From: Rhodomicrobium sp. R_RK_3
Lineage (GTDB): Bacteria > Pseudomonadota > Alphaproteobacteria > Rhizobiales > Rhodomicrobiaceae
Length of the DNA stretch: 64,000 nucleotides
Reading direction: 5' to 3'
Assembly (NCBI RefSeq): GCF_002198715.1
Contig: NZ_MWLK01000006.1
Location: 286,486 to 350,485 of the forward strand
A model generated the notes under the pieces. That model was given only the letters and a program-made list of their open reading frames with translations, was not told the origin of the DNA and made no database searches. Of the stretch, positions 1 to 64,000 are shown piece by piece. The position numbers were made by a program, and so were the translations under genes. Position 1 is the first letter of the stretch, and each line of letters opens with the position of its first letter.

Positions 1-1677
1 ACGATATAAGGATCGACGGCGCGCTTCTCGCCGGTCATGCGGCCATCCCGCTTGGACAGCAGCGTGTGGCAGAACCAATTGGCTTCGTCCTTGGCCGGAT
101 AGTCGGTGCGCAGGTGATAGAGGCCCCAGCGGCTCTCCTGGCGATAGAGCGAGGCGAAGGCCGCCATGTCGGCGCAGTCGAGGATCGAGGCCGCCTCCAG
201 CGCCCGCAGCAGCTCGTGCGCATTGCGCGCCAGCATGCGATTTTCGAGATCGTCGCGGATCTCAGCGAAGCGGGCCTGCGCCAGCTCGTATTTGCGCCGG
301 ACTTTTGGCGGCTGCAGGTAGTCGTTCACCAGCCGCCTCGTCTTGTACTCGATCTGGTTCGGCGGAATGCCGTCCTCGCGCCGGGTCGGAGCCAGCACGC
401 GCTCGCGCTCCCTGGCGATGTCCACGGGGTCGATCTCCGCGAAATCGAGCCCATACGCCTGTTCGGCTGCGTCCTCCCCGGCAATGGCGCCGTTGGTGAA
501 GGCGCCGAGCATGTAATTATGCGGCACGCTGGCCATGTCTCCAGCGGCGTAGAGGCCGGGCACCGTGGTGCGCGCGAATTCGTCGACGAAGACGCCCGAG
601 GCGCTGTGGCCCGAACAGAAGCCGATCTCGGAGATGTGCATCTCGATCATGTCGCGGCGGTAGTCGGTGCCGCGACCGGCATGGAATTCGCCGCGCGAGG
701 GTCGCTCGACCTTATGCAGGATGCTCTCGATCTCGGCGATGGTGTCCTCGTGCAGATGATTGAGTTTTAGGAAAACCGGCCCCTTGCCGGACTTCAGCTC
801 GTTGAAGAATTCCAGCATCATCTGGCCGGACCAGTAGTCGCATTCGATGAAGCGGGCGCCTTCGTTGTTGGCCGTGTAGGCGCCGAAAGGCCCCGCGACA
901 TAGGCGCAGGCCGGGCCGTTATAGTCCTTGATCAGCGGATTGATCTGAAAGCATTCGAGGTTCGCGAGCGCCGCGCCCGCATGATAGGCCATGGCATAGC
1001 CGTCGCCGGAATTGGCGGCGTTCTCGTAGGTGCCGAACAGATAGCCCGAGGCGGGCAGCCCCAGCCGCCCGGCCGCGCCCATGCACAGGATGACGGTCTT
1101 CGCCCGGATGACCAGAAACTCGGCGCTGCGCGTGTTCACCGCGATGGCGCCGGCGATGCGGCCATCCGCGCCCGTCAGCAGCCGCGTCGCCATGTAGCGG
1201 TTGGAGATCAGCAGGCGCGCCCGGCGCAACTGGCGATACAGCGCCTTCTTCACCGTGTCGCCATTGGGCATGGGCAGCACGTAGCTGCCGAGGTGATGCA
1301 CCTTCTTCACCGCGAAATCGCCGTTCTCGGTCTTGGCGAAGCGGATGCCGAAGCGGTCCAGCTCCTCGATGATGCCGTAGCAGCGCTGGGCATATTTTAG
1401 CACCGCCGCCTGGTTGACGATGCCGTCATTGGCGATGGTGATTTCCTTGGTGTACTGCTCGGGGGTCGCATGGCCGGGAATGACGGCATTGTTGAGCCCG
1501 TCCATGCCCATGGAGATGGCGCCGGAGCGCTTCACATTGGCCTTCTCCAGAAGGATGACGGTGCCGCCGGGGGTTTTTCAGCTTGGCCTTGAGCGCCGCC
1601 ATCGGGCCCGCCGTGCCGCCGCCGATCACCAGCACGTTGCAGGAAACCTCGGACAGGCCGTCGACGATCTCGTCCAT
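1..1677 (-). pseudogene. FrdA/AprA-like flavoprotein, frameshifted, 3' end beyond window
   Basis: FAD-dependent flavoprotein of the fumarate reductase/succinate dehydrogenase/adenylylsulfate reductase alpha superfamily. The N-terminus carries the dinucleotide motif VIGGGTAGPMAAL, and later segments include GAISMGMDGLNN, HHLGSYVLPMPNGD and GLYAAGDMASVPHNYMLGAF, typical of the AprA-like branch often found with sulfonate transport genes. The frame opening at 1677 breaks near codon 36: one extra base in the G5/T5 run at 1569-1578 moves it from KLKNP into PRRHRHP, while the +1 frame continues intact as GGTVILLEKANVKRSG to the left edge. One base fewer restores a single open frame, so this is either a sequencing indel or a recent inactivation. 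It is divergent from an SsuA-type binding protein, which suggests a role in sulfonate or sulfur-compound oxidation (inference). Its usual ferredoxin partner would lie left of the window. Confidence 0.75.
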
Positions 1678-2263
1678 TCGCGTCCCCTTTTCAAACTGTC
1701 TCGGCGACAGCCGTGCATGGGCAGTTTGTCCGTGAAGAAGCATCGAGATTGCGAATGTCGAGGCTCACGTTGAGCTCCTTCCTGGCCGGGAAGCCTCCAC
1801 GGCCCCACTGTTTCGCGCGGGGGCTCAAGCCGGTCGCGCAACGGTCCTCCAGTATCGAACCGGCGCCCTGCCGCGGCGAACGAAGAATATCTGCAAAGCT
1901 TATCAGTTGCGGCGCGCGGTCGATCCGTGCCGGCGGCAATCGCCTAAAAAGGGCCGGCCTGCGCACGGCAAACCGGCCCAGGCCCATAGGATTGTCTGAG
2001 CGGGAGGTTCAGAGAATGTCAATGTCCGGCAATGATCCGCCGGTGACCACCAATCAAATCAGCTAAGCAAAGCAGCCTAAGTTCTAAACACTGGGCGACG
2101 TCGTGCCGGTCGCGGGGTGATAAGCTTATGAGAACTTCTTCGTTAGCCGCCCGGATGCTCGCCCGTAAGACTCGATGAAGCGCAATCCGGAACCCTGCTG
2201 GCAAAGCCTGCCGGACTTTGCCTCGTCGCGGGACAGCGGCGTTCATCGAAAAGGAGCATCCCA
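1678..2263. promoter_or_regulatory. Divergent intergenic region of the sulfonate locus
   Basis: 586 bases between the flavoprotein and ssuA-like starts, with no convincing gene. It holds a perfect 10-base palindrome ATAAGCTTAT at 2120-2129. The 9-mer GATAAGCTT at 2119-2127 recurs on the opposite strand at 1896-1904. It also holds a minus-strand terminator-like hairpin at 1946-1979. The ssuA-like gene has a strong ribosome binding site, AAGGAG at 2251-2256. A shared operator for both promoters is an inference. Confidence 0.5.
1946..1979 (-). terminator. Intrinsic terminator-like hairpin in leader of flavoprotein gene
   Basis: Read on the minus strand, GGGCCGG (1979-1973) pairs with CCGGCCC (1957-1951) around a 15-base loop and is followed by five T (1950-1946). 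It lies about 270 bases upstream of the flavoprotein start on the same strand. It could therefore end a leader transcript, acting as an attenuator, or end an independent small RNA. No riboswitch class was recognised upstream of it. Confidence 0.4.
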
Positions 2264-3214
2264 ATGACAGGACGACTGAAGCGATTGGTGGGCGCGTTGG
2301 CGCTGGCGGGGCTTGCCGCCGGCTTCTCCCTCCCCGCGATGGCGCAGGACAAGACGATCCGCGTCGGCATCCAGAAATATGGCAAGCTGATCCTGCTGAA
2401 AAGCCGGGGGACGCTGGAGAAAAAGCTCGAGCCGTTCGGCTTCAAGGTCACCTGGACTGAGTTCCCGGCCGGACCGCAATTGCTGGAGGCCCTCAATGTC
2501 GGCGCCATCGATTTCGGCAATACCGGCGAAGCGCCGCCGATCTTCGCGCAGGCGGCCGGCGCCCCGCTCCTCTATGTCGCGCATGAGCCGCCCGCCCCGC
2601 GCGGCGAGGCGATTCTGGTGCCCAAGGACAGCCCGATCAAATCGGTCGCCGGCCTCAAGGGCAAGAAGGTGGCGCTGAACAAGGGTTCGAACGTCCATTA
2701 TCTGCTGGTCAAGGCCCTGGAAAAGGCCGGCGTCAAATATTCGGAGATCGAAACCAGCTACCTGCCCCCGGCCGACGCGCGCGCCGCATTCGAGAAAGGC
2801 GCGGTGGATGCATGGGCGATCTGGGATCCGTTCCAGGCCGCCGCCGAAGTCGCGGTCGGCGCGCGCATCCTGGCCGATGGCGAGGGCACCGTCTCGAACC
2901 ATCAGTTCTATCTCTCGTCCAAGACGTTCGCGGAAGCCAATCCGAAGATCATCGAGGCGCTGCTGGCCGAGTTGAGCGACGTCGACAAATGGGTGCAGAC
3001 CGACCCGAAGGGCGCGGCCACCCAGCTCAGCGCCTCGACCGGCATTCCGGCGCCCGTCGTCGAATTGGCGTTGGCGCGGCAGTCCTACGGCATCAAGCCG
3101 ATCGGCGACCAGGTTGTCGCCGCTCAACAGGACATCGCCGACACGTTCCACGCGCTTGGCCTGCTGCCAAAGAAGATCTCCGTGGCCGAAGTCGTCTGGA
3201 AGGCAGGCTCTTAA
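2264..3214 (+). CDS. ssuA: Aliphatic sulfonate ABC transporter substrate-binding protein (SsuA family)
   Basis: Periplasmic binding protein, 316 residues, of the SsuA/TauA/NrtA-like type. Residues 1-27 form a signal peptide ending SLPAMA before QDK. The mature part opens with IRVGIQKYGKL and contains GAIDFGNTGEAPPIFAQAAG, GLKGKKVALNKGSN and AVDAWAIWDPF, all diagnostic of sulfonate binding proteins. The start is supported by AAGGAG seven bases upstream. No permease or ATPase gene follows; a terminator and a hypothetical gene come next, so the membrane part of the transporter must lie elsewhere, perhaps left of the window beyond the divergent flavoprotein. Sulfonate specificity is a family-level assignment. 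Confidence 0.85.
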   Translation: MTGRLKRLVGALALAGLAAGFSLPAMAQDKTIRVGIQKYGKLILLKSRGTLEKKLEPFGFKVTWTEFPAGPQLLEALNVGAIDFGNTGEAPPIFAQAAGAPLLYVAHEPPAPRGEAILVPKDSPIKSVAGLKGKKVALNKGSNVHYLLVKALEKAGVKYSEIETSYLPPADARAAFEKGAVDAWAIWDPFQAAAEVAVGARILADGEGTVSNHQFYLSSKTFAEANPKIIEALLAELSDVDKWVQTDPKGAATQLSASTGIPAPVVELALARQSYGIKPIGDQVVAAQQDIADTFHALGLLPKKISVAEVVWKAGS

Positions 3215-3235
3215 TAGCCGGATAGGGGAAAAAGC

Positions 3236-3275
3236 TTGGGTGGCCGCGCGAGGGTGCGACCACCCAAACATTTTT
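3236..3275 (+). terminator. Rho-independent terminator after ssuA-like gene
   Basis: TTGGGTGG (3236-3243) pairs perfectly with CCACCCAA (3260-3267). Extra GC pairing is possible inside the loop, and TTTTT follows at 3271-3275. It sits 22 bases after the stop codon and indicates a monocistronic unit. Confidence 0.75.
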
Positions 3276-3303
3276 CAATAATTACTGCTTACGTTCGCGA
3301 TTT

Positions 3304-3341
3304 ATTTCGATATATCAAATAACGGCCCAGCTTATCGAAAT
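3304..3341. repeat. Inverted repeat upstream of hypothetical gene, possible operator
   Basis: ATTTCGATA at 3304-3312 and its exact complement TATCGAAAT at 3333-3341 are separated by 20 bases, in an AT-rich stretch about 95 bases before the start at 3436. The arms suit a dimeric regulator, but no regulator is identified. Confidence 0.35.
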
Positions 3342-3435
3342 TTATTTGTTTGATTGGGCTCATTGGCTTCGTAAATTCGTCAGATCACTGTAAGCGCGCC
3401 AGCACATAGGCACCGCGCGATAAGGGAGCTGACAC

Positions 3436-3798
3436 ATGAGACTTGAACCCCCTGTAATATCGATCCAGCGCCCGAAGCGTCTCGCGGACCGCGACAAAAG
3501 AAAGCGCCTCGACCCAATGCGCTTCGTAAAGGCCCGTAAGGCGCCGCCGCCTTCCCTGAGCCAGGCCGTTGCCGAGATCACCCGCGGTCTGCCGGTCGCG
3601 GTTGCAAGGCCATCGGGCGGCCCCGTGGCAATCCATGTCGGGGGATATCTGGTTGGGCTCGCGCTGGGGGTCGATGGACGTTTCGTATTTTTCTCGGCCG
3701 GCCACCGGACGGACGGCCTCGACCGAAACGTCTTCACCAGCCTGGCGGCAATTCGCGAGGCCGTCGGCGAGTTGGCAGGGTTTGCGGGATCAGTTTGA
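3436..3798 (+). CDS. Hypothetical protein
   Basis: A 120-residue protein that I do not recognise. The start is supported by GGGAG at 3424-3428, seven bases upstream. The first 40 residues are basic (RPKRLADRDKRKRLDP). The rest reads like a small compact domain: AVAEITRGLPVAVARP, GGPVAIHVGGYLVGLALG, then RFVFFSAGH and a final helix. There is no signal peptide or membrane segment. GC-rich third positions support coding. It stands alone between a terminator and the region downstream of tRNA-Leu. Confidence 0.55.
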   Translation: MRLEPPVISIQRPKRLADRDKRKRLDPMRFVKARKAPPPSLSQAVAEITRGLPVAVARPSGGPVAIHVGGYLVGLALGVDGRFVFFSAGHRTDGLDRNVFTSLAAIREAVGELAGFAGSV

Positions 3799-3800
3799 GA

Positions 3801-3968
3801 TCATCTTCCCCGCGCCTCGCCGGGTTGGCGGCTCTCCGCGAAGCGGGCAGCGAGCCCGAAGCTGCCCTCAACAGGCGTAATCCGCGTCTTCAGATCCTTG
3901 ACATTCTTGCCGCCCGTTTCGGCGCGTCGTCGTGGGTCTGAAGCTTGCGGAGCAATTGAGGATCTCAC
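3801..3968 (-). CDS. Possible small protein of 55 residues
   Basis: A short open frame with a GTG start at 3968. Its second half has coding-like third positions and reads KNVKDLKTRITPVEGSFGLA followed by ARFAESRQPGEARG. No ribosome binding site was established and the family is not recognised. It lies downstream of tRNA-Leu on the same strand. It could equally be the remnant of a longer gene; the rest of 3799-4059 shows nothing else. Confidence 0.22.
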   Translation of the reverse strand: MRSSIAPQASDPRRRAETGGKNVKDLKTRITPVEGSFGLAARFAESRQPGEARGR

Positions 3969-4059
3969 TGCGCGGCATTGCTGCGCTGCGAACAGTTGCT
4001 AGGCCGCCTTCACCGCCTCCGCTGTAACAGCACTCAGCGAGCACCGGCGAGAAGCCTAA

Positions 4060-4144
4060 TGGTGCGGTCGAGAGGACTCGAACCTCCACGGGTTGCCCCA
4101 CAGCGACCTCAACGCTGCGCGTCTACCAATTCCGCCACGACCGC
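4060..4144 (-). tRNA. tRNA-Leu (anticodon GAG)
   Basis: On the minus strand the 5' GCGGTCG (4144-4138) pairs with CGACCGC near the 3' end, followed by discriminator A and an encoded CCA (4062-4060). The anticodon arm CAGCG-TTGAGGT-CGCTG gives anticodon GAG. The T arm GGTTCGAGTCC and the long variable arm expected of a class II leucine tRNA are present. Confidence 0.95.
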
Positions 4145-4381
4145 ACGATATTGCGCGTGGATAGCCTCGCCCTTAAAGCTTATGGCTTGAGATTAAGGGC
4201 GACCACGGCGCGTGCGAACGTTTAGCAAAGGGGCGGTCTTATTGCAAGCGGACCCTGAGGGTCTTGTGCCGAAAATGGGCTGGAATTAGGAGGGCGGCCG
4301 CAACGTACGCGGGGCTTGATCGTCGCGGGCCGCACCATCCAACGCTTGACGAGTTCTAAGCTCGCACGAGGGAGTTTCGAT

Positions 4382-5134
4382 TTGGTAAAATTTGAAGGGT
4401 TTGGCGAAAATTTTGCGGATCGCGGTGACGATTTCCTGGCCTGGGCGACGAGCCGCGAGCCGGTGCCGTATGAGGATGCCGTCGCGGCGATGGAGCGCCG
4501 GGTGGACGCCATCCACAGGGGCGAAGAGGGGGAGTTGGTCTGGCTGCTGCAGCATCCGCCGCTCTACACCGCCGGCACCAGCGCCAAGCCCGAGGATCTG
4601 CTCGACGCCCAGGGGCTGCCCGTGTTCCAGACCGGGCGGGGCGGCCAGTTCACCTATCACGGGCCCGGCCAGCGCATCGCCTATCTGATGCTCGACCTGT
4701 CACGGCGGGGCAAGGATGTGCGCCGCTTCGTGCGCGACATCGAGCGCTGGGTGATAGACGCGCTCGGCGGCCTGGGCGTCGACGCGACCTGCCGCACGGG
4801 CCGCACCGGAATCTGGGTGCCGCGGCCGGAGAAGGGGCCGCTCGCCGAGGATAAGATCGCCGCCATCGGTATTCGCGTGCGACGCTGGGTGAGCTTCCAC
4901 GGCGTCAGCATCAATGTCGATCCGGAACTTACGCATTATGACGGCATCGTCGCCTGCGGCATCCGCGATCAGGGTGTGACAAGTTTAACGGATCTGGGAA
5001 AAAATGCGTCGATGGACGATCTCGACACCGCCCTCGCCTCCGCCTTTTCGCGCCATTTCGGCTCACGCGCGGCGCCGGATCCCGAGCTCGACCTCAATTC
5101 CCCATCTTCCCATCCCGAAAACGTCCCGCTATAA
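4382..5134 (+). CDS. lipB: Octanoyl-[ACP]:protein N-octanoyltransferase
   Basis: LipB moves octanoate from acyl carrier protein to lipoyl domains, the first step of lipoate synthesis in the cytoplasm. Family signatures are PVPYEDAVAAMERR, LVWLLQHPPLYTAGTSA, GRGGQFTYHGPGQ, KIAAIGIRV with WVSFHG, and IVACGIRDQGVTSL holding the catalytic Cys. I chose the TTG start at 4382 because GAGGGAG (4368-4374) lies seven bases upstream and the N-terminus then has the usual length (250 residues). A TTG at 4316 would add 22 residues without a ribosome binding site. The gene stands alone between tRNA-Leu and a PEP mutase-family gene. Confidence 0.93.
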   Translation: MVKFEGFGENFADRGDDFLAWATSREPVPYEDAVAAMERRVDAIHRGEEGELVWLLQHPPLYTAGTSAKPEDLLDAQGLPVFQTGRGGQFTYHGPGQRIAYLMLDLSRRGKDVRRFVRDIERWVIDALGGLGVDATCRTGRTGIWVPRPEKGPLAEDKIAAIGIRVRRWVSFHGVSINVDPELTHYDGIVACGIRDQGVTSLTDLGKNASMDDLDTALASAFSRHFGSRAAPDPELDLNSPSSHPENVPL

Positions 5135-5355
5135 AACAATGGAGGAAACTGCCGGCCGGTCTTTTCCTGCCGCTCAGTCAAATATTCGTCAAATTACCAA
5201 GCCAACCCTGCGTGTCGGGCATTTATCCTTCCATAAGAATTTGGGCAGGTGGGGCTTGACGGCCGGACCGGAGAGATGATGAGCCAGCGCGTCGGAATCT
5301 GACAGTTCGTCTGTTGCCGGGTCGCCTCTGTCATCAAGTGCGAAGCGTTACAGCG

Positions 5356-6216
5356 ATGGACCAAAGTTTACTCATGGATCAGGTCTCGGCGAGCGGCCAG
5401 AAAGACAAAATCAGACGTCTCCGCCGGCGTTTGCAACAATCCGAAACCTTCGTCATGCCGGAAGTCTGGGACGTGGCGAGTTCGCGCGTCATGGCGGATG
5501 CCGGTTTCGAATTCATCGGCACCTCCTCGACCTCGATCGGCTGGTGCCTCGGCTATACCGCCCAGGAGCGCATCGCGACGGACGATCTGCTCACCATGGC
5601 GGCACGCATCACCAAAGGTTTCGAGACTCCGGTCAACGCCGATCTCGAAGGCGCGGCGGGCCGGTCGCTGGAAGAAATCAAATATGCTGTCAACGCGGCG
5701 ATCGCGGCGGGCTGCGTCGGCATCACGCTTTCGGATGGCGGCCGCAACGGCTCGCACGGCATCCTGACCATCGAAGAGATGACCGAATGCGTGCGCGCGG
5801 TGAAGGCGGCGACGGCGGAGGCCAAGATGCCGGCCGTCATCACCATCAGCACCGAGGCGTTTCTGCTCGGGCCGAAAGTGCATTCGCCGTTCGAGACCAC
5901 GGTCGAGCGCTCGGAGGCCTATTTCGCCGCCGGCGCCGATTGCGTGATGGTCCCCGGCGTGCAGCACCTGCAAATCCTGGAGCGGCTGGCGGGCGTCGTC
6001 GACGGGCCGCTGGCGATTACCGTCGGCTACAGCCCGGCGCCGGAGATCAAGGCCTTTGCCGGAATCGGCATCGCCTGCATCACTTTCGGCGGCAGCCTGT
6101 TGCGCTCGCTGCTCGGCAATATGCGGCTGAAGGGCGAGGAGCTGCTGGCGTTCGGGCATTTCAACCATCTCGACAAAGCCATTCCCGAAGACGCGCTCGA
6201 AACGCTGCTGCGCTAA
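5356..6216 (+). CDS. Isocitrate lyase/phosphoenolpyruvate mutase family protein
   Basis: A 286-residue TIM-barrel enzyme of the ICL/PEPM superfamily, which forms or cleaves C-C or P-C bonds next to a carboxylate. Supporting segments are FVMPEVWDVASSRVMADAGF, EFIGTSSTSIGW, PVNADLEGAAG (metal-binding region) and AAGADCVMVPGVQHLQ. The characteristic Cys of true isocitrate lyases is not evident, so the substrate cannot be named; 2-methylisocitrate, oxaloacetate or carboxyphosphonoenolpyruvate-type chemistry are all possible. The ATG at 5356 is preferred over a TTG 42 bases upstream. A thiolase follows 77 bases later on the same strand and may be co-transcribed. Confidence 0.8.
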   Translation: MDQSLLMDQVSASGQKDKIRRLRRRLQQSETFVMPEVWDVASSRVMADAGFEFIGTSSTSIGWCLGYTAQERIATDDLLTMAARITKGFETPVNADLEGAAGRSLEEIKYAVNAAIAAGCVGITLSDGGRNGSHGILTIEEMTECVRAVKAATAEAKMPAVITISTEAFLLGPKVHSPFETTVERSEAYFAAGADCVMVPGVQHLQILERLAGVVDGPLAITVGYSPAPEIKAFAGIGIACITFGGSLLRSLLGNMRLKGEELLAFGHFNHLDKAIPEDALETLLR

Positions 6217-6293
6217 CCGTCCTGGCGGTTTGAATGGCGCGGCGCGTCCTGCGGCGGTACTCTGTCCTCAAATCAGGCAGGTGAGGACGTTTC

Positions 6294-7487
6294 ATGAGCG
6301 GCAGGCAGAGCGATCCCATCGTTATCGTCGGTGCGGCGCGTACCGCAATGGGCGGCTTCCAGGGCAGCTTGTCGCTCCTCACCGCGCCGCAGCTCGGCAG
6401 CGAGGCGATCAAGGCGGCGCTGGCCAAGAGCGGGCTGAAGCCCGGCGATATCAGCGAGGTGCTGATGGGCTGCGTGCTGCCCGCCGGACAGGGCCAGGCG
6501 CCCGCGCGGCAGGCGGCGCTCGGCGCGGGATTGCCGTTGTCGGTGCCCTGCTCCACCGTCAACAAGATGTGCGGCTCGGGCATGAAGACCGCCATCTCCG
6601 CTTACGAGGCGCTGCACGCACGCCCCGGCGACATCATCGTGGCGGGCGGCATGGAGAGCATGTCGAACGCGCCCTATCTGCTGCCGAAGGCGCGCGGCGG
6701 CATGCGGCTCGGCCACGGCCAGGTGCTCGACAGCATGTTCCTCGACGGCCTGGAGGACGCCTACGATAAGGGCCGCCTGATGGGCACCTTCGCCGAGGAC
6801 ACCGCCCAGCATTACCAGTTCACCCGCGCCGATCAGGACGCCTTTGCGATCACCTCGCTGGAACGCGCCAAGCGGGCCAATGAGGATGGCAGTTTTGCCG
6901 ATGAGATCGCAGCAGTGACCGTGATCTCGGGCAAGACGCAGAGCGTGGTGGAACGCGACGAGCAGCCGTTTTCGGCCAGGCCGGAGAAAATCCAACAGCT
7001 CAAGCCTGCCTTCCGCGAGGGCGGCACGGTGACGGCGGCCAATTCCAGTTCGATCTCGGACGGCGCGGCGGCTCTCGTGCTGATGCGCGAAAGCGAGGCG
7101 GAGCGGCGCGGCGTCACGCCCATCGCGCGCATCATTGCGACGGCGAGTCATGCGCAGGAACCCGCTTGGTTCACGACGGCGCCGATACAGGCGGTGCGCA
7201 AGATTTATGAGGCCACCGGCTGGCAGGCGGGCGACGCGGATCTGTATGAGATCAATGAGGCGTTCGCCGTCGTGGTGATGGCGGCGATGCGCGATCTCGG
7301 CCTGCCGCATGACGTGGTCAACGTCAATGGCGGCGCCTGCGCGCTCGGCCATCCGATCGGCGCGTCGGGCGCGCGGATCGTGGTGACGCTGCTGAATGCG
7401 CTGAAGCGTGGCGGCGGCAAACGCGGCGTCGCCGCGATCTGCATCGGCGGCGGCGAAGCGACCGCGATCGCGGTGGAGATGGTTTAG
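6294..7487 (+). CDS. Acetyl-CoA C-acetyltransferase (thiolase)
   Basis: A 397-residue thiolase that condenses two acetyl-CoA to acetoacetyl-CoA or, in reverse, cleaves 3-ketoacyl-CoA. The nucleophilic Cys93 is in VNKMCGSGMK. GGMESMSNAPYLLP, the EINEAFAV motif, the His of NVNGGACALGHPIGASGAR and the second Cys of CIGGGEA are all present. The length is typical of biosynthetic PhaA/AtoB-type enzymes. No phaB or CoA-transferase adjoins it, so the pathway (polyhydroxyalkanoate, ketone body or leucine breakdown) stays open. Co-transcription with the upstream PEP mutase-family gene is plausible. Confidence 0.9.
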   Translation: MSGRQSDPIVIVGAARTAMGGFQGSLSLLTAPQLGSEAIKAALAKSGLKPGDISEVLMGCVLPAGQGQAPARQAALGAGLPLSVPCSTVNKMCGSGMKTAISAYEALHARPGDIIVAGGMESMSNAPYLLPKARGGMRLGHGQVLDSMFLDGLEDAYDKGRLMGTFAEDTAQHYQFTRADQDAFAITSLERAKRANEDGSFADEIAAVTVISGKTQSVVERDEQPFSARPEKIQQLKPAFREGGTVTAANSSSISDGAAALVLMRESEAERRGVTPIARIIATASHAQEPAWFTTAPIQAVRKIYEATGWQAGDADLYEINEAFAVVVMAAMRDLGLPHDVVNVNGGACALGHPIGASGARIVVTLLNALKRGGGKRGVAAICIGGGEATAIAVEMV

Positions 7488-7550
7488 GGCGGTGGGTGCC
7501 GCCTCCGTCTTCTTCGCTGCCCGACCTTCTCGATTCGAATAACCTCACAT

Positions 7551-7660
7551 CCGTCGGCCCGGAGGTCAGAGCCGGGACCTACTCGCATTTCCGCTTGCAG
7601 CAGCGCTTGGGGATGCGGGATTGGTCCTGGCTCGCCCTCGCGGGCGTCCGGGACGACGAG
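7551..7660. repeat. Dispersed imperfect inverted repeat, family A copy 1
   Basis: The arms GTCGGCCCGGAGGTCAGAGC and GGCGTCCGGGACGAC enclose a central GC-rich part. It is related to copies near 19.9, 25.8, 32.4 and 63.95 kb. It lies between the convergent thiolase and NDUFA12-family genes and fills much of that 234-base gap. Confidence 0.6.
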
Positions 7661-7721
7661 ACTTAGCGGATGTCCCGTTTTGCCAGGTGAGGGGTAATGC
7701 CGACCGGCGGAGCAATGGGGC

Positions 7722-8117
7722 CTATTCAGCCCGCCAAGGCTCATAATCCGGGGCGGGTGCGCGGCGGCGACCGCTGTTCAGAATGCTGCCCGCAGGACGA
7801 TACGCCTCAGCGGTCCCGGTTCGGTTCTCCAAATGCGGCTTCTGCCAGCTTTTGGCCTGATAATCATGGCCCGGCGGCTCATCCAGGCTATAATGCAGCC
7901 AGCCATGCCATTCCGCGGGCACCTTCGAGGCTTCGGCGTCGCCATTGTAGATCACCCAGCGTCGCGGCTTGCCGGCCGGGCCAATGCCGGTCTTGTCCTC
8001 AAAATATTTATTGCCGAAGCCATCTTCGCCGATGGCGCGGCCGTGGCGCGCCGTATAGAGCCGCGTCGAAAGCGTCGCGCCGTTCCACCAGGTAAAGAGA
8101 TCGCTGAAGAGGCTCAT
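7722..8117 (-). CDS. NADH:ubiquinone oxidoreductase subunit NDUFA12 family protein
   Basis: A 131-residue homologue of the B17.2/NDUFA12 accessory subunit of complex I, which in alphaproteobacteria sits on the matrix-arm side of NADH dehydrogenase. Typical segments are LFTWWNGATLSTRLYTARHG, GEDGFGNKYFED, RRWVIYNG, EASKVPAEWHGWLHYSLDEP and KPHLENRTGT. The start at 8117 gives the usual N-terminus MSLFSDLFTWW; open frame upstream of it is not related. It is a single-gene unit, convergent with thiolase and divergent from nrdJ. The nuo operon is not in the window, which is usual for this gene. Confidence 0.93.
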   Translation of the reverse strand: MSLFSDLFTWWNGATLSTRLYTARHGRAIGEDGFGNKYFEDKTGIGPAGKPRRWVIYNGDAEASKVPAEWHGWLHYSLDEPPGHDYQAKSWQKPHLENRTGTAEAYRPAGSILNSGRRRAPAPDYEPWRAE

Positions 8118-8178
8118 ATCTATCTCGCCCACTGCTAAGTCGACGCGACTATCGCATCGGCGCCCGGCCGATGTCCAG

Positions 8179-8192
8179 ATCACTATAGTGAT
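8179..8192. promoter_or_regulatory. Perfect palindrome, possible operator
   Basis: ATCACTATAGTGAT is a 14-base perfect palindrome close to the NDUFA12-family promoter side of the intergenic region. The binding protein is unknown. It shares only the ACTATA core with NrdR boxes and no second copy at NrdR spacing was found. Confidence 0.35.
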
Positions 8193-8308
8193 GGGGTTCT
8201 TACGCTTGGCGCGGCATGCCGAGCGGAAGCGGATGGGCGCGCTTCCCGCATCCCCCTTCCGGCCCTGCGATTCGGCATCAGGCCAATACAGAATCAGCGA
8301 AATGCCCT

Positions 8309-8322
8309 GGCAAGCGCTTGCC
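8309..8322. promoter_or_regulatory. Perfect palindrome resembling a LacI-family operator
   Basis: GGCAAGCGCTTGCC has the central AAGCGCTT seen in many LacI/GalR-family operators. No LacI-type regulator or sugar gene lies in the window, so this is only a structural resemblance. Confidence 0.3.
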
Positions 8323-8710
8323 TGTTGATGGCGGCGGGCGATCCCCGACTCCTTCGGGCTTGCCATGTGGGAATCGCCATATCCTGCCCCTGCGAGCTGG
8401 GGACGGGGAGCTCGGGACAGGCGCTGGTGCATCGAAGCAACTAGATTTGGTGGCCCAAAAATTTTTATGCGCTAGGGCTGGCCATAAGGGCGTGAATCAG
8501 TCAGCTTATCAACTGTGAGCCTTCGGGCCCGCTCAGGGCCGAGAGCGGAGGCCATCAGCGTAAAAATTCCCGACGTCAGGCGCCGCGCTGTCGTGTGCGC
8601 CTTTGTGAAGTTGCGTTCGCTGCGAGACGGTCCTCCGCCTCCAGCGCGAGTTGCGTATGTGCGTTTTCTTAGAGTTGAACGGCGCGGCAAAGCTTCAGAG
8701 GGACAGGACG

Positions 8711-11700
8711 ATGCGGATCGAGCGGCGGTTTACCAAGACGGGACAATCCCCCTATGCGGATATCGAATTTCACAACGCAACCAGCGAAATCCGCAATCCT
8801 GACGGGTCGATCGTGTTCCGGCTGGAAAACATCCAGGTCCCGGCGCAATGGAGCCAGGTCGCCAGCGACATCCTGGCGCAGAAATATTTCCGTAAGGCGG
8901 GCGTCCCGGCGCGGCTGAAGCGGTTCGAGGAAAATTCCATTCCGTCATGGCTGTGGCGCTCGGTGGCCGATGAAGCGGCCCTTGAGGAGCTGCCCGAGGC
9001 CGACCGCTACACCTCCGAGACCGACGCGCGCCAAGTCTTCAACCGCCTCGCCGGCACCTGGACCTATTGGGGCTGGAAGGGCGGCTATTTCTCCACCGAG
9101 GAAGACGCGCACGCCTTCCATGATGAGCTTTGCTACATGCTCGCCATGCAGATGGCCGCGCCGAACAGCCCGCAATGGTTCAATACCGGCCTGCATTGGG
9201 CCTACGGCATCGATGGGCCGAGCCAAGGCCATTATTATGTCGATTACGAAACCGGCGAACTGACCCGCGCCTCCACGGCCTATGAGCACCCTCAGCCGCA
9301 CGCCTGCTTTATTCAGTCGGTCCAGGATGATCTCGTCAATGAGAGCGGCATCATGGATCTGTGGGTACGCGAGGCGCGGCTGTTTAAATATGGCTCCGGC
9401 ACCGGCACCAATTTCTCGATGGTCCGCTCCGAGGGCGAAAAACTGTCGGGCGGCGGCAAGTCGTCGGGACTGATGAGCTTCCTCAAGATCGGCGACCGGG
9501 CGGCCGGCGCGATCAAGTCGGGCGGCACCACGCGGCGCGCGGCCAAGATGGTCATCGTCGATGCCGATCACCCCGATATCGAGGAATTCGTCGACTGGAA
9601 GGTGAAGGAAGAGCAGAAGGTCGCCGCCATGGTGGCGGGCTCGAAAATCTGCGCCAAGCACCTGAACCTGATCATGCGCGCCTGCACCCATTGCGACGGC
9701 GATGGCGATGATTGCTTCGACCCGGCCAAGAACCCGGCGCTAAAGCGCGAGATCCGTGCGGCCCGCAAGGCACATGTCTCGGACAGCTATATCCAGCGCG
9801 TGATCCAGTTCGCCAAGCAGGGTTATGACAAGATCGAATTCCCGGTCTTCGACACCGATTGGGAAGGCGAGGCCTATCGCACCGTCTCCGGCCAGAATTC
9901 AAACAACACCATCCGCGTCGACGACGATTTCCTGGCCGCCGTTGAGAATGGCAGCCCGTGGGAGCTGAAGGCGCGCAAGAACGGCCGCACGGTCAAAACA
10001 TTGAATGCCGCCGAGCTGTGGGACAAGGTCGCCCATGCCGCTTGGGCCTCGGCCGATCCGGGCGTGCAGTTCCACACCACCATCAATGACTGGCATACCT
10101 GCCCTGCCTCGGGGCCGATCCGGGCGTCAAATCCTTGCTCGGAATACATGTTCCTCGACGACACGGCCTGTAACCTCGCCTCGCTCAACCTAATGAGCTT
10201 CCGCGACGCCAGCAAGCGCTTCGACGTCGACGGCTACGCCCATGCCGTGCGGCTGTGGACCGTCGTGCTCGAAGTGTCGGTGACGATGGCGCAGTTCCCG
10301 TCGAAGGAAATCGCCGAGCTGTCCTACCGCTACCGCACGCTGGGCCTGGGCTTTGCCAATATCGGCGGGCTGCTGATGGTCTCCGGCCTGCCCTACGACA
10401 GCGATGAGGGCCGCGCCCTTGCCGCCAGCCTCTCCGCGCTGATGACCGGCGTCTCCTACGCCACCTCGGCGGAGATGGCGCAGCGCCTCGGCGCCTTCGC
10501 CGGCTATGAATCGAACGCCCCGCACATGCTGCGCGTCATCCGCAATCACCGCCGCGCGGCTTACGGCGAGACCTCATGCTATGAGGGCCTGCACACCCTG
10601 CCGGTGCCGCTCGACAAGCATTCCTGCCCGAATCAGCGCCTGATCCTGGCGGCCCGCCAGGCTTGGGACCGCGCCCTGGCGCTCGGCCAGCGGCACGGCT
10701 TCCGCAATGCCCAGGCGACGGTGATCGCGCCGACCGGCACCATTGGCCTCGTCATGGATTGCGACACCACCGGCATCGAGCCCGATTTCGCCATCGTGAA
10801 GTTCAAGAAGCTGGCGGGCGGCGGCTACTTCAAGATCATCAACCGCGCGGTGCCGGAAGCGCTCGACTCGCTCGGCTATGACAAGAAGACCGTGCACGGC
10901 ATCATCGACTATGCCGTCGGGCATGGCACGCTGGACGGCGCGCCGCACGTCAACCACCAGAGCCTTTTGAAGAAGGGTTTGACCCAGGAAGTGATCGCCA
11001 AGGTCGAGACCGGCCTCGCGAGCGCCTTCGACATCAAATTCGCCTTCAACAAATGGACGCTGGGCGAAGAGTTCTGCGTCAACACGCTCCGCATTTCCAA
11101 GGAGCAGCTCGACTCCCCCAAATTCGACCTGCTGGGCCATCTCGGCTTCACCAAGGCGCAGATCGAGGCGGCCAACGAATATTGCTGCGGCGCAATGACC
11201 CTTGAAGGCGCGCCGGGGCTGAAGGACGAGCATTTGCCGATCTTCGATTGCGCCAATCCGTGCGGCCGCAAGGGTAAGCGCTTCCTGTCGGCGGAGAGCC
11301 ACATCCGCATGCTGGCGGCGGCGCAGCCGTTCATCTCGGGCGCCATCTCCAAGACCATCAACATGCCGAACAACGCAACGGTCGAGGATTGCAAGAACGC
11401 CTATATGATGTCCTGGCGGCTCGGGCTGAAGGCCAATGCGCTCTATCGCGATGGCTCCAAGCTCTCCCAGCCCTTGCAGGCTCAACTCCTCAGCGATGAG
11501 GAGAGCGAGGATGACGGCGAGCCGATCATCGCGGAGAAGCCGACCCAGAAGCATGTCGAGCTGGTGGCCGAGCGCATCGTCGAGCGGATCATCGAGCGCG
11601 AGCGCGAGCTGGCGACGCGGGCCAAGCTCCCCAACCGCCGCAAGGGCTATACCCAGAAGGCGGTGGTCGGCGGCCATAAGGTCTACCTGCGCACCGGCGA

Positions 11701-12406
11701 GTACGAGGATGGGCGCCTCGGCGAGTTGTTCATAGATATGCACAAGGAAGGCGCGGCTTTCCGGTCACTTATGAACAATTTCGCCATCGCCATCAGCCTC
11801 GGCCTGCAATACGGGGTGCCGCTGGAGGAATATGTCGACGCCTTTACCTTTACGCGCTTCGAGCCGGCCGGGCTTGTTCAAGGCAATGATACGATCAAGA
11901 ATGCAACCTCCATTCTTGATTACATTTTCCGCGAACTCGCCGTCTCCTATCTCGGCCGCAACGACCTCGCCCATGTCGATCCATCCGAGATCGACAATAT
12001 GACCGTGGGCGCGGGCGTCGCCGAAGATAAGGGCCATGCCGCCGTCTCCGCCGACCGCTATATGAGCCGCGGCATGATGCGCGGCGCTCTTAACCATAAA
12101 GTTGTCATGGTTTCGAGCGAGGCTGTCTCTTCGGGCGAGGGAGACGGTCCCGTTGCAAAGATCCGGCAGGCGCTAGCGGCGTCGGTCGGCCATGTCCATG
12201 GCAACAACGCAATGGCGATCACTCCGGCTGCCCATGTACACACTTATGTCGCGCCAGTTGAAAAATCCGAAAGCGCACTTCGCGTCGAGGCCCGAATCAA
12301 GGGCTATGAGGGCGAGGCCTGCGGCGATTGCGGAAATTTCACCCTGGTCCGGAACGGCACTTGTCTGAAATGCGACACTTGCGGTTCGACCAGCGGATGT
12401 TCCTGA
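8711..12406 (+). CDS. nrdJ: Vitamin B12-dependent (class II) ribonucleoside-diphosphate reductase
   Basis: A 1,231-residue class II reductase that makes deoxyribonucleotides using adenosylcobalamin, so it works with or without oxygen. Visible signatures are [20 protein letters not shown] (active-site Cys near residue 476), the loop [38 protein letters not shown], and a C-terminal Cys-rich tail [10 protein letters not shown] and [11 protein letters not shown] that carries the redox thiols and a zinc ribbon. The ATG at 8711 ([11 protein letters not shown]) follows GAGGGACAGG and matches family starts; an upstream in-frame ATG at 8651 is less likely. It is monocistronic or followed by an unknown gene after 138 bases. 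Confidence 0.96.
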
Positions 12407-12544
12407 GTATCACATAAGTTGAATGCCGCCGGATCATCGGCTGGGCCGCGAGGAAAGTGGCCCGGCCGTCAATCCGGAGTTTGGCGCGTTTCGGCTCTTC
12501 CTGAAACAAAGCGGGGGGCGGCCTAGCGGCTGGCAACGGAGTAA

Positions 12545-13270
12545 ATGGGAATTCTTTCGACCAATGATGAAGGGCACCAGGAGTCCATCGTCTACTTTCT
12601 GAGCGAGGCGCTTCGCGCCGCCATCGAAGCCGGCGACCGGCTACAGCTCAGTGTCTGCGACATGCCGCAGCTTGCGCCCGGCATGGACTGCTCGGAAATC
12701 GCCAGCAAGCTGGCGAGCTTCCGGCAATACACGCACAGCCTGTGGAGCTGTGAAGTGATGATGCTCGCCAAAATCCTGCGCGCCCGCGATCTGGCCAAGG
12801 AACTGCGGCTGTACGAGCCCGAACTTAGACCCGAGATCGACACCTTCCGTCTGGCGACGGTGAACAGCTCGGACCTGCAAGACACGCTTTTGCCCGACGC
12901 CCAGAACGTCTTCAACGGCGCGGTGCAGCCGAAGCGGTTTCTGGAAGCGCGCGGCTTTCTCGGTTTTGACGGCGTCGGTAAGAACGATCCGCTGCTTGGC
13001 TATAAGGTTGCCGGTCGCGTCGATGTGCGGCTGCTGCTTGATGCTTGCGAAGCGCTGCATTTCGGCCTTGCCGCACGCTACGGCTTCGACGCGCTGCCCT
13101 CGCGTGTGCTGATCGGCCATGCCGGCGGCGAAGAGGTCAGCCTCTTGGGCGACGATACGGAAGAGCCGTTCCTGTTGACGGAACTCAGCGAGATTGTCGG
13201 CGAGGACGGATCAGCGCTGCCGTTCGACTGGAACAGCTTGCCGGTGAACGGTCAGGTGCTGCGGCATTAG
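12545..13270 (+). CDS. Hypothetical protein downstream of nrdJ
   Basis: A 241-residue soluble protein that I do not recognise. The start has GGAG at 12538-12541. The N-terminal half is helical and acidic (SIVYFLSEALRAAIEAGDRL, ELRLYEPELRPEIDTFRLAT). The middle has GAVQPKRFLEARGFLGFDG. The C-terminus has LPSRVLIGHAGGEEVSLLGD. There is no signal peptide, membrane segment or clear catalytic motif. Third-position GC and a good ribosome binding site argue for a real gene. It lies between nrdJ and the convergent cpdR. Confidence 0.7.
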   Translation: MGILSTNDEGHQESIVYFLSEALRAAIEAGDRLQLSVCDMPQLAPGMDCSEIASKLASFRQYTHSLWSCEVMMLAKILRARDLAKELRLYEPELRPEIDTFRLATVNSSDLQDTLLPDAQNVFNGAVQPKRFLEARGFLGFDGVGKNDPLLGYKVAGRVDVRLLLDACEALHFGLAARYGFDALPSRVLIGHAGGEEVSLLGDDTEEPFLLTELSEIVGEDGSALPFDWNSLPVNGQVLRH

Positions 13271-13364
13271 CCTATCGGCGCATTTTCACTTCTCCCGCGA
13301 GACCGTTCGGCGCTTTGCACCGCATAGTGTTAGCGAGAATCCGCGACCGGTGATGCGCAGAAGC

Positions 13365-13730
13365 CTAAGCGGCGATCAGCCGATCCACCTCATGCACGAG
13401 CTCGCGCAGATGGACGGGTTTGGAGAGGATGCGCGCCTCGCGCGGTGCCTTGGAATCGGGATGCAGGGCGACGGCCGCGAAGCCGGTAATGAACATGATC
13501 TTCATTTCGGGCTGCAACTCCGAGGCCCGCTTGGCCAGTTCGATGCCGTCCATTTCCGGCATCACGATGTCCGTGAGCAGCAGAGTGAACTGGCGATTTC
13601 GCAGACACTCAAAGGCTTCCGCCCCGTTCGAAAACGACACGACGTCATAGCCCGCGCGCTGCAGCGCCTTCACCAGGAAGCGGCGCATCGACTCATCGTC
13701 TTCAGCGAGGAGAATACAGGGCATCGTCAT
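13365..13730 (-). CDS. cpdR: Single-domain response regulator CpdR
   Basis: A 121-residue receiver that, unphosphorylated, brings ClpXP to the cell pole and primes proteolysis of cell-cycle proteins in Caulobacter and rhizobia. The family pattern is clear: ILLAEDDESMRRFLVKAL, the phosphoacceptor Asp54 in LLTDIVMPEMDG, IMFITGFAAVAL, and SKPVHLRELVHEV. It has no output domain. The start is taken at ATG 13730; ATG 13724 and GTG 13745 are alternatives. Upstream at 13851-13873 are two inverted TTAACC half-sites, as expected for CtrA. The next genes include a PodJ-like protein, fitting a cell-polarity neighbourhood. Confidence 0.95.
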   Translation of the reverse strand: MTMPCILLAEDDESMRRFLVKALQRAGYDVVSFSNGAEAFECLRNRQFTLLLTDIVMPEMDGIELAKRASELQPEMKIMFITGFAAVALHPDSKAPREARILSKPVHLRELVHEVDRLIAA

Positions 13731-13850
13731 GATAGGAGTTCTCACCTGGTGGAAATATACGCTACAACCCGGCGTTGACCAAAATTTAAATAAAGACCCG
13801 CCTTCCTCAAACTACTCGATCCGACGGCAAAATCGAGAGGTATCATCGGA

Positions 13851-13873
13851 TTAACCTTACTCGTAACGGTTAA
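13851..13873. promoter_or_regulatory. Candidate CtrA-type half-sites upstream of cpdR
   Basis: TTAACC at 13851-13856 and its complement GGTTAA at 13868-13873 face each other over 11 bases, 121-143 bases before the cpdR start. TTAACC is the core of the CtrA half-site. The inner TTAC/GTAA can also pair, so a small hairpin is an alternative reading. Confidence 0.4.
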
Positions 13874-13905
13874 TAAGCTGTGACGCTTTCGACAGAGTTG
13901 GGCTA

Positions 13906-14397
13906 CTAAGCGGCGGAAGTTTGGCGCGTTCCGATAAAATGCAACTCTACCTTGCGGGCATGAGCACGGGTTCTGTGCTCAATCACATAGATGCCCTGCC
14001 ATGTGCCGAGCGCCGTGCGCCCGTCGATCACCGGGATCGAAAGGCTGACCGAGGTGAACATCGCCTTGATATGGGCCGGCATGTCGTCCGGCCCTTCGCT
14101 CGAATGCCGGTAGCCCGCGCCCTCCGGGGCTAGGCTATTCAGCGCCTGCTGCAGATCGTGCCGAACATCGGGATCGGCATTCTCCTGGATCGTCAGCGAG
14201 GCCGAGGTGTGAGCGATGAACAGTGTCAATAGCCCGTCCTGTGCGCCGATCTCATCGATCCAGCCGCGAACTTTTTCCGTAATCTCGGTAAAACCAGGCC
14301 CAGCCGTGCGCACTTGCAGCGCGTGGTTCGCCTGGGCGAAGACCCGCCCGCCGCCCGCACCGTCATCGCCGGGCGCCGATGGCAATTTGTCTGTCAT
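13906..14397 (-). CDS. yjbQ: YjbQ family protein (secondary thiamine-phosphate synthase type)
   Basis: A 163-residue member of the UPF0047/YjbQ family, small trimeric proteins with weak thiamine-phosphate synthase activity in vitro and an uncertain cellular role. Conserved segments are TLFIAHTSASLTIQENADP, the His-containing YRHSSEGPDDMPAHIK, SLSIPVIDGRTALGTWQGIY and VIEHRTRAHARKVELHFIG. Three His residues in these motifs form the metal or phosphate site known in the family. Starts at 14397 (MTDKLPS) or 14415 (MMQADRM) are both possible. Same strand as cpdR, separated by 175 bases with its own promoter region. Confidence 0.9.
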   Translation of the reverse strand: MTDKLPSAPGDDGAGGGRVFAQANHALQVRTAGPGFTEITEKVRGWIDEIGAQDGLLTLFIAHTSASLTIQENADPDVRHDLQQALNSLAPEGAGYRHSSEGPDDMPAHIKAMFTSVSLSIPVIDGRTALGTWQGIYVIEHRTRAHARKVELHFIGTRQTSAA

Positions 14398-14755
14398 GCG
14401 ATCAGCTTGCATCAAGCGCGTTAACGACCCCTGCCGGATCGGTCTTCCAGACTAACGCCGAACGCAGCGGCGCGGAGCCTAAAATCGCCATTTTCCACAA
14501 AATTGGCAGCGTCGCGATGCGGGCTTTTGCCGCTTTTCCAGTCCCATTCCGACACAGAAAATTCAAAAAAGATCCAATGCTTTACTGAATATTTACTCGC
14601 ACGCGCAACATTTGGGAAAGAGTTGTTTGCGTCGTGTCGCCAGTCACAGTTTCACGCCCCGCCAGGCAAGGCCGTCAATCGTCTCATCGCATCACCCGAG
14701 GCGTCTGCGCCGCTGACAGGGGCATCATTGCTCGCGAGAGCTTTCGGGACGTGCC
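14398..14755. other. Intergenic region upstream of podJ-like gene
   Basis: 358 bases between the divergent yjbQ and podJ-like starts. One GTTAAC at 14420-14425 could be a CtrA half-site and an AT-rich stretch lies at 14555-14600. No gene, RNA or strong hairpin was found. Confidence 0.3.
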
Positions 14756-17308
14756 ATGACTTCAAATGCCAATGTGGGGGCGGATCGCCCTGTGCCATCG
14801 CCGCCGGCCGGTCCCTCCGCCGCCGGCCGAGCATCCCCTCCTGGCGCGCACCACCCGGAAGCGGAGGAATTGCTGCGGCGTTTCCTATCCGAAGTTCACG
14901 GCTACCGGCAATTGGGCAATGTGGCGCTGCGCGAGTTGGAGGATCGGCTCGCCGCCATCGCGTCGCCGCAGCCGGCCGAAGCTCAGCCGCTGCCTGCCCA
15001 GCGCGGCGTACCGGCCTCGGCGGCGCCCCTGAAGCAGCGCTCGCTGAAGCAGCCCGACGACCGCGGGCCGGCGCTGAAAGACAGGCTGCGCGAATTGTCG
15101 GCCTATCTGCATGCCGATCTCTCGCAGCAAGCCGCCGCCGCGCCGGCCGCAGCTCCCGCCGAGTCCGCCGACGCCCCCGCGCGCCAGATCCCGCTGACGC
15201 CCTTCAAACCTGGCGAACGCTCGGCCCGCCCGACCCTGCACAGGACTACCCCAAACGCGCCCATACTCGACCGGATCTGGTTCGAGGACCGGTTCGCGAC
15301 GATGCGCTCCTCCATCGACATGCTCGCGGAAAAGATCCCGACGCAGCGCCTCGACCTTTTGGAGCGGCAGTTTCACCTGCTGATGGAAAAGCTCGAATCC
15401 CGCGAGACCGACCGATCGATGGTGCCGGTCGAGGCCGGGCTTAAGAAGCTCGCCGCCTATCTCGAGGACAATAAGCACTGGAGCGTCACCCAGGACGCGC
15501 GGGTGCGCGGCGTCGAGGAGCGGTTGAACCAGTTGAGCGGCCTCGTTGCGCAGTCGCATGCGGCGATCTCGGCGACGGCCAAAGGACTGGAGATCGTTGC
15601 GCGCGGCACCGGACCGACCCTGGCGCGCGCCACTGCGGATCTGGTCGCCGGCAAGCTGGAGGCCAAGCTCGACACCCTGGCTCCAAAATCCTCGATCGCC
15701 GATCTCAGCCGCGAGGTCTCGCATCTGGCGATGCAGTCCGCGCACGGCACGCGCAGCACGGAAGAGCGCCTGAAGCAGCTTCAGAGCTGCCTCGACGAAA
15801 GCCTGGACCGGCTCGAGGACGAAGCGCGCCGGCAGCCGCAAGCCGCGCCCGAGCCAGGCTGGAAGGCCGCCCCGGCCGATCACGGCGATTTCGACGATGA
15901 GGACGATTATGACGGCAAGCTGATCGCGGCAGCGCAGCGGGCCGCCCGGCTCGCCGACGGTCCCGCCCGCCAACTCCCCCAGCACGGAGAGCCGGTGCGC
16001 TACCAAATCCCTTATGGCGAGTTCCTCCCCGAGGATGAGCGCGGCAGTTCCCGCACCGGCCTCGTGGTCGCCGCCATCATCCTGCTGCTGGCCAGCGCCG
16101 CGATGCTCTATCTCAATCTGCGCGACAGGATCCCCCCGGGCGCGCAGGCCAGCGCCGCGCTGTCCGACAGTGCCGCTTCCGCCGCCGCGATGACGACGTC
16201 CTCGACGGGCAAGAGCGCCGAACGGATCGGTTCCACGCCGAGCCGGATCGCCCTGTCCCAGGACCACTGGGTGACCATTCCGGCCGAAAAGACCGCTGCC
16301 ACGCTTCACCCGAAGCAGACCGCCCCTGCCGCGCTGAGCGCCGCCGAGCCGGTCGACACCTCGGCGCCCGCCGCCACCATGTCCATCGGCAGCACCGGCA
16401 AGGGCGACAGCCTGCGCAAGGCCGCCGTCGACGGCGACGCCAATGCGCAGTTCTCCGTCGGCCAAACCTATCTCGAAGGCAGCGACGCCGACCAGGCGAT
16501 GCCGGTCGATGAGAGGCTGTCGAAAGCGGCCCGCTGGTTCCGCCGCGCCGCCGAAAACGGCCATGCGCCCTCGCAATACCGGCTGGCGATCCTTTATGAA
16601 AAGGGCCGGGGCGCGCCAAAGAGTCTCGCCGAGGCGGCGCGCTGGTACGGCTTGGCCGCGGAGCAGGGCCATGTGGAGGCCATGTCCCGATTGGCGGGTC
16701 TGTTGAGCAATCGCAACAATCCGACCCTCAACTACGCCCTCGCCGCGAAATGGTACCGCAAGGCTGCCGAAGCCGGCGTTCACGATAGCCAGTACAATCT
16801 CGGGATCCTCTACGAGATCGGCCTGGGCGTGCCGAAAGACGCGGCGTTGGCCTATCAGTGGTTCGCGCTTGCAGCCCGCGACGGCGACGGCGACGCCGTG
16901 CAGAAGCGCGACAATTTGGCCCCGAAGCTGACGCAGATCCAGCGGGCGACGGCAGAGTTCAACATGTCCAACTGGAAAGCCGCCCGTATCGACCCTGCCA
17001 TCAACGGTGTCGCGCCGGAGCCGCCCGTAGAGACGGCGCAACGCGTCCAGCCGGTCATCCAGCCGAAACTCCCCAGCACCCAACTGATCAATGCTGCCTG
17101 GAAGGCCGAAATCGCACCGCGTGAATCGATGGTGGCGGACGCACAGGCGCTGCTGACCCGGCTCGGCTACAAGCCCGGCCCGGTCGACGGCGTGCTCGGC
17201 CCGAAGACCATCGCCGCGATCCACGAATTCGAACAACGGGTTGGCCAGCATGGTAGCGGGCAGCTCACCGAAGCTCTGGTTGCAAAAATGAAATTTGCCC
17301 AGCAATAG
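14756..17308 (+). CDS. PodJ-like polarity protein with Sel1 repeats and peptidoglycan-binding domain
   Basis: An 850-residue bitopic protein. Residues 1-430 are cytoplasmic, Pro/Ala-rich at the start and then helical with coiled-coil tendency (ERLNQLSGLVAQSHAAIS, STEERLKQLQSCLDES). A single membrane helix spans about 435-456 (GLVVAAIILLLASAAMLYL). The periplasmic part has four or so Sel1 repeats (about 552-716; AARWFRRAAENGHAPSQYRL, AAKWYRKAAEAGVHDSQYNL) and ends in a peptidoglycan-binding domain (792-848; LLTRLGYKPGPVDGVLGPKT). This is the architecture of PodJ, the polar organiser in Caulobacter and rhizobia, though somewhat short for rhizobial PodJ. Closeness to cpdR supports a polarity role; exact orthology is unproven. 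Confidence 0.75.
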   Translation: MTSNANVGADRPVPSPPAGPSAAGRASPPGAHHPEAEELLRRFLSEVHGYRQLGNVALRELEDRLAAIASPQPAEAQPLPAQRGVPASAAPLKQRSLKQPDDRGPALKDRLRELSAYLHADLSQQAAAAPAAAPAESADAPARQIPLTPFKPGERSARPTLHRTTPNAPILDRIWFEDRFATMRSSIDMLAEKIPTQRLDLLERQFHLLMEKLESRETDRSMVPVEAGLKKLAAYLEDNKHWSVTQDARVRGVEERLNQLSGLVAQSHAAISATAKGLEIVARGTGPTLARATADLVAGKLEAKLDTLAPKSSIADLSREVSHLAMQSAHGTRSTEERLKQLQSCLDESLDRLEDEARRQPQAAPEPGWKAAPADHGDFDDEDDYDGKLIAAAQRAARLADGPARQLPQHGEPVRYQIPYGEFLPEDERGSSRTGLVVAAIILLLASAAMLYLNLRDRIPPGAQASAALSDSAASAAAMTTSSTGKSAERIGSTPSRIALSQDHWVTIPAEKTAATLHPKQTAPAALSAAEPVDTSAPAATMSIGSTGKGDSLRKAAVDGDANAQFSVGQTYLEGSDADQAMPVDERLSKAARWFRRAAENGHAPSQYRLAILYEKGRGAPKSLAEAARWYGLAAEQGHVEAMSRLAGLLSNRNNPTLNYALAAKWYRKAAEAGVHDSQYNLGILYEIGLGVPKDAALAYQWFALAARDGDGDAVQKRDNLAPKLTQIQRATAEFNMSNWKAARIDPAINGVAPEPPVETAQRVQPVIQPKLPSTQLINAAWKAEIAPRESMVADAQALLTRLGYKPGPVDGVLGPKTIAAIHEFEQRVGQHGSGQLTEALVAKMKFAQQ

Positions 17309-17486
17309 GACCACCGGGCGGGGCACCGACACAAGGGCTGGGGATCAAGGCGACGGAGCCGCGCATTGACGAAGCGGGCCTCCTTCTGCTTTATCGGCGG
17401 CAATCTCGTAAAGGCGCCCGGCCCGGCATCCTCACGCGGTGAGGCCGCTGGGGCATGGCGCAAGGCACCGACTGGATGCCGGTCAC

Positions 17487-18419
17487 ATGCATATCTATCT
17501 GCCGATTGCCGAAACCACGGTGAACATCTTCACCATTTTTGGCATGGGCACCGCAGTCGGATTTCTCTCGGGCATGTTCGGCGTCGGTGGCGGCTTCCTG
17601 ATCACGCCACTCCTGATCCTGACCGGCATCCCGGCGGCCGTGTCCGTCGCGACCGGCGCCAATCAGGTGGTCGCCAGCTCCGTCTCGGGCACGATGACGC
17701 AGTGGCGGCGCGGCAATGTCGACTTCAAGATGGGCACGATCATGCTGCTCGGCGGCGTTGTCGGGGCCTTCGGCGGCGTGCAGGCGGTCAAGGTCCTGCG
17801 TGAGGCGGGACAGGTCGAACTGGCGGTATCGCTGCTTTACTCGGTCTTCCTGTCCAGCATCGGCGTGCTAATGCTGAGCGAGAGCCTGCGCGCGATGCAC
17901 CGCGCGCGTAATGGCGGCGCCCCCTCCGCGCGCCGCGCCGCGCAGCATCACTGGATCCACGGCCTGCCGCTGAAAATGCGTTTCCAGCGGTCGAAGCTTT
18001 ACATCAGCGCGATTCCGCCCCTGGTGATCGGCGCGGCGGTCGGCTTTCTATCGGGCATTCTGGGCGTCGGCGGCGGCTTCATCATGGTGCCGGCGATGAT
18101 CTATCTGCTGCGGATGCCGACCAAGGTCGTGATCGGCACCAGCCTGTTCCAAGTCATCTTTGTCGCCGGGGTCACCACCATTTTGCATGCCGCGACCAAC
18201 CAGGCCGTCGACCTCCTCCTGGCGCTGATCCTGATGGTTGGCGGGGTGATCGGCGCGCAATTCGGCACGCAGGCGGGGCTCAAACTGCGCAGCGAACATT
18301 TGCGCGCTTTGTTGGCGCTGCTGGTGCTCGGCGTCTGCGTGCGGCTGATGGTCGATCTACTGACGACGCCGCCGGAGTTGTTCTCAATCCAAAACGTGCT
18401 GCCGAGAAGCTCGCTATGA
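17487..18419 (+). CDS. TauE/SafE family sulfite or organic anion exporter
   Basis: A 310-residue membrane protein with two homologous halves, each carrying the family glycine motif: GFLSGMFGVGGGFLITP near the N-terminus and GFLSGILGVGGGFIMVP in the middle. About eight membrane helices are visible. The ATG at 17487 (MHIYLPIAETTVNI) is preferred to an upstream in-frame start because it opens directly into the first helix. It overlaps the next gene by ATGA, showing translational coupling with the TIGR02186 protein, a conserved alphaproteobacterial pairing. Members export sulfite, sulfoacetate or similar anions; the cargo here is unknown. Confidence 0.88.
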   Translation: MHIYLPIAETTVNIFTIFGMGTAVGFLSGMFGVGGGFLITPLLILTGIPAAVSVATGANQVVASSVSGTMTQWRRGNVDFKMGTIMLLGGVVGAFGGVQAVKVLREAGQVELAVSLLYSVFLSSIGVLMLSESLRAMHRARNGGAPSARRAAQHHWIHGLPLKMRFQRSKLYISAIPPLVIGAAVGFLSGILGVGGGFIMVPAMIYLLRMPTKVVIGTSLFQVIFVAGVTTILHAATNQAVDLLLALILMVGGVIGAQFGTQAGLKLRSEHLRALLALLVLGVCVRLMVDLLTTPPELFSIQNVLPRSSL

Positions 18420-19198
18420 TGCGCCGTCTCCGCCTCGCGATCCTCGTTGCCGCCGGCTTGGCGCTGCTCGCCTTCGCGCGACCGTCCTCCGCCCAGGACC
18501 GCGCCGAGGCCGTCGAGGCCGACATGTCCTCGCGCGAGATCTCGATCAAATCGGATTTCACCGGCGCCGAGATCGTGGTGTTCGGCTCGGTCGACGGCAG
18601 CAAACGGACCGACAGCGATCCCGATTATTACGACGTCATCATCGTGATCCGAGGCCCCGCCGAAACCGTGATCGCGCGCAAGAAGGAGCGTTTTGCCGGG
18701 ATCTGGGTCAATGGCCCCTCGGAGGGCGTCACCGAACTGCCCAGCTTTTACGCCGTGCTCTCGACGCGCCCGCTCACCGAGATCGCCGACATGGAGACGC
18801 TGCGCAAATACGGCGTCGAATTCGATCCCAATCCGGCCTCCTGGGGCGGCGCCAAAATGGCGGAAGAATTCGCCGACGCCATCGTCCGCATCAAGAAGCG
18901 CGACGGGCTGTATATCGAGAAGCCGGACGCGGTGAAGTTCCTCGGCCGAAGCCTGTTCCGGGGCAACATCACTCTGCCGGTCAAGGTGATCGAGGGCGAC
19001 TACACCGCGACCATCTACCTGTTGCAGGCGGGCAAGCTGCTCAGCCGCGACGACGTAACCCTGACGGTGAAGAAGGTTGGGCTGGAGCGGATCTTGGAAA
19101 CCCTGGCCTTCGAGCGGCCCTGGCTCTACGGGTTCATGGCCGTGCTGATGGCCGTCGCCTGCGGTTTTACCGGTTGGATGCTGTTCGGGCGGAGTTAG
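18416..19198 (+). CDS. TIGR02186 family membrane-anchored protein
   Basis: A 260-residue protein with a cleavable-looking signal (LAILVAAGLALLAFARPSSA before QDR), a long periplasmic domain beginning EAVEADMSSREISIKSDFTG, and a C-terminal membrane helix (about 238-257, LYGFMAVLMAVACGFTGWML). Conserved segments are GAEIVVFGSVDG, YYDVIIVIRGP, RFAGIWVNGPS and LPSFYAVLSTRPL. The family is uncharacterised but sits next to TauE/SafE exporters across Hyphomicrobiales, so a partner or extracytoplasmic subunit is likely (inference). Its start overlaps the exporter stop (ATGA); ATG at 18419 is an equal alternative. Confidence 0.88.
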   Translation: MMRRLRLAILVAAGLALLAFARPSSAQDRAEAVEADMSSREISIKSDFTGAEIVVFGSVDGSKRTDSDPDYYDVIIVIRGPAETVIARKKERFAGIWVNGPSEGVTELPSFYAVLSTRPLTEIADMETLRKYGVEFDPNPASWGGAKMAEEFADAIVRIKKRDGLYIEKPDAVKFLGRSLFRGNITLPVKVIEGDYTATIYLLQAGKLLSRDDVTLTVKKVGLERILETLAFERPWLYGFMAVLMAVACGFTGWMLFGRS

Positions 19199-19217
19199 GG
19201 CGGCCCGCAGACCGCCA

Positions 19218-19790
19218 TTAATCCGCCAGCACGTCCGCTGATGCAGTCACCGCGATCCGCCGCACGCCGGCCGCAAAGCCGTTCAGTGTCGCATTGTGGT
19301 GGGCGATGATCTGGTCGAAGCGCAGGTCGCCCCAGTCGCCGGTCATGTGACAATCGGCCAGCAAGGTAACGTCGTAGCCGAGGCCGACGGCGCGGCGGCA
19401 GGTCGTGTCGATGCAGAACTGAGTGGAATTTCCACCGATGACGAGATGGCCGATCCGGGCGGCCTGGAGCCGGTCATGAAGATCCGTGTCGTGGAAGGCG
19501 TCCGGGCTCGACTTCTGCACGACCGATTCCCCGGATAGGGGCGCCACCTCCTCGCGGATCGGCCAGCCTGGGCTGTTCGTCTCGAGCGGTTCGCCCGGCC
19601 CCTCATTGTGCTGCACGAAAATGACCGGGACGCCAGTGCCCCGCGCCCGCGACAGGACCTTCTTCAGCCGCAGCACCATCTCCGTCTGCGCCTTCACGAT
19701 GAGCGGCTGCCGTTCGCGCGAGCCCGAATAGTCAAGTACACCGTTCTGGACGTCGACGATGATAAGCGCGGTGGCCAAGGGCTTCTCCAT
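19218..19790 (-). CDS. Cysteine hydrolase of the isochorismatase family
   Basis: A 190-residue isochorismatase-like hydrolase (nicotinamidase fold). Catalytic residues are Asp13 in LIIVDVQNGV, Lys in VVQKSSPDAF and Cys in STQFCIDTTCRRA. Members hydrolyse amides such as nicotinamide, N-carbamoyl compounds or isochorismate; the substrate is not predictable here. It is a single gene, convergent with the TIGR02186 gene (19-base gap) and divergent from the LysE exporter, with a family A repeat in the divergent gap. Confidence 0.9.
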   Translation of the reverse strand: MEKPLATALIIVDVQNGVLDYSGSRERQPLIVKAQTEMVLRLKKVLSRARGTGVPVIFVQHNEGPGEPLETNSPGWPIREEVAPLSGESVVQKSSPDAFHDTDLHDRLQAARIGHLVIGGNSTQFCIDTTCRRAVGLGYDVTLLADCHMTGDWGDLRFDQIIAHHNATLNGFAAGVRRIAVTASADVLAD

Positions 19791-19859
19791 CGGTGGGTCG
19801 GGCGGCGCATGTCATAGCATGTGATCGCGGCAAGCTTTTGTTAGCCTGCCGCCCTGCTA

Positions 19860-19952
19860 GTCGCCCAGGCCGTCAGAGCCTATTCGCATCGCCGCTTGCC
19901 GCAGCGTTTGCCGGTTCGGCATTGGGCCCCCGTTCTGTCGGCCGGGGCAACG
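19860..19952. repeat. Dispersed imperfect inverted repeat, family A copy 2
   Basis: The sequence runs from GTCGCCCAGGCCGTCAGAGC to TCTGTCGGCCGGGGCAACGG with ATTGGGCCCC between. It is degenerate compared with copies near 25.8 and 32.4 kb and lies in a divergent intergenic region. Confidence 0.5.
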
Positions 19953-20049
19953 GAGTATGGCATCGGAGAAGTCGACGCAGATCCGCGATCCATTGTAAAC
20001 CTCCTGTACCGGCGCCGCTTTCGTCACAACCATCGAATTGGAACACCCC

Positions 20050-20661
20050 ATGGAGCTATCGTCGCTGCTTATTTTCGCAGGCGCGCTGTTCGTCTCCGCC
20101 GGGTCGCCCGGGCCGAGCGTCGCCGCGCTCGTCGCCCGCGTTCTGGCGCGCGGCCATCGCGACGTGCTGCCGTTCCTGGCCGCGATGTGGATCGGCGAGG
20201 CGATCTGGTTGTCGCTGGCGGTCTGGGGCATGAGCACCGTGGCGCAGTCCTTCCACCTTATCTTCCTCGCCATCAAATGGCTCGGCGTCGCCTATCTTGC
20301 GTATCTCGCCTGGCGCATGTGGAATGCGCCGTCCCATCTGGATGAAGGCAGCGTCCCCGAGCGCCGCTCCGCCGCAAAAATGTTCGCCGCAGGCCTCGCC
20401 ATCACGCTCGGCAATCCGAAGGTCATGCTGTTTTACATGGCGCTGGTGCCTTCGATCATCGACCTGACGCGCCTAACCATGCTCGGCTGGGCGGAACTCA
20501 CCGCGACCCTGATCCTGGTTCTGATGGCCGTCGATATCATCTGGGTGGCGATGGCGGCCCGCGCCCGGCGCTACCTGCGCAGCCCGAGCGCCATACGTCT
20601 CGCAAATCGCTGCGGTGCGGGTATGATGGCGGGAGCCGCTGCTGCGATCGCGGCGCGATAG
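20050..20661 (+). CDS. LysE/RhtB family amino acid exporter
   Basis: A 203-residue inner-membrane exporter of the LysE/RhtB type with about six helices. The N-terminal signature is ALFVSAGSPGPSVAALVARV, followed by the conserved GAMWIGE-like segment (AAMWIGEAIW), KWLGVAYLAYLAWRMW and GLAITLGNPKVMLFYMALVP. The ATG at 20050 is preferred to an upstream TTG. Exported substrates are usually basic or neutral amino acids or homoserine lactones and cannot be fixed from sequence. A GNAT acetyltransferase starts 19 bases after the stop and is probably co-transcribed. Confidence 0.9.
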   Translation: MELSSLLIFAGALFVSAGSPGPSVAALVARVLARGHRDVLPFLAAMWIGEAIWLSLAVWGMSTVAQSFHLIFLAIKWLGVAYLAYLAWRMWNAPSHLDEGSVPERRSAAKMFAAGLAITLGNPKVMLFYMALVPSIIDLTRLTMLGWAELTATLILVLMAVDIIWVAMAARARRYLRSPSAIRLANRCGAGMMAGAAAAIAAR

Positions 20662-20680
20662 GAGGATGTGGCGACGGCCC

Positions 20681-21139
20681 ATGATGATCATCCCCGCTGA
20701 CTTCGACGACCTTCGGCTTAAGGCCTTGCTGCACCTGCATCTTGGTGGAATGCACGCGAGTTCGCCGCCCGGAAGCGTCTATGCGCTCGACTTGTCTGGT
20801 CTCAAGGCGCCCAGCATCAGCTTCTACGCGGCTTGGGAGGGCGAAACGCTGCTCGCCATGGGCGCGCTAAAGGAGCTCGATGCTCTATCCGGGGAAATCA
20901 AGTCGATGCGGACCGACCCGGCGCATCTGCGCCGGGGCATTGCTACGGCGATGCTCGATCACTTGCTCGCCGTTGCAAAATCGCGGGGCTATCGCCGCGT
21001 CAGCTTGGAAACCGGCTCAGGGCCCGCCTTCGAACCGGCCCTCGCCCTATACCGCCGGCGCGGCTTCCTGGATGGAAGCCCGTTCGGCGATTACGTTCCA
21101 ACGGAATTCAACCAGTTCCTGCATCTCGATCTCGCGTGA
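20681..21139 (+). CDS. GNAT family N-acetyltransferase
   Basis: A 152-residue acetyl-CoA-dependent acetyltransferase. The acetyl-CoA-binding motif A is MRTDPAHLRRGIATAMLDHL, and motif B is GYRRVSLETGSG with ALALYRRRGFLDGSPF. The N-terminus MMIIPADFDDLRLKALLHLH matches the YsnE/YpeA-like group. It is close behind the LysE exporter and convergent with the PdeM-like gene (15 bases). The substrate is unknown; an amino acid or antibiotic-like amine is possible. Confidence 0.88.
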   Translation: MMIIPADFDDLRLKALLHLHLGGMHASSPPGSVYALDLSGLKAPSISFYAAWEGETLLAMGALKELDALSGEIKSMRTDPAHLRRGIATAMLDHLLAVAKSRGYRRVSLETGSGPAFEPALALYRRRGFLDGSPFGDYVPTEFNQFLHLDLA

Positions 21140-21154
21140 CCGGCGCAGGCAAAG

Positions 21155-21901
21155 TTAAGCGGCCATCTCTTCCAGCAACTGACCCGAGGCGACCTGGCTG
21201 ACGCGGCCGGCATGGATCGACCAGACGAACAGCCCTTCATGGCCGAGCAGCGGGTCGAAAGCCGAGCCGAGCACGTTCGAGCCGGCCGAATAGGCACCCA
21301 TCGACGGCAGAATCAGCCGGCTGCCGTTCGAAACGAAGCAGCGGCCGCGCATCAGATGGCCATATTCGGAGATCTGCGCGACGGGGTGCATCCGGCCCGC
21401 GATCTCGTGGCTGACGGGCGCCTTCACCGGCTCATAGCGGAATTTGATTCCGCCGACGGTCAGATGCGGAACGACCGTGCCGCCGAACATTTCCGGCACC
21501 TCGGCCTGATCCGGGCCGCTGACCCAGAACCATTCGCGGTCTTCCATCAGGTCGAACAGCCAGTCGCCGTCATGAGCGGTCAGGCGCACGTCGCTGTCGC
21601 CGCAAAAGCTGTCGCCCAGCGCGATGACGCGGTGCGGATCGAAGCGGTCGAGCGCCTCTTCCAATTTTTCGAAGGACGAGCCCGTATCGTAAGGCGGCAA
21701 CACGACGCCGTCCTCGGACAAATAAGAGCCTTTTTCGAGGTGGAGGTCGGAGACGATCAACGTTTTTTCGGCTGGCCAATAGAGGGCGCCGGTGCGATCG
21801 GCGATGAAGGATTTGCCGCAAAGCAGGACGCGGCACGAGCCGGTGTCGAGAGCGGTCTCGTCAACGGTTCGCAGATAGACTGCGCTATGCATGGATCTCA
21901 A
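21155..21901 (-). CDS. PdeM-like metallophosphoesterase with altered active-site motifs
   Basis: A 248-residue member of the family called ligase-associated DNA damage response endonuclease PdeM. The scaffold is clear: ALYWPAEKTLIVSDLHLEKG (Asp52, His54), VVLPPYDTGSSFEKL, RVIALGDSFCGD, and RCFVSNGSRLILPSMGAYSAG. Metal-binding motifs that are normally GNHD and GHLH read SGPDQ (128-132) and AGRMHP (168-173), and the usual GDSFHD is GDSFCGD. Loss of these ligands predicts weak or no phosphodiesterase activity unless the metal site was rebuilt. No ligase, helicase or exonuclease partner adjoins it. ATG at 21892 is an alternative start. Confidence 0.8.
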   Translation of the reverse strand: MRSMHSAVYLRTVDETALDTGSCRVLLCGKSFIADRTGALYWPAEKTLIVSDLHLEKGSYLSEDGVVLPPYDTGSSFEKLEEALDRFDPHRVIALGDSFCGDSDVRLTAHDGDWLFDLMEDREWFWVSGPDQAEVPEMFGGTVVPHLTVGGIKFRYEPVKAPVSHEIAGRMHPVAQISEYGHLMRGRCFVSNGSRLILPSMGAYSAGSNVLGSAFDPLLGHEGLFVWSIHAGRVSQVASGQLLEEMAA

Positions 21902-22265
21902 AGCCCCTTAACTGCTGCAGTCGGTCAGGCAGCGGCCCGCAACGAATCTAGGGACTAAAGGCGGGCCTGGTAACATTATGCGTGAATTTATGACTGATTC
22001 GCGGCGGTTTGTGTTACGAAAAAGTCCCAAGGGAAGCGAATTATTGCGGGCGCTTCGCCGTTTCTGCCATCTTTGTGCCTAATTCGTTCGGGCCGGCTTG
22101 CGGCATATTTGGCACGTTGGGAATCTTATCAGGCCGGAATATCCCGCGCAAATCACCGCAGCCGGAACGTCCCCGGCGCCGACGAAGCGGCGATTGACCG
22201 CGCGGCGGATTCCGCCGAAAAGACTCCATTGGCTTCGGCTCGTCGGCACAGCGCTTGGGTGGATT
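21902..22265. other. Intergenic region between pdeM-like and DUF6460 genes
   Basis: 364 bases between divergent genes. An AT-richer part at about 21970-22030 could hold promoters. I see no gene, strong hairpin or repeat-family copy. Confidence 0.3.
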
Positions 22266-22556
22266 ATGGAACGGTTTCTTGGCGGCAGTCCGCTTGCGGT
22301 CTTCGTGCGGCTCATCATCATCTCGACCATCACCGGCATCGCGCTGAGCGCGGCCGGCTTCAACCCGCGCGACCTCTTGTCCATCATCCCGGACCTCATC
22401 CACCGAATCGCCAATTTCGGTTTCGAGTGGGTGGAGACGGCCTTCAACTGGTTCCTGCTCGGCGCGGTCATCGTCATCCCGGTGTGGCTGATCCTGCGCT
22501 TCCTGAAATTCGTCGCCGGCGACACCGATAAGGGCGATGCCAAACCGCGTTCCTGA
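22266..22556 (+). CDS. DUF6460 domain small membrane protein
   Basis: A 96-residue protein with two hydrophobic helices, FVRLIIISTITGIALSAAGF and WFLLGAVIVIPVWLILRFL, separated by a loop with NPRDLLSIIPDLIHRI. It matches the small rhizobial membrane family with DUF6460; no function is known. The ATG at 22266 (MERFLGGSPLAVF) is the natural start, since the upstream in-frame part is basic and non-conserved. It ends seven bases before the MATE exporter and is likely in one operon with it. Confidence 0.75.
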   Translation: MERFLGGSPLAVFVRLIIISTITGIALSAAGFNPRDLLSIIPDLIHRIANFGFEWVETAFNWFLLGAVIVIPVWLILRFLKFVAGDTDKGDAKPRS

Positions 22557-22562
22557 CCGCTG

Positions 22563-23909
22563 ATGGATGCCGCGACCGAGCGAGGCGGCCCGGCGCCGCT
22601 GACCTATGCGCGCGTGCTGGCGATCAGCCTGCCGATCATCCTCTCCAACATCACCACGCCGCTGCTCGGCCTCACCAACACCGCCGTCATCGGCCAGTTG
22701 GGTGAGGCCTATCTGATCGGCGCGGTGGCGCTCGGAGCGACCATCTTCACGCTGCTGTTCTGGGCCTTCGGCTTCCTGCGCATGGGCACGACCGGCCTCA
22801 CCGCCCAGGCCGACGGCGCGGGCGACCAGGCCGAGGTCAGCGTCAATCTCGCCCGCGCGCTGCTGCTGGCCGGGGGCGCGGGGACGTCGCTGCTGCTGCT
22901 GCAAGCGCCGCTCGACTGGCTGTCCTTCTCCCTGCTCGATGCGACGCAGGCGGTCGAAGCGGAGGCACAGACTTATTTCGCCATCCGCATCTGGAGCGCA
23001 CCGTTCGCGCTGGCCAATTACGCATTTCTCGGCTGGTTCATCGGTCTCGGCCAGACGCGGACGGCGCTCGTTCTGCAGGTGGTGCTGAACGGGGCGAATG
23101 TGGCGCTGAACATCGCCTTCGTTTCCTGGCTCGGCTGGGGCGTGGCGGGCGTCGCCATCGGCACAGTCATCGCCGAGGCGATGGCGGCGGTGCTCGGCGC
23201 TGTCATCGCCGCCCGCGAATTGCGCCGCCGCGCCGCGCCGATCGACTGGCGCGCGGCGCTCCGGACCTCCGGCCTGATGCGGGTGCTGGCGGTCAATTCC
23301 GACCTGATGGTGCGGACGCTCTGCCTGCTTTTCGCCTTCACCTTCTTCACCGCGCAGGCCGCGAAAGCCGGCGAGATCATCCTCGCGTCCAATGCCATCC
23401 TGTTGAATTTCCTCAATGTTTCCTCCTACCTGCTCGACGGCTTCGCCTTCGCCACGGAGGTCCTGACGGGGCGCGCGATCGGGGCCGGCCAGCGCGCGGC
23501 GTTCCTGCGGGCGATCAGGCTGTCTTCGGTCTGGGCGGCGGGGGTGAGTTTGGTGGTAAGCGCCGGATTTCTCCTCGGCGGCGGCGCGATCATCGACGCG
23601 ATGACGACGAATGCGGAGGTGCGCGAGACGGCGCGGCTCTATCTGCCCTGGGCGGTCGCGGCGCCGGTCGCGGGCGTCGCCTGCTTCCAGCTCGACGGCA
23701 TCTTCATCGGCGCAACCCGGACACGGGACATGCGCAACATGATGCTGGTGAGTTTGGCGCTATTCCTGGCGGCGTGGGCTCTGCTGACGCCTGCCTATGG
23801 CAATCACGGCCTGTGGGCGTCGATCATCGTGTTCTTCATCGCGCGGGCGCTGACGCTGGGGGCGTATTATCCGGCGCTGGAGCGGGCATCGTTCGGCCCG
23901 CGCCCTTGA
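22563..23909 (+). CDS. MATE family efflux transporter (DinF-like)
   Basis: A 448-residue multidrug and toxic compound extrusion protein with twelve expected helices in two homologous bundles. Recognisable parts are RVLAISLPIILSNITTPLLG at the N-terminus, LTNTAVIGQLGEAYLIGAVA, NYAFLGWFIGLGQTR and SYLLDGFAFATEVLTGRAIG. The Asp in LLDGFAFATE is typical of DinF-type members, which couple export to H+ or Na+. It follows the DUF6460 gene by seven bases and is convergent with pyrD across a large inverted repeat. Confidence 0.9.
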   Translation: MDAATERGGPAPLTYARVLAISLPIILSNITTPLLGLTNTAVIGQLGEAYLIGAVALGATIFTLLFWAFGFLRMGTTGLTAQADGAGDQAEVSVNLARALLLAGGAGTSLLLLQAPLDWLSFSLLDATQAVEAEAQTYFAIRIWSAPFALANYAFLGWFIGLGQTRTALVLQVVLNGANVALNIAFVSWLGWGVAGVAIGTVIAEAMAAVLGAVIAARELRRRAAPIDWRAALRTSGLMRVLAVNSDLMVRTLCLLFAFTFFTAQAAKAGEIILASNAILLNFLNVSSYLLDGFAFATEVLTGRAIGAGQRAAFLRAIRLSSVWAAGVSLVVSAGFLLGGGAIIDAMTTNAEVRETARLYLPWAVAAPVAGVACFQLDGIFIGATRTRDMRNMMLVSLALFLAAWALLTPAYGNHGLWASIIVFFIARALTLGAYYPALERASFGPRP

Positions 23910-23915
23910 CCCTCC

Positions 23916-24002
23916 TTGTCATTCCCGCGAAAGCGGGAATCCAGCATCCTTGAGGGGCCTGCCGTGGACCCGGCTGGATTCCCGCTTTCGCGGGAATGAC
24001 AA
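23916..24002. repeat. Long perfect inverted repeat, family B copy 1
   Basis: A 30-base arm (23916-23945, core ATTCCCGCGAAAGCGGGAAT) is repeated exactly inverted at 23973-24002 with 27 bases between. Each arm is itself a small palindrome. It lies exactly between the convergent MATE and pyrD genes and could terminate both transcripts. Confidence 0.85.
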
Positions 24003-24019
24003 GGGAAGTGACGCGGCGC

Positions 24020-25099
24020 TCACAATTCAAGCGCGGCCCAGCGCTCGGCGTCCTGGCCTCTGAGCGGATCGAGACTCGCGGCGCCCGCCTGCTCCATCGC
24101 CGCGATCAGCCGCTGCTTGATCCCGCCGATCAGCCCGCCGCCTTCATAGATCATCCCCGTATAAAGCTGGACCAGCGACGCTCCGGCGCGGATCTTGGCC
24201 AGCGCCGCCTCGCCCGAATCCACCCCGCCGACTCCGATCAGCGGCACCCTGCCTTCGGTCAGCAGATGCACCTTGGCCAGCACTCGCGTCGCGCGCTGGA
24301 ACAGCGGCCGTCCGGACAGGCCGCCCGCCTCGGCCCGATAGGACGCGCGGGGGATTTCGGCGCGTGAGATCGTGGTATTGGTGAGGATGATGCCGTCGAC
24401 CCGATGCGCCATCAGGCAGGCGACGACCGGCGGCAGATCATCGTCATGGATATCGGGCGCGAGCTTGACCAGGATCGGACGGCGCGGCTTCCCGGCGGTC
24501 AGCGTCTCGCGCTCGCGCATCAGCCGGGTGAGCAGCGCGTCGAGACGGTCCGGCGCTTGCAAATCGCGCAGGCCGGGCGTGTTGGGCGAGGAGATGTTGA
24601 CGGTGAAGTAGTCGGCAGCGCTGTAGAACACGGCAAGCCCGGCGGCAAAATCCTCGATCGGCTCGGCGCTGTCCTTGTTCGCCCCGATATTGACGCCGAC
24701 AACGCCAGCCGGCCGGGTCGCCAGCCGCGCCATCGCCGCCGCATGGCCGCCGCTGTTGAAGCCGAGCCGGTTGATGACGCCGCGCTCGCGGATCAGGCGG
24801 AAGACGCGCGGGCGCGGATTGCCCTTCTGCGGACGCGGCGTCACCGTGCCGATTTCGGTGAAGCCGAAACCCATCGCCAAAAGCGCGCCGGGCACGCGCG
24901 CGTCCTTGTCGAAGCCTGCCGCCATGCCGAGCGGGTTCGGGAATTTGAGACCCCATAGCGCTTGCGCTAGCCTCGGATCGTCGGCCTGCCCGCGCGGGAA
25001 AACCCCGCGTTCGAGCGCGCGCAAGGTCAGCTCATGCGCGCGCTCCGGATCGAGGAACAACAGGCCCGATTGGGCAAGATCGATGAAGCGGCCGATCAC
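24020..25099 (-). CDS. pyrD: Quinone-dependent dihydroorotate dehydrogenase (class 2)
   Basis: A 359-residue FMN enzyme oxidising dihydroorotate to orotate at the membrane, the fourth step of pyrimidine synthesis. The N-terminal helix region (DLAQSGLLFLDPERAHELTL) is the quinone and membrane-binding part of class 2 enzymes. Signatures are GLKFPNPLGMAAGFDKDA, GTVTPRPQKGNPRPRVFRL, NRLGFNSGG, VNISSPNTPGLRDLQ, KLAPDI, TNTTISR, GGLSGRPL and LIGVGGVDSGEAALAKI. Its start overlaps the stop of the DUF952 gene by ATGA, so the two are translationally coupled. Confidence 0.96.
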   Translation of the reverse strand: MIGRFIDLAQSGLLFLDPERAHELTLRALERGVFPRGQADDPRLAQALWGLKFPNPLGMAAGFDKDARVPGALLAMGFGFTEIGTVTPRPQKGNPRPRVFRLIRERGVINRLGFNSGGHAAAMARLATRPAGVVGVNIGANKDSAEPIEDFAAGLAVFYSAADYFTVNISSPNTPGLRDLQAPDRLDALLTRLMRERETLTAGKPRRPILVKLAPDIHDDDLPPVVACLMAHRVDGIILTNTTISRAEIPRASYRAEAGGLSGRPLFQRATRVLAKVHLLTEGRVPLIGVGGVDSGEAALAKIRAGASLVQLYTGMIYEGGGLIGGIKQRLIAAMEQAGAASLDPLRGQDAERWAALEL

Positions 25100-25443
25100 G
25101 GTCTCGCCTCGGCGGGGAGGATGGGCTGGCCGCCATCGCCGAGCGGCAACTCATGCGCCCAAAGCGCCGAGGCGACCGGAAAGGCGCCGTAGAAATGCGG
25201 GAACAGCGCGCCGCCGCGCGAGGCCTCCCATTTCAGCCCGCCGCCGAGCCGGTCGGCATCGACCGCGACCAGCACGAGATCGTCGCGCCCGGCGAAATAT
25301 TTGGCGAGCGTGCCGGGGAGCTGCGCGGCGCTGGAGAAATGGATGAAGCCGTCGCGGAGATCGTCGGCCGAGCCGGCATAGACGCCGGCGGCTTCGGCGG
25401 CGCGCCACTCGTCCCTGCCGCAGAGTTTGAAGATGAGGGTCAT
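25096..25443 (-). CDS. DUF952 domain protein
   Basis: A 115-residue protein of the DUF952 family, small compact proteins resembling ADP-ribosyltransferase-like folds, of unknown function. Hallmarks are MTLIFKLCGRDEWRAAEAAG, DGFIHFSSAAQLPGTLAKYF, LVLVAVDADRLGGGLKWEAS and LFPHFYGAFPVASALWAHEL. It overlaps pyrD by four bases; the pairing is common in alphaproteobacteria. Its 5' end is partly duplicated about 294 bases upstream. Confidence 0.9.
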   Translation of the reverse strand: MTLIFKLCGRDEWRAAEAAGVYAGSADDLRDGFIHFSSAAQLPGTLAKYFAGRDDLVLVAVDADRLGGGLKWEASRGGALFPHFYGAFPVASALWAHELPLGDGGQPILPAEARP

Positions 25444-25474
25444 TGCACCGCCTCGCGCTGGATCAACAAAAAGC

Positions 25475-25621
25475 CCCCTCACCCGGTCGCTTCGCGCCCG
25501 CCCTCTCCCTCGAGGGGAGAGGGCAAGGAAGCCAGCGGTAAACTGTGCGTCGCCCCACATCGGCTTAGCCCTCTCCCCTTGAGGGAGAGGGCGGACGCCG
25601 GCAGGCGGCCGGGTGAGGGGT
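25475..25621. repeat. Imperfect inverted repeat, family C copy 1
   Basis: The arms read CCCTCACCCGG...CCCTCTCCCT and complementary AGGGAGAGGGC...CCGGGTGAGGGG, an element of the CCCTCTCCC type seen between genes of many GC-rich bacteria. Related copies occur at 49.3, 56.8 and 63.9 kb. It sits between the two halves of the mfd/DUF952 duplication. Confidence 0.7.
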
Positions 25622-25643
25622 AAGCCCCTCGCTCCACCGCACC

Positions 25644-25737
25644 TCAAGCCGCCGCTTCACAACACTTGCCAGTTCGGCAACACGCCGTACCAGGTTCCGC
25701 CCTCGTCAAGGCCGCGCGCTTTGAAAATGAGGGTCAT
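25644..25737 (-). pseudogene. Fused fragments: DUF952 start copy joined to mfd tail copy
   Basis: ATG at 25737 repeats the DUF952 start (MTLIFK, then diverging), and the flanking bases upstream (GGGTCATTGCACCGCCTCG in + orientation) match those of the real gene at 25443. From about 25713 down to 25644 the sequence instead matches the mfd 3' end: in one frame NLVRRVAELASVVK against NLVRRLAELAGDVK of Mfd, with the same TTGA stop context. Frames are broken, and the frame from the ATG stops at 25657 after 26 codons. This is a decayed tandem duplication of the mfd-DUF952 junction. Confidence 0.7.
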
Positions 25738-25777
25738 TGCACCGCCTCGCTCTGGATCAACGAAAAACCCTCTCGTC

Positions 25778-25887
25778 CGTCGCCCCGGCCGTCAGAGCCG
25801 GGGCCTACTCGCCTCTCCTCTTGCCGCAGTGCCCGCCGATCGATGATTGGGGCCCGGCTCACCGCTTCGCGGTGTCCGGGACGACGG
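25778..25887. repeat. Dispersed imperfect inverted repeat, family A copy 3
   Basis: CGTCGCCCCGGCCGTCAGAG through GATTGGGGCCCGGCTC to GTGTCCGGGACGACGG. It lies just after the mfd stop on the 3' side, inside the duplicated junction. Confidence 0.65.
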
Positions 25888-25915
25888 CAGAGGACGCAGG
25901 GAACCGGGTGCCCGT

Positions 25916-29485
<3,570 letters not shown>

Positions 29486-29488
29486 GTC

Positions 29489-29746
29489 TCAGCTTTCGAG
29501 GCGATGGAACCGCCTGATGCGCGCGATCATCGGCTGAACGCCCGGCGGCGCCGCATCGCCCTTGATCCAAAGATCGATTTGCGGGTCGGGCAATGCCAAA
29601 AGCTCCTCGAAAGCCGTCAATTCGGCAGCGTCGAAGCCGGCGAGCTCCGCATGTGCGAAGCGCCCGAGAATGAAGTCCAATTCCTTCGTGCCGCGATGCT
29701 GGGCGCGATAGAATGCGCGCTTGATCCGGCTATCCGTACCCGTCAT
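29489..29746 (-). CDS. sdhE: Succinate dehydrogenase assembly factor 2 family protein (FAD assembly factor)
   Basis: An 85-residue SdhE/Sdh5 homologue that helps attach FAD covalently to the SdhA flavoprotein of complex II. The key RGxxE motif is present in QHRGTKELDFILGRF, followed by the helical FDAAELTAFEELLALPDPQI and LWIKGDAAPP. It is the first gene of the sdhE-mfd unit (three-base gap) and divergent from recG across 137 bases, a gene order typical of rhizobia. Confidence 0.92.
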   Translation of the reverse strand: MTGTDSRIKRAFYRAQHRGTKELDFILGRFAHAELAGFDAAELTAFEELLALPDPQIDLWIKGDAAPPGVQPMIARIRRFHRLES

Positions 29747-29883
29747 GCCCTGATGCGCTTGAAGAGGCTTGTGGATGTCCCGCCTGATGAACGCGCCGCT
29801 ATGGCCGGACGATCCCTCGCCGTGATATAGCGCGCTCTGAGGGCGGTGTCAGCTAGCGATATTGTCCGTGCAGCCATATCTAA

Positions 29884-32055
29884 ATGGTCGTGGAATACCA
29901 GCAAGACGTTCAAGACGACCCGCCGGCCGGGGAAAAAAGCGGCACGCGCCCAGCGCTTCTGAACCCGCTTTTCGCGGATGTCGGAAGCCTCGAAGGCGTG
30001 GGGCCGCGCTATGCCGCCTTGCTCGGCAAGCTGCTCGACGCGCCCGGCGGCGGCGGTGCGCGCATCATCGACTTGCTCTGGCATCTGCCCTCCGGCCTGA
30101 CCGACCGGCGCGCCGAGCCCTCGATCGAGGAGACGCTGCAGGGCCAGCTCGCCACCTTGCGGGTGCGGGTAAAGAAGCATTTTCCTTCGCCGCCGCGCAA
30201 CAGCCGGGCGCCTTACCGCGTGATCTGCGAGGATGAGACCGGCGAGATCGAGCTGATCTTCTTCCACACCGAGCGCGCCTATATCGAGCGGCAGCTTCCG
30301 GTCGGCGAGATACGGATTTTGTCTGGCCGCATCGAGCGCTACGGCCAGAAACTGCAGATGCCCCATCCCGACTATATATTGCCGGAGGAGCAGCGGGACA
30401 AGCTGCCGGAGCTCGAACCCGTCTACCCGCTGTCGCAAGGGGTGACGCAGAAGTTTCTCTACAAGATTTTCACGCAGTCGCTGGCGCGGCTACCGGAAAT
30501 GCCGGAATGGCTCGACCGCAAGCTGATCGCGTCGCGCGAGTGGCCGGCTTTCGGTGCCTCGCTCAGGGCGCTGCACCGGCCGGGCGGCGAGGCCGAGATG
30601 GAGCTGAACGCGCTCGCCAGGATGCGGCTCGCCTGCGATGAGCTGTTTGCCGGGCAATTGGCGCTGGCGCTGCTCAGGCGGCGCTTCCGGCGCACCAATG
30701 GCCGCTCGGTCGTGGGCGACGGGCGGATCGCAGCGAGGATCACCGCCGCCCTGCCCTTCACGCTGACCCGCTCGCAACAGGTCGCCCTGTCGGAGATCGG
30801 CGACGATATGGGCGCGCCCCGCCGGATGCTGCGGCTGCTGCAGGGCGATGTCGGCAGCGGCAAGACCGTCGTCGGGCTGATGGCGATGGCGCGGGCGGTC
30901 GAGGCCGGGGCGCAGGCCGCGATGATGGCGCCGACGGAAATTCTGGCGCGCCAGCATCTGGAGACCATCGCGCCGCTCGCCGAGGCGGCGGGCCTGCGCG
31001 CGGCGCTGCTTACAGGCCGCGAGAAGGGCAAGACCCGGGCGCGGCTGCTCGAGGCGCTGGCCGGCGGCGAGATCGACATCGCCATCGGCACCCATGCGCT
31101 GTTCCAGCCGGATGTGGCCTTTGCCGATCTGGCGCTGGCGATCATCGACGAGCAGCATCGTTTCGGGGTGCATCAGCGCTTTGCCTTGCAGGCCAAGGGC
31201 AAGAACGGCGGCACCGACATCCTGGTGATGACCGCGACGCCGATCCCGCGCACGCTGCAAATGACCCATTACGGCGATATGGACGTCTCGAAGCTCACCG
31301 AGAAGCCGGCGGGGCGCAAGCCGATCCTCACCCGCGCCGTGCCGATCGACCGGCTTGAGGAGGTGATCGGCGGCATCGGCCGGGCGCGGCAGGAGGGGGC
31401 GCAGATTTACTGGGTGTGTCCGCTGGTCGAGACATCGGCCAAGGTCGACCTCGCCGCCGCCGAGGAGCGCGCCGCGCATCTGCGCCAGTATTTCGGCGAC
31501 ACGGTCGGGCTGGTGCATGGGCGCACCAAGGGCGCTGAGAAGGACGCGGTGATGAAGGAGTTCGCGGAAGGGCGGCTCCGGATTCTGGTGGCGACGACGG
31601 TGATCGAGGTCGGCGTCAACGTGCCCGCCGCGACGATCATGGTGATCGAACATGCCGAGCGGTTCGGCCTCGCGCAGTTGCATCAGTTGCGCGGACGGGT
31701 CGGGCGCGGCGCGGCGCAAAGCTCATGCATCCTCTTGTACAACACCCCGCTGACCGAGACCGCCCATGCGCGCATCGACATCCTGCGCCAGACCGAAGAC
31801 GGCTTCCGCATCGCCGAGGAGGATTTGAGGCTGCGCGGCGGCGGCGAGATTCTCGGCACCAAGCAGTCCGGCGATCCGGGGTTCCGGGTGGCGAATCTGC
31901 CCTTCGACGAGGATTTGCTGCAAGCCGCGCGCGACCAGACGAAATACCTGCTCGCGCGCGATCCGGACTTGACCTCGGAGCAAGGCAAGGCGGCGCGGAT
32001 TTGCCTCTATCTGTTCGAGCGCGACGAGGCGATCAGGCTGCTGCGGGCAGGCTGA
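29884..32055 (+). CDS. recG: ATP-dependent DNA helicase RecG
   Basis: A 723-residue branch-migration helicase acting on stalled forks and Holliday-type junctions. The N-terminal wedge domain begins NPLFADVGSLEGVGPRYAAL, with an OB-like region near LATLRVRVKKHF. Helicase motifs are LQGDVGSGKTVVGLMAMARA, MMAPTEILARQHLETI, AIIDEQHRFGVHQRFALQ, VMTATPIPRTLQM, TTVIEVGVNVPAATIMVIEH and LHQLRGRVGRG. ATG at 29884 is the called start; the first ~30 residues are weakly conserved, so a later start is possible. Convergent with the SPOR protein gene across two repeat elements. Confidence 0.96.
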   Translation: MVVEYQQDVQDDPPAGEKSGTRPALLNPLFADVGSLEGVGPRYAALLGKLLDAPGGGGARIIDLLWHLPSGLTDRRAEPSIEETLQGQLATLRVRVKKHFPSPPRNSRAPYRVICEDETGEIELIFFHTERAYIERQLPVGEIRILSGRIERYGQKLQMPHPDYILPEEQRDKLPELEPVYPLSQGVTQKFLYKIFTQSLARLPEMPEWLDRKLIASREWPAFGASLRALHRPGGEAEMELNALARMRLACDELFAGQLALALLRRRFRRTNGRSVVGDGRIAARITAALPFTLTRSQQVALSEIGDDMGAPRRMLRLLQGDVGSGKTVVGLMAMARAVEAGAQAAMMAPTEILARQHLETIAPLAEAAGLRAALLTGREKGKTRARLLEALAGGEIDIAIGTHALFQPDVAFADLALAIIDEQHRFGVHQRFALQAKGKNGGTDILVMTATPIPRTLQMTHYGDMDVSKLTEKPAGRKPILTRAVPIDRLEEVIGGIGRARQEGAQIYWVCPLVETSAKVDLAAAEERAAHLRQYFGDTVGLVHGRTKGAEKDAVMKEFAEGRLRILVATTVIEVGVNVPAATIMVIEHAERFGLAQLHQLRGRVGRGAAQSSCILLYNTPLTETAHARIDILRQTEDGFRIAEEDLRLRGGGEILGTKQSGDPGFRVANLPFDEDLLQAARDQTKYLLARDPDLTSEQGKAARICLYLFERDEAIRLLRAG

Positions 32056-32123
32056 CGGAGAGCCCGCCATTGAAGGCATGGCCATAGTGCGCTCACTATC
32101 ATCCTTACGGTAGCCCCACACTC

Positions 32124-32241
32124 CGCTCGTCATTCCCGCGAAAGCGGGAATCCATTACGCCGCAGCGGTCGTGTTTCAGCAGTGTCCCACGGCTGGATTT
32201 GCCCTTTACTGGATCCCAGCTTTCGCGGGGATGACAAGCGG
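32124..32241. repeat. Inverted repeat, family B copy 2
   Basis: The left arm CGTCATTCCCGCGAAAGCGG and the right arm ending in CTTTCGCGGGGATGACAAGC are imperfectly complementary around a 60-70 base centre. It lies between the convergent recG and SPOR genes. Confidence 0.8.
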
Positions 32242-32370
32242 GGTGTCGCCTTGACCGGCACGAAGCGCATCGAACCCGGCGCGGGAGCATCCGGTTGCAA
32301 GCAGCAACGCACAGCGCCTTGCCGCAGCTTGAGGGCGCGGGAACCGCGCCGGTGAGCGGCCTCCCCCCAT

Positions 32371-32477
32371 CGTCGCCCCGGACGGCGCGAAGCCGGCGAG
32401 CCGGGGCCCAATCCCCTTACCAATCAGGATGAATCCGACGAGATGACAATGGGCCCCGGCTCGGTGGCCGGGGCGAC
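32371..32477. repeat. Dispersed imperfect inverted repeat, family A copy 4
   Basis: CGTCGCCCCGGACGGCGCGA at the left and GGCTCGGTGGCCGGGGCGAC at the right are imperfectly complementary, with internal GGGGCCCAAT and ATGGGCCCCGG arms. This is the most complete family A copy. Confidence 0.7.
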
Positions 32478-32518
32478 AAAAGAGGAGCAGCCAGCGCCGT
32501 GAAGTCAGCGGCCGCCGA

Positions 32519-33484
32519 TCACTTCGTGATCAGCATGCAGGCGACGCCTTTGGTCTTCAGCAGTTCGCAGATGGCGGTGCCTTCGCTGCGGTTATACGGC
32601 GCGGCGATCACCTTGTAGAGCGTGCCGCCATCGGCGGTCTCGGCGATCTTCACCGATGCCGAACGGCCGCCGAGATCGCCGCCATAGCGCTTGGCGATGC
32701 GGTTGACCTCGGAAATGGCGCCGTCCTCGGACAGGAGCGCGGCGAATTGGATGGCGAAATTGCCGCCCGCATCGGCTCGCGCCGGAGCGGCACCCGCCGT
32801 GTCGACGGTGGCGATGATCTTGGGCGGCGGCTGGTTGGCCGGAGCCTGCGGGCGCGCGGCGCGCTGAACCGGGGCGGCGGTCGGAGGCGCCGAGGCGGCG
32901 GGCCTTGCCCGCTGCTGCTCGGGCTGCGGTTTCACTTCCGCCGCCTTGGAGTCGGACGATCCGAAAATGCCGCTGAAGATGCTGCCGATGCCGCCCGTGC
33001 GCTGCTCGGATGGCGTCGTCTGCACATCGGTATCCCAGGTCTGGGCGGCGCGCGGCTTGCCCCCGGCCGGTTCGGCGGCAGCCGGGGCCGGTGCGGGCGC
33101 GGCTTCCACGGTCTTGGTGTTGACGCCGAGCTTGCCGAGCACGCGGTCGCGGCCTTTCTCGGCCAGGGCCTTGTCATTCGCCGACAGGCCCTGCATCCAG
33201 AGCGCCTGATTGTAATCGGCCAGGGCGTAAGCTTGCTTGCCGACCTTCTCCTGCGCCTGGGCGCGCATCAGCAGCGCCTTGGCCGCGAGTTCGGGCGGCA
33301 GTTCGCCGGATTTCAAGGTCTGGTTGATGATCTCGATGGCCTTAACCGGCACACCCTTCTCGATCATCTTGGCGGCTTCTGTCAAAGCGGACGTGGCGCT
33401 GTCGGCCCGGGCAATCGCGACGGACGCGGCCATGCCCAGGAGCAACACCGAAAGGAACTGCCGAATGCGAATACACCTAGCCAT
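32519..33484 (-). CDS. SPOR domain protein with helical repeat region
   Basis: A 321-residue exported protein. An N-terminal signal (IRQFLSVLLLGMAASVAIARA) is followed by a TPR-like helical part (VPVKAIEIINQTLKSGELPP, AYALADYNQALWMQGLS), a low-complexity Pro/Ala/Gln linker, and a C-terminal SPOR domain (GNFAIQFAALLSEDGAISEV, LYKVIAAPYNRSEGTAICEL, GVACMLITK). SPOR domains bind denuded peptidoglycan at division sites, so a cell-wall role is likely. ATG at 33484 is chosen; in-frame codons upstream are Cys-rich and unlikely. It is the last gene of the glmU-glmS-GNAT-SPOR direction. Confidence 0.82.
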   Translation of the reverse strand: MARCIRIRQFLSVLLLGMAASVAIARADSATSALTEAAKMIEKGVPVKAIEIINQTLKSGELPPELAAKALLMRAQAQEKVGKQAYALADYNQALWMQGLSANDKALAEKGRDRVLGKLGVNTKTVEAAPAPAPAAAEPAGGKPRAAQTWDTDVQTTPSEQRTGGIGSIFSGIFGSSDSKAAEVKPQPEQQRARPAASAPPTAAPVQRAARPQAPANQPPPKIIATVDTAGAAPARADAGGNFAIQFAALLSEDGAISEVNRIAKRYGGDLGGRSASVKIAETADGGTLYKVIAAPYNRSEGTAICELLKTKGVACMLITK

Positions 33485-33617
33485 TGCGAAGCGAACTCTT
33501 ACGCAAACACCGCAGGATTGCAACACTCTGCCGCAATAATATCAGCACAGAAATGCGACGACAGATTGGTGACGCGCGGCCACGGTCGGCGGATTTTCCG
33601 GAGCTGCGCCAGTTTGG

Positions 33618-34055
33618 TCACAGGTCGGAAATCAGACGCTTTCCGAGCACGACGACATCGTCCTGCTGATAGCCGAGTTTTTCGTAAAAATGCGTCACAT
33701 CCGTGTTCGAGCGGCGCACCATGAGATTGATTTTTGGGCAGCCCCATGCGGTAAGCGCGGCCTCGATTTCGGCCATGAACCGCCGCCCGAGCCCGGTGTG
33801 GCGATGGTCTGGATGCACGGCCAGGTAGTTGACGCTGCCGCGATGGCCGTCATAGCCCGCCATCGCCGAGCCGATCAGAACCCCGTCCTGCCGGGCGACG
33901 AGGAACAGCCCGGCCGCATCGCCGAGCTTGCGGTCGATATCCTTGTCCGGGTCGTTCCAGGGCCGGATCAGGCCGCAGACCTCCCAGAGCGCGATGAGGT
34001 CGGCGCGGTCGGTCTCGGCGAAGCGCGTGATGGCGGGCAGGACGGTCGAGGTCAT
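33618..34055 (-). CDS. GNAT family acetyltransferase (YpeA-like)
   Basis: A 145-residue acetyltransferase of the YpeA group. Typical parts are RADLIALWEVCGLIRPWNDP, KDIDRKLGDAAGLFLVAR, NYLAVHPDHRHTGLGRRFMA (acetyl-CoA binding) and GCPKINLMVRRSNTDVTHFY. It begins nine bases after the glmS stop, so it is probably co-transcribed with glmS. The biological substrate of this group is not known. Confidence 0.88.
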   Translation of the reverse strand: MTSTVLPAITRFAETDRADLIALWEVCGLIRPWNDPDKDIDRKLGDAAGLFLVARQDGVLIGSAMAGYDGHRGSVNYLAVHPDHRHTGLGRRFMAEIEAALTAWGCPKINLMVRRSNTDVTHFYEKLGYQQDDVVVLGKRLISDL

Positions 34056-34064
34056 GCCCGCTTC

Positions 34065-35885
34065 TTATTCGACGGTCACCGACTTCGCAAGATTGCGCGG
34101 CTGATCGACATCGGTGCCGAGCAGCACCGCCGTGTGATAGGCGATAAGCTGCACCGGCAGCGCGTAGAGGATCGGCGTGATGAAGCCGTGCGCTTTGGGC
34201 AGCCGGATGTCGGCAAGAAGCTGCGTGCCGGGCGCGCCGGCATCCTCGCTGGTGATGAGGACGATCTGGCCGCCGCGCGCCGCCACCTCCTGCATGTTGG
34301 AGATGGTCTTGTCGTAGAGCCCGTCGCGCGGCGCGACGACGATGACCGGCACGGTTTCGTCGATCAGCGCGATCGGCCCGTGCTTCAGCTCGCCCGCCGC
34401 GTAGCCTTCGGCGTGGATGTAGGAGATTTCCTTCAGCTTCAGCGCGCCCTCGAGGGCGATGGGATAGTGGATGCCGCGCCCCAGATAGAGCACGTCGCTG
34501 GCATGGGAGAGCACATGGGCGAGCTTTTCGAACTCGTCCTCGCGGCGCAGCACGTCGTTCATCAGGCGCGGCAGCTCGACCAGCGCCCGCACCAGTTCGG
34601 CCTCCTGGCGGGCGTCGATGCTGCCGCGGGCGCGGCCGGCGGCGATGGCGAGGCAGGCCAGCACGGTGAGCTGGCTGGTGAAGGCCTTGGTCGAGGCGAC
34701 GCCGATTTCGGGACCGGCGAGCGTCGGCAGCACCACGTCTGAGTCGCGCGCGATGGTCGAGGTGGCGACGTTGACGATGGAGAGGATGGCCTGTTTCTGC
34801 TCGCGGCAATAGCGAAGGCTGGCCAGCGTGTCCGCCGTTTCGCCCGATTGCGAGATGAACAAGGCGACGCCGTCGGCCGGCAGCGGGGCCTCGCGGTAGC
34901 GGAATTCGGAGGCGACGTCGATCTCGACCGGCAGCCGCGCATAGCGCTCGAACCAGTATTTGGCGACGAGGCCGGCGTAGAAGGCGGTGCCGCAGGCGGA
35001 AATGGTCAGCCGCGAGAGCTTGGCGAAATCGATGTCGGCGCCGCGCAGGGTGACGCGCTCTTCGGCAAAATTCACGTAATGGCCGAGCGTCCGGCTGATG
35101 ACGTCGGGCTGCTCGTGGATTTCCTTGGCCATGAAATGGCGGTGATTGCCCTTGTCGGCGAGGAGCGCGCTGGCCTGGGTGAGCTGGATCGGGCGGTCGA
35201 CCTTGGCGCCGCTCTCGTCGCGGATGAGGACGCCAGCGCGCGAGATGATGGCCCAGTCGCCCTCTTCGAGATAGGTGACGCGGCCGGTGAAGGGGGCGAG
35301 CGCCATGGCGTCGGAGCCGAGATACATCTCGCCCTTGCCGTAGCCGACGGCGAGCGGGCTGCCGCGCCGGGCGCCGATCATCAGATTGTCCTGGCCGGAG
35401 AACAGCATGGCGAGCGCGAAGGCGCCTTCGAGCCGCTTCAGCGTTTCCGCGACCGCCGCCTCGGGGGTGGCGCCGCGCTTCAGCTCGCGGGTCAGCAGAT
35501 GGACGACGGTTTCGGTGTCGGTCTCGGTCTCGAACACCGCGCCGCTTTCCTGCAATTCGGCGCGCAGCTCGCGGAAATTCTCGATGATGCCATTATGGAC
35601 GACCGAGACCTTGGCCGTCATATGCGGATGGGCGTTGCGCTCGCTCGGCGCGCCGTGCGTCGCCCAGCGCGTGTGGCCGATGCCGGCGGTGCCGCCGAGC
35701 GGGCTTTCGAGCAGCAGGGTCTCCAGATTGCGCAGCTTGCCCTCGGCGCGGCGGCGGGTCAGCACGCCGTTCTCGACGGTGGCGACGCCGGCTGAATCAT
35801 AGCCGCGATATTCGAGCCGCTTCAGCGCGTCGACCAGCCGCTCCGCGACCGGCTCGTTTCCCAAAATCCCGATGATTCCACACAT
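34065..35885 (-). CDS. glmS: Glutamine--fructose-6-phosphate aminotransferase (isomerizing)
   Basis: A 606-residue enzyme forming glucosamine-6-phosphate, the entry to peptidoglycan and lipopolysaccharide amino sugars. The start is fixed at 35885 because the N-terminal nucleophile Cys2 follows the initiator Met (MCGIIGILGN). Glutaminase motifs are EYRGYDSAGVA, IGHTRWATHG and HNGIIEN. The isomerase half has two SIS domains (SACGTAFYAGL, ISQSGETADTLASLR, EGALKLKEISYIHAEGYAAG) and ends in the conserved LAKSVTVE. It lies 112 bases after glmU. Confidence 0.97.
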   Translation of the reverse strand: MCGIIGILGNEPVAERLVDALKRLEYRGYDSAGVATVENGVLTRRRAEGKLRNLETLLLESPLGGTAGIGHTRWATHGAPSERNAHPHMTAKVSVVHNGIIENFRELRAELQESGAVFETETDTETVVHLLTRELKRGATPEAAVAETLKRLEGAFALAMLFSGQDNLMIGARRGSPLAVGYGKGEMYLGSDAMALAPFTGRVTYLEEGDWAIISRAGVLIRDESGAKVDRPIQLTQASALLADKGNHRHFMAKEIHEQPDVISRTLGHYVNFAEERVTLRGADIDFAKLSRLTISACGTAFYAGLVAKYWFERYARLPVEIDVASEFRYREAPLPADGVALFISQSGETADTLASLRYCREQKQAILSIVNVATSTIARDSDVVLPTLAGPEIGVASTKAFTSQLTVLACLAIAAGRARGSIDARQEAELVRALVELPRLMNDVLRREDEFEKLAHVLSHASDVLYLGRGIHYPIALEGALKLKEISYIHAEGYAAGELKHGPIALIDETVPVIVVAPRDGLYDKTISNMQEVAARGGQIVLITSEDAGAPGTQLLADIRLPKAHGFITPILYALPVQLIAYHTAVLLGTDVDQPRNLAKSVTVE

Positions 35886-35997
35886 AAAATATCCCCTAAA
35901 TCGCAAAAGCACCGCGCGAACGCCGCCGGCCGCTGTTTAATCCGGCGGCGTCGGAATTCCAAATCAAAGCCAGTTACAGACTGTTGCAGGGGAAGGG

Positions 35998-37338
35998 CTA
36001 TTTCTGCCGTCTTTCCCTGTTCCGCGCGGCCCATCCCGGAATGACCTTCTGGGTGTTCCGCTCCAGCGCCAGCGCGCCGGGCTCGACATCCTGCGTGATG
36101 ACGCTGCCCGAGCCGATATAGGCGCCGTCGCCGATGGTGACGGGGGCGACCAGCGCCGAATTGGAGCCGACGAAGGCGCCCTTGCCGATGTCGGTCTGGT
36201 GCTTGTGGAAGCCGTCATAATTGCACACGATGGTGCCGGCGCCGATATTGGCTCCGGCCCCGACGCGGGCATCGCCAATGTAGCTCAGATGGCTGATCTT
36301 GGCGCCGGTTTCGATCACCGCCTTCTTGATCTCGACGAAATTGCCGATCTTGGCCTTGTCGCCTATCTCGGCGCCCGGCCGCAGCCGCGCGAACGGACCG
36401 ACCACCGCGCCCTCGCCGATATGGGCGTGCTCCATATAGGAATTGGCCTTGATCTCGGCATTGTTCTCGATGCGCACGGCGAGGCCGAAAAAGACGTTCG
36501 GTTCGACGGTGACGTCCTCGCCGATAACGGTGTCGTAGCTGAAGGTGACGGTGTCGGGGGCGATCAGCGTGGCGCCGCCGCGCATGGCCGCCTCGCGCAG
36601 CCGCTTCTGCATGAGCTGCTCGGCGCGGGCGAGCTGGACACGGTCGTTGACGCCCATCACCTCCTCTTCGGGGCAGGTGACGATGGCCACGGGGAGACCG
36701 TCCGCGACGGCGATCTCGACGGCGTCGGTGAGGTAATATTCGGATTTGGCGTTGGCATTGCCGATGCGCTCCAGGATCGGCAGGATGGCGCCGGCGCGGA
36801 AGGCCATGACGCCGGAATTGCACAGGCGGATGGCGCGCTCGGCGGGGCTGGCGTCCTTCTCCTCGCGGATGGCGATGAGCGCTCCGGCTTCATCGCGGAT
36901 GAGGCGGCCGTAGCCTGCCGGGTCGGCGGCCTCGCAGCCGAGCACCGCGACGGCCGCGCCTTCGGCGAGCGCGGTGCGCAGGCGAACGAGCGTCTCGGGC
37001 GTCAGCAGCGGGGTGTCGGCATAGAGGATGATGACGTCGCCGGCGAAATCGGCGAGCGCCGGGCGGGCGGCGAGCACCGCGTTGGCGGTGCCGAGGCGCT
37101 CAGGCTGGATGTAGAATTGCGCGGCGGGCGCCAGCGGCTCGACGGCGCGGCGCACCTCGTCCATGTCAGGGCCGATGACGCAGGCGAGCTCCGAGACGCC
37201 GGCCTGCAGCGCGCCCGCCACCGCATGGGCGACCATCGGCCGGCCGGCAACCGGGTGCATGACCTTGGGCCGGGCCGAGTTCATGCGGGTGCCAAGTCCG
37301 GCGGCGAGGATGATGGAAAGCCAGGGCTGGGAGGTCAT
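35998..37338 (-). CDS. glmU: Bifunctional UDP-N-acetylglucosamine pyrophosphorylase/glucosamine-1-phosphate N-acetyltransferase
   Basis: A 446-residue enzyme carrying out the last two steps to UDP-GlcNAc. The N-terminal uridyltransferase has IILAAGLGTRMNSARPKVMH and ILYADTPLL. The C-terminal left-handed beta-helix (from about residue 250) shows hexapeptide repeats and the acetyltransferase region KIGNFVEIKKAVIETGAKIS, LSYIGDARVGAGANIGAGTI and VCNYDGFHKHQT. It lies directly upstream of glmS on the same strand, so precursor supply is clustered. Confidence 0.97.
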   Translation of the reverse strand: MTSQPWLSIILAAGLGTRMNSARPKVMHPVAGRPMVAHAVAGALQAGVSELACVIGPDMDEVRRAVEPLAPAAQFYIQPERLGTANAVLAARPALADFAGDVIILYADTPLLTPETLVRLRTALAEGAAVAVLGCEAADPAGYGRLIRDEAGALIAIREEKDASPAERAIRLCNSGVMAFRAGAILPILERIGNANAKSEYYLTDAVEIAVADGLPVAIVTCPEEEVMGVNDRVQLARAEQLMQKRLREAAMRGGATLIAPDTVTFSYDTVIGEDVTVEPNVFFGLAVRIENNAEIKANSYMEHAHIGEGAVVGPFARLRPGAEIGDKAKIGNFVEIKKAVIETGAKISHLSYIGDARVGAGANIGAGTIVCNYDGFHKHQTDIGKGAFVGSNSALVAPVTIGDGAYIGSGSVITQDVEPGALALERNTQKVIPGWAARNRERRQK

Positions 37339-37431
37339 GCGCGAGGTCTCGAAGCGGTTGTGTTCGGGGCGTTTTCTGAAAATGGCAAAGCAGAAAGCCG
37401 GGGAGATGTCCAGTCGGGCTGGGAATAGTGC

Positions 37432-37662
37432 TTACCGCCGGTCGCGGCCCGGATAGGGCGCGCAGCTATCGGTGCCGAGCAGCCAGTAGAGCGGGGAGAA
37501 GCGGAAAAGCCCGGTCAGGGAAAGCGCCAGACCGGGGATCCAGGCCAGCCAGGCCCAGAATTCGGGCGGGTGCGGGCCGAATTTGCCGTCGCTCCAGCCC
37601 AGCAGCGCCAGGCCGAGAAGGAGGCGGAACATGCCGTCGAGCACGCCGATATTGGTCATCAT
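37432..37662 (-). CDS. DUF2892 small membrane protein
   Basis: A 76-residue protein with the YgaP-type transmembrane hairpin: NIGVLDGMFRLLLGLALLG, a middle part, and WLAWIPGLALSLTGLFRF, ending SPLYWLLGTDSCAPYPGRDR. Members are membrane anchors, sometimes attached to rhodanese domains, of unknown role. It lies between the porin terminator and glmU on the same strand. Start at 37662, with 37659 equally possible. Confidence 0.8.
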   Translation of the reverse strand: MMTNIGVLDGMFRLLLGLALLGWSDGKFGPHPPEFWAWLAWIPGLALSLTGLFRFSPLYWLLGTDSCAPYPGRDRR

Positions 37663-37708
37663 CCGTCAATCTCCAGTCCAGCGCCGAGCTTAGCCGTGCC
37701 GAGCGCAT

Positions 37709-37733
37709 AAAAAAAGCCGCTGCGAACAGCGGC
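37709..37733 (-). terminator. Rho-independent terminator of the porin gene
   Basis: On the minus strand, GCCGCTG (37733-37727) with loop TTCG and CAGCGGC (37722-37716) is followed by seven T (37715-37709). It sits 48 bases after the porin stop and is a textbook strong terminator. Confidence 0.92.
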
Positions 37734-37780
37734 CTCAGTTTTCAATCAATTGTTCTTGGTCTTTGGTAGGCGGAGCCGGC

Positions 37781-39145
37781 TCAGAACTTGATGCGTGAGC
37801 CGACAAGGACGGTGGTCAGGTCGGAGCTGAGATCGAGGCTGCCGCCGTCGATGGGGTCGGTCGCATCGGCGGAGATGTCCCAGAAGGTCGCCTGGGCATA
37901 GAGTTCGAGCGCGGCGCTGTCGACCCGCTGAACCACGCCGAAGCCCCAGCGCTCGGTGTCGCTCGAGGTGATGACGTTGTCGAAGACGTCGTCGCCAACC
38001 GCAGTGCTGCCGACGACGATGCCGCGCGCGAAGTCGCTATAATGGCCGTATTCGCCGTAGAAGGTCGTGGAGCCGTAGCTCAGGAACCGCTTTTCGAGAC
38101 CGAGCTGGACATACCAATAATCGGCGTCGCTATCGTTCTCGAACTCGGTGTTGAACTGGGTCGCGCCGGCCGCGAAAGCAACGTAGATGCCGGTCGGGAT
38201 GTGCATGACCGAGATCGAGCCCAGGACGTTATCGAAATCGTTCAGGTTGCGCCCGAGGTCGAAGTTGTTATCGATAAAGAAATCGAAGTCGTCCTGGCTG
38301 TTGTCGCGGAAGCTCGCGACAGCGACCGCGGCGGCGACACGGATCGAGTTCCACTCGTTCTTATAACGCAGGGCAGCGTCCCAATAATCGTTTTCGCCGA
38401 CGCTTGCCGATGCGATGAAGCCGTAGATCGAGGGCGAGTCGTAGCGGACCAAGTCGTCACGGCCGCCGTCGAGGCTGTTCGCGAAATCGGCAAGATTGGC
38501 ACTGGCGAAGGTCGGGGCGGTGGCGCTGCCGTTCACCATGGTGAAGCTGTTGCCAACATAGAGCGTGGCGACGCTGATCGAGTTGCCGAGCACGACTTCG
38601 GCGGCGCCGTCGGTGGTCTGCGACTGATGGCCGAGGGTGATGCGGCCAAGCCGCTCGCTCTCGATATAGACGTAGTTCATGCGGATGCGGATTTCGTCGA
38701 TCGGATCGTCGAAGACCGAGAGGTCGTCGCCGGCGCCGTTCAGCACGTTGCCGTTGTCGACCTTGTCGGAGGCGGCGTCCTGGTAATCGAGTTCGATATT
38801 GTAGCCGGCCTTCCAGCCGGGCTGGATGCTGCCCTCGCCCTTGAAGCCGAAGCGGCTGCCGGAGGTGTCGTTGTCGACGATGTAGGTATCGCTGCCGCCG
38901 ATATCGGCGTCGAACCACAAGATGGCCTTGTTGACCTGACCGTAAATCTGCAAGGAGACAACACGGTTGCCCTTGCGCGCCGTGGTCGCTTCGAGTTCGG
39001 CGACACGGTCTTCAAGATCCGAACAGCAGTTTCCGCCTACATCCGCAGCAAACGCCGGAGCATAGGCTGCATGTCCCATGAGTATGCCTGCCGCCGCGAC
39101 TAAAGTCGTTAGACTTGTTGTCTGCGTGATTCCGCGAATCATCAT
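37781..39145 (-). CDS. Outer-membrane porin with N-terminal coiled coil
   Basis: A 454-residue trimeric-type porin. It has a signal peptide (TSLTTLVAAAGILMGHAAYA...AFA before ADV), then a short heptad region DLEDRVAELEATTARKGNR as in rhizobial porins, then a 16-strand barrel beginning VVSLQIYGQVNKAILWFDAD and ending in the C-terminal Phe (VGSRIKF) needed for outer-membrane insertion. It is rich in Asp in the loops (NDTSGSRFGFKGEG, DDFDFFIDNNFDLG), suggesting cation selectivity (inference). The start is ATG 39145 (or 39142); an upstream TTG and GTG are less likely. It is monocistronic with a strong terminator. Confidence 0.9.
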   Translation of the reverse strand: MMIRGITQTTSLTTLVAAAGILMGHAAYAPAFAADVGGNCCSDLEDRVAELEATTARKGNRVVSLQIYGQVNKAILWFDADIGGSDTYIVDNDTSGSRFGFKGEGSIQPGWKAGYNIELDYQDAASDKVDNGNVLNGAGDDLSVFDDPIDEIRIRMNYVYIESERLGRITLGHQSQTTDGAAEVVLGNSISVATLYVGNSFTMVNGSATAPTFASANLADFANSLDGGRDDLVRYDSPSIYGFIASASVGENDYWDAALRYKNEWNSIRVAAAVAVASFRDNSQDDFDFFIDNNFDLGRNLNDFDNVLGSISVMHIPTGIYVAFAAGATQFNTEFENDSDADYWYVQLGLEKRFLSYGSTTFYGEYGHYSDFARGIVVGSTAVGDDVFDNVITSSDTERWGFGVVQRVDSAALELYAQATFWDISADATDPIDGGSLDLSSDLTTVLVGSRIKF

Positions 39146-39486
39146 TTTCACCGCCAAACGGGCTCCATGTTAAGATTTGCAGGCTGCGTCCACCTGCATC
39201 TGCCTTTCCGAGATTTACGCGTTCACTGCTGGTGGGAATCGGCATTTGCAACTTCTTATTGCACCATTTGGCTTATATGCAATCCATGGTTGCGGCAATG
39301 TTAATTCACCCGCCGCCCCCGGAATCTCCCCCTGCCTGTGACAAATTTGCAAAGTTTCGCGGCGGCGTTTTCGGAGGAAGCCAGACTGTGGGAAAGACCA
39401 CGTGATGAACGCTAAAAACCCCCGTCCGGCTAAGACCGGAACGGGGGCTGAGCGACGGGGGCCATGGATGAGCTCGGCGCGGGCGA
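39146..39486. other. Intergenic region holding porin promoter and hlyD-like terminator
   Basis: 341 bases. The half near the porin is AT-rich (39240-39300) and probably holds its promoter and a long leader. The other half holds a minus-strand terminator at 39414-39447. No gene is seen. Confidence 0.5.
39414..39447 (-). terminator. Rho-independent terminator after hlyD-like gene
   Basis: On the minus strand, CCCCCGTTCCGG (39447-39436) pairs with CCGGACGGGGG (39429-39419), one base bulged, followed by TTTTT (39418-39414). It ends the two-gene TackOD1-HlyD unit. Confidence 0.85.
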
Positions 39487-40482
39487 TCAGAACCAGCGCG
39501 AGGTGATCTCGACCTTCTCCAGCAGCGGGAAGGGCGAGGTGTCCAGCAGCTTGATCTTGGCGAGCTGGCTGCGGTCGCGCGGCTTGAAAGTGTTCTGGAA
39601 CTCCTTGGCCAGCGCATCCGTCACCGGCAGAATCTCGATGATCTCGCCGGACGTGACGTGCCGCCCATCCGAAAGCGTGACGTTCTGACCGACATTGATG
39701 GAGAACAGGTAGCGCCGGGGCAGATAGGCGAGCACGTAGGGCTCGCCGAAATAGATCGACAGCATCGGGTCGCCGATACGGTAGACATTGCCGATCGAGG
39801 GCACCGTCGCCCCGATCGAGCCGGAGACCGGCGAGGTGATGATGCCTTCGGCATAATGCGCCTGCAGATTGGCCAGCGCCGATTCGGCATCGTCGCGCGC
39901 CTCCTGCAGCGTCATCAATTCCCGCTCCAGCATTTTGAGCTGGGTGCCGAGTTTGACGCGGTCCTGCTGGGCGTTGTAATTGGCTGTCAGCGCGGTGTCG
40001 TAGCTGGAGGCGGTGGTGAAGCCGGCCTGATTGAGCTGGTCGAACTTGCCGACGACGCGGGTTGCCTCCTCCTCGCGCTTTTTCGCCAGCGGCAGCAATT
40101 CCGAGACGGTCTCGGAGCGGACGCGGAATTCGACATTGTCGGCGACCAGCCGGGCGCGGCGGGCGGAGAGATCGGCGAGCCGCTCCAGCATCTCGGTGGA
40201 TTGCAGCCGCATCAGCACCTGGCCGGCCTCGACCTGCTGGCCTTCCTTGACGTCGACCTGCTGGACGCGCACCACATAGGTGGTCGCGACGACCGTCTGG
40301 TCCTTCAGCACCAGCCCGTCGGCGCGCAGGAAAATCAGGTCGCCGAACAGATAGTTCATCACCGCGACGACGAATATCGTCAGGATGCCCAGATAGATCG
40401 TCCTGCCGACGGGATTGGCCGCGCGGCGCTTCTCATTGGCCAGCGTGTCGGGCCGGGACCGCTTCGTCAAAGCGCGAATCAT
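39487..40482 (-). CDS. HlyD-family periplasmic adaptor, Alg44-like without PilZ
   Basis: A 331-residue inner-membrane protein with one N-terminal helix (IYLGILTIFVVAVMNYLFGD), a barrel-sandwich lipoyl-like domain (VVRVQQVDVKEGQQVEAGQV), a helical hairpin (LLPLAKKREEEATRVVGKFD to LMTLQEARDDAESALANLQA), then the second lipoyl half (EGIITSPVSGSIGATVPSIG) and a C-terminal beta-barrel. This is the membrane-fusion fold used in type I secretion, efflux and polysaccharide export (Alg44 has it after a PilZ domain). No transporter or outer-membrane partner is nearby. It lies 57 bases after the receiver-TackOD1 gene, implying co-expression and a shared function (inference). Confidence 0.82.
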   Translation of the reverse strand: MIRALTKRSRPDTLANEKRRAANPVGRTIYLGILTIFVVAVMNYLFGDLIFLRADGLVLKDQTVVATTYVVRVQQVDVKEGQQVEAGQVLMRLQSTEMLERLADLSARRARLVADNVEFRVRSETVSELLPLAKKREEEATRVVGKFDQLNQAGFTTASSYDTALTANYNAQQDRVKLGTQLKMLERELMTLQEARDDAESALANLQAHYAEGIITSPVSGSIGATVPSIGNVYRIGDPMLSIYFGEPYVLAYLPRRYLFSINVGQNVTLSDGRHVTSGEIIEILPVTDALAKEFQNTFKPRDRSQLAKIKLLDTSPFPLLEKVEITSRWF

Positions 40483-40539
40483 CGTCGTCTCCCATCGATA
40501 AAAAATGTCCGGCGCGTCCCGGTGTTGGGACGGCCGGCA

Positions 40540-42387
40540 TCAGGCAAAATCCTCCGGCCCGAAAATGTGAATCGTCACGCCGAGATCGAGACGCAAGCCG
40601 GCGCTGGCATCCTCGCGCAGCTTGACGATGGTCAGTTCGGTCTCGATGGGCGCGACGCCGTCGAGCAGGGCGAAATCATAGGAATGGCCTTTGACCACCA
40701 GGCCGCGGTCGCCGATCTGATGGCGCAGATTCTCCAAAAACAGCTCGCGCGCCTGGCTGAACTGGCGAAGGCCGGCCTCGCGGATGATTTCGCGCTCATT
40801 CTCATAAGAAAGGTTGAGGACGCTGAAGGGGGTCTTGGATTCATTGTATTTCTTCGCCGCCACGTTCAGCGCGACGACGAGGTCGAGCGGCAGGTCGGAG
40901 AAGCGCATCGAGCGCTGCACCGGTCCGCGCAGGGCGTCGCCCATCTTCAGGAAGGCGATGCCTTCGTCGGTGAGGGCATAGGAGTAGACGTCGCGGGTTT
41001 GCGCCGCCTCGCCATCGACATGGACGTGGCAATCCAGGCAGACGAAACCGATCGAGGGCTCGGAGCTGGAATGATTGCAATTGCCGCAGATGATCGCCGA
41101 ACCGGGCTTGTCGTAATCGACGCTGAAATGGGTCAGCTCCTGGCGGCATTTCGGGCAGATCAGCTTGTCGCCGCGCTTGAAATCCGATTCGACGCCCTGA
41201 TAGGCGCAGCGGAAATGATGCAGATACTGCTCCTCGCGCAGGTCCGATGACCGGCATTGCGGGCATTCCTCGCGGATATGCAGGCGCGAGGAGCCGCAGC
41301 GGTAGCAATTGTGGAAGCGGTCGAAAAATTCACGGCGCAGGAAGCCGTTTTTGCACTGTTTCTCCGCCTCGCGGATCAGCTCGGCATTGCCGAGCGCCAG
41401 ATTGTAGCGGATCAGCGAGGGCTCGCCGGGATCGTAGCAGGCGGTCAGCTTTTCGCCGCGCACATAGGCGCGGCCGAGCAGCTTCTCGCCGAGATCGGCC
41501 GTCACCACCAGATCGTGGTGGATCTGCGCCCGGCGCTGGTGAAAGGCCTGCACCAGCCCGCGGATGGCGTCGCCATCGCCGAAGGAGGCGGTCGAAGCGT
41601 CGTAATCGGCGCGCGCGCCGAGGCTGCCGCTCAGGTCGATGAGCGGGAAGAGATGCAGCGGGCGGCGCTGCCAGATCTGGGCCAGGGCCGTCGGGTCGGC
41701 ATGGTCGCGCACCAGGATGGCGTCGATATCGAGCTGGTCGGAGGAGATGTGCGGGCGGCCCGGCGAGAAGCGGGCGGCGTCGAAATCCTCCGGCCAGCGC
41801 AGCAATTCCAGGCCGAGCGCCCAGGACGGCTCGGAGCCGCGCACCGAGCGCAGGGCCGCGCCGCCGCGCGCGTCCAGCGCGGTCTGCGCGGCGGAGGCCG
41901 GCTTATGCGGCTCCTCGCGCCCCGCCGCCGGCGCCTCGAGCGGCGTGGTGCGTTCGATGACGTCGCAGACCTCGTAGACATCGAGCGGCTTGGGGATGAT
42001 CTGGTCGAAATTCTCGCAATTTTCCTTGTGCGACAGCAGCCCCTCGACATCGGCGGTGATGGCGATCAGCCGCGCCTGCGCCTCGCCGACCCGCTCGCTG
42101 CGATATTTCTGGGCCACCTGCAGCCCGTCGAGCTTGGGCAGCCGGAAGTCGATCAGGGCGACGTCATAGGTGTGCTGGCGCAGCGCGCTCAGGGCCTCCT
42201 CGCCATCCTGGGCGATATCGACGAGATGTCCGCGCTGCTCCAAGATCAGCTTCAGCAAATCTTGCGTGACCGGGCTGTCCTCCGCCACCAGAACCCGTTT
42301 CTGGGCTGGGGCGTCTTCGTCGATATTATAGGTTTGCGCTTGGGTCACAGAGGCTTCTTTCAATTCTTTATTGGATAAATTCGTCAT
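40540..42387 (-). CDS. Response regulator: receiver domain plus TackOD1 zinc-ribbon output domain
   Basis: A 615-residue protein. Residues 30-145 are a receiver (VLVAEDSPVTQDLLKLILEQ, phosphoacceptor Asp80 in VALIDFRLPKLDG, and IIPKPLDVYEV). The rest matches the TackOD1 output domain: a mixed region, then several zinc ribbons (NCYRCGSS, ECPQCRSSDL, KLICPKCRQE, IICGNCNH, FVCLDCHVHV), and a C-terminal part with RSMRFSDLPLDLVVALNVAA and SYENEREIIREAGLRQFSQA. There is no DNA-binding or GGDEF domain. The function of TackOD1 is unknown; phosphorylation from the divergent kinases is likely. An upstream TTG at 42402 is less likely than ATG 42387. Confidence 0.8.
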   Translation of the reverse strand: MTNLSNKELKEASVTQAQTYNIDEDAPAQKRVLVAEDSPVTQDLLKLILEQRGHLVDIAQDGEEALSALRQHTYDVALIDFRLPKLDGLQVAQKYRSERVGEAQARLIAITADVEGLLSHKENCENFDQIIPKPLDVYEVCDVIERTTPLEAPAAGREEPHKPASAAQTALDARGGAALRSVRGSEPSWALGLELLRWPEDFDAARFSPGRPHISSDQLDIDAILVRDHADPTALAQIWQRRPLHLFPLIDLSGSLGARADYDASTASFGDGDAIRGLVQAFHQRRAQIHHDLVVTADLGEKLLGRAYVRGEKLTACYDPGEPSLIRYNLALGNAELIREAEKQCKNGFLRREFFDRFHNCYRCGSSRLHIREECPQCRSSDLREEQYLHHFRCAYQGVESDFKRGDKLICPKCRQELTHFSVDYDKPGSAIICGNCNHSSSEPSIGFVCLDCHVHVDGEAAQTRDVYSYALTDEGIAFLKMGDALRGPVQRSMRFSDLPLDLVVALNVAAKKYNESKTPFSVLNLSYENEREIIREAGLRQFSQARELFLENLRHQIGDRGLVVKGHSYDFALLDGVAPIETELTIVKLREDASAGLRLDLGVTIHIFGPEDFA

Positions 42388-42790
42388 ATTACCATTTAAC
42401 AAACAGACCCTTACGGCCTCCCGTCGAATACAATTTCGCGATTCTTACGAGCGCCCACGCTTCCGGCAGCCGGATCAAGGCGGGGCGCCGCGCCAAGGAC
42501 GTCCGAGGGCTTTCTTGAGGCAAATCTCGACTCACTAATCTGGCCTTTACCTTTAATTGCAAAACTCTGCAATACACCTAATGCGTGCAATCCAATTTTA
42601 TCGTGAGCCGTTGCATGGCCCCTACAGTCGAAACCGCCCTTTCCCCGGTGCCGGAGACGCCCGCCTTGCGGGTCAGTCACCCGCAAGCTCTGCCGCTTGT
42701 GCTGGCATGGCCAGCCGACCGGCGCGCACGGAACCCTCTGGCCGGACGGCGCGTGCGGTGAGACGGGCTTGGGGTTCAGGTAGGAACGGC
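42388..42790. promoter_or_regulatory. Divergent region between TackOD1 regulator and kinase cluster
   Basis: 403 bases. The side near the TackOD1 start is AT-rich (42360-42410) and contains TTTAAC. A second AT-rich stretch lies at 42535-42605. AGGAACGG precedes the kinase start at 42791. No gene is apparent. Confidence 0.4.
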
Positions 42791-44347
42791 ATGACGCTGA
42801 AATCTGCGGTGAGGCTGGCGATCATCGGCGCGGCGCTGGCCGGCACTCTCGCGCTTGCGGCGGCGGGAAGCGCCTATGTCGCCGTGCGGGCGGCGCAGGG
42901 CCGCGTCGCCTTCGCGGGCGGGGTGACGTCCGGCGCGGCCGAGCTCAATCTGCGGACCGCGGCGCTGTTCCTGCGCGGCTCGGAAGACGCGGCCTTGCAA
43001 TGGCACCGGCAGCATGAGTCATTGGCCGCCTCGCTTGCCGGGGCGCCGCCCATGGGGGGCCGCGCCAACCGGCTGGCCGCAAGGCTCGGCCGCGATCTCG
43101 GCGCGCTCAAAGCCACGGTTTCCAGCCTTGAAGCCGCGACCGGCAGCGGCCGCGACGCGCAGATCGCCACCGCCCAGGCGCAGTCGGCGGCGATCCAGGC
43201 GCGGGCCGCCGAGTTGCAGACGCTGATGATCGCGGCGGCCGACACCACCACCAAGGCGATGTTCCTGCTCATCGGTGGCGCCTTGATGCTGCTGGCGCTC
43301 GGCGGCGGCCTCGTGCTGCTCTTGCTGGCGACCGGCTTGCTGAACCGGATTTTGCGGCTGCGGGGCATCATTCAGGCGATCGGCCGGGGCGATCTGGACG
43401 TCGAAATCCCGATCCCGGCCGGCGACGAGATGGGCGACGTGCTGCGCGAGCTGCATCACATGCGGCTCGGCCTGCTGCAATCGATGGGCGAGCTCAGCCG
43501 CCTCAACCTGGAGCTGGTCGGCAGCAAGGCGCATCTGGAAGACCGCGTCGCCGAGCGCACCGAAGGGCTGGAGGCCGCCAACCGCGAGCTGGAAGCCTTC
43601 AGCTATGCGGTCTCGCACGATCTGCGCGCGCCGCTCAGGACCATCGCGGGCTTCAGCAAGGCCGTGCTCGAGGATCACGGGCCGCGCCTCGACGCCGAGG
43701 GCAAGGCCATGCTCGTCCGCGTCCACCGCGCCGCCGGGCAGATGACCCAGCTCGTCGAGGATCTGCTCAACCTGTCGCGGCTGACGCGCCCGCCCGACCT
43801 CGCCGACGCCGATCTCTCCGCCATCGCCGCGCGCATCGGCGAGACCTTGCGCGAGGAGGAGCCCGCGCGCAGCGTGCGCCTGACCATCCAACCCGGCCTC
43901 CGTGCCCGCTGCGACGGGCGGCTGATCGCGGTGCTGCTGACCAATCTGCTCGAGAATGCCTGGAAGTTCACCGCGCAGACCGCTCACGCCGAAATCGAAT
44001 TCGGCCAGCGCGCCGAAGCCGGGCAGCGCACCTTCTTCGTGCGCGACAACGGCGCCGGCTTCGACATGGCCCACCGGCAAAGGCTGTTCCAGCCGCTCCA
44101 GCGCCTGCATTCGGCCGAGGCGTTTCCGGGCAGCGGCATCGGCCTCGCCACGGTCGCGCGCATCGTGCGGCTCCATGGCGGCCATGTCTGGGCCGAGGGC
44201 AAGCAAGGCGAAGGCGCCAGTTTCTACTTCCAGCTCGGCGCCGGCGAGGCGGCGCTTCCCCTCGCACCGCAGCGGACCGCCGCACGGGCGCGCGGGCGGG
44301 AGACGGAGCGGCGCGTGCTGCCGCTTCGCAGCGCCCTGAAGGAATAA
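42791..44347 (+). CDS. Membrane sensor histidine kinase with HAMP domain
   Basis: A 518-residue kinase with two membrane helices (about 8-32 and 157-180) enclosing a ~120-residue helical periplasmic sensor rich in Ala. A HAMP linker follows (RLRGIIQAIGRGDLDVEIPI), then a phytochrome-type transmitter: AFSYAVSHDLRAPLRTIAGF with the phosphoacceptor His near 276, LLTNLLENAWKFTA (N box), FVRDNGAGFDM (G1) and GSGIGLATVARIV (G2). The C-terminus adds a basic Ala/Arg tail. The start at 42791 (MTLKSAVRLAIIG) follows AGGAACGG. It is the first of five same-strand signalling genes; the next begins six bases after its stop. Confidence 0.9.
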   Translation: MTLKSAVRLAIIGAALAGTLALAAAGSAYVAVRAAQGRVAFAGGVTSGAAELNLRTAALFLRGSEDAALQWHRQHESLAASLAGAPPMGGRANRLAARLGRDLGALKATVSSLEAATGSGRDAQIATAQAQSAAIQARAAELQTLMIAAADTTTKAMFLLIGGALMLLALGGGLVLLLLATGLLNRILRLRGIIQAIGRGDLDVEIPIPAGDEMGDVLRELHHMRLGLLQSMGELSRLNLELVGSKAHLEDRVAERTEGLEAANRELEAFSYAVSHDLRAPLRTIAGFSKAVLEDHGPRLDAEGKAMLVRVHRAAGQMTQLVEDLLNLSRLTRPPDLADADLSAIAARIGETLREEEPARSVRLTIQPGLRARCDGRLIAVLLTNLLENAWKFTAQTAHAEIEFGQRAEAGQRTFFVRDNGAGFDMAHRQRLFQPLQRLHSAEAFPGSGIGLATVARIVRLHGGHVWAEGKQGEGASFYFQLGAGEAALPLAPQRTAARARGRETERRVLPLRSALKE

Positions 44348-44353
44348 AGCGGC

Positions 44354-45484
44354 ATGCTGCGGGCGATCGCCGACTATCTGGGCCCAGCCTCGCTCGTGCC
44401 TCAGGGCTATTGCCTGCTGTGGCGGCAGGATCTCGTCACCCTGCACGCCGTTTCGGACATCGTCCTCGCCGTCGCCTTCGTCATCATCCCCGCCGGGCTC
44501 TGGCATTTCGCCCGGCACCGGACCGATCTGGAATTTCGCGGCCTGTTCCTCCTGTTCGCGGCCGTCATCCTTTTGACCGGCATCACCCATCTGATCGACA
44601 TGATCACCACCTGGATGCCGATCTATGGCGCGCACGGCGTCATGAAGGCGCTCACCGCGACCGTCGCCGTCGCCGCCGCCTATGTGCTCTGGCCGGCGAT
44701 CCCCAAGGCGCTCTCGGCGCCGACGCTCGCCAGCCTGCGCGACGCCAACCGGGAGATGGCCAAGCTCGTCACCGACCGCGACGCCATGCTCGCGGCCTGC
44801 AACGCCGAGCTGACCGCCGCCAACCGCGAGCTCGACGCCTTCACCTACACGATCTCGCATGACCTGCGCCGTCCGCTGACCAGCATCAACGCCTATGGCG
44901 CCAAGCTCGCCGAGACGCATGGCGGCCAGCTCGACGCGGCCGGCCGGGAATTGCTCGAGCGCATCCGACAGACCAGCATCACCACCGGCGCGCTGATCGA
45001 CGACCTGATCCACATGTCGCGGCTGACCCGGGTGCCGCTGCAGATGACCAGCGTCGACCTCTCGGCAATGGCGGCCGACATCATCAAGGAGTTGCAGCGC
45101 GCCGAGCCGGACCGCGTCGTCACCGTGCTGATCGCCGAGGGCGCCACGGCCGAATGCGACCGCGACCTGATGCGCCTCGCCCTGGCGCATCTGCTGAAGA
45201 ACGCCTGGAAATTCACCTCCAAGCAGGAGAACGCCAAGATCGAATTCGGCTATCAGCGGCGCGGCACCAAGACCATGTACTACATCCGCGACAATGGCGT
45301 CGGCTTCGACATGGCCCATGCCGGCAGGCTGTTCCTGCCCTTCCGGCGGCTGCACGAGGCGACCGAATTCTCCGGCACCGGCATCGGCCTCGCCGTGGTC
45401 GCCCGCATCATCCACCGCCATGGCGGCGACATCAAAGCCGAGGCCAGCCTGGGCAAAGGCACCTCGATTACCTTCAGCCTCTGA
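44354..45484 (+). CDS. Histidine kinase with ethylene-receptor-like membrane domain
   Basis: A 376-residue kinase. The first ~120 residues form three helices aligning with plant ETR1: VSDIVLAVAFVIIPAGLWHF and FAAVILLTGITHLIDM correspond to its ethylene-binding helices. With ETR1 numbering, Asp25, Ile35, Pro36, Ile62 and His69 are kept as D35, I45, P46, I72 and H79 at identical spacing, but Tyr32 is F42 and the copper ligand Cys65 is T75. The transmitter has His169 in TYTISHDLRRPLTSINAYG, LAHLLKNAWKFTS, IRDNGVGFDM and GTGIGLAVVARII. It closely resembles the transmitter of the preceding kinase, so the two are paralogues. There is no GAF or receiver domain. Confidence 0.88.
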   Translation: MLRAIADYLGPASLVPQGYCLLWRQDLVTLHAVSDIVLAVAFVIIPAGLWHFARHRTDLEFRGLFLLFAAVILLTGITHLIDMITTWMPIYGAHGVMKALTATVAVAAAYVLWPAIPKALSAPTLASLRDANREMAKLVTDRDAMLAACNAELTAANRELDAFTYTISHDLRRPLTSINAYGAKLAETHGGQLDAAGRELLERIRQTSITTGALIDDLIHMSRLTRVPLQMTSVDLSAMAADIIKELQRAEPDRVVTVLIAEGATAECDRDLMRLALAHLLKNAWKFTSKQENAKIEFGYQRRGTKTMYYIRDNGVGFDMAHAGRLFLPFRRLHEATEFSGTGIGLAVVARIIHRHGGDIKAEASLGKGTSITFSL

Positions 45485-45505
45485 ACCGAGCGGGCCGGGG
45501 AGACG

Positions 45506-47464
45506 ATGCAGCTCAAAGTCCTGATGATCGAGGATTGCGAAGACGACGCGGTCCTGCTGGCGCGCTATCTGAAACATTGCGGCTTCGATCCGAACTGGCA
45601 GCGCGTCGACCGCGCCGAGGATCTGGCCGAGACGGTCGAGAGCCGGCGCTGGGATCTGGTGCTGTGCGATCTCAACATGCCGGCGCTGACCGCCTTCGAG
45701 GCCGCCGACTGCGTCCGCAACATCAATCCCGACATCCCGATCATCGTGGTGACCGGCGGGCTCGACCCCGATCTGGCCATGCGGCTCGTCCAGCACGGCG
45801 TCCAGGACATCGTGCTGAAGGACGACCTGCCGCGGCTGAAGGTGGCGGTCGGGCGCGAACTGGCGCTGGCGCGGAACCGGCGGGAGAAGACCGCCGCCGA
45901 GCATCGGCTCGCCGCCGCCATCGAGACGCTCGACCAGGGCGTCGCGCTGTTCGACCCCGACATCCGGCTCATCATCTGCAACGAGCGCTACCGGGCGAGC
46001 CTCGACCGCTGCCGCGCCGACATCGTCGCCGGCATCGCCTATGCCGATCTCCTGCGCACCGCCTTCGATCGCGGCCAGTTCGCCGCCCCCGGCGTCGCTG
46101 CCGAGACCACGCTGAAGCGTCTGATGGCCTATCAGCTCCTCAATGGCGAGCCGTTCGAGCAGCAGCAGCATGACGGCAAATGGGTGAAGATGCAGCGCTA
46201 CCGCACGCCCGATGACGGCATGGTCACGGTAACCACCGACATCACGGCGGATAAGCTGCGCGAGGCGGCGCTGGTCGCGCAGGCGGAGCAACTGTCGCGC
46301 ATCAACGCCGATCTGGTCGAGGAAATCCAACGCCGCGAGACCATCGAACATGCGCTGCGCGAGAGCGAGAACCGTGCGCGGGCGATCTTCGAGAGCGCCG
46401 TCGACGGCGTCGTCACCTTCAGCGCCGAAGGGCTGATCGAGACGGTCAATCCCGCCGCCGCCGCGATGTTCGGCTACGCGCCCGAGGAGCTGACCGGCAC
46501 CCATATCCACCATCTGGTGCTGATCGGCACGCCGGATGGCGGCGAGGCGGGCCAGACCGGCGCCCGGCTGGTGACCGGCTGGCGCAAGAGCGGCGAGGTG
46601 TTTCCGGTCGAGCTGACCATCAGCCCGGTGGCGCTGCGCCACCGCACGATCCAGACCGGCATCATCCGCGACGTTACCGAGCGCACCCGGCTCGACCGGC
46701 TGAAGCATGAATTCGTCGCCATGGTCGGCCATGAGCTGCGCACGCCGCTGACCTCGATCCGCGGCTCGCTGGCGCTGCTCGATCATGGCGTCGCCGGCGC
46801 CTTGCCGCCCCGCGCCCAGTCCATGGTCCGCATCGGCCTCGAGAACAGCGAGCGGCTCCTGCGGCTGATCGGGGATATTCTCGACATCGAGAAATTCGAG
46901 TCCGGGAAGATGAGCTTCATCTTCGAGCCGACCGCCGTCGAGGCGCTGGTCGACCGCGCGGTCGAAGCCAATCGCAGCTTTGCCGATCCGTTCAATGTCC
47001 GTTTGCGCGTCGAGCATCTGACGGCCGGCGGCGCGTTGATCCGGGCCGACGCCGACCGGCTGACCCAGGTGCTCGCCAATCTGATCTCGAACGCGGCGAA
47101 ATTCTCACCCGATGGCGGCGTGGTCACCATCGGCACGGAGGCGGCCGGCGGCAATGTGCGCGTCTGGGTCGAGGACCAGGGGCCGGGCGTCCCGGAGGGC
47201 TTTCGCGACCGCATCTTCCAGAAATTCTCCCAGGCCGATTCCTCCGACACCCGCCAGAAGGGCGGCACCGGGCTCGGCCTCAGCATCGCCAAGGCCATCG
47301 TCGAGCAGCATGGCGGCAGCATCGGCTTCGGGCCCGCCGCCGCCGGCCATGGCACGCGCTTTTTCTTCGACCTGCCGCTCTATCGCCGCCGGATCTCGCC
47401 CGGCCAGCCCCAAACCGGACCTCAAACCGAGCAAATCCGCTTGACCAACTCAAACGCTTCTTAA
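45506..47464 (+). CDS. Hybrid kinase: receiver-PAS-PAS-histidine kinase
   Basis: A 652-residue soluble protein. Residues 1-120 are a receiver (LMIEDCEDDAVLLARYLKHC, Asp in LVLCDLNMPALTAFEA, Lys in DIVLKDDLPRL). Two PAS domains follow: one at about 135-250 (LAAAIETLDQGVALFDPDIR) and one at about 285-400 (AIFESAVDGVVTFSAEGLIE, FGYAPEELTGTHIHHLV). The HisKA domain has FVAMVGHELRTPLTSIRGSL with His near 409. The ATPase has LISNAAKFSPDGG, VEDQGPGVPEGF, FQKFSQADSS and GTGLGLSIAKAIVEQHGG. The N-terminal receiver lets it accept phosphate from the upstream kinases. It starts 21 bases after them. Confidence 0.92.
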   Translation: MQLKVLMIEDCEDDAVLLARYLKHCGFDPNWQRVDRAEDLAETVESRRWDLVLCDLNMPALTAFEAADCVRNINPDIPIIVVTGGLDPDLAMRLVQHGVQDIVLKDDLPRLKVAVGRELALARNRREKTAAEHRLAAAIETLDQGVALFDPDIRLIICNERYRASLDRCRADIVAGIAYADLLRTAFDRGQFAAPGVAAETTLKRLMAYQLLNGEPFEQQQHDGKWVKMQRYRTPDDGMVTVTTDITADKLREAALVAQAEQLSRINADLVEEIQRRETIEHALRESENRARAIFESAVDGVVTFSAEGLIETVNPAAAAMFGYAPEELTGTHIHHLVLIGTPDGGEAGQTGARLVTGWRKSGEVFPVELTISPVALRHRTIQTGIIRDVTERTRLDRLKHEFVAMVGHELRTPLTSIRGSLALLDHGVAGALPPRAQSMVRIGLENSERLLRLIGDILDIEKFESGKMSFIFEPTAVEALVDRAVEANRSFADPFNVRLRVEHLTAGGALIRADADRLTQVLANLISNAAKFSPDGGVVTIGTEAAGGNVRVWVEDQGPGVPEGFRDRIFQKFSQADSSDTRQKGGTGLGLSIAKAIVEQHGGSIGFGPAAAGHGTRFFFDLPLYRRRISPGQPQTGPQTEQIRLTNSNAS

Positions 47465-47518
47465 TGTGTCCGGTCTAAAACTGTAACTGAGGGCGTCCGA
47501 TCCGAAGGAGAATGAAGT

Positions 47519-47917
47519 ATGAAAGAATTACAGCGGATCACCTACGTCGAGGACGAGCCCCATATTCGCGAGATCGTGCAACTCGCTCTAGAAGAACTGG
47601 GCGGCTATACTTTACATGTCTGCGAAAGCGGGGCGGAGGCGCTGGATTCGGCGCCGATCTTCCATCCCGATCTGGTGCTCTTGGACGTCATGATGCCCGG
47701 CATGAACGGCATCCAGACCTACCGCGCCCTGCGCGAAGTGCCCGAGATCGCCATCACGCCCATCATCTTCGTCACCGCCAAGGCGCAGAGCCACGAAATT
47801 GAGCAATATAAGCTCTTGGGCGCGGCGGGCGTCATCTCGAAGCCGTTCAATCCGATCACGCTTCCCGCCGACATTCAGGCCATCTGGATCCAGGTCCTGA
47901 ACGAGCCGCAAATCTAG
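47519..47917 (+). CDS. Single-domain response regulator
   Basis: A 132-residue lone receiver. YVEDEPHIREIVQLALEELG provides the acidic pair, LVLLDVMMPGMNGIQTYRAL the phosphoacceptor Asp, IIFVTAKAQ the switch Thr, and GVISKPFNPITLPADI the Lys. It has no output domain, so it acts by protein contact or as a relay intermediate with the adjacent Hpt protein, whose GTG start comes two bases after its stop. AAGGAG precedes the ATG. Confidence 0.93.
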   Translation: MKELQRITYVEDEPHIREIVQLALEELGGYTLHVCESGAEALDSAPIFHPDLVLLDVMMPGMNGIQTYRALREVPEIAITPIIFVTAKAQSHEIEQYKLLGAAGVISKPFNPITLPADIQAIWIQVLNEPQI

Positions 47918-47919
47918 TC

Positions 47920-48276
47920 GTGCAGGACAAGCTCAACGAGATCATCGAAAGGCATTGCGAGGCGATCAAGCGCAATGCGGAGGAGATGCGTGACATGCTC
48001 GCCGCCGTCGCGGCGGGCGAGACCCTGCCGGCGGCCGGCATCGAGGAAGTGGAAGCGCTGGCACATCAGCTCAAGGGCGGCAGCGGCACCGCCGGCTTCA
48101 GCGAGATCAGCCGCGCCGCCACCGCGCTTGACGATTACCTGAAGCGCCTGCTCGCCGGTCCCGAAGCGGAGATCGTCGCCGGCATGGCGACCGCCCTCGC
48201 GCTCTCGGCCGAGCTCTCCCGCCTCGCCAAACTGGCAGGCCCGGCATCGTCGAAGCTCTATGCGGCGCGCCCCTGA
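47920..48276 (+). CDS. Hpt domain phosphotransfer protein
   Basis: A 118-residue four-helix protein. The phosphoacceptor His, near residue 49, lies in EALAHQLKGGSGTAGFSEIS, the classic HxxKGxxxxxGF pattern. The GTG start at 47920 begins two bases after the receiver's TAG, so translation is coupled. It completes a kinase-receiver-Hpt-receiver set and could pass phosphate to the divergently encoded receiver-TackOD1 protein (inference). Confidence 0.88.
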   Translation: MQDKLNEIIERHCEAIKRNAEEMRDMLAAVAAGETLPAAGIEEVEALAHQLKGGSGTAGFSEISRAATALDDYLKRLLAGPEAEIVAGMATALALSAELSRLAKLAGPASSKLYAARP

Positions 48277-48320
48277 TAGGTGGCGATTTGGGGGATTCGA
48301 CGAGGCCGCCCCCGTTCTCG

Positions 48321-48425
48321 TAATCCCCGCGAAGGCGGGGATCCAGTAGTCACAAACTCGAATTGGCTTTCTGCCCAACCGCTTACGCTGCGGCGTACTG
48401 GATCCCCGCCTTCGCGGGGATTTCG
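48321..48425. repeat. Inverted repeat, family B copy 3
   Basis: TAATCCCCGCGAAGGCGGGG (with ATCCAGTA, 48321-48348) and TACTGGATCCCCGCCTTCGC (with GGGGATTTCG, 48396-48425) are near-perfect inverted arms around 47 bases. It lies between the convergent hpt-like and globin genes, like the two other copies at convergent junctions. Confidence 0.82.
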
Positions 48426-48457
48426 CTTTTCGGGACTTCAGTGCAACTCTTCCAGCG

Positions 48458-49012
48458 TTACGGGAAGCGGACGACCTGGCCGCGTTCGGGCTTGCGCGAG
48501 ACCAGCGTCTTGCCCGGCTTGCCGACCGGGGCCGCCAAGGTTAGCCCATATTGCGCGGCGATGACGCTGCGGATGATGCCGCCGAAATAGGCCTCCGCCG
48601 TCGCCGGCAGGATGGCCGCGTCCTGCATCACCCGCGCCAGCATGTCATAGGCCGCGTTCCAGGCGTCCTTGATTTCGGGCGTGCAATCGGCGCCGAGCAG
48701 TTCCTCCAGCATCGACATCAGCGCGGCTCCCACCGCCGCGTAATGCTCATCCTCGACATCGTAGGACAGATGCCTGCGGCCGAGATCGGCGAGTTCCTGC
48801 GAGACGGTTTCAATCTTGTCCAGCGCCTTCACGACCGTGGCCAGCATTTGCAGGAATTTCAGCTCGTGCTTGGCCATGTCCTGCGGGAAGAGCTGGCGGA
48901 TGCCGGGCGAGAGGCGGAACAGCTCGGCGTAGAAAAAGCTGCTGGCGGCGGCGGCTTTCGGGGCGAGCGCGCGGAAGCTATCCTGCACGATCTTCACCTG
49001 TGCCGGGGTCAT
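48458..49012 (-). CDS. Single-domain haemoglobin with C-terminal extension
   Basis: A 184-residue bacterial globin of the Vitreoscilla/flavohaemoglobin-head type without reductase domain. Helix A starts MTPAQVKIVQDSFRAL. Phe42 (CD1) is in IRQLFPQD and the proximal His81 in LGRRHLSYDVEDEHY. About 45 residues after the globin fold (YFGGIIRSVIAAQYGL then a basic RKPERGQ tail) form an extension. ATG at 49012 is chosen because it coincides with the family N-terminus; an in-frame start at 49126 would add an unrelated leader. Oxygen or NO handling is expected; redox partner unknown. It adjoins the signalling island but faces the other way. Confidence 0.88.
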   Translation of the reverse strand: MTPAQVKIVQDSFRALAPKAAAASSFFYAELFRLSPGIRQLFPQDMAKHELKFLQMLATVVKALDKIETVSQELADLGRRHLSYDVEDEHYAAVGAALMSMLEELLGADCTPEIKDAWNAAYDMLARVMQDAAILPATAEAYFGGIIRSVIAAQYGLTLAAPVGKPGKTLVSRKPERGQVVRFP

Positions 49013-49286
49013 GGCCGTGCGCACGAGGAAAATATGCCCCGCATATTGGGCAAGGCGAATTCTGCTCATGATGCCGGCTCCCTCCCCCGGGGCGACCGCA
49101 AGCTCAGGGGCCTGAAATCGTCGCAATCCTTGCGGCCGAACACGCCAAGCATGGTGCCAATCTGCTCTGTGACCGGCAATTATTGTTGCGTGGGAGATTA
49201 CGGGAAATACGCAATAGCTCGTAGCGAGCGGGGAAAATGCGAGTGAGGATGGTCAGAGGGCGTCGGCGCCCAAGCCCAAGCCGATT

Positions 49287-49311
49287 TCCCCTTCCCATGG
49301 GGAGAGGGAAT
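49287..49311. repeat. Short family C element
   Basis: CCCCTTCCCATGGGGAGAGG is a small palindromic piece of the CCCTCTCCC-type repeat, just downstream of lepA. Confidence 0.4.
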
Positions 49312-49325
49312 TCGGCTTGGACGCT

Positions 49326-51188
49326 TTAATTCTCGTCCATCTTCAGCGCGGCGATGAAGGCTTCCTGCGGGATCTCGACGCGGCCGAACTGGCGCATCTT
49401 CTTCTTGCCTTCCTTCTGCTTGTCGAGAAGTTTGCGCTTGCGGCTGACGTCGCCGCCATAGCACTTGGCCGTCACGTCCTTGCGCATCGCCGAGATGGTC
49501 TCGCGCGCGATGATGCGCCCGCCGATCGCCGCCTGGATCGGGATCTGGAACAGATGCCGGGGAATCAGCTCCTTCAGCTTCTCGCACATCACCCGGCCGC
49601 GCTGCTGCGAACGGTTGCGATGCACGATCATCGACAGGGCGTCCACCGGCTCGGCATTGACGAGGATCGACATCTTGACGAGGTCGCCCGGCTCGTAGCC
49701 GATGATCTGGTAATCGAACGAGGCGTAGCCGCTGGTGACGGATTTCAGCCGGTCGTAGAAGTCGAACACCACTTCGTTGAGCGGCAGCTCATAGACCACC
49801 ATGGCGCGGCTGCCGGCATAGGACAGATCCTTCTGCCGCCCACGCCGGTCCTCGCACAGCTTCAGGATCGAGCCGAGATATTCGTCGGGCACCAGGATGG
49901 TCGCCTTGATCCACGGCTCCTCGATGCGGTCGATCTTGACCGGATCGGGCATGTCCGCCGGGTTGTGCATCTCCTGCATGGTGCCGTCGGTCATGTAGAG
50001 GTGGTAGACGACGCTCGGCGCTGTCGTGATGAGGTCGATCTTGAACTCGCGCTCGAGCCGCTCACGCACGATTTCGAGGTGCAAGAGGCCGAGGAAGCCG
50101 CAGCGGAAGCCGAAGCCGAGCGCGGCGGAGGTCTCCATCTCGTACTGGAAGGAGGCATCGTTCAGGCGCAGGCGGCCCATCGCCTCGCGCAGATCCTCGA
50201 ATTGCGAGGAATCGACCGGGAACAGCCCGCAGAACACCACCGGCTGGGCGTCCTTGAAGCCGGGCAGCGCCTGGGCGGCGGGGCGCTTCTCGTCGGTGAT
50301 GGTGTCGCCGACGCGGGTGTCGGCGACTTCCTTGATGGCGGCGGTGAAAAAGCCGATCTCGCCGGTGTTGAGGCTGTCGCGGATCTCCGATTTCGGCCGG
50401 AAGATGCCGACGCGGTCGACGAGGTAGTTGCCGCCCGTCGCCATCATCTTGACGCGCTGGCCCTTGGACAGCTTGCCGTCGACGATGCGCACCAGCACCA
50501 CCACGCCGAGATAGGGGTCGTACCAGCTATCGACCAGCATCGCCTTCAGCGGCCCGTCCGGATCGCCCTTTGGCGCCGGCAGCCGGTGCACGATGGCCTC
50601 CAGCACCTCGTCGACGCCGAGGCCCGACTTGGCGGAAATCTCGATGGCGTCCGAAGCGTCCAGCCCGATCACGTCCTCGATCTGCTGGCGAACCCGGTCG
50701 GGCTCGGCGGCGGGCAGGTCGATCTTGTTCAGGACGGGGACGATCTCGTGATTGTTGTCGAGCGCCTTGTAGACATTGGCGAGTGTCTGCGCCTCGACGC
50801 CTTGGCTTGCGTCGACCACCAGCAGCGAGCCCTCGCAGGCGGCGAGCGACCGGCTGACTTCGTAAGTGAAGTCCACATGGCCGGGCGTGTCGATGAGGTT
50901 GAGCTGGTAGTCGAGGCCGTCGCGCGCGCGGTAGTCGAGCCGCACGGTCTGCGCCTTGATGGTGATGCCGCGCTCGCGCTCGATATCCATGGAATCGAGC
51001 ACCTGCGCCTTCATCTCGCGCGCCGACAGCCCGCCGCAGATCTGGATCAGCCGGTCGGCCAGGGTCGATTTGCCATGGTCGATATGGGCGACGATGGAGA
51101 AGTTGCGAATGCGCGACTGCGGCAGCGCGTCGGCCTTGGGGCTTTGCGCGGCCGCCGAGGCGGTCACAGTCGGGCTCGGTGTGCTCAT
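49326..51188 (-). CDS. lepA: Elongation factor 4
   Basis: A 620-residue ribosome-bound GTPase (EF4/LepA) that back-translocates or helps initiation and 30S maturation. GTPase motifs are [37 protein letters not shown] and [11 protein letters not shown]-like domains follow ([28 protein letters not shown]). The LepA-specific C-terminus has [20 protein letters not shown] and [16 protein letters not shown] leader of ~20 residues ([18 protein letters not shown]) precedes the GTPase domain, so a start closer to it ([12 protein letters not shown]) is possible. Confidence 0.97.
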
Positions 51189-51272
51189 GCTCGTTAGATA
51201 ATGTAAAAGGCCGTGGGCGCAAAGGGCTTCTGTCGCGCGAGACGGCCCCCGCGCGCAGATTGACCGCAGATT

Positions 51273-51587
51273 CTACCGGTCGCTGCCCGAGGGTAGCATT
51301 GCGGCGGTGATCCTGCGCCGTCCATGCGCCATTCGCAGGAGCGTCACGCTGTCGGCGGCAGAACGATAGTCGTAGATCAGAATATAAGGCCGGATGACGA
51401 GCCGCCGCGTGTGAGGCCCCGGTCCGGGCCGGGAGGCACCGCAGCGCGGCATCTCAGTCAAGCGCTGCACGGCTTTCCCAATTGCAGCAGGTCGCGGTCT
51501 ACGGTCGCGCGCCCTGCCTTCTCCTCGAGTTGCACAGCAATATCCCGCTATGTTCGCCGTCTCGGCAGAGGTGAAGAGGCGGATCAT
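51273..51587 (-). pseudogene. Decayed ParE-type toxin
   Basis: The frame from ATG 51587 begins MIRLFTSAE, runs through an unlikely segment, then reads AIGKAVQRLTEMP and RRLVIRPYILIYDYR plus VTLLRMAHGRRRI, typical of RelE/ParE toxins. In the +1 frame the middle contains DIAVQLEEKAGRATVDR, which is what a ParE helix pair should look like. Two compensating frameshifts between about 51480 and 51545 therefore replace the core helices. The start overlaps the antitoxin stop by ATGA, as in active pairs. The toxin is probably inactive. Confidence 0.7.
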
Positions 51588-51835
51588 TTGGACCGGCGTT
51601 TGCCGATCTCAGCGCCGAGAAATTTGAATAATTCTTCACCGGTCAGAACATCGCCGCACGCGACCGAGGCGCGCGCTTCGTCGACGAGTGGCTTCGCACA
51701 GGAAAGAACGTCCTCGCTCGCCGCGCGCAAGTCGGAAACCGCCATGGCGACAGCGTCCTCAACGGAAGAGAAATGCCCGGCGGAGACTTGGTCTTCGAGC
51801 CATTTCTGCTAATCGCGTGGAAGGATGATGCTCAT
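51584..51835 (-). pseudogene. Decayed ParD-type antitoxin with in-frame stop at codon 9
   Basis: An 83-codon frame, MSIILPRD then an amber TAG (51811-51809), then QKWLEDQVSAGHFSSVEDAV and a helical acidic remainder ending FLGAEIGKRRSK. The ribbon-helix-helix start and the GHFSSVEDAV segment are characteristic of ParD-like antitoxins. Everything but the amber codon is intact, and the stop overlaps the toxin ATG. No start codon with a good ribosome binding site follows the amber. Read-through or a suppressor would restore it, but the toxin is also broken. Confidence 0.7.
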
Positions 51836-51889
51836 GGTGTGATGATACTCTGCAACCGCCGGTATGTGCAAGGATCTGCCGGGTACGGG

Positions 51890-52579
51890 TTACCCCAGCC
51901 CCGGCAAGGGCGCCGCGCCGAACAGCCAGGGATGCAAATGCAGCATCATCGCCCAGAGCAGCACCGCGACGCCGATGCGCCACCAGCCGATTTCGGACGG
52001 GCTGAGCCGCGCCCGGCCCTGCAGGATGGCGAGGAAGGGCACGAAAGAGGTCTTGGCCGCGAAACGATCCCAGCTCGCGCCGTAGATCGCCGCCTTCCGC
52101 CGCTCCTGCAGGGCGGCGCCGCCGATGGCGGTCAGGGCGAACAGGCCATAGAACCAGAGCCCGCGCCAGTTCGGCTGGCTGATGAGGTGAGCGATGCCCC
52201 AGACGCCGAAGGCCCACATCAGCGGGTGGCGGGTGATGGCGAAAATGCCCTGGCCGACATCGGGCCGCTCCAGCAGCTTGCCGCCTTGCGGCAGGGTCGG
52301 ATTGGGCGAGGACAGGCCGCCGACGAACAGGATCGCCGCGATGAGCAGCAGCGCCGCCTTCAGCCAGGGCCACCATTGCGGATAAGCCCAGACGGCCTCG
52401 TCATAGGTGGTGTTGTTGAAGCGGTTGACCCACCACCAGATCGAGAGCAGCGACAGCACCGAGAACAGCCCCGTATAGCCGCCCTCGCCGAGCGCCCGGA
52501 CGGCGGTTTGCCTGAGCGGCGTCGCCGGTATGATGTGAATGGCCAGAAACACCAGTCCCGCAAGCGCCAGCAAGCCCAT
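51890..52579 (-). CDS. NnrU family membrane protein
   Basis: A 229-residue membrane protein of the NnrU family (isoprenylcysteine methyltransferase-like fold), with about six helices. Typical parts are LALAGLVFLAIHIIPATPLR, LFSVLSLLSIWWWVNRFNNT, GIFAITRHPLMWAFGVWGIA and GLWFYGLFALTAIGG. NnrU was first seen in nitrite/nitric oxide reductase clusters, but many members, as here, stand alone. The ITRHPLMWA segment resembles the S-adenosylmethionine contact of related methyltransferases. No denitrification genes are in the window. Confidence 0.88.
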   Translation of the reverse strand: MGLLALAGLVFLAIHIIPATPLRQTAVRALGEGGYTGLFSVLSLLSIWWWVNRFNNTTYDEAVWAYPQWWPWLKAALLLIAAILFVGGLSSPNPTLPQGGKLLERPDVGQGIFAITRHPLMWAFGVWGIAHLISQPNWRGLWFYGLFALTAIGGAALQERRKAAIYGASWDRFAAKTSFVPFLAILQGRARLSPSEIGWWRIGVAVLLWAMMLHLHPWLFGAAPLPGLG

Positions 52580-52673
52580 CGCCGCCCCCTTTCAGCAGAC
52601 GGATAGAATAATCCTTTTCCATGGCGTGAGAAGATGCCGCATTGTTGATCCCCAGCCTGGTCGCGCTTATCTG

Positions 52674-53003
52674 ATGCGCGAAGGCTCACTGCCCCCTGCC
52701 CCAGCCAAGGACCGGACTTTGGACAAATATCGCAAGATCCCATCGCCCTGCATCGACGTCTGCGAGGATATTCGCGGCGTCTGCATCGGTTGCGGGCGCA
52801 CCAAGAAAGACCAGAAGGCCTGGAAGCGGGCCGACAGCAACGAAGAGCGGCTGGAAATGGTGCGCGACTGCGTGGAGGCGACGGCGCGGATCGGGACGCA
52901 GCAGCTCTGGCTGCGCGAATATCGGCGCAAATGCATGAAGAAGGGCGCCGACTGGCCGCTGGACGACATCGCCGAACCGAGCCTCAAGGTCGAAAAGGCC
53001 TGA
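52674..53003 (+). CDS. DUF1289 domain small protein
   Basis: A 109-residue protein of the DUF1289 family (YbjN/YdhL-like Fe-S or zinc-binding Cys motif). Key part: PSPCIDVCEDIRGVCIGCGR, giving CxxxC and CxxC pairs, followed by WLREYRRKCMKKG. Its function is unknown; the Cys spacing suggests a metal or Fe-S cluster. ATG at 52674 is used; an upstream in-frame ATG (52539) overlaps the divergent nnrU gene. Convergent with dps across a strong hairpin. Confidence 0.82.
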   Translation: MREGSLPPAPAKDRTLDKYRKIPSPCIDVCEDIRGVCIGCGRTKKDQKAWKRADSNEERLEMVRDCVEATARIGTQQLWLREYRRKCMKKGADWPLDDIAEPSLKVEKA

Positions 53004-53018
53004 CGGCGGCAGGCGAGG

Positions 53019-53045
53019 CCGGTTGCGCCCCCAGGGCGCAACCGG
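53019..53045. terminator. Bidirectional hairpin between DUF1289 gene and dps
   Basis: CCGGTTGCGCCC (53019-53030) and its exact complement GGGCGCAACCGG (53034-53045) form a 12-base-pair stem with a three-base loop. Only AATTT follows, so it is a U-poor terminator. It could serve both convergent genes. Confidence 0.65.
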
Positions 53046-53057
53046 AATTTCAGAGCA

Positions 53058-53531
53058 TCAGCCGTTCAGATGGGCGCGCAGCATCCACGCATATTTGTCG
53101 TGGTGGTCGGCGCGGCGGATGGCGATGTCATTGGTGACGACGTCGCCATGCTGCTCGGTCAGCTCGGCCAGCGCCCGCAAGGTGGCCGACATGGTCTCCT
53201 GATCGGATTTCAGCGTCGCGATCATTTCGGCGGTGTTCGGGCGGCCGGTCACCTCGGTGATGGCGCTGCGCTTCAGATATTCCGAGAAGCGGCCGTCGGC
53301 ATAGCCGTCCAGCGCCTTGACGCGCTCGGCAAGCTCGTCCTGGGCCTCGAAATGATCCTCGTAGATCTTCTGGAACAGCTCATGCAGCGAGCCGAAGGAC
53401 ATGCCGGTAACATTCCAATGGAAGTTCTGCGCCTTCAGCGTGACCACGGAGACTTCGGCCAGCGCCTGATGCAGCGCCTCGATGATCTCGGCCTTGGCGT
53501 TCGGGGCGATTTCGACTGCGATATTTTTCAT
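53058..53531 (-). CDS. dps: Dps ferritin-like DNA-binding protein
   Basis: A 157-residue mini-ferritin that stores iron and protects DNA from peroxide. Ferroxidase ligands are in NFHWNVTGMSFGSLHELFQK and YEDHFEAQDELAERV. LKRSAITEVTGRP and HHDKYAWMLRAHL complete the four-helix bundle. The short N-terminus lacks a Lys-rich DNA-binding tail, so DNA binding may be weak. It lies 13 bases after the stop of the upstream unknown gene on the same strand, so the two may be co-transcribed. Confidence 0.95.
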   Translation of the reverse strand: MKNIAVEIAPNAKAEIIEALHQALAEVSVVTLKAQNFHWNVTGMSFGSLHELFQKIYEDHFEAQDELAERVKALDGYADGRFSEYLKRSAITEVTGRPNTAEMIATLKSDQETMSATLRALAELTEQHGDVVTNDIAIRRADHHDKYAWMLRAHLNG

Positions 53532-53544
53532 GAGCTTTGCTCCT

Positions 53545-54048
53545 TTATTGGGAAGATAGGCCTGGGGTTGTCTCCCGATCGCGGCCAGTTGGTGGTGAAA
53601 GTTCGGTACACAGCCCCGCCGCCAACCCTTGCGCCAAAAACATCAGCCGCCGGTGCCCCGGAGCTGCGATCCGCAGCGCCATCAAATAGCGGGCGCTGGT
53701 GTGATCCTGACTGTGCAGGGCCAGCAAGAGTCGTGCCAGCCACATCTCGTCTTCGCTCACAGCCTGTGATTTGGCGGTGTAGAATTTCAGCCGCCGCAGA
53801 GCGAACATCTGCACGCCCTGAAAAAAGGCGGCCGAGTAGCGCTCGTTGCCGGTGTTGCGATCGCTGGCGATGAGAAAGCAGGCGTGGTCGAATTCCTCCC
53901 AGCGGGTGAGCTGGGTGCGGCGCCACAGACGGCGCAGCGCCCCGATCAGAGCGAGCGTGCGCTCGTCCAATGGCGATTCCTCGCGGGGCAGCGCTGTCTC
54001 GCGCGAAAACGGGATGACCGTGCCGGTGACCAAACTGTCGTCCGTCAA
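53545..54048 (-). CDS. Hypothetical protein upstream of dps
   Basis: A 167-residue protein that I do not recognise. It has helical segments DERTLALIGALRRLWRRTQL, WEEFDHACFLIASDRNTGNE, RYSAAFFQGVQMFALRRLKF and EMWLARLLLALHSQDHTSAR, and ends in a polar tail. No signal or membrane helix is present. The start is a TTG with GGAAGG about eight bases upstream; another frame offers an ATG just before it, so the start is uncertain. It ends 13 bases before dps, suggesting one transcript and a possible iron or oxidative-stress link (inference). Confidence 0.65.
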   Translation of the reverse strand: MTDDSLVTGTVIPFSRETALPREESPLDERTLALIGALRRLWRRTQLTRWEEFDHACFLIASDRNTGNERYSAAFFQGVQMFALRRLKFYTAKSQAVSEDEMWLARLLLALHSQDHTSARYLMALRIAAPGHRRLMFLAQGLAAGLCTELSPPTGRDRETTPGLSSQ

Positions 54049-54303
54049 AAAGCATACCTTCCAAACTGTTCAAGACGGCATCCAGTTCAGATAGGCGCTT
54101 TCCCATTGGCTTACAACGAGACGATGGGTGTAACGGACGGTCAACGCTGTCGTAGCGATCAATCCACCATGTCTGTCGGGTCGGCGAGGTCATGCCTCAA
54201 CATTTAGAACTATTCTAAGTTTGTCAAGCCGTCGGCTCCGGGATTTGCGGGCTGCATCGCGCCGGCATCCACAGCCTGTGCGCGAATCCTCCGCGGGCGG
54301 AGG

Positions 54304-54870
54304 TCAGTCCGGCTTCTTGGGCGCTTCCTCTTTGGAGCTGACCGCAATGCGGTCTACCACGGCGAGCGAGAAGGCGCTCAGCACGAAGGCAAGGTGGATC
54401 AAGGTCGTCCACATGATCTTCTGATTGTCATATTGCTGCGCGTTGAGGAACACCTGCAGCAGATGGATCGAGGAAATCGCAACGATGGAGGAGGCGATCT
54501 TCACCTTCAGGCTGCCGGTGTCGATCTTGCCCAGCCAGGTCAGTTCGCTGGCATCGCCCCGGTCGAGCCGGCTGACATAGTTTTCGTAGCCGGTCAGCAT
54601 CACCATCACCATCAGGCTGGCGACCAGGCAGGCGTCGATCAGGCCGAGCATGGCGAGGATGACTTCGTTCTCGCTGAGGGTGAAGACGTTGCCCGCCAGC
54701 TTGATGCACTTGGAGACGAACGCCGCGGCATAGAGGGCGAGCGCGAAGGCGAGGCCGAAATAGAACACGATCAGGATCCAGCGGCTCGCCAGGATGGCGC
54801 GCTCGATGAGCGATTCGGCCTGCTCGTCGGGTGCGGACCTGTCATCCTTGCCGGAAGTGTCGTTGCTCAT
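54304..54870 (-). CDS. YqhA/UPF0114 family (TIGR00645) membrane protein
   Basis: A 188-residue inner-membrane protein with four helices (ILIVFYFGLAFALALYAAAF, VILAMLGLIDACLVASLMVM, KIASSIVAISSIHLLQVFL, LIHLAFVLSAFSLAVVDRIA). The charged MLTGYENYVSRLD signature between helices is diagnostic of UPF0114. The family is uncharacterised. It is a single gene between the dps locus and divergent coaBC. The 255 bases between it and the unknown gene at 54048 show no gene. Confidence 0.9.
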   Translation of the reverse strand: MSNDTSGKDDRSAPDEQAESLIERAILASRWILIVFYFGLAFALALYAAAFVSKCIKLAGNVFTLSENEVILAMLGLIDACLVASLMVMVMLTGYENYVSRLDRGDASELTWLGKIDTGSLKVKIASSIVAISSIHLLQVFLNAQQYDNQKIMWTTLIHLAFVLSAFSLAVVDRIAVSSKEEAPKKPD

Positions 54871-55067
54871 CGAAAATCGGTCCTCTTGTCGGTTCGGGAA
54901 TCAATGCCGCTTGCCCACGATGCTTAGCGCGGCGCCGGGCCAAGGCCAAGCCGCCCCTCGCACAAACTCCGAGCCGCGGCGGGGTTCCGGGCGAGGCCAC
55001 TGGCAAATTCGTCGCGGCTTTATGATATAAGCGTTAGCAAACTGCCGTTGGACCGGGGCTGTCACAC

Positions 55068-56303
55068 GTGAACGGAAAGTCGATCCTGCTCATCATCGGC
55101 GGAGGCATCGCCGCCTATAAGTCGCTCGACCTGATCCGGCGCGCCCGCGAGCGCGGGGCGAGGGTCAGGGCGGTTCTGACACCGGGCGCGGAGCATTTCG
55201 TGACGCCGCTTTCGGTCGCCACTCTGTGCGAGGAGAAGGCGTTCACCGACCTGTTCGACCTCAAGGACGAGACCGAGATCGGCCATATCCGCCTGTCGCG
55301 CGAGGCCGATATCATCATCGTCGCGCCCGCCACCGCCAACCTGCTCGCGCGCATGGCGAACGGCCTCGCCGACGATCTGGCGACCTCCGTGCTGCTCGCG
55401 GCCAACAAGCCGATCCTCGCCGCGCCCGCCATGAACTGGAAAATGTGGGACAACCCGGCGACGCGGCGCAATCTCGCCCAGCTCCGCGCCGATGGCGTGC
55501 ATTTCGTCGGCCCGGGCGAAGGGGCGATGGCCTGCAATGAATTCGGCGTCGGGCGGATGGCCGAAGTCGCGGAGATCCTCGACGCCGCCGAATTGCTGCT
55601 GCGCTCCGGCGAGGCGATGCCGCTGAAAGGCGCGTATGTGCTGGTCACCGCCGGGCCGACGCATGAGCCGATCGATCCCGTCCGCTACATCGCCAACCGC
55701 TCCTCCGGCAAGCAGGGCTATGCCATCGCCAGCGCCGCCGCCAAGCTCGGCGCGCGGGTGACGCTGGTCTCCGGGCCGGTCGGCATGGCCGCCCCGCATG
55801 GCGTCGACATCGTCCGTGTCGAGACCGCGCGCGACATGCTCGCCGCCGTGCAGAACGCCCTCCCCGCCGATATCGGTGTCTTCGCGGCCGCCGTCGCGGA
55901 CTGGCGCTCGGCCGCGGAACATGAGGAGAAGCTGAAAAAGGCTGGGAAAGGCAAGACGCCAGCCCTCGCGCTGGTTGAGAATCCAGATATCCTTGCCACG
56001 ATTGCCAAGCATAGAACCCTGCGCCCGTCCCTCGTCATCGGCTTTGCCGCCGAGACTGAGAATGTGGTGAGCCACGCAAGAAAAAAGCTGGCGAGCAAGG
56101 GCTGTGATTGGATCGTTGCGAATGACGTATCGGCGGAGAAGGGTGTCATGGGGGGTAGTCGGAACGAGGTGCATCTCGTCACCGCGGGCGGTGTCGAGAA
56201 CTGGCCGCAAATGCCGAAAGAGGCCGTGGCCGAGGCGCTGATGCAGCGCGCGGCGGCCTATTTCGGCGCGCGGGGCCGGGGCCAAGCGGCGGCGGCGGAG
56301 TGA
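55068..56303 (+). CDS. coaBC: Bifunctional phosphopantothenoylcysteine decarboxylase/phosphopantothenate--cysteine ligase
   Basis: A 411-residue enzyme for two steps of coenzyme A synthesis. The N-terminal flavin decarboxylase (CoaC) has [57 protein letters not shown] and the catalytic Cys in [17 protein letters not shown]. The C-terminal synthetase (CoaB, from ~188) has [32 protein letters not shown] and a Lys-rich KLKKAGKGK. The start is GTG at 55068. It precedes dut by four bases, the common dfp-dut order. Confidence 0.96.
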
Positions 56304-56307
56304 GCCC

Positions 56308-56790
56308 ATGCTGAACCGGCCGTTTTTCCAGAGCTTTCGGCAGCCCGTCATCCGCGTGCAGCGCCTGCCGCACGCCGAGGGCCTGCCGCTGCCGCAATAC
56401 CAGACCGAGCGCGCCGCCGGCATGGACCTGACCGCCGCGCTCGCCGAGGACGAGACGATCTTTCTGCCGATGGGCGAGCGGGCGCTGATCCCGACCGGGC
56501 TGGCCATGGAGATCCCGCACGGCTTCGAGGCGCAGATCCGCCCCCGCTCCGGCATCGCGCTGAATTACGGTGTGACCGTCCTGAACAGCCCCGGCACCAT
56601 CGACGCCGATTATCGCGGCGAGGTGAAGGTGTTGCTGGTCAATCTGGGCCTGGACACGTTCGCCGTCGAGCGGGGCACCCGCATCGCGCAGCTCGTGATT
56701 TCGCCCGTGGCGCGCGCCGCTTTCGACGTCGTCGCCGAGCTCGAGGACAGCGGACGCGGTGTCGGCGGCTTCGGCTCGACGGGCCGGTGA
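56308..56790 (+). CDS. dut: Deoxyuridine 5'-triphosphate nucleotidohydrolase
   Basis: A 160-residue trimeric dUTPase that keeps uracil out of DNA and supplies dUMP. All five motifs are present: [44 protein letters not shown] (catalytic Asp), [10 protein letters not shown] and the flexible C-terminal [11 protein letters not shown]. It starts four bases after coaBC and is likely translationally coupled. A family C repeat follows. Confidence 0.96.
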
Positions 56791-56799
56791 GGCTTTTTT

Positions 56800-56906
56800 T
56801 CCCTCTCCCATGGGGAGAGGGTGGCGCGAAGCGCCGGGTGAGGGGTTGTTGCCTCACGGCTGAGGCACGAACCCCTCACCCCGGCCCTCTCCCCAGGGAG
56901 AGGGAG
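56800..56906. repeat. Inverted repeat, family C copy 2
   Basis: CCCTCTCCCATGGGGAGAGG, then CGCCGGGTGAGGGG and the complementary CCCCTCACCCCGGC and CCCTCTCCCCAGGGAGAGGG. It fills most of the gap between dut and moeB. Confidence 0.75.
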
Positions 56907-56953
56907 CGAGGCAGCATTCTCTGCTAATCTGAACGCATCAAAGGACGTCCGTC

Positions 56954-57769
56954 ATGAGTCTCAGCCCGACCGAAATCCAGCGCTACAAGCGGCATTTGCT
57001 ACTGAAGGAAGTCGGCGGCGCGGGGCAAAAGAAGCTGAAGGATGCGCGCGTGCTGGTGATCGGCGCGGGCGGACTCGGCTCGCCGCTCCTGCTTTATCTG
57101 GCAGCCGCCGGCGTCGGACATCTCGGCATCGCCGATGACGACCGCGTTTCGCTCGACAACCTCCAGCGCCAGATCGTGCATGACACGCCGCGCATCGGCG
57201 CGCTGAAGGCGGAAAGCGCGGCGGAGACCATCCGGCGCATCAACCCGCATGTGGCGCCCGAGGTGATCCCGCACCGGCTGACCGCCGAGAACGCCTTGGA
57301 GCTGATCTCCGGCTACGACATCGTCGCCGACGGCTCGGACAATTTCTCCACGCGCTACCTCATCAACGACGCCTGCTATTTCGCCCGGAAGCCGCTGGTC
57401 TTCGCCGCGCTCGGGCCGTTCGACGGCTATGTTTCCACCTTCCGAGCCTTCGAGACCGGCGAGGACGGCCATCCGAAGCCGAACTATCGCTGCATCTTCC
57501 CGGAAGCCCCGCCGCCGGGCACGGTCGCGACATGCGAGGAGGCCGGGATTCTCGGTGCCGTCGCCGGGGTGATCGGCACGCTGCAGGCGGTGGAGGTGCT
57601 GAAGGAATTGCTCGGCATCGGCCAGTCGCTGACCGGGCGGCTGCTGATCTATGACGCGCTCGGCGGCCGGTTCGAGACGATGAATTACGGCTGGGACCCG
57701 GATAACCCGCTGAACGGCACCGCGCCGACCATCAAGGATCTCGCGATCCACATCAAGAAGGCGGCCTGA
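56954..57769 (+). CDS. moeB: Molybdopterin-synthase adenylyltransferase (MoeB/ThiF family)
   Basis: A 271-residue E1-like enzyme that adenylates the C-terminus of a ubiquitin-like sulfur carrier (MoaD or ThiS). The ATP site is VLVIGAGGLGSPLLLYLAAA and DDDRVSLDNLQRQIVHD; the adenylation region is VADGSDNFSTRYLINDA; and a Cys is conserved in GTVATCEEAGILGAVAGVIG. The two CxxC zinc pairs of Escherichia coli MoeB are not seen: the first is NYRCIFPE with one Cys, and no pair follows FETMNYGWDPDNPL. This zinc-less form is, to my knowledge, common in rhizobial members. MoeB and ThiF cannot be told apart from sequence alone. Confidence 0.9.
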   Translation: MSLSPTEIQRYKRHLLLKEVGGAGQKKLKDARVLVIGAGGLGSPLLLYLAAAGVGHLGIADDDRVSLDNLQRQIVHDTPRIGALKAESAAETIRRINPHVAPEVIPHRLTAENALELISGYDIVADGSDNFSTRYLINDACYFARKPLVFAALGPFDGYVSTFRAFETGEDGHPKPNYRCIFPEAPPPGTVATCEEAGILGAVAGVIGTLQAVEVLKELLGIGQSLTGRLLIYDALGGRFETMNYGWDPDNPLNGTAPTIKDLAIHIKKAA

Positions 57770-57810
57770 AGGGCTGAGCGCTCGCCGGTGGAGAATGGCC
57801 GCGCACCCGC

Positions 57811-58248
57811 CTAATGCGCGACGCCGCGGCCGTCTTTCTTGACGAGACGGACAAGCACGTCGATGCGCGAGATTTCCATGCCCTCGGGCGGCTGCGGCAC
57901 CGACAGAACCGGCAGCGTGTCGCCCTCGATATCCATCAGCACGCCGTCATGCTCGTAATAGAAATGATGGTGGTCCGAGGTGTTGGTGTCGAAATAGGTC
58001 TTCGAGCCCTCGATCGCCACCTCGCGCAGCAGCCCGGCTTCGGTGAACTGGTGCAGCGTGTTGTAGACCGTCGCCAGCGAGACCGGGATGCGATCGCGCA
58101 CGGCCTCGTCATGCAGCATCTCGGCGGTGACATGGCGGTCGCCCGCGCTGAACAGCAGCACGCCAAGCGCCACGCGCTGCCGCGTCGGGCGCAGACCGGC
58201 CGACTTGAGGCGCTCGGCCATCGCATGGTCGGAGATAGGTCGGGTCAT
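57811..58248 (-). CDS. irrA: Iron response regulator Irr (Fur family)
   Basis: A 145-residue Fur-superfamily regulator that represses haem synthesis and other iron-rich processes at low iron in rhizobia. The N-terminal winged helix is SAGLRPTRQRVALGVLLFSA and PVSLATVYNTLHQFTEAGLL. The haem and metal-binding stretch SDHHHFYYEHDG carries the HHH motif typical of Irr. The Bradyrhizobium-type N-terminal haem regulatory motif is not seen. ATG at 58248 is chosen. It is divergent from fabA, the conserved irrA/fabAB arrangement, and convergent with moeB. Confidence 0.93.
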   Translation of the reverse strand: MTRPISDHAMAERLKSAGLRPTRQRVALGVLLFSAGDRHVTAEMLHDEAVRDRIPVSLATVYNTLHQFTEAGLLREVAIEGSKTYFDTNTSDHHHFYYEHDGVLMDIEGDTLPVLSVPQPPEGMEISRIDVLVRLVKKDGRGVAH

Positions 58249-58438
58249 CGGCGTGGTATGGTCCTTGCGTGGGATCGCTAAAAATATATTGTGTCGTCGC
58301 CGTGATAGCAACTATATGCTCATTTGTCGCCTTCCCGTAAGAGCAATGGCGGGCTTTTATCGCGCCGCCGGGTTATGATAGATAACGACGCTCGAAGGGA
58401 ATAGTCCCTCTCCCGATCAGAAATGGTATCGAGATACG
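58249..58438. promoter_or_regulatory. Divergent irrA-fabA promoter region
   Basis: 190 bases. AT-rich TAAAAATATATTGTG near 58270 is a plausible irrA promoter element. I could not find a convincing Irr box (ICE motif) by eye. Confidence 0.35.
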
Positions 58439-58975
58439 ATGGCTGAACGCCAACAGGCATACGACTATAACGACCTCCTGGCCTGCGGGCGGGGCGAGAT
58501 GTTCGGTCCCGGCAACCCGCAATTGCCGTTGCCGCCCATGCTGATGTTCGATCGCATCACCCATATTTCGGAGACCGGGGGCGAGCACGACAAGGGCCAG
58601 ATCGTCGCCGAACTGGACGTGAAGCCCGATCTTTGGTTCTTTGCCTGCCACTTCAAGGGCGATCCGGTCATGCCGGGCTGCCTCGGTCTCGATTCGCTGT
58701 GGCAGATGCTGGGCTTCTTTCTCGGCTGGGTCGGCGGCCAGGGGCGCGGACGGGCGCTCGGCGTCGGCGAGGTGAAATTCTCCGGCATGGTCACGCCGAC
58801 GGTCAGGAAGCTGGAATATTTCGTCGACCTGAAGCGGGTGATCAGGCGCCGCCTGACGCTGGGCATCGGCGACGGCCGTCTGACCGCGGACGGCAACACG
58901 ATCTATCTGGCCAAGGATTTGCGGGTCGGTCTGTTCGATGCCTCGTCCGAGGGAAGCGTCCCAGCCAGCCTTTAG
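58439..58975 (+). CDS. fabA: 3-hydroxydecanoyl-ACP dehydratase/isomerase
   Basis: A 178-residue hot-dog-fold enzyme that dehydrates 3-hydroxydecanoyl-ACP and isomerises it to the cis-3 isomer, starting unsaturated fatty acid synthesis. His71 in [16 protein letters not shown] and Asp85 in [15 protein letters not shown] form the catalytic pair. [12 protein letters not shown] is also typical. It heads the fabA-fabB-fabI unit, with a 314-base gap before fabB. Confidence 0.96.
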
Positions 58976-59289
58976 TGGATCGATCCGTCGAGAGTGGCCC
59001 GTTTTGCAGCCGATCGCGCCGGGACGAATGGGCGTGATCCGCAAAAGTGTCCACTGGTTTTACGATCGAGATTGTGCGCGAGCTAAGCAGCCGGAGTCCC
59101 ATTCCCACGCCTTCGAGGATGGATGAGGCTTCGGCGCATTTCCAGGTCAATCGCCATGCGGTTGCCCGGGCGGTGCAACGAGATAGAGTTGGGGCCGTTC
59201 ACGCCGCTCGCGGCGCTGAGGGGCTTCGGCGCGTGGCCGGGCTCTGATGCGGAGGCCATGGCTGCAATGAGGAGGCAAGAGGGGTTTCC
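58976..59289. other. Gap between fabA and fabB
   Basis: 314 bases with no credible gene. GCAAAAGTGTCCACTGGTTT at about 59041-59060 resembles a dispersed alphaproteobacterial intergenic repeat. AGGAGG near 59271 serves fabB. The region may carry a second promoter. Confidence 0.35.
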
Positions 59290-60507
59290 ATGAGACGCGT
59301 CGTGGTTACAGGCTTGGGCATCGTGTCCTCGATCGGCAATAACGCCCAGGAGGTGCTTGCATCACTGCGCGAGGGCCGCTCCGGCATCGTCAGGGCCAAG
59401 GAATATGCCGAACTGGGCTTCCGCTGCCAGGTGCATGGCGCGCCGACGATCGACTGGGAAGCCCAGGTCGACCGCAAGGTGCGCCGCTTCATGGGCGACG
59501 GAGCGGGTTGGAATTACGTCTCCATGCAGCAGGCGATCCAGGATGCCGGGCTCGAGGACAAGGAGATCTCGCACGAGCGCACCGGCCTGATCATGGGCTC
59601 GGGCGGCCCGTCCACCCGCGCCATCGTGCAGGCGGCGGACACGACCCGCTCCAAGGGGCCGCGCAAGGTCGGCCCCTTCGAAGTCCCCAAGGCGATGTCG
59701 AGCACCAATTCGGCGACGCTGGCGACGCCGTTCAAGATCAAGGGCGTCAACTATTCGATCTCCTCGGCCTGCTCGACCTCGGCCCATTGCATCGGCAACG
59801 GCACCGAGCTGATCCAGTGGGGCAAGCAGGACATCGTCTTCGCCGGCGGCGGCGAGGAGCTCGACTGGACCCTCTCGGTGCTGTTCGATTCCATGAACGC
59901 CATGTCCTCCGACTTCAACGACACCCCGGCCAAGGCCAGCCGCGCCTATGACCTGAAGCGCGACGGCTTCGTCATCGCCGGCGGCGGCGGCGTGCTGGTG
60001 CTGGAGGAGCTGGAGCACGCCAAGGCGCGCGGGGCCAAGATCTACGCCGAAGTCTCCGGCTATGGCGCGACCTCCGACGGCTATGACATGGTGCAGCCGT
60101 CCGGAGAGGGCGCGGTGCGCTGCATCCAGCTCGCCATGCAGGGGCTCCCCGGCAAGGTCGACTACATCAACCCGCACGCCACTTCGACGCCGATCGGCGA
60201 TCTGAAGGAGATCGAGGCGATCCGCGAGGTGTTCGGCAGCGACATGCCGCCGATCTCGGCGACCAAATCGCTGACCGGCCATTCGCTGGGCGCCGCGGGC
60301 GTGCAGGAGGCGATCTATTCGCTGTTGATGATGAAAGGCGGCTTCATCTGCGAATCGGCCAATATCGAGGAACTCGACCCCGCCTTCAACGATGTGCCTA
60401 TCGTCCGGGAGCGTCTGGACAACGTCGAGTTAAACTGCGTAATGTCGAACAGTTTTGGCTTCGGGGGGACGAACGCCACACTGGTCTTCACTCGCTATAA
60501 TGGCTGA
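59290..60507 (+). CDS. fabB: Beta-ketoacyl-ACP synthase I
   Basis: A 405-residue condensing enzyme that elongates acyl-ACP, including the unsaturated branch started by FabA. The Cys161-His-His triad is visible: [30 protein letters not shown] and [13 protein letters not shown]. The N-terminus [20 protein letters not shown] and C-terminus [16 protein letters not shown] are standard. A strong AGGAGG ribosome binding site precedes it. fabI follows after 55 bases. Confidence 0.96.
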
Positions 60508-60562
60508 GCGTTCGGTTCTGCGGCAAGCCGCCGCCAAGCATTAATCTGACACCGAGAGCAAC

Positions 60563-61483
60563 ATGACAGGCATCGATATCGCCAAGCCGGGCCCACTGAT
60601 GGCGGGCAAGCGTGGGCTCATAATGGGGGTCGCCAACGACCGTTCAATCGCCTATGGCATTGCGCGGGTGCTGGCCGGGCACGGCGCCGAACTCGCTTTC
60701 ACCTATCAGGGCGACGCCTTCGGCCGCCGCGCGGTGCCGCTCGCCGAGGCGCTGGGCGGCACGATCATCTCGCCCTGCGATGTCATGGACCTCAATTCGG
60801 TCGATTCGGTGTTCAAGGAGATCCGCGAGAAATGGGGCTCGCTGGATTTCGTCGTCCATGCGCTGGCCTTTTCCGACCGCAACGAGCTGAAGGGCCGCTA
60901 CGCCGACACCAGCCGCGAGAATTTCACCAACACCATGGTGATCTCCTGCTTCTCCTTCACCGAGGTCGCCAAGCGCGCCGCCGACCTGATGCCGCATGGC
61001 GGTTCGCTGATCACGCTGACCTATGCCGGCTCGATGCGCGTGGTGCCGCGCTATAATGTGATGGGCGTGGCCAAGGCGGCGCTGGAAGCCTCCGTCCGCT
61101 ATCTGGCGATGGACCTGGGGCCGCAGAACATCCGCGTCAACGCGCTCTCGCCCGGACCGATGCGCACCCTCGCCGGCGCCGGCATCTCCGACGCGCGCGT
61201 GCTGTTCAATTTCCAGAAGATGCACTCCCCGCTCGGCCGCACCCCGACGCTCGACGAAGTCGGCGGCTCGGCGCTGTATCTGCTGTCGGATCTGTCGACG
61301 GCGGTGACGGGCGAGATCCACTATGTGGATAGCGGTTACAACACCGTCTCGATGCCGCGCCCGGAGACCATCAAGGAAACCGGCGAAGGCACGGCGGTCT
61401 CCGCGAACGGCAATGGCAGCAACGGCAATGGCGGACATCATTTGCCGCCGGACGAACCGATCAAGGCGCAGGCCGCGGAATAA
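60563..61483 (+). CDS. fabI: Enoyl-ACP reductase (NADH)
   Basis: A 306-residue short-chain dehydrogenase reducing trans-2-enoyl-ACP. The N-terminus has GKRGLIMGVANDRSIAYGIA. The catalytic Tyr and Lys lie in TYAGSMRVVPRYNVMGVAKA (Tyr-x6-Tyr-x6-Lys pattern). LSPGPMRTLAGAGISD is the substrate loop. The C-terminus is extended by about 40 residues of low complexity (SANGNGSNGNGG), longer than Escherichia coli FabI (262 residues). It completes the fabA-fabB-fabI unit. Confidence 0.95.
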   Translation: MTGIDIAKPGPLMAGKRGLIMGVANDRSIAYGIARVLAGHGAELAFTYQGDAFGRRAVPLAEALGGTIISPCDVMDLNSVDSVFKEIREKWGSLDFVVHALAFSDRNELKGRYADTSRENFTNTMVISCFSFTEVAKRAADLMPHGGSLITLTYAGSMRVVPRYNVMGVAKAALEASVRYLAMDLGPQNIRVNALSPGPMRTLAGAGISDARVLFNFQKMHSPLGRTPTLDEVGGSALYLLSDLSTAVTGEIHYVDSGYNTVSMPRPETIKETGEGTAVSANGNGSNGNGGHHLPPDEPIKAQAAE

Positions 61484-61526
61484 CGTCGCCGCGCCTGCAG
61501 CCCGCCGAGCCGGCATCTATCGCCCT

Positions 61527-62075
61527 CTAATTGAGCTTTTCGCCCGGATAGGCGCCCCAGACCATGTCCTGGCGGATATAGCCGGCGACGCCGCCCGCCG
61601 TGATCTTGCACCACTCGCCGTCGCAGCCGGCCACGTCGCCCAGCACGCCCGGCGACAGCCTCGCCTCGACCGCCGAGGATCTGACCGCCGATTCGTAGAG
61701 CTCGATGCTGCGATTCTTGGCCTCCCAGGGCGCCACCAGCACCGTCCGCCGCCCGCTCAGCAGCGTGCCGATCACCCAGCCGGTCGCGCCCTCGCTGTCG
61801 CGCACCTGCCGCCAGACGTCGAATTCGGCGATCACCTCGACCGGCAGCCCCGCCCGCCGGAACACCCAGGACACGGCGTGATCCCAGCCCGGCCCCTTGC
61901 GCACATTCACCTCATCGGCCTTCAGGCTGACGAAGCGCGGCGTCGGCTGGCCGCTGCTCGGCCCCTTTTTGCGCGAATTGAGGTCGATGGTCGCCCGCTG
62001 CGCGCCCGCCGGCCCCACAAACGGCGCGCCGGTCAGGAACAGAATGAGGGCCAGGCTGATCGCGATGCGGCTCAA
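61527..62075 (-). CDS. Exported SH3 domain protein
   Basis: A 182-residue periplasmic protein with a signal peptide (IAISLALILFLTGAPFVGPAGA before QRA) and two bacterial SH3-type folds: FVSLKADEVNVRKGPGWDHA with WRQVRDSEGATGWVIGTLLS, and a second degenerate one ending GCDGEWCKITAGGVAGYIRQ. The pattern matches the SH3_4/DUF1058-type proteins found beside D-2-hydroxyacid dehydrogenase genes in rhizobia. A peptidoglycan-binding role is usual for the fold. It is divergent from the dehydrogenase. Confidence 0.88.
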   Translation of the reverse strand: MSRIAISLALILFLTGAPFVGPAGAQRATIDLNSRKKGPSSGQPTPRFVSLKADEVNVRKGPGWDHAVSWVFRRAGLPVEVIAEFDVWRQVRDSEGATGWVIGTLLSGRRTVLVAPWEAKNRSIELYESAVRSSAVEARLSPGVLGDVAGCDGEWCKITAGGVAGYIRQDMVWGAYPGEKLN

Positions 62076-62261
62076 TGGTCACCTCCTTTGGCGCTGATCG
62101 CTGGATGCAGGCGCCTTAATGGGGTGAGCCGCGCTTTCTGGCAAGCCATCTCCTGCTTTGTCATCGCCGCCGGCTTCTGGTAAACAATAGGGCAGCTTTT
62201 GCCGGATGTTCTATTCGCGCTTCCATTCGAAGACGACGCCCCCTCCCGAGAGAGATCTTGC

Positions 62262-63254
62262 ATGAATTCCGAAAAGCCTCTCGTCATCGTCACCCGAAAA
62301 TTACCGCATCCGGTCGAGGCGCGGATGCGCGAATTGTTCGACGCCCAGTTCAATCCGGAAGACCGGGTGATGACGCGGGACGATCTCGTCCGCGCCGTGC
62401 AGAGCGCCTCGGTCCTCGTGCCGACCGTCACCGACCGCATCGACCGGACGGTGCTGTCGCAGAGCGGCCCGAAATTGAAGCTGATCGCCAATTTCGGCAC
62501 CGGCGTCGACAATATCGATCTGGAGACCGCGCGCAACCGGGGCATCATCGTTACCAACACGCCAGGCGTCCTGACCGAGGACACCGCCGACATGACCATG
62601 GCGCTGATCCTCGCCGTGCCGCGCCGTCTGGCGGAAGGCGCGCGCTTCCTGAAGGAGAACGCGGCGGAGTGGCGCGGCTGGTCGCCGACCTGGATGCTCG
62701 GCCACCGCATCTACGGCAAGAAGCTCGGCATCATCGGCATGGGCCGCATCGGCCAGGCCGTCGCGCGCCGGGCCAAGGCCTTCGGCCTCGACATCAACTA
62801 TCACAACCGCCGCCATGTCGCGCCCGACATCGAGACGGCGCTCGGCGCCACCTATTGGGAAAGCCTCGACCAGATGCTGGCCCATGTCGACATCGTCTCG
62901 GTGAACTGCCCGCACACGCCCGCGACCTTCCATCTGCTGTCGGCGCGGCGGCTGAAGCTGTTGCAGCCCACGGCCTATGTGGTGAACACGGCGCGCGGCG
63001 AGGTCATCGACGAGAATGCGCTCGCCCGCATGATCGAGGCCAAGGAGATCGCGGGCGCCGGGCTCGATGTCTTCGAGAACGAACCGGCGATCAATCCGCG
63101 CCTTTTGAAGAGCAACCAGGTCGTGGTGCTGCCGCATATGGGCTCGGCGACGCTGGAGGGCCGCATCGACATGGGCGAGAAGGTCATCATCAACGTGAAG
63201 ACCTTCCTCGACGGCCACACGCCGCCCGACCGCGTGCATCCGGCGATGTTCTGA
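62262..63254 (+). CDS. D-2-hydroxyacid dehydrogenase (glyoxylate/hydroxypyruvate reductase type)
   Basis: A 330-residue NAD(P)H enzyme. The cofactor motif is LGIIGMGRIGQAVARRAKAF. The catalytic Arg is in VVNTARGEVIDENALA, the Glu in AGAGLDVFENEPAINPRLL, and the His in QVVVLPHMGSATLEGR. FGTGVDNIDLETARNRGIIV is the substrate-domain signature. Glycerate dehydrogenase or glyoxylate/hydroxypyruvate reductase (GyaR) activity is the usual assignment. ATG 62262 follows GAGAGA; an upstream in-frame ATG at 62199 is less likely. Confidence 0.9.
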   Translation: MNSEKPLVIVTRKLPHPVEARMRELFDAQFNPEDRVMTRDDLVRAVQSASVLVPTVTDRIDRTVLSQSGPKLKLIANFGTGVDNIDLETARNRGIIVTNTPGVLTEDTADMTMALILAVPRRLAEGARFLKENAAEWRGWSPTWMLGHRIYGKKLGIIGMGRIGQAVARRAKAFGLDINYHNRRHVAPDIETALGATYWESLDQMLAHVDIVSVNCPHTPATFHLLSARRLKLLQPTAYVVNTARGEVIDENALARMIEAKEIAGAGLDVFENEPAINPRLLKSNQVVVLPHMGSATLEGRIDMGEKVIINVKTFLDGHTPPDRVHPAMF

Positions 63255-63398
63255 GCGCGGAAGCCGCCGGATCGACTCTTAACGCTTTGCCGAGTTTGGG
63301 ATTTCGGGTTAACTGCCGCGGGCGGCCGGCTGTCCCGGCCGATGGGGATATGCGCGGCGCGGTCTGGCGCGCGGCGGCAATGTGTGGGGGAAGTTGCG

Positions 63399-63848
63399 AT
63401 GGACGCGGCAGGCTTGCTCGAAGCCATGGTGGAGACCGGCAATCAGATCGACAGCGAATGGCAGATGTATATCGTCGTGCATCTGGGGCTGTTCTGGTTC
63501 TTCTTCCTGGTGCATCGCCCGCTCTTGCTGATCGAGCGCGGCGTGGCCCTGTTCGCCTATGGCGCCTTCGCCTTCATCAACGGCAACGGCTTGATCAGCA
63601 CCTATAATCTCATCGAAGCCATGCGCCTCGACCTCATCACCCGGCTCAAGGCCGACATGAGCAGCGCGCCGCAAACCGCCACGGCGCTCGCCAATGTTTA
63701 TTACGGCGATCGCACCGAGACCATCCTGATCACCCATGTCGGCGCCTTCTTCGTCGTCGCGATCTTCCTGCTGTTCCGCAATGTGATGATCCGCCGGTAT
63801 CAGAAGGTCTTCCCCGGCGCGGTGAGCACCGGCGGGTTGTTGGACTAA
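63399..63848 (+). CDS. Hypothetical membrane protein
   Basis: A 149-residue protein with two or three membrane helices: MYIVVHLGLFWFFFLVHRPL, RGVALFAYGAFAFINGNGLI, and ITHVGAFFVVAIFLLFRNVM near the C-terminus. A polar region (RLKADMSSAPQTATALANVY) lies between the second and third. I do not recognise the family. ATG 63399 opens into MDAAGLLEAMVETGNQIDSE. It stands alone after the dehydrogenase (144-base gap). Confidence 0.7.
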   Translation: MDAAGLLEAMVETGNQIDSEWQMYIVVHLGLFWFFFLVHRPLLLIERGVALFAYGAFAFINGNGLISTYNLIEAMRLDLITRLKADMSSAPQTATALANVYYGDRTETILITHVGAFFVVAIFLLFRNVMIRRYQKVFPGAVSTGGLLD

Positions 63849-63901
63849 GCAGGCCCGGCGGCCTCGCGACTATTCCGATCGCGCCATAATCCGGTGCGGC
63901 C

Positions 63902-63946
63902 TAACCCTCTCCCTTGGGAGACCTTTGCGTATCGAAGGTCCTCTCC
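63902..63946. repeat. Family C-like element
   Basis: TAACCCTCTCCCTTGGGAGA and AGGTCCTCTCC form a degenerate member of the CCCTCTCCC-type repeat near the right edge. Confidence 0.4.
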
Positions 63947-63947
63947 C

Positions 63948-64000
63948 CGTCGTCCCGGACGGCCGTCAGGCCGAGCCGGGACCCAATCCTATTTCCGCTA
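63948..64000. repeat. Dispersed imperfect inverted repeat, family A copy 5, cut by window edge
   Basis: CGTCGTCCCGGACGGCCGTC and CCGAGCCGGGACCCAATCC match the left half of family A elements at 25.8 and 32.4 kb. Confidence 0.6.

Follow-up and report, generated by a model that had tools for sequence, protein, structure and literature searches.

In E. coli-type cellulose secretion, BcsE forms a receiver-GGDEF tandem that serves a polysaccharide synthase (PMC7439463), and a comparable role is proposed here for a TackOD1-containing response regulator encoded in the window, the stretch of 64,000 nucleotides of NZ_MWLK01000006.1 that was analyzed. Both domains of BcsE are degenerate, whereas the receiver of the window's regulator retains its motifs; BcsE binds c-di-GMP via an RxxD motif which the window's regulator does not have; and the TackOD1 domain of the latter is not reported for BcsE in the relevant passages of that source (PMC7439463). 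PelD of the Pel system in Pseudomonas is likewise a degenerate-GGDEF regulator of synthase-dependent export, as is proposed here. However, PelD senses c-di-GMP through its I-site, whereas the window's regulator has a receiver and a relay and has lost RxxD (cited in PMC7439463).

Other described systems resemble the locus in their synthase and its partner. BgsBA, responsible for mixed-linkage glucan in rhizobia, combines a glycosyltransferase with an HlyD-like partner, a feature shared with the module described below, but c-di-GMP is bound by the C-terminal domain of BgsA itself and not by a separate regulator (PMC9495663; PMC5567048). At 1e-15, the HlyD query matched no plasmid record of Sinorhizobium or Rhizobium; the query for GT2, a family-2 glycosyltransferase, did match such records, at about 32%. 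Alg8/Alg44 and the cyanobacterial XcsAB also pair a GT2 synthase with an HlyD-type partner; there, PilZ domains are found in Alg44 or a PilZ-bearing XcsA (PMC4594306; PMC12430437), whereas none is listed in the four GT2s tested here or, by Pfam, in the window's HlyD. The name TackOD1 dates from 2018, when the function of this output domain was called obscure (PMC5847659). Archaeal REC-TackOD1 proteins share the receiver, the TackOD1 domain and its cysteine pattern with the window's regulator (PMC5847659), and a link between their genes and loci for type IV pili has been described (PMC4858521). The passages of both sources devoted to these proteins contain no mention of a GT2/HlyD link or of a degenerate GGDEF domain. 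Among open-licence PMC papers, one was found for TackOD1 by name and two for its accessions, and none in which HlyD and a glycosyltransferase occur together with Hpt, a degenerate GGDEF domain or a response regulator.

The reading favored here, which we consider probable, is that a relay-controlled regulator composed of receiver, TackOD1 and degenerate GGDEF domain gates an unlinked GT2, and that this GT2 and HlyD together make and export a surface polysaccharide.

Organization of the divergent locus

The locus at positions 39487–48276 was initially annotated as seven genes in two divergent arms with gaps of 2–57 bases, and ORF coordinates and Pfam bear this out. All seven ORFs lie on the strands assigned to them, and the gaps measured from ORF ends are 57 bases between the HlyD and regulator genes and 6, 21, 54, and 2 bases in the kinase-Hpt arm. 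The features are as follows.

39487..40482, minus strand: HlyD-like periplasmic adaptor of 331 aa with a single transmembrane segment at its N-terminus (Pfam HlyD_3, 4.4e-10; hydropathy)
40540..42402, minus strand: REC-TackOD1 regulator (Pfam Response_reg, 5e-16, and TackOD1, 1.1e-46; full-length homologues)
41956..42294, minus strand: receiver domain of the regulator, aa 37–149
40972..41496, minus strand: TackOD1 domain of the regulator, aa 303–477 (Pfam, 1.1e-46; five CXXC and one HXXC)
40543..40893, minus strand: predicted GGDEF-fold C-terminal domain of the regulator (structure model, fold searches, profile, alignment)
42349..42790, no strand: intergenic region separating the divergent arms, bounded by the predicted starts
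42791..44347 (ORF from 42557), plus strand: HAMP histidine kinase, two transmembrane segments (Pfam HAMP, HisKA and HATPase_c; hydropathy)
44354..45484, plus strand: ethylene-receptor-like histidine kinase, three transmembrane segments (Pfam ETR1_N, 1.3e-29, HisKA and HATPase_c; hydropathy)
45506..47464, plus strand: soluble REC-PAS-PAS histidine kinase (Pfam Response_reg, PAS_7, PAS_9, HisKA and HATPase_c; hydropathy)
47519..47917, plus strand: lone receiver, likely relay intermediate (Pfam Response_reg, 2.2e-25; neighbors in relatives)
47920..48276, plus strand: Hpt phosphotransfer protein (Pfam Hpt, 5.9e-9; neighbors in relatives)

For the HAMP kinase, the ATG at 42791 is the more likely start than the ORF start at 42557, and full-length homologues suggest that the regulator begins at the GTG at 42348, giving a 602-aa form. 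A Porin_4 gene (Pfam) adjoins the locus. The four module types of an HK-REC-Hpt-REC relay are all present with acceptor residues (Pfam; motifs in translations), as had been claimed from the outset; the His, Asp and HxxKG motifs are those which we take to be the phosphoacceptor sites. The accompanying claim that the locus has no DNA-binding output agrees with Pfam, which at E up to 0.01 lists no such domain in the seven proteins. In the regulator, the receiver (59.3 bits) and TackOD1 (159.3 bits) both exceed their Pfam cut-offs of 30.2 and 32, and the 11 cysteines of TackOD1, read from the translation, form five CXXC and, with a histidine, one HXXC in the pattern described for the domain (PMC5847659).

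Gene neighborhood of TackOD1 and the GT2 synthase

An alignment-based scan of genome contigs yielded 28 loci, while a single-protein scan of genome contigs found no relative. Across the judgeable loci of relatives, a GT2 synthase-type gene follows TackOD1 on the same strand in 41 of 43, and HlyD joins the two, following them, in 39. The regulator's target thus looks like an HlyD-containing polysaccharide machine, and the joint occurrence of the three genes backs the target of this kind that the initial annotation had proposed. GT2 lies on the opposite strand in L126 and L128, and L127, L129, L035, and L069 show none. L062 and L070 (contigs of L026 and L032), L071 (the window itself) and L051 (no TackOD1) were left out, L032 was not scored for GT2 as it has no downstream sequence, and the near-identical pairs L041/L042, L043/L044, L053/L054, and L055/L060 were retained in the counts.

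Among 199 related genomes, 17 contain both TackOD1 and GT2, one contains TackOD1 alone, one GT2 alone and 180 contain neither, so that GT2 is retained in 17 of 18 TackOD1 genomes. At 1e-60, GT2 was matched in 21 genomes, reduced to 18 when G003, G005, and G006 were dropped as carrying another enzyme (about 1e-64, frames of 1175–1302 codons, without TackOD1). L114 (G074), where frames for GT2 and an HlyD-like protein accompany a weak TackOD1-like frame of 88 codons, was scored as GT2 without TackOD1. The HlyD query at 1e-15 matched nine of 72,556 plasmid records, all nine with neighboring TackOD1 and GT2 matches.

The window itself lacks the GT2 gene, and no GT2 remnant was found in the 57 bases between regulator and HlyD. 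The initial annotation missed a synthase encoded on a different contig of the same genome (C7), where an intact homologue scores 626 bits as against 56 for the next match. It is surrounded by unrelated metabolic genes. The protein shows hydrophobic segments (hydropathy) as well as QRFRW and acidic motifs, which mark it as a processive-type membrane synthase. Because the gene is unlinked in this genome, we infer its tie to the locus.

The C-terminal domain of the regulator

TackOD1 had been held to be the only output domain, a claim which has to be given up. Profile and fold searches predict a degenerate GGDEF domain at the C-terminus of the regulator, and because of this additional domain TackOD1 is not the sole candidate output. 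The C-terminus models as a GGDEF fold, and all 50 listed Foldseek and all 50 listed VIA matches are GGDEF structures; a profile match links it to the GGDEF domain of FimX (3.1e-4). Pfam lists no GGDEF domain in the window's regulator, and none appears among the 25 of 44 Pfam families listed for 35 members of A1 (E up to 1). A Plesiomonas homologue situated in a TackOD1-GT2-HlyD gene row exceeds the Pfam GGDEF cut-off. By alignment, the GG[DE]EF motif is found in none of the 54 scored homologues, the window's regulator included, and an active diguanylate cyclase was rejected on this ground. The regulator is therefore predicted to possess a GGDEF fold without the catalytic motif, as in the PelD/BcsE/FimX class.

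Matches to the whole regulator were also inspected. The first ten Foldseek matches are PleD (E down to 3.5e-10; global rmsd above 20 A), and the VIA search returned only receivers among the matches listed, one domain having filled the list. PleD carries two receivers and functions as a cyclase, whereas the window's regulator shows neither GG[DE]EF nor a further receiver. For its middle domain (approximately aa 190–318) the identity of a second receiver was rejected, since hhalign of alignments built here gave a probability of 0.2% and the PleD matches span this region only at rmsd above 20 A.

At the I-site position, the window's regulator reads GDRG in place of RxxD (alignment). RxxD occurs there in 27 of the 54 scored homologues, of which 21 belong to the 30 receiver-less proteins and six to the 24 that bear a receiver, the window's being one of the 24; this contrast, like the kinase contrast below, rests on few events because the receiver label is phylogenetically clustered (four changes needed on the tree, one forced by supported branches). 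L033 and L038 have a gap at the site and were unscored, L053 was scored as RxxD despite an inserted residue, and L027, a broken frame, was scored as lacking it.

The phosphorelay and alternative readings

The genome-wide best match of the lone receiver adjoins TackOD1 in all seven relatives with a match (10 of the 17 other TackOD1 genomes have none), and that of Hpt does so in all eight (9 of 17 have none). This argues for more than chance neighborhood and supports the original view of the relay and the TackOD1 regulator as one system. HK, REC or Hpt genes lie within 7 kb of 18 of 23 receiver-bearing TackOD1 loci, as opposed to 3 of 27 receiver-less ones, with L034 and L035 (broken frames, kinases near both) left out. 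The co-occurrence of TackOD1-HlyD pairs with kinases that had been anticipated is thus seen in most loci of the receiver-bearing form and in few of the receiver-less form, a mixed outcome for the refuting condition set at the outset; many kinase-free pairs would be expected were the receiver-bearing form the only one served by the relay.

It is improbable that the five-gene relay is a mere neighbor which signals elsewhere. Although 24 of 27 receiver-less modules have no kinase nearby, L063 (of the window's family) and L064 lack relay genes within 7 kb despite their receiver, and kinase architecture varies from locus to locus, the consistent placement of the lone receiver and Hpt speaks against it, as do Palleronia and Roseibium plasmid loci which repeat the mix seen here. 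Unlikely, if less so, is a repurposing of the TackOD1-HlyD pair for another partner while the C7 GT2 works separately. The unlinked position of this gene and the 14 weaker GT2 matches in the same genome would fit such a change, but the gene is intact, is the only strong match and belongs to a family kept by nearly all TackOD1 genomes, and its similarity to relatives runs parallel to that of the regulator and HlyD.

Somewhat more credible, yet still doubtful, is that the regulator is mainly a c-di-GMP receptor acting through its degenerate GGDEF domain, with the receiver only modulating it. PelD and BcsE offer precedents (PMC7439463) and RxxD is frequent in receiver-less proteins, whereas the window's GDRG and the missing RxxD in 18 of 24 scored receiver-bearing proteins point away from it, although c-di-GMP may be bound in some other way.

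Under the favored reading of a relay-gated synthase, control of a surface polysaccharide by the relay is predicted because the adjoining regulator mostly neighbors GT2 and HlyD in relatives. By analogy, the best reading of the regulator's role in a phosphorelay-gated synthase system is a PelD/BcsE-like one. The kinases would hand phosphate to the lone receiver, from which it would reach Hpt and finally the regulator's receiver. Phosphorylation may then alter contacts of TackOD1 and the degenerate GGDEF domain with the synthase at the membrane, much as PelD and BcsE serve theirs, and HlyD would guide the polymer across the periplasm. Homologues that have no receiver, many of which keep RxxD, may instead be gated by c-di-GMP. 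A broader and more tentative proposal, possible but not favored, is that TackOD1 proteins are gatekeepers of a widespread three-gene system (TackOD1-GT2-HlyD) for polysaccharide secretion, built on a dead diguanylate cyclase, of which one branch, including this genome, exchanged its c-di-GMP input for a dedicated phosphorelay, with phosphate on the regulator in place of c-di-GMP switching the synthase directly.

The conserved partner enzyme and the cryptic degenerate GGDEF domain give TackOD1 a testable job, the control of a polysaccharide synthase. The compared systems (cellulose, Pel, alginate, and mixed-linkage glucan) are c-di-GMP targets; if the favored reading holds, a working-looking receiver with its own Hpt relay would mean that phosphotransfer can control a synthase post-translationally. 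I-site-bearing and receiver-bearing forms share their gene context, which makes them a natural series for input replacement.

A glycosyltransferase gene between TackOD1 and HlyD

In relatives' neighbourhoods, a single gene separates the TackOD1 gene from that of the HlyD-like adaptor almost everywhere. Downstream sequence is available for 43 non-redundant loci. In 41 of them a synthase-type family-2 glycosyltransferase (GT2) gene lies within 1.3 kb of TackOD1 and on the same strand, and HlyD is found at 1e-6 or better in 39 of those 41. The GT2 is absent from two relatives' loci (L035 and L069), L048 and L049 have a GT2 and no HlyD at 1e-6 (another search gives L048 a 25% HlyD hit), and the order in L067 is TackOD1-HlyD-GT2. 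Pfam places four tested GT2s in GT2 families (Glyco_tranf_2_3, Glycos_transf_2) and lists no PilZ domain in them. The PDB matches of a GT2 profile cover a broad range of GT-A enzymes, with chondroitin, hyaluronan, cellulose and chitin synthases included. Broken frames, reflecting assembly errors or real decay, occur in the regulators of L027, L034 and L035 and the GT2s of L031, L034 and L059.

A protein search for TackOD1 homologues returned 397 proteins, and the best 120 of these, as listed, all combine a receiver with TackOD1. TackOD1 was matched in 20 of 199 related genomes (above cut-off in 18), in 27 of 28 named-contig loci and, above cut-off, in nine of 385 genomes of a class-wide sample, the window's genome among the nine. 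The other eight show the three-gene order in four cases (L122–L125), a GT2 on the strand opposite TackOD1 in two (L126, L128) and no GT2 in the fetched stretch in two (L127, L129). In a separate plasmid collection (72,556 records), the regulator query matched 13 records and the HlyD query nine at 1e-15; TackOD1, GT2 and HlyD matches adjoin one another in all nine, and the collection agrees with the genome neighbourhoods on this row. More distant TackOD1 proteins stand in the same row in Plesiomonas, in Alisedimentitalea, followed by galE (L131:11288-12298), a hint of a galactose-type precursor, and in Photobacterium, judged from unannotated ORFs. The gene preceding the Photobacterium TackOD1 protein (L132:5335-7338) reads as a membrane GGDEF-EAL protein. 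In L058, a second, receiver-less TackOD1 protein (11892-13235) lies downstream of HlyD; the C-terminal 151 residues are identical in both (alignment A3).

The window locus lacks the GT2, with 57 bases between TackOD1 and HlyD. Its own genome holds one strong profile match on another contig (G000:C7:316196-317431; 626 bits, next best 56), full length and with motifs retained, among what read as unrelated metabolic genes. Its similarity to relatives' GT2s tracks that of the regulator and HlyD (Spearman 0.78 and 0.79, 39 loci). TackOD1 above cut-off and this GT2 occur together in 17 of the 199 genomes and are both missing from 180; one genome has TackOD1 without the GT2 (G118, 71% complete) and one the GT2 over its limit without TackOD1 (G074).

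Relay genes and the receiver domain

Translation of the window bears out the seven ORFs, strands and spacings of the initial annotation, and Pfam backs each of its domain assignments. Hydropathy indicates one membrane segment in HlyD, two in the first kinase, three in the second and none in the regulator or third kinase. Kinases, receivers and Hpt all carry their acceptor motifs, as read from the translations. The ETR1_N kinase (window 44354-45484) keeps the His of the copper-binding motif and has Thr at the position of plant ETR1 Cys65, so ethylene binding looks doubtful from its sequence. A globin gene (48458-49126; Pfam 4.4e-18), flavohaemoprotein-like in its N-terminal part only, faces the end of the Hpt gene in convergent orientation.

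Of 17 further genomes with TackOD1, seven have a match to the lone receiver at 1e-15, the best one always about 6 kb or less from TackOD1, and ten have none; Hpt at 1e-3 gave one match each in eight, all adjoining TackOD1, and none in nine. A kinase, receiver or Hpt gene lies within 7 kb of 18/23 receiver-bearing and 3/27 receiver-less TackOD1 loci (0/19 in the first set, 3/8 class-wide). With at least 5 kb on both flanks, the first set gives 13/15 against 0/14 (1/17 receiver-less with L122, L123 and L125 added), a contrast not to be over-read because the receiver label needs only four changes on a quick TackOD1-domain tree, whose supported branches force only one change. An independent-pairs test on this tree had too few pairs. 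The same receiver, kinase and Hpt mix recurs in plasmid loci of Palleronia and Roseibium; a receiver-less Phyllobacterium plasmid locus has none of it. In L064, and in L063 from the family to which the window belongs, the three-gene module and a receiver are present with no relay gene nearby.

Classification and proposed mechanism

TackOD1 has been described as an output domain of archaea and some bacteria with obscure function (PMC5847659) and arCOG06883 as belonging mostly to thaumarchaeal pilus loci (PMC4858521). Machines of GT2 plus HlyD are likewise already described; their combination with a phosphorelay and a regulator of TackOD1 plus predicted degenerate GGDEF domain was not found in searches of the open-licence PMC literature. 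The genes present, their arrangement and co-occurrence, and the loss of motifs are direct observations, and the locus is classed as a new form of synthase-dependent polysaccharide secretion. It is not classed as a c-di-GMP receptor, because the window's regulator fails the I-site test.

The kinases would phosphorylate the lone receiver, and Hpt would hand phosphate on to the regulator. Its TackOD1 part, together with a C-terminal domain of predicted GGDEF fold, may then act on the synthase, the chain being guided outward by HlyD. Receiver-less forms with the RxxD motif might instead take c-di-GMP as input.

The Porin_4 gene after HlyD (37781-39157) is a possible outer-membrane partner; L065 has one 33% identical (10229-11596), separated from the end of HlyD by about 9 kb. 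Just past the window's porin lie GlmU-like and GlmS-like genes (34065-37338), which, as we read them, may supply UDP-GlcNAc.
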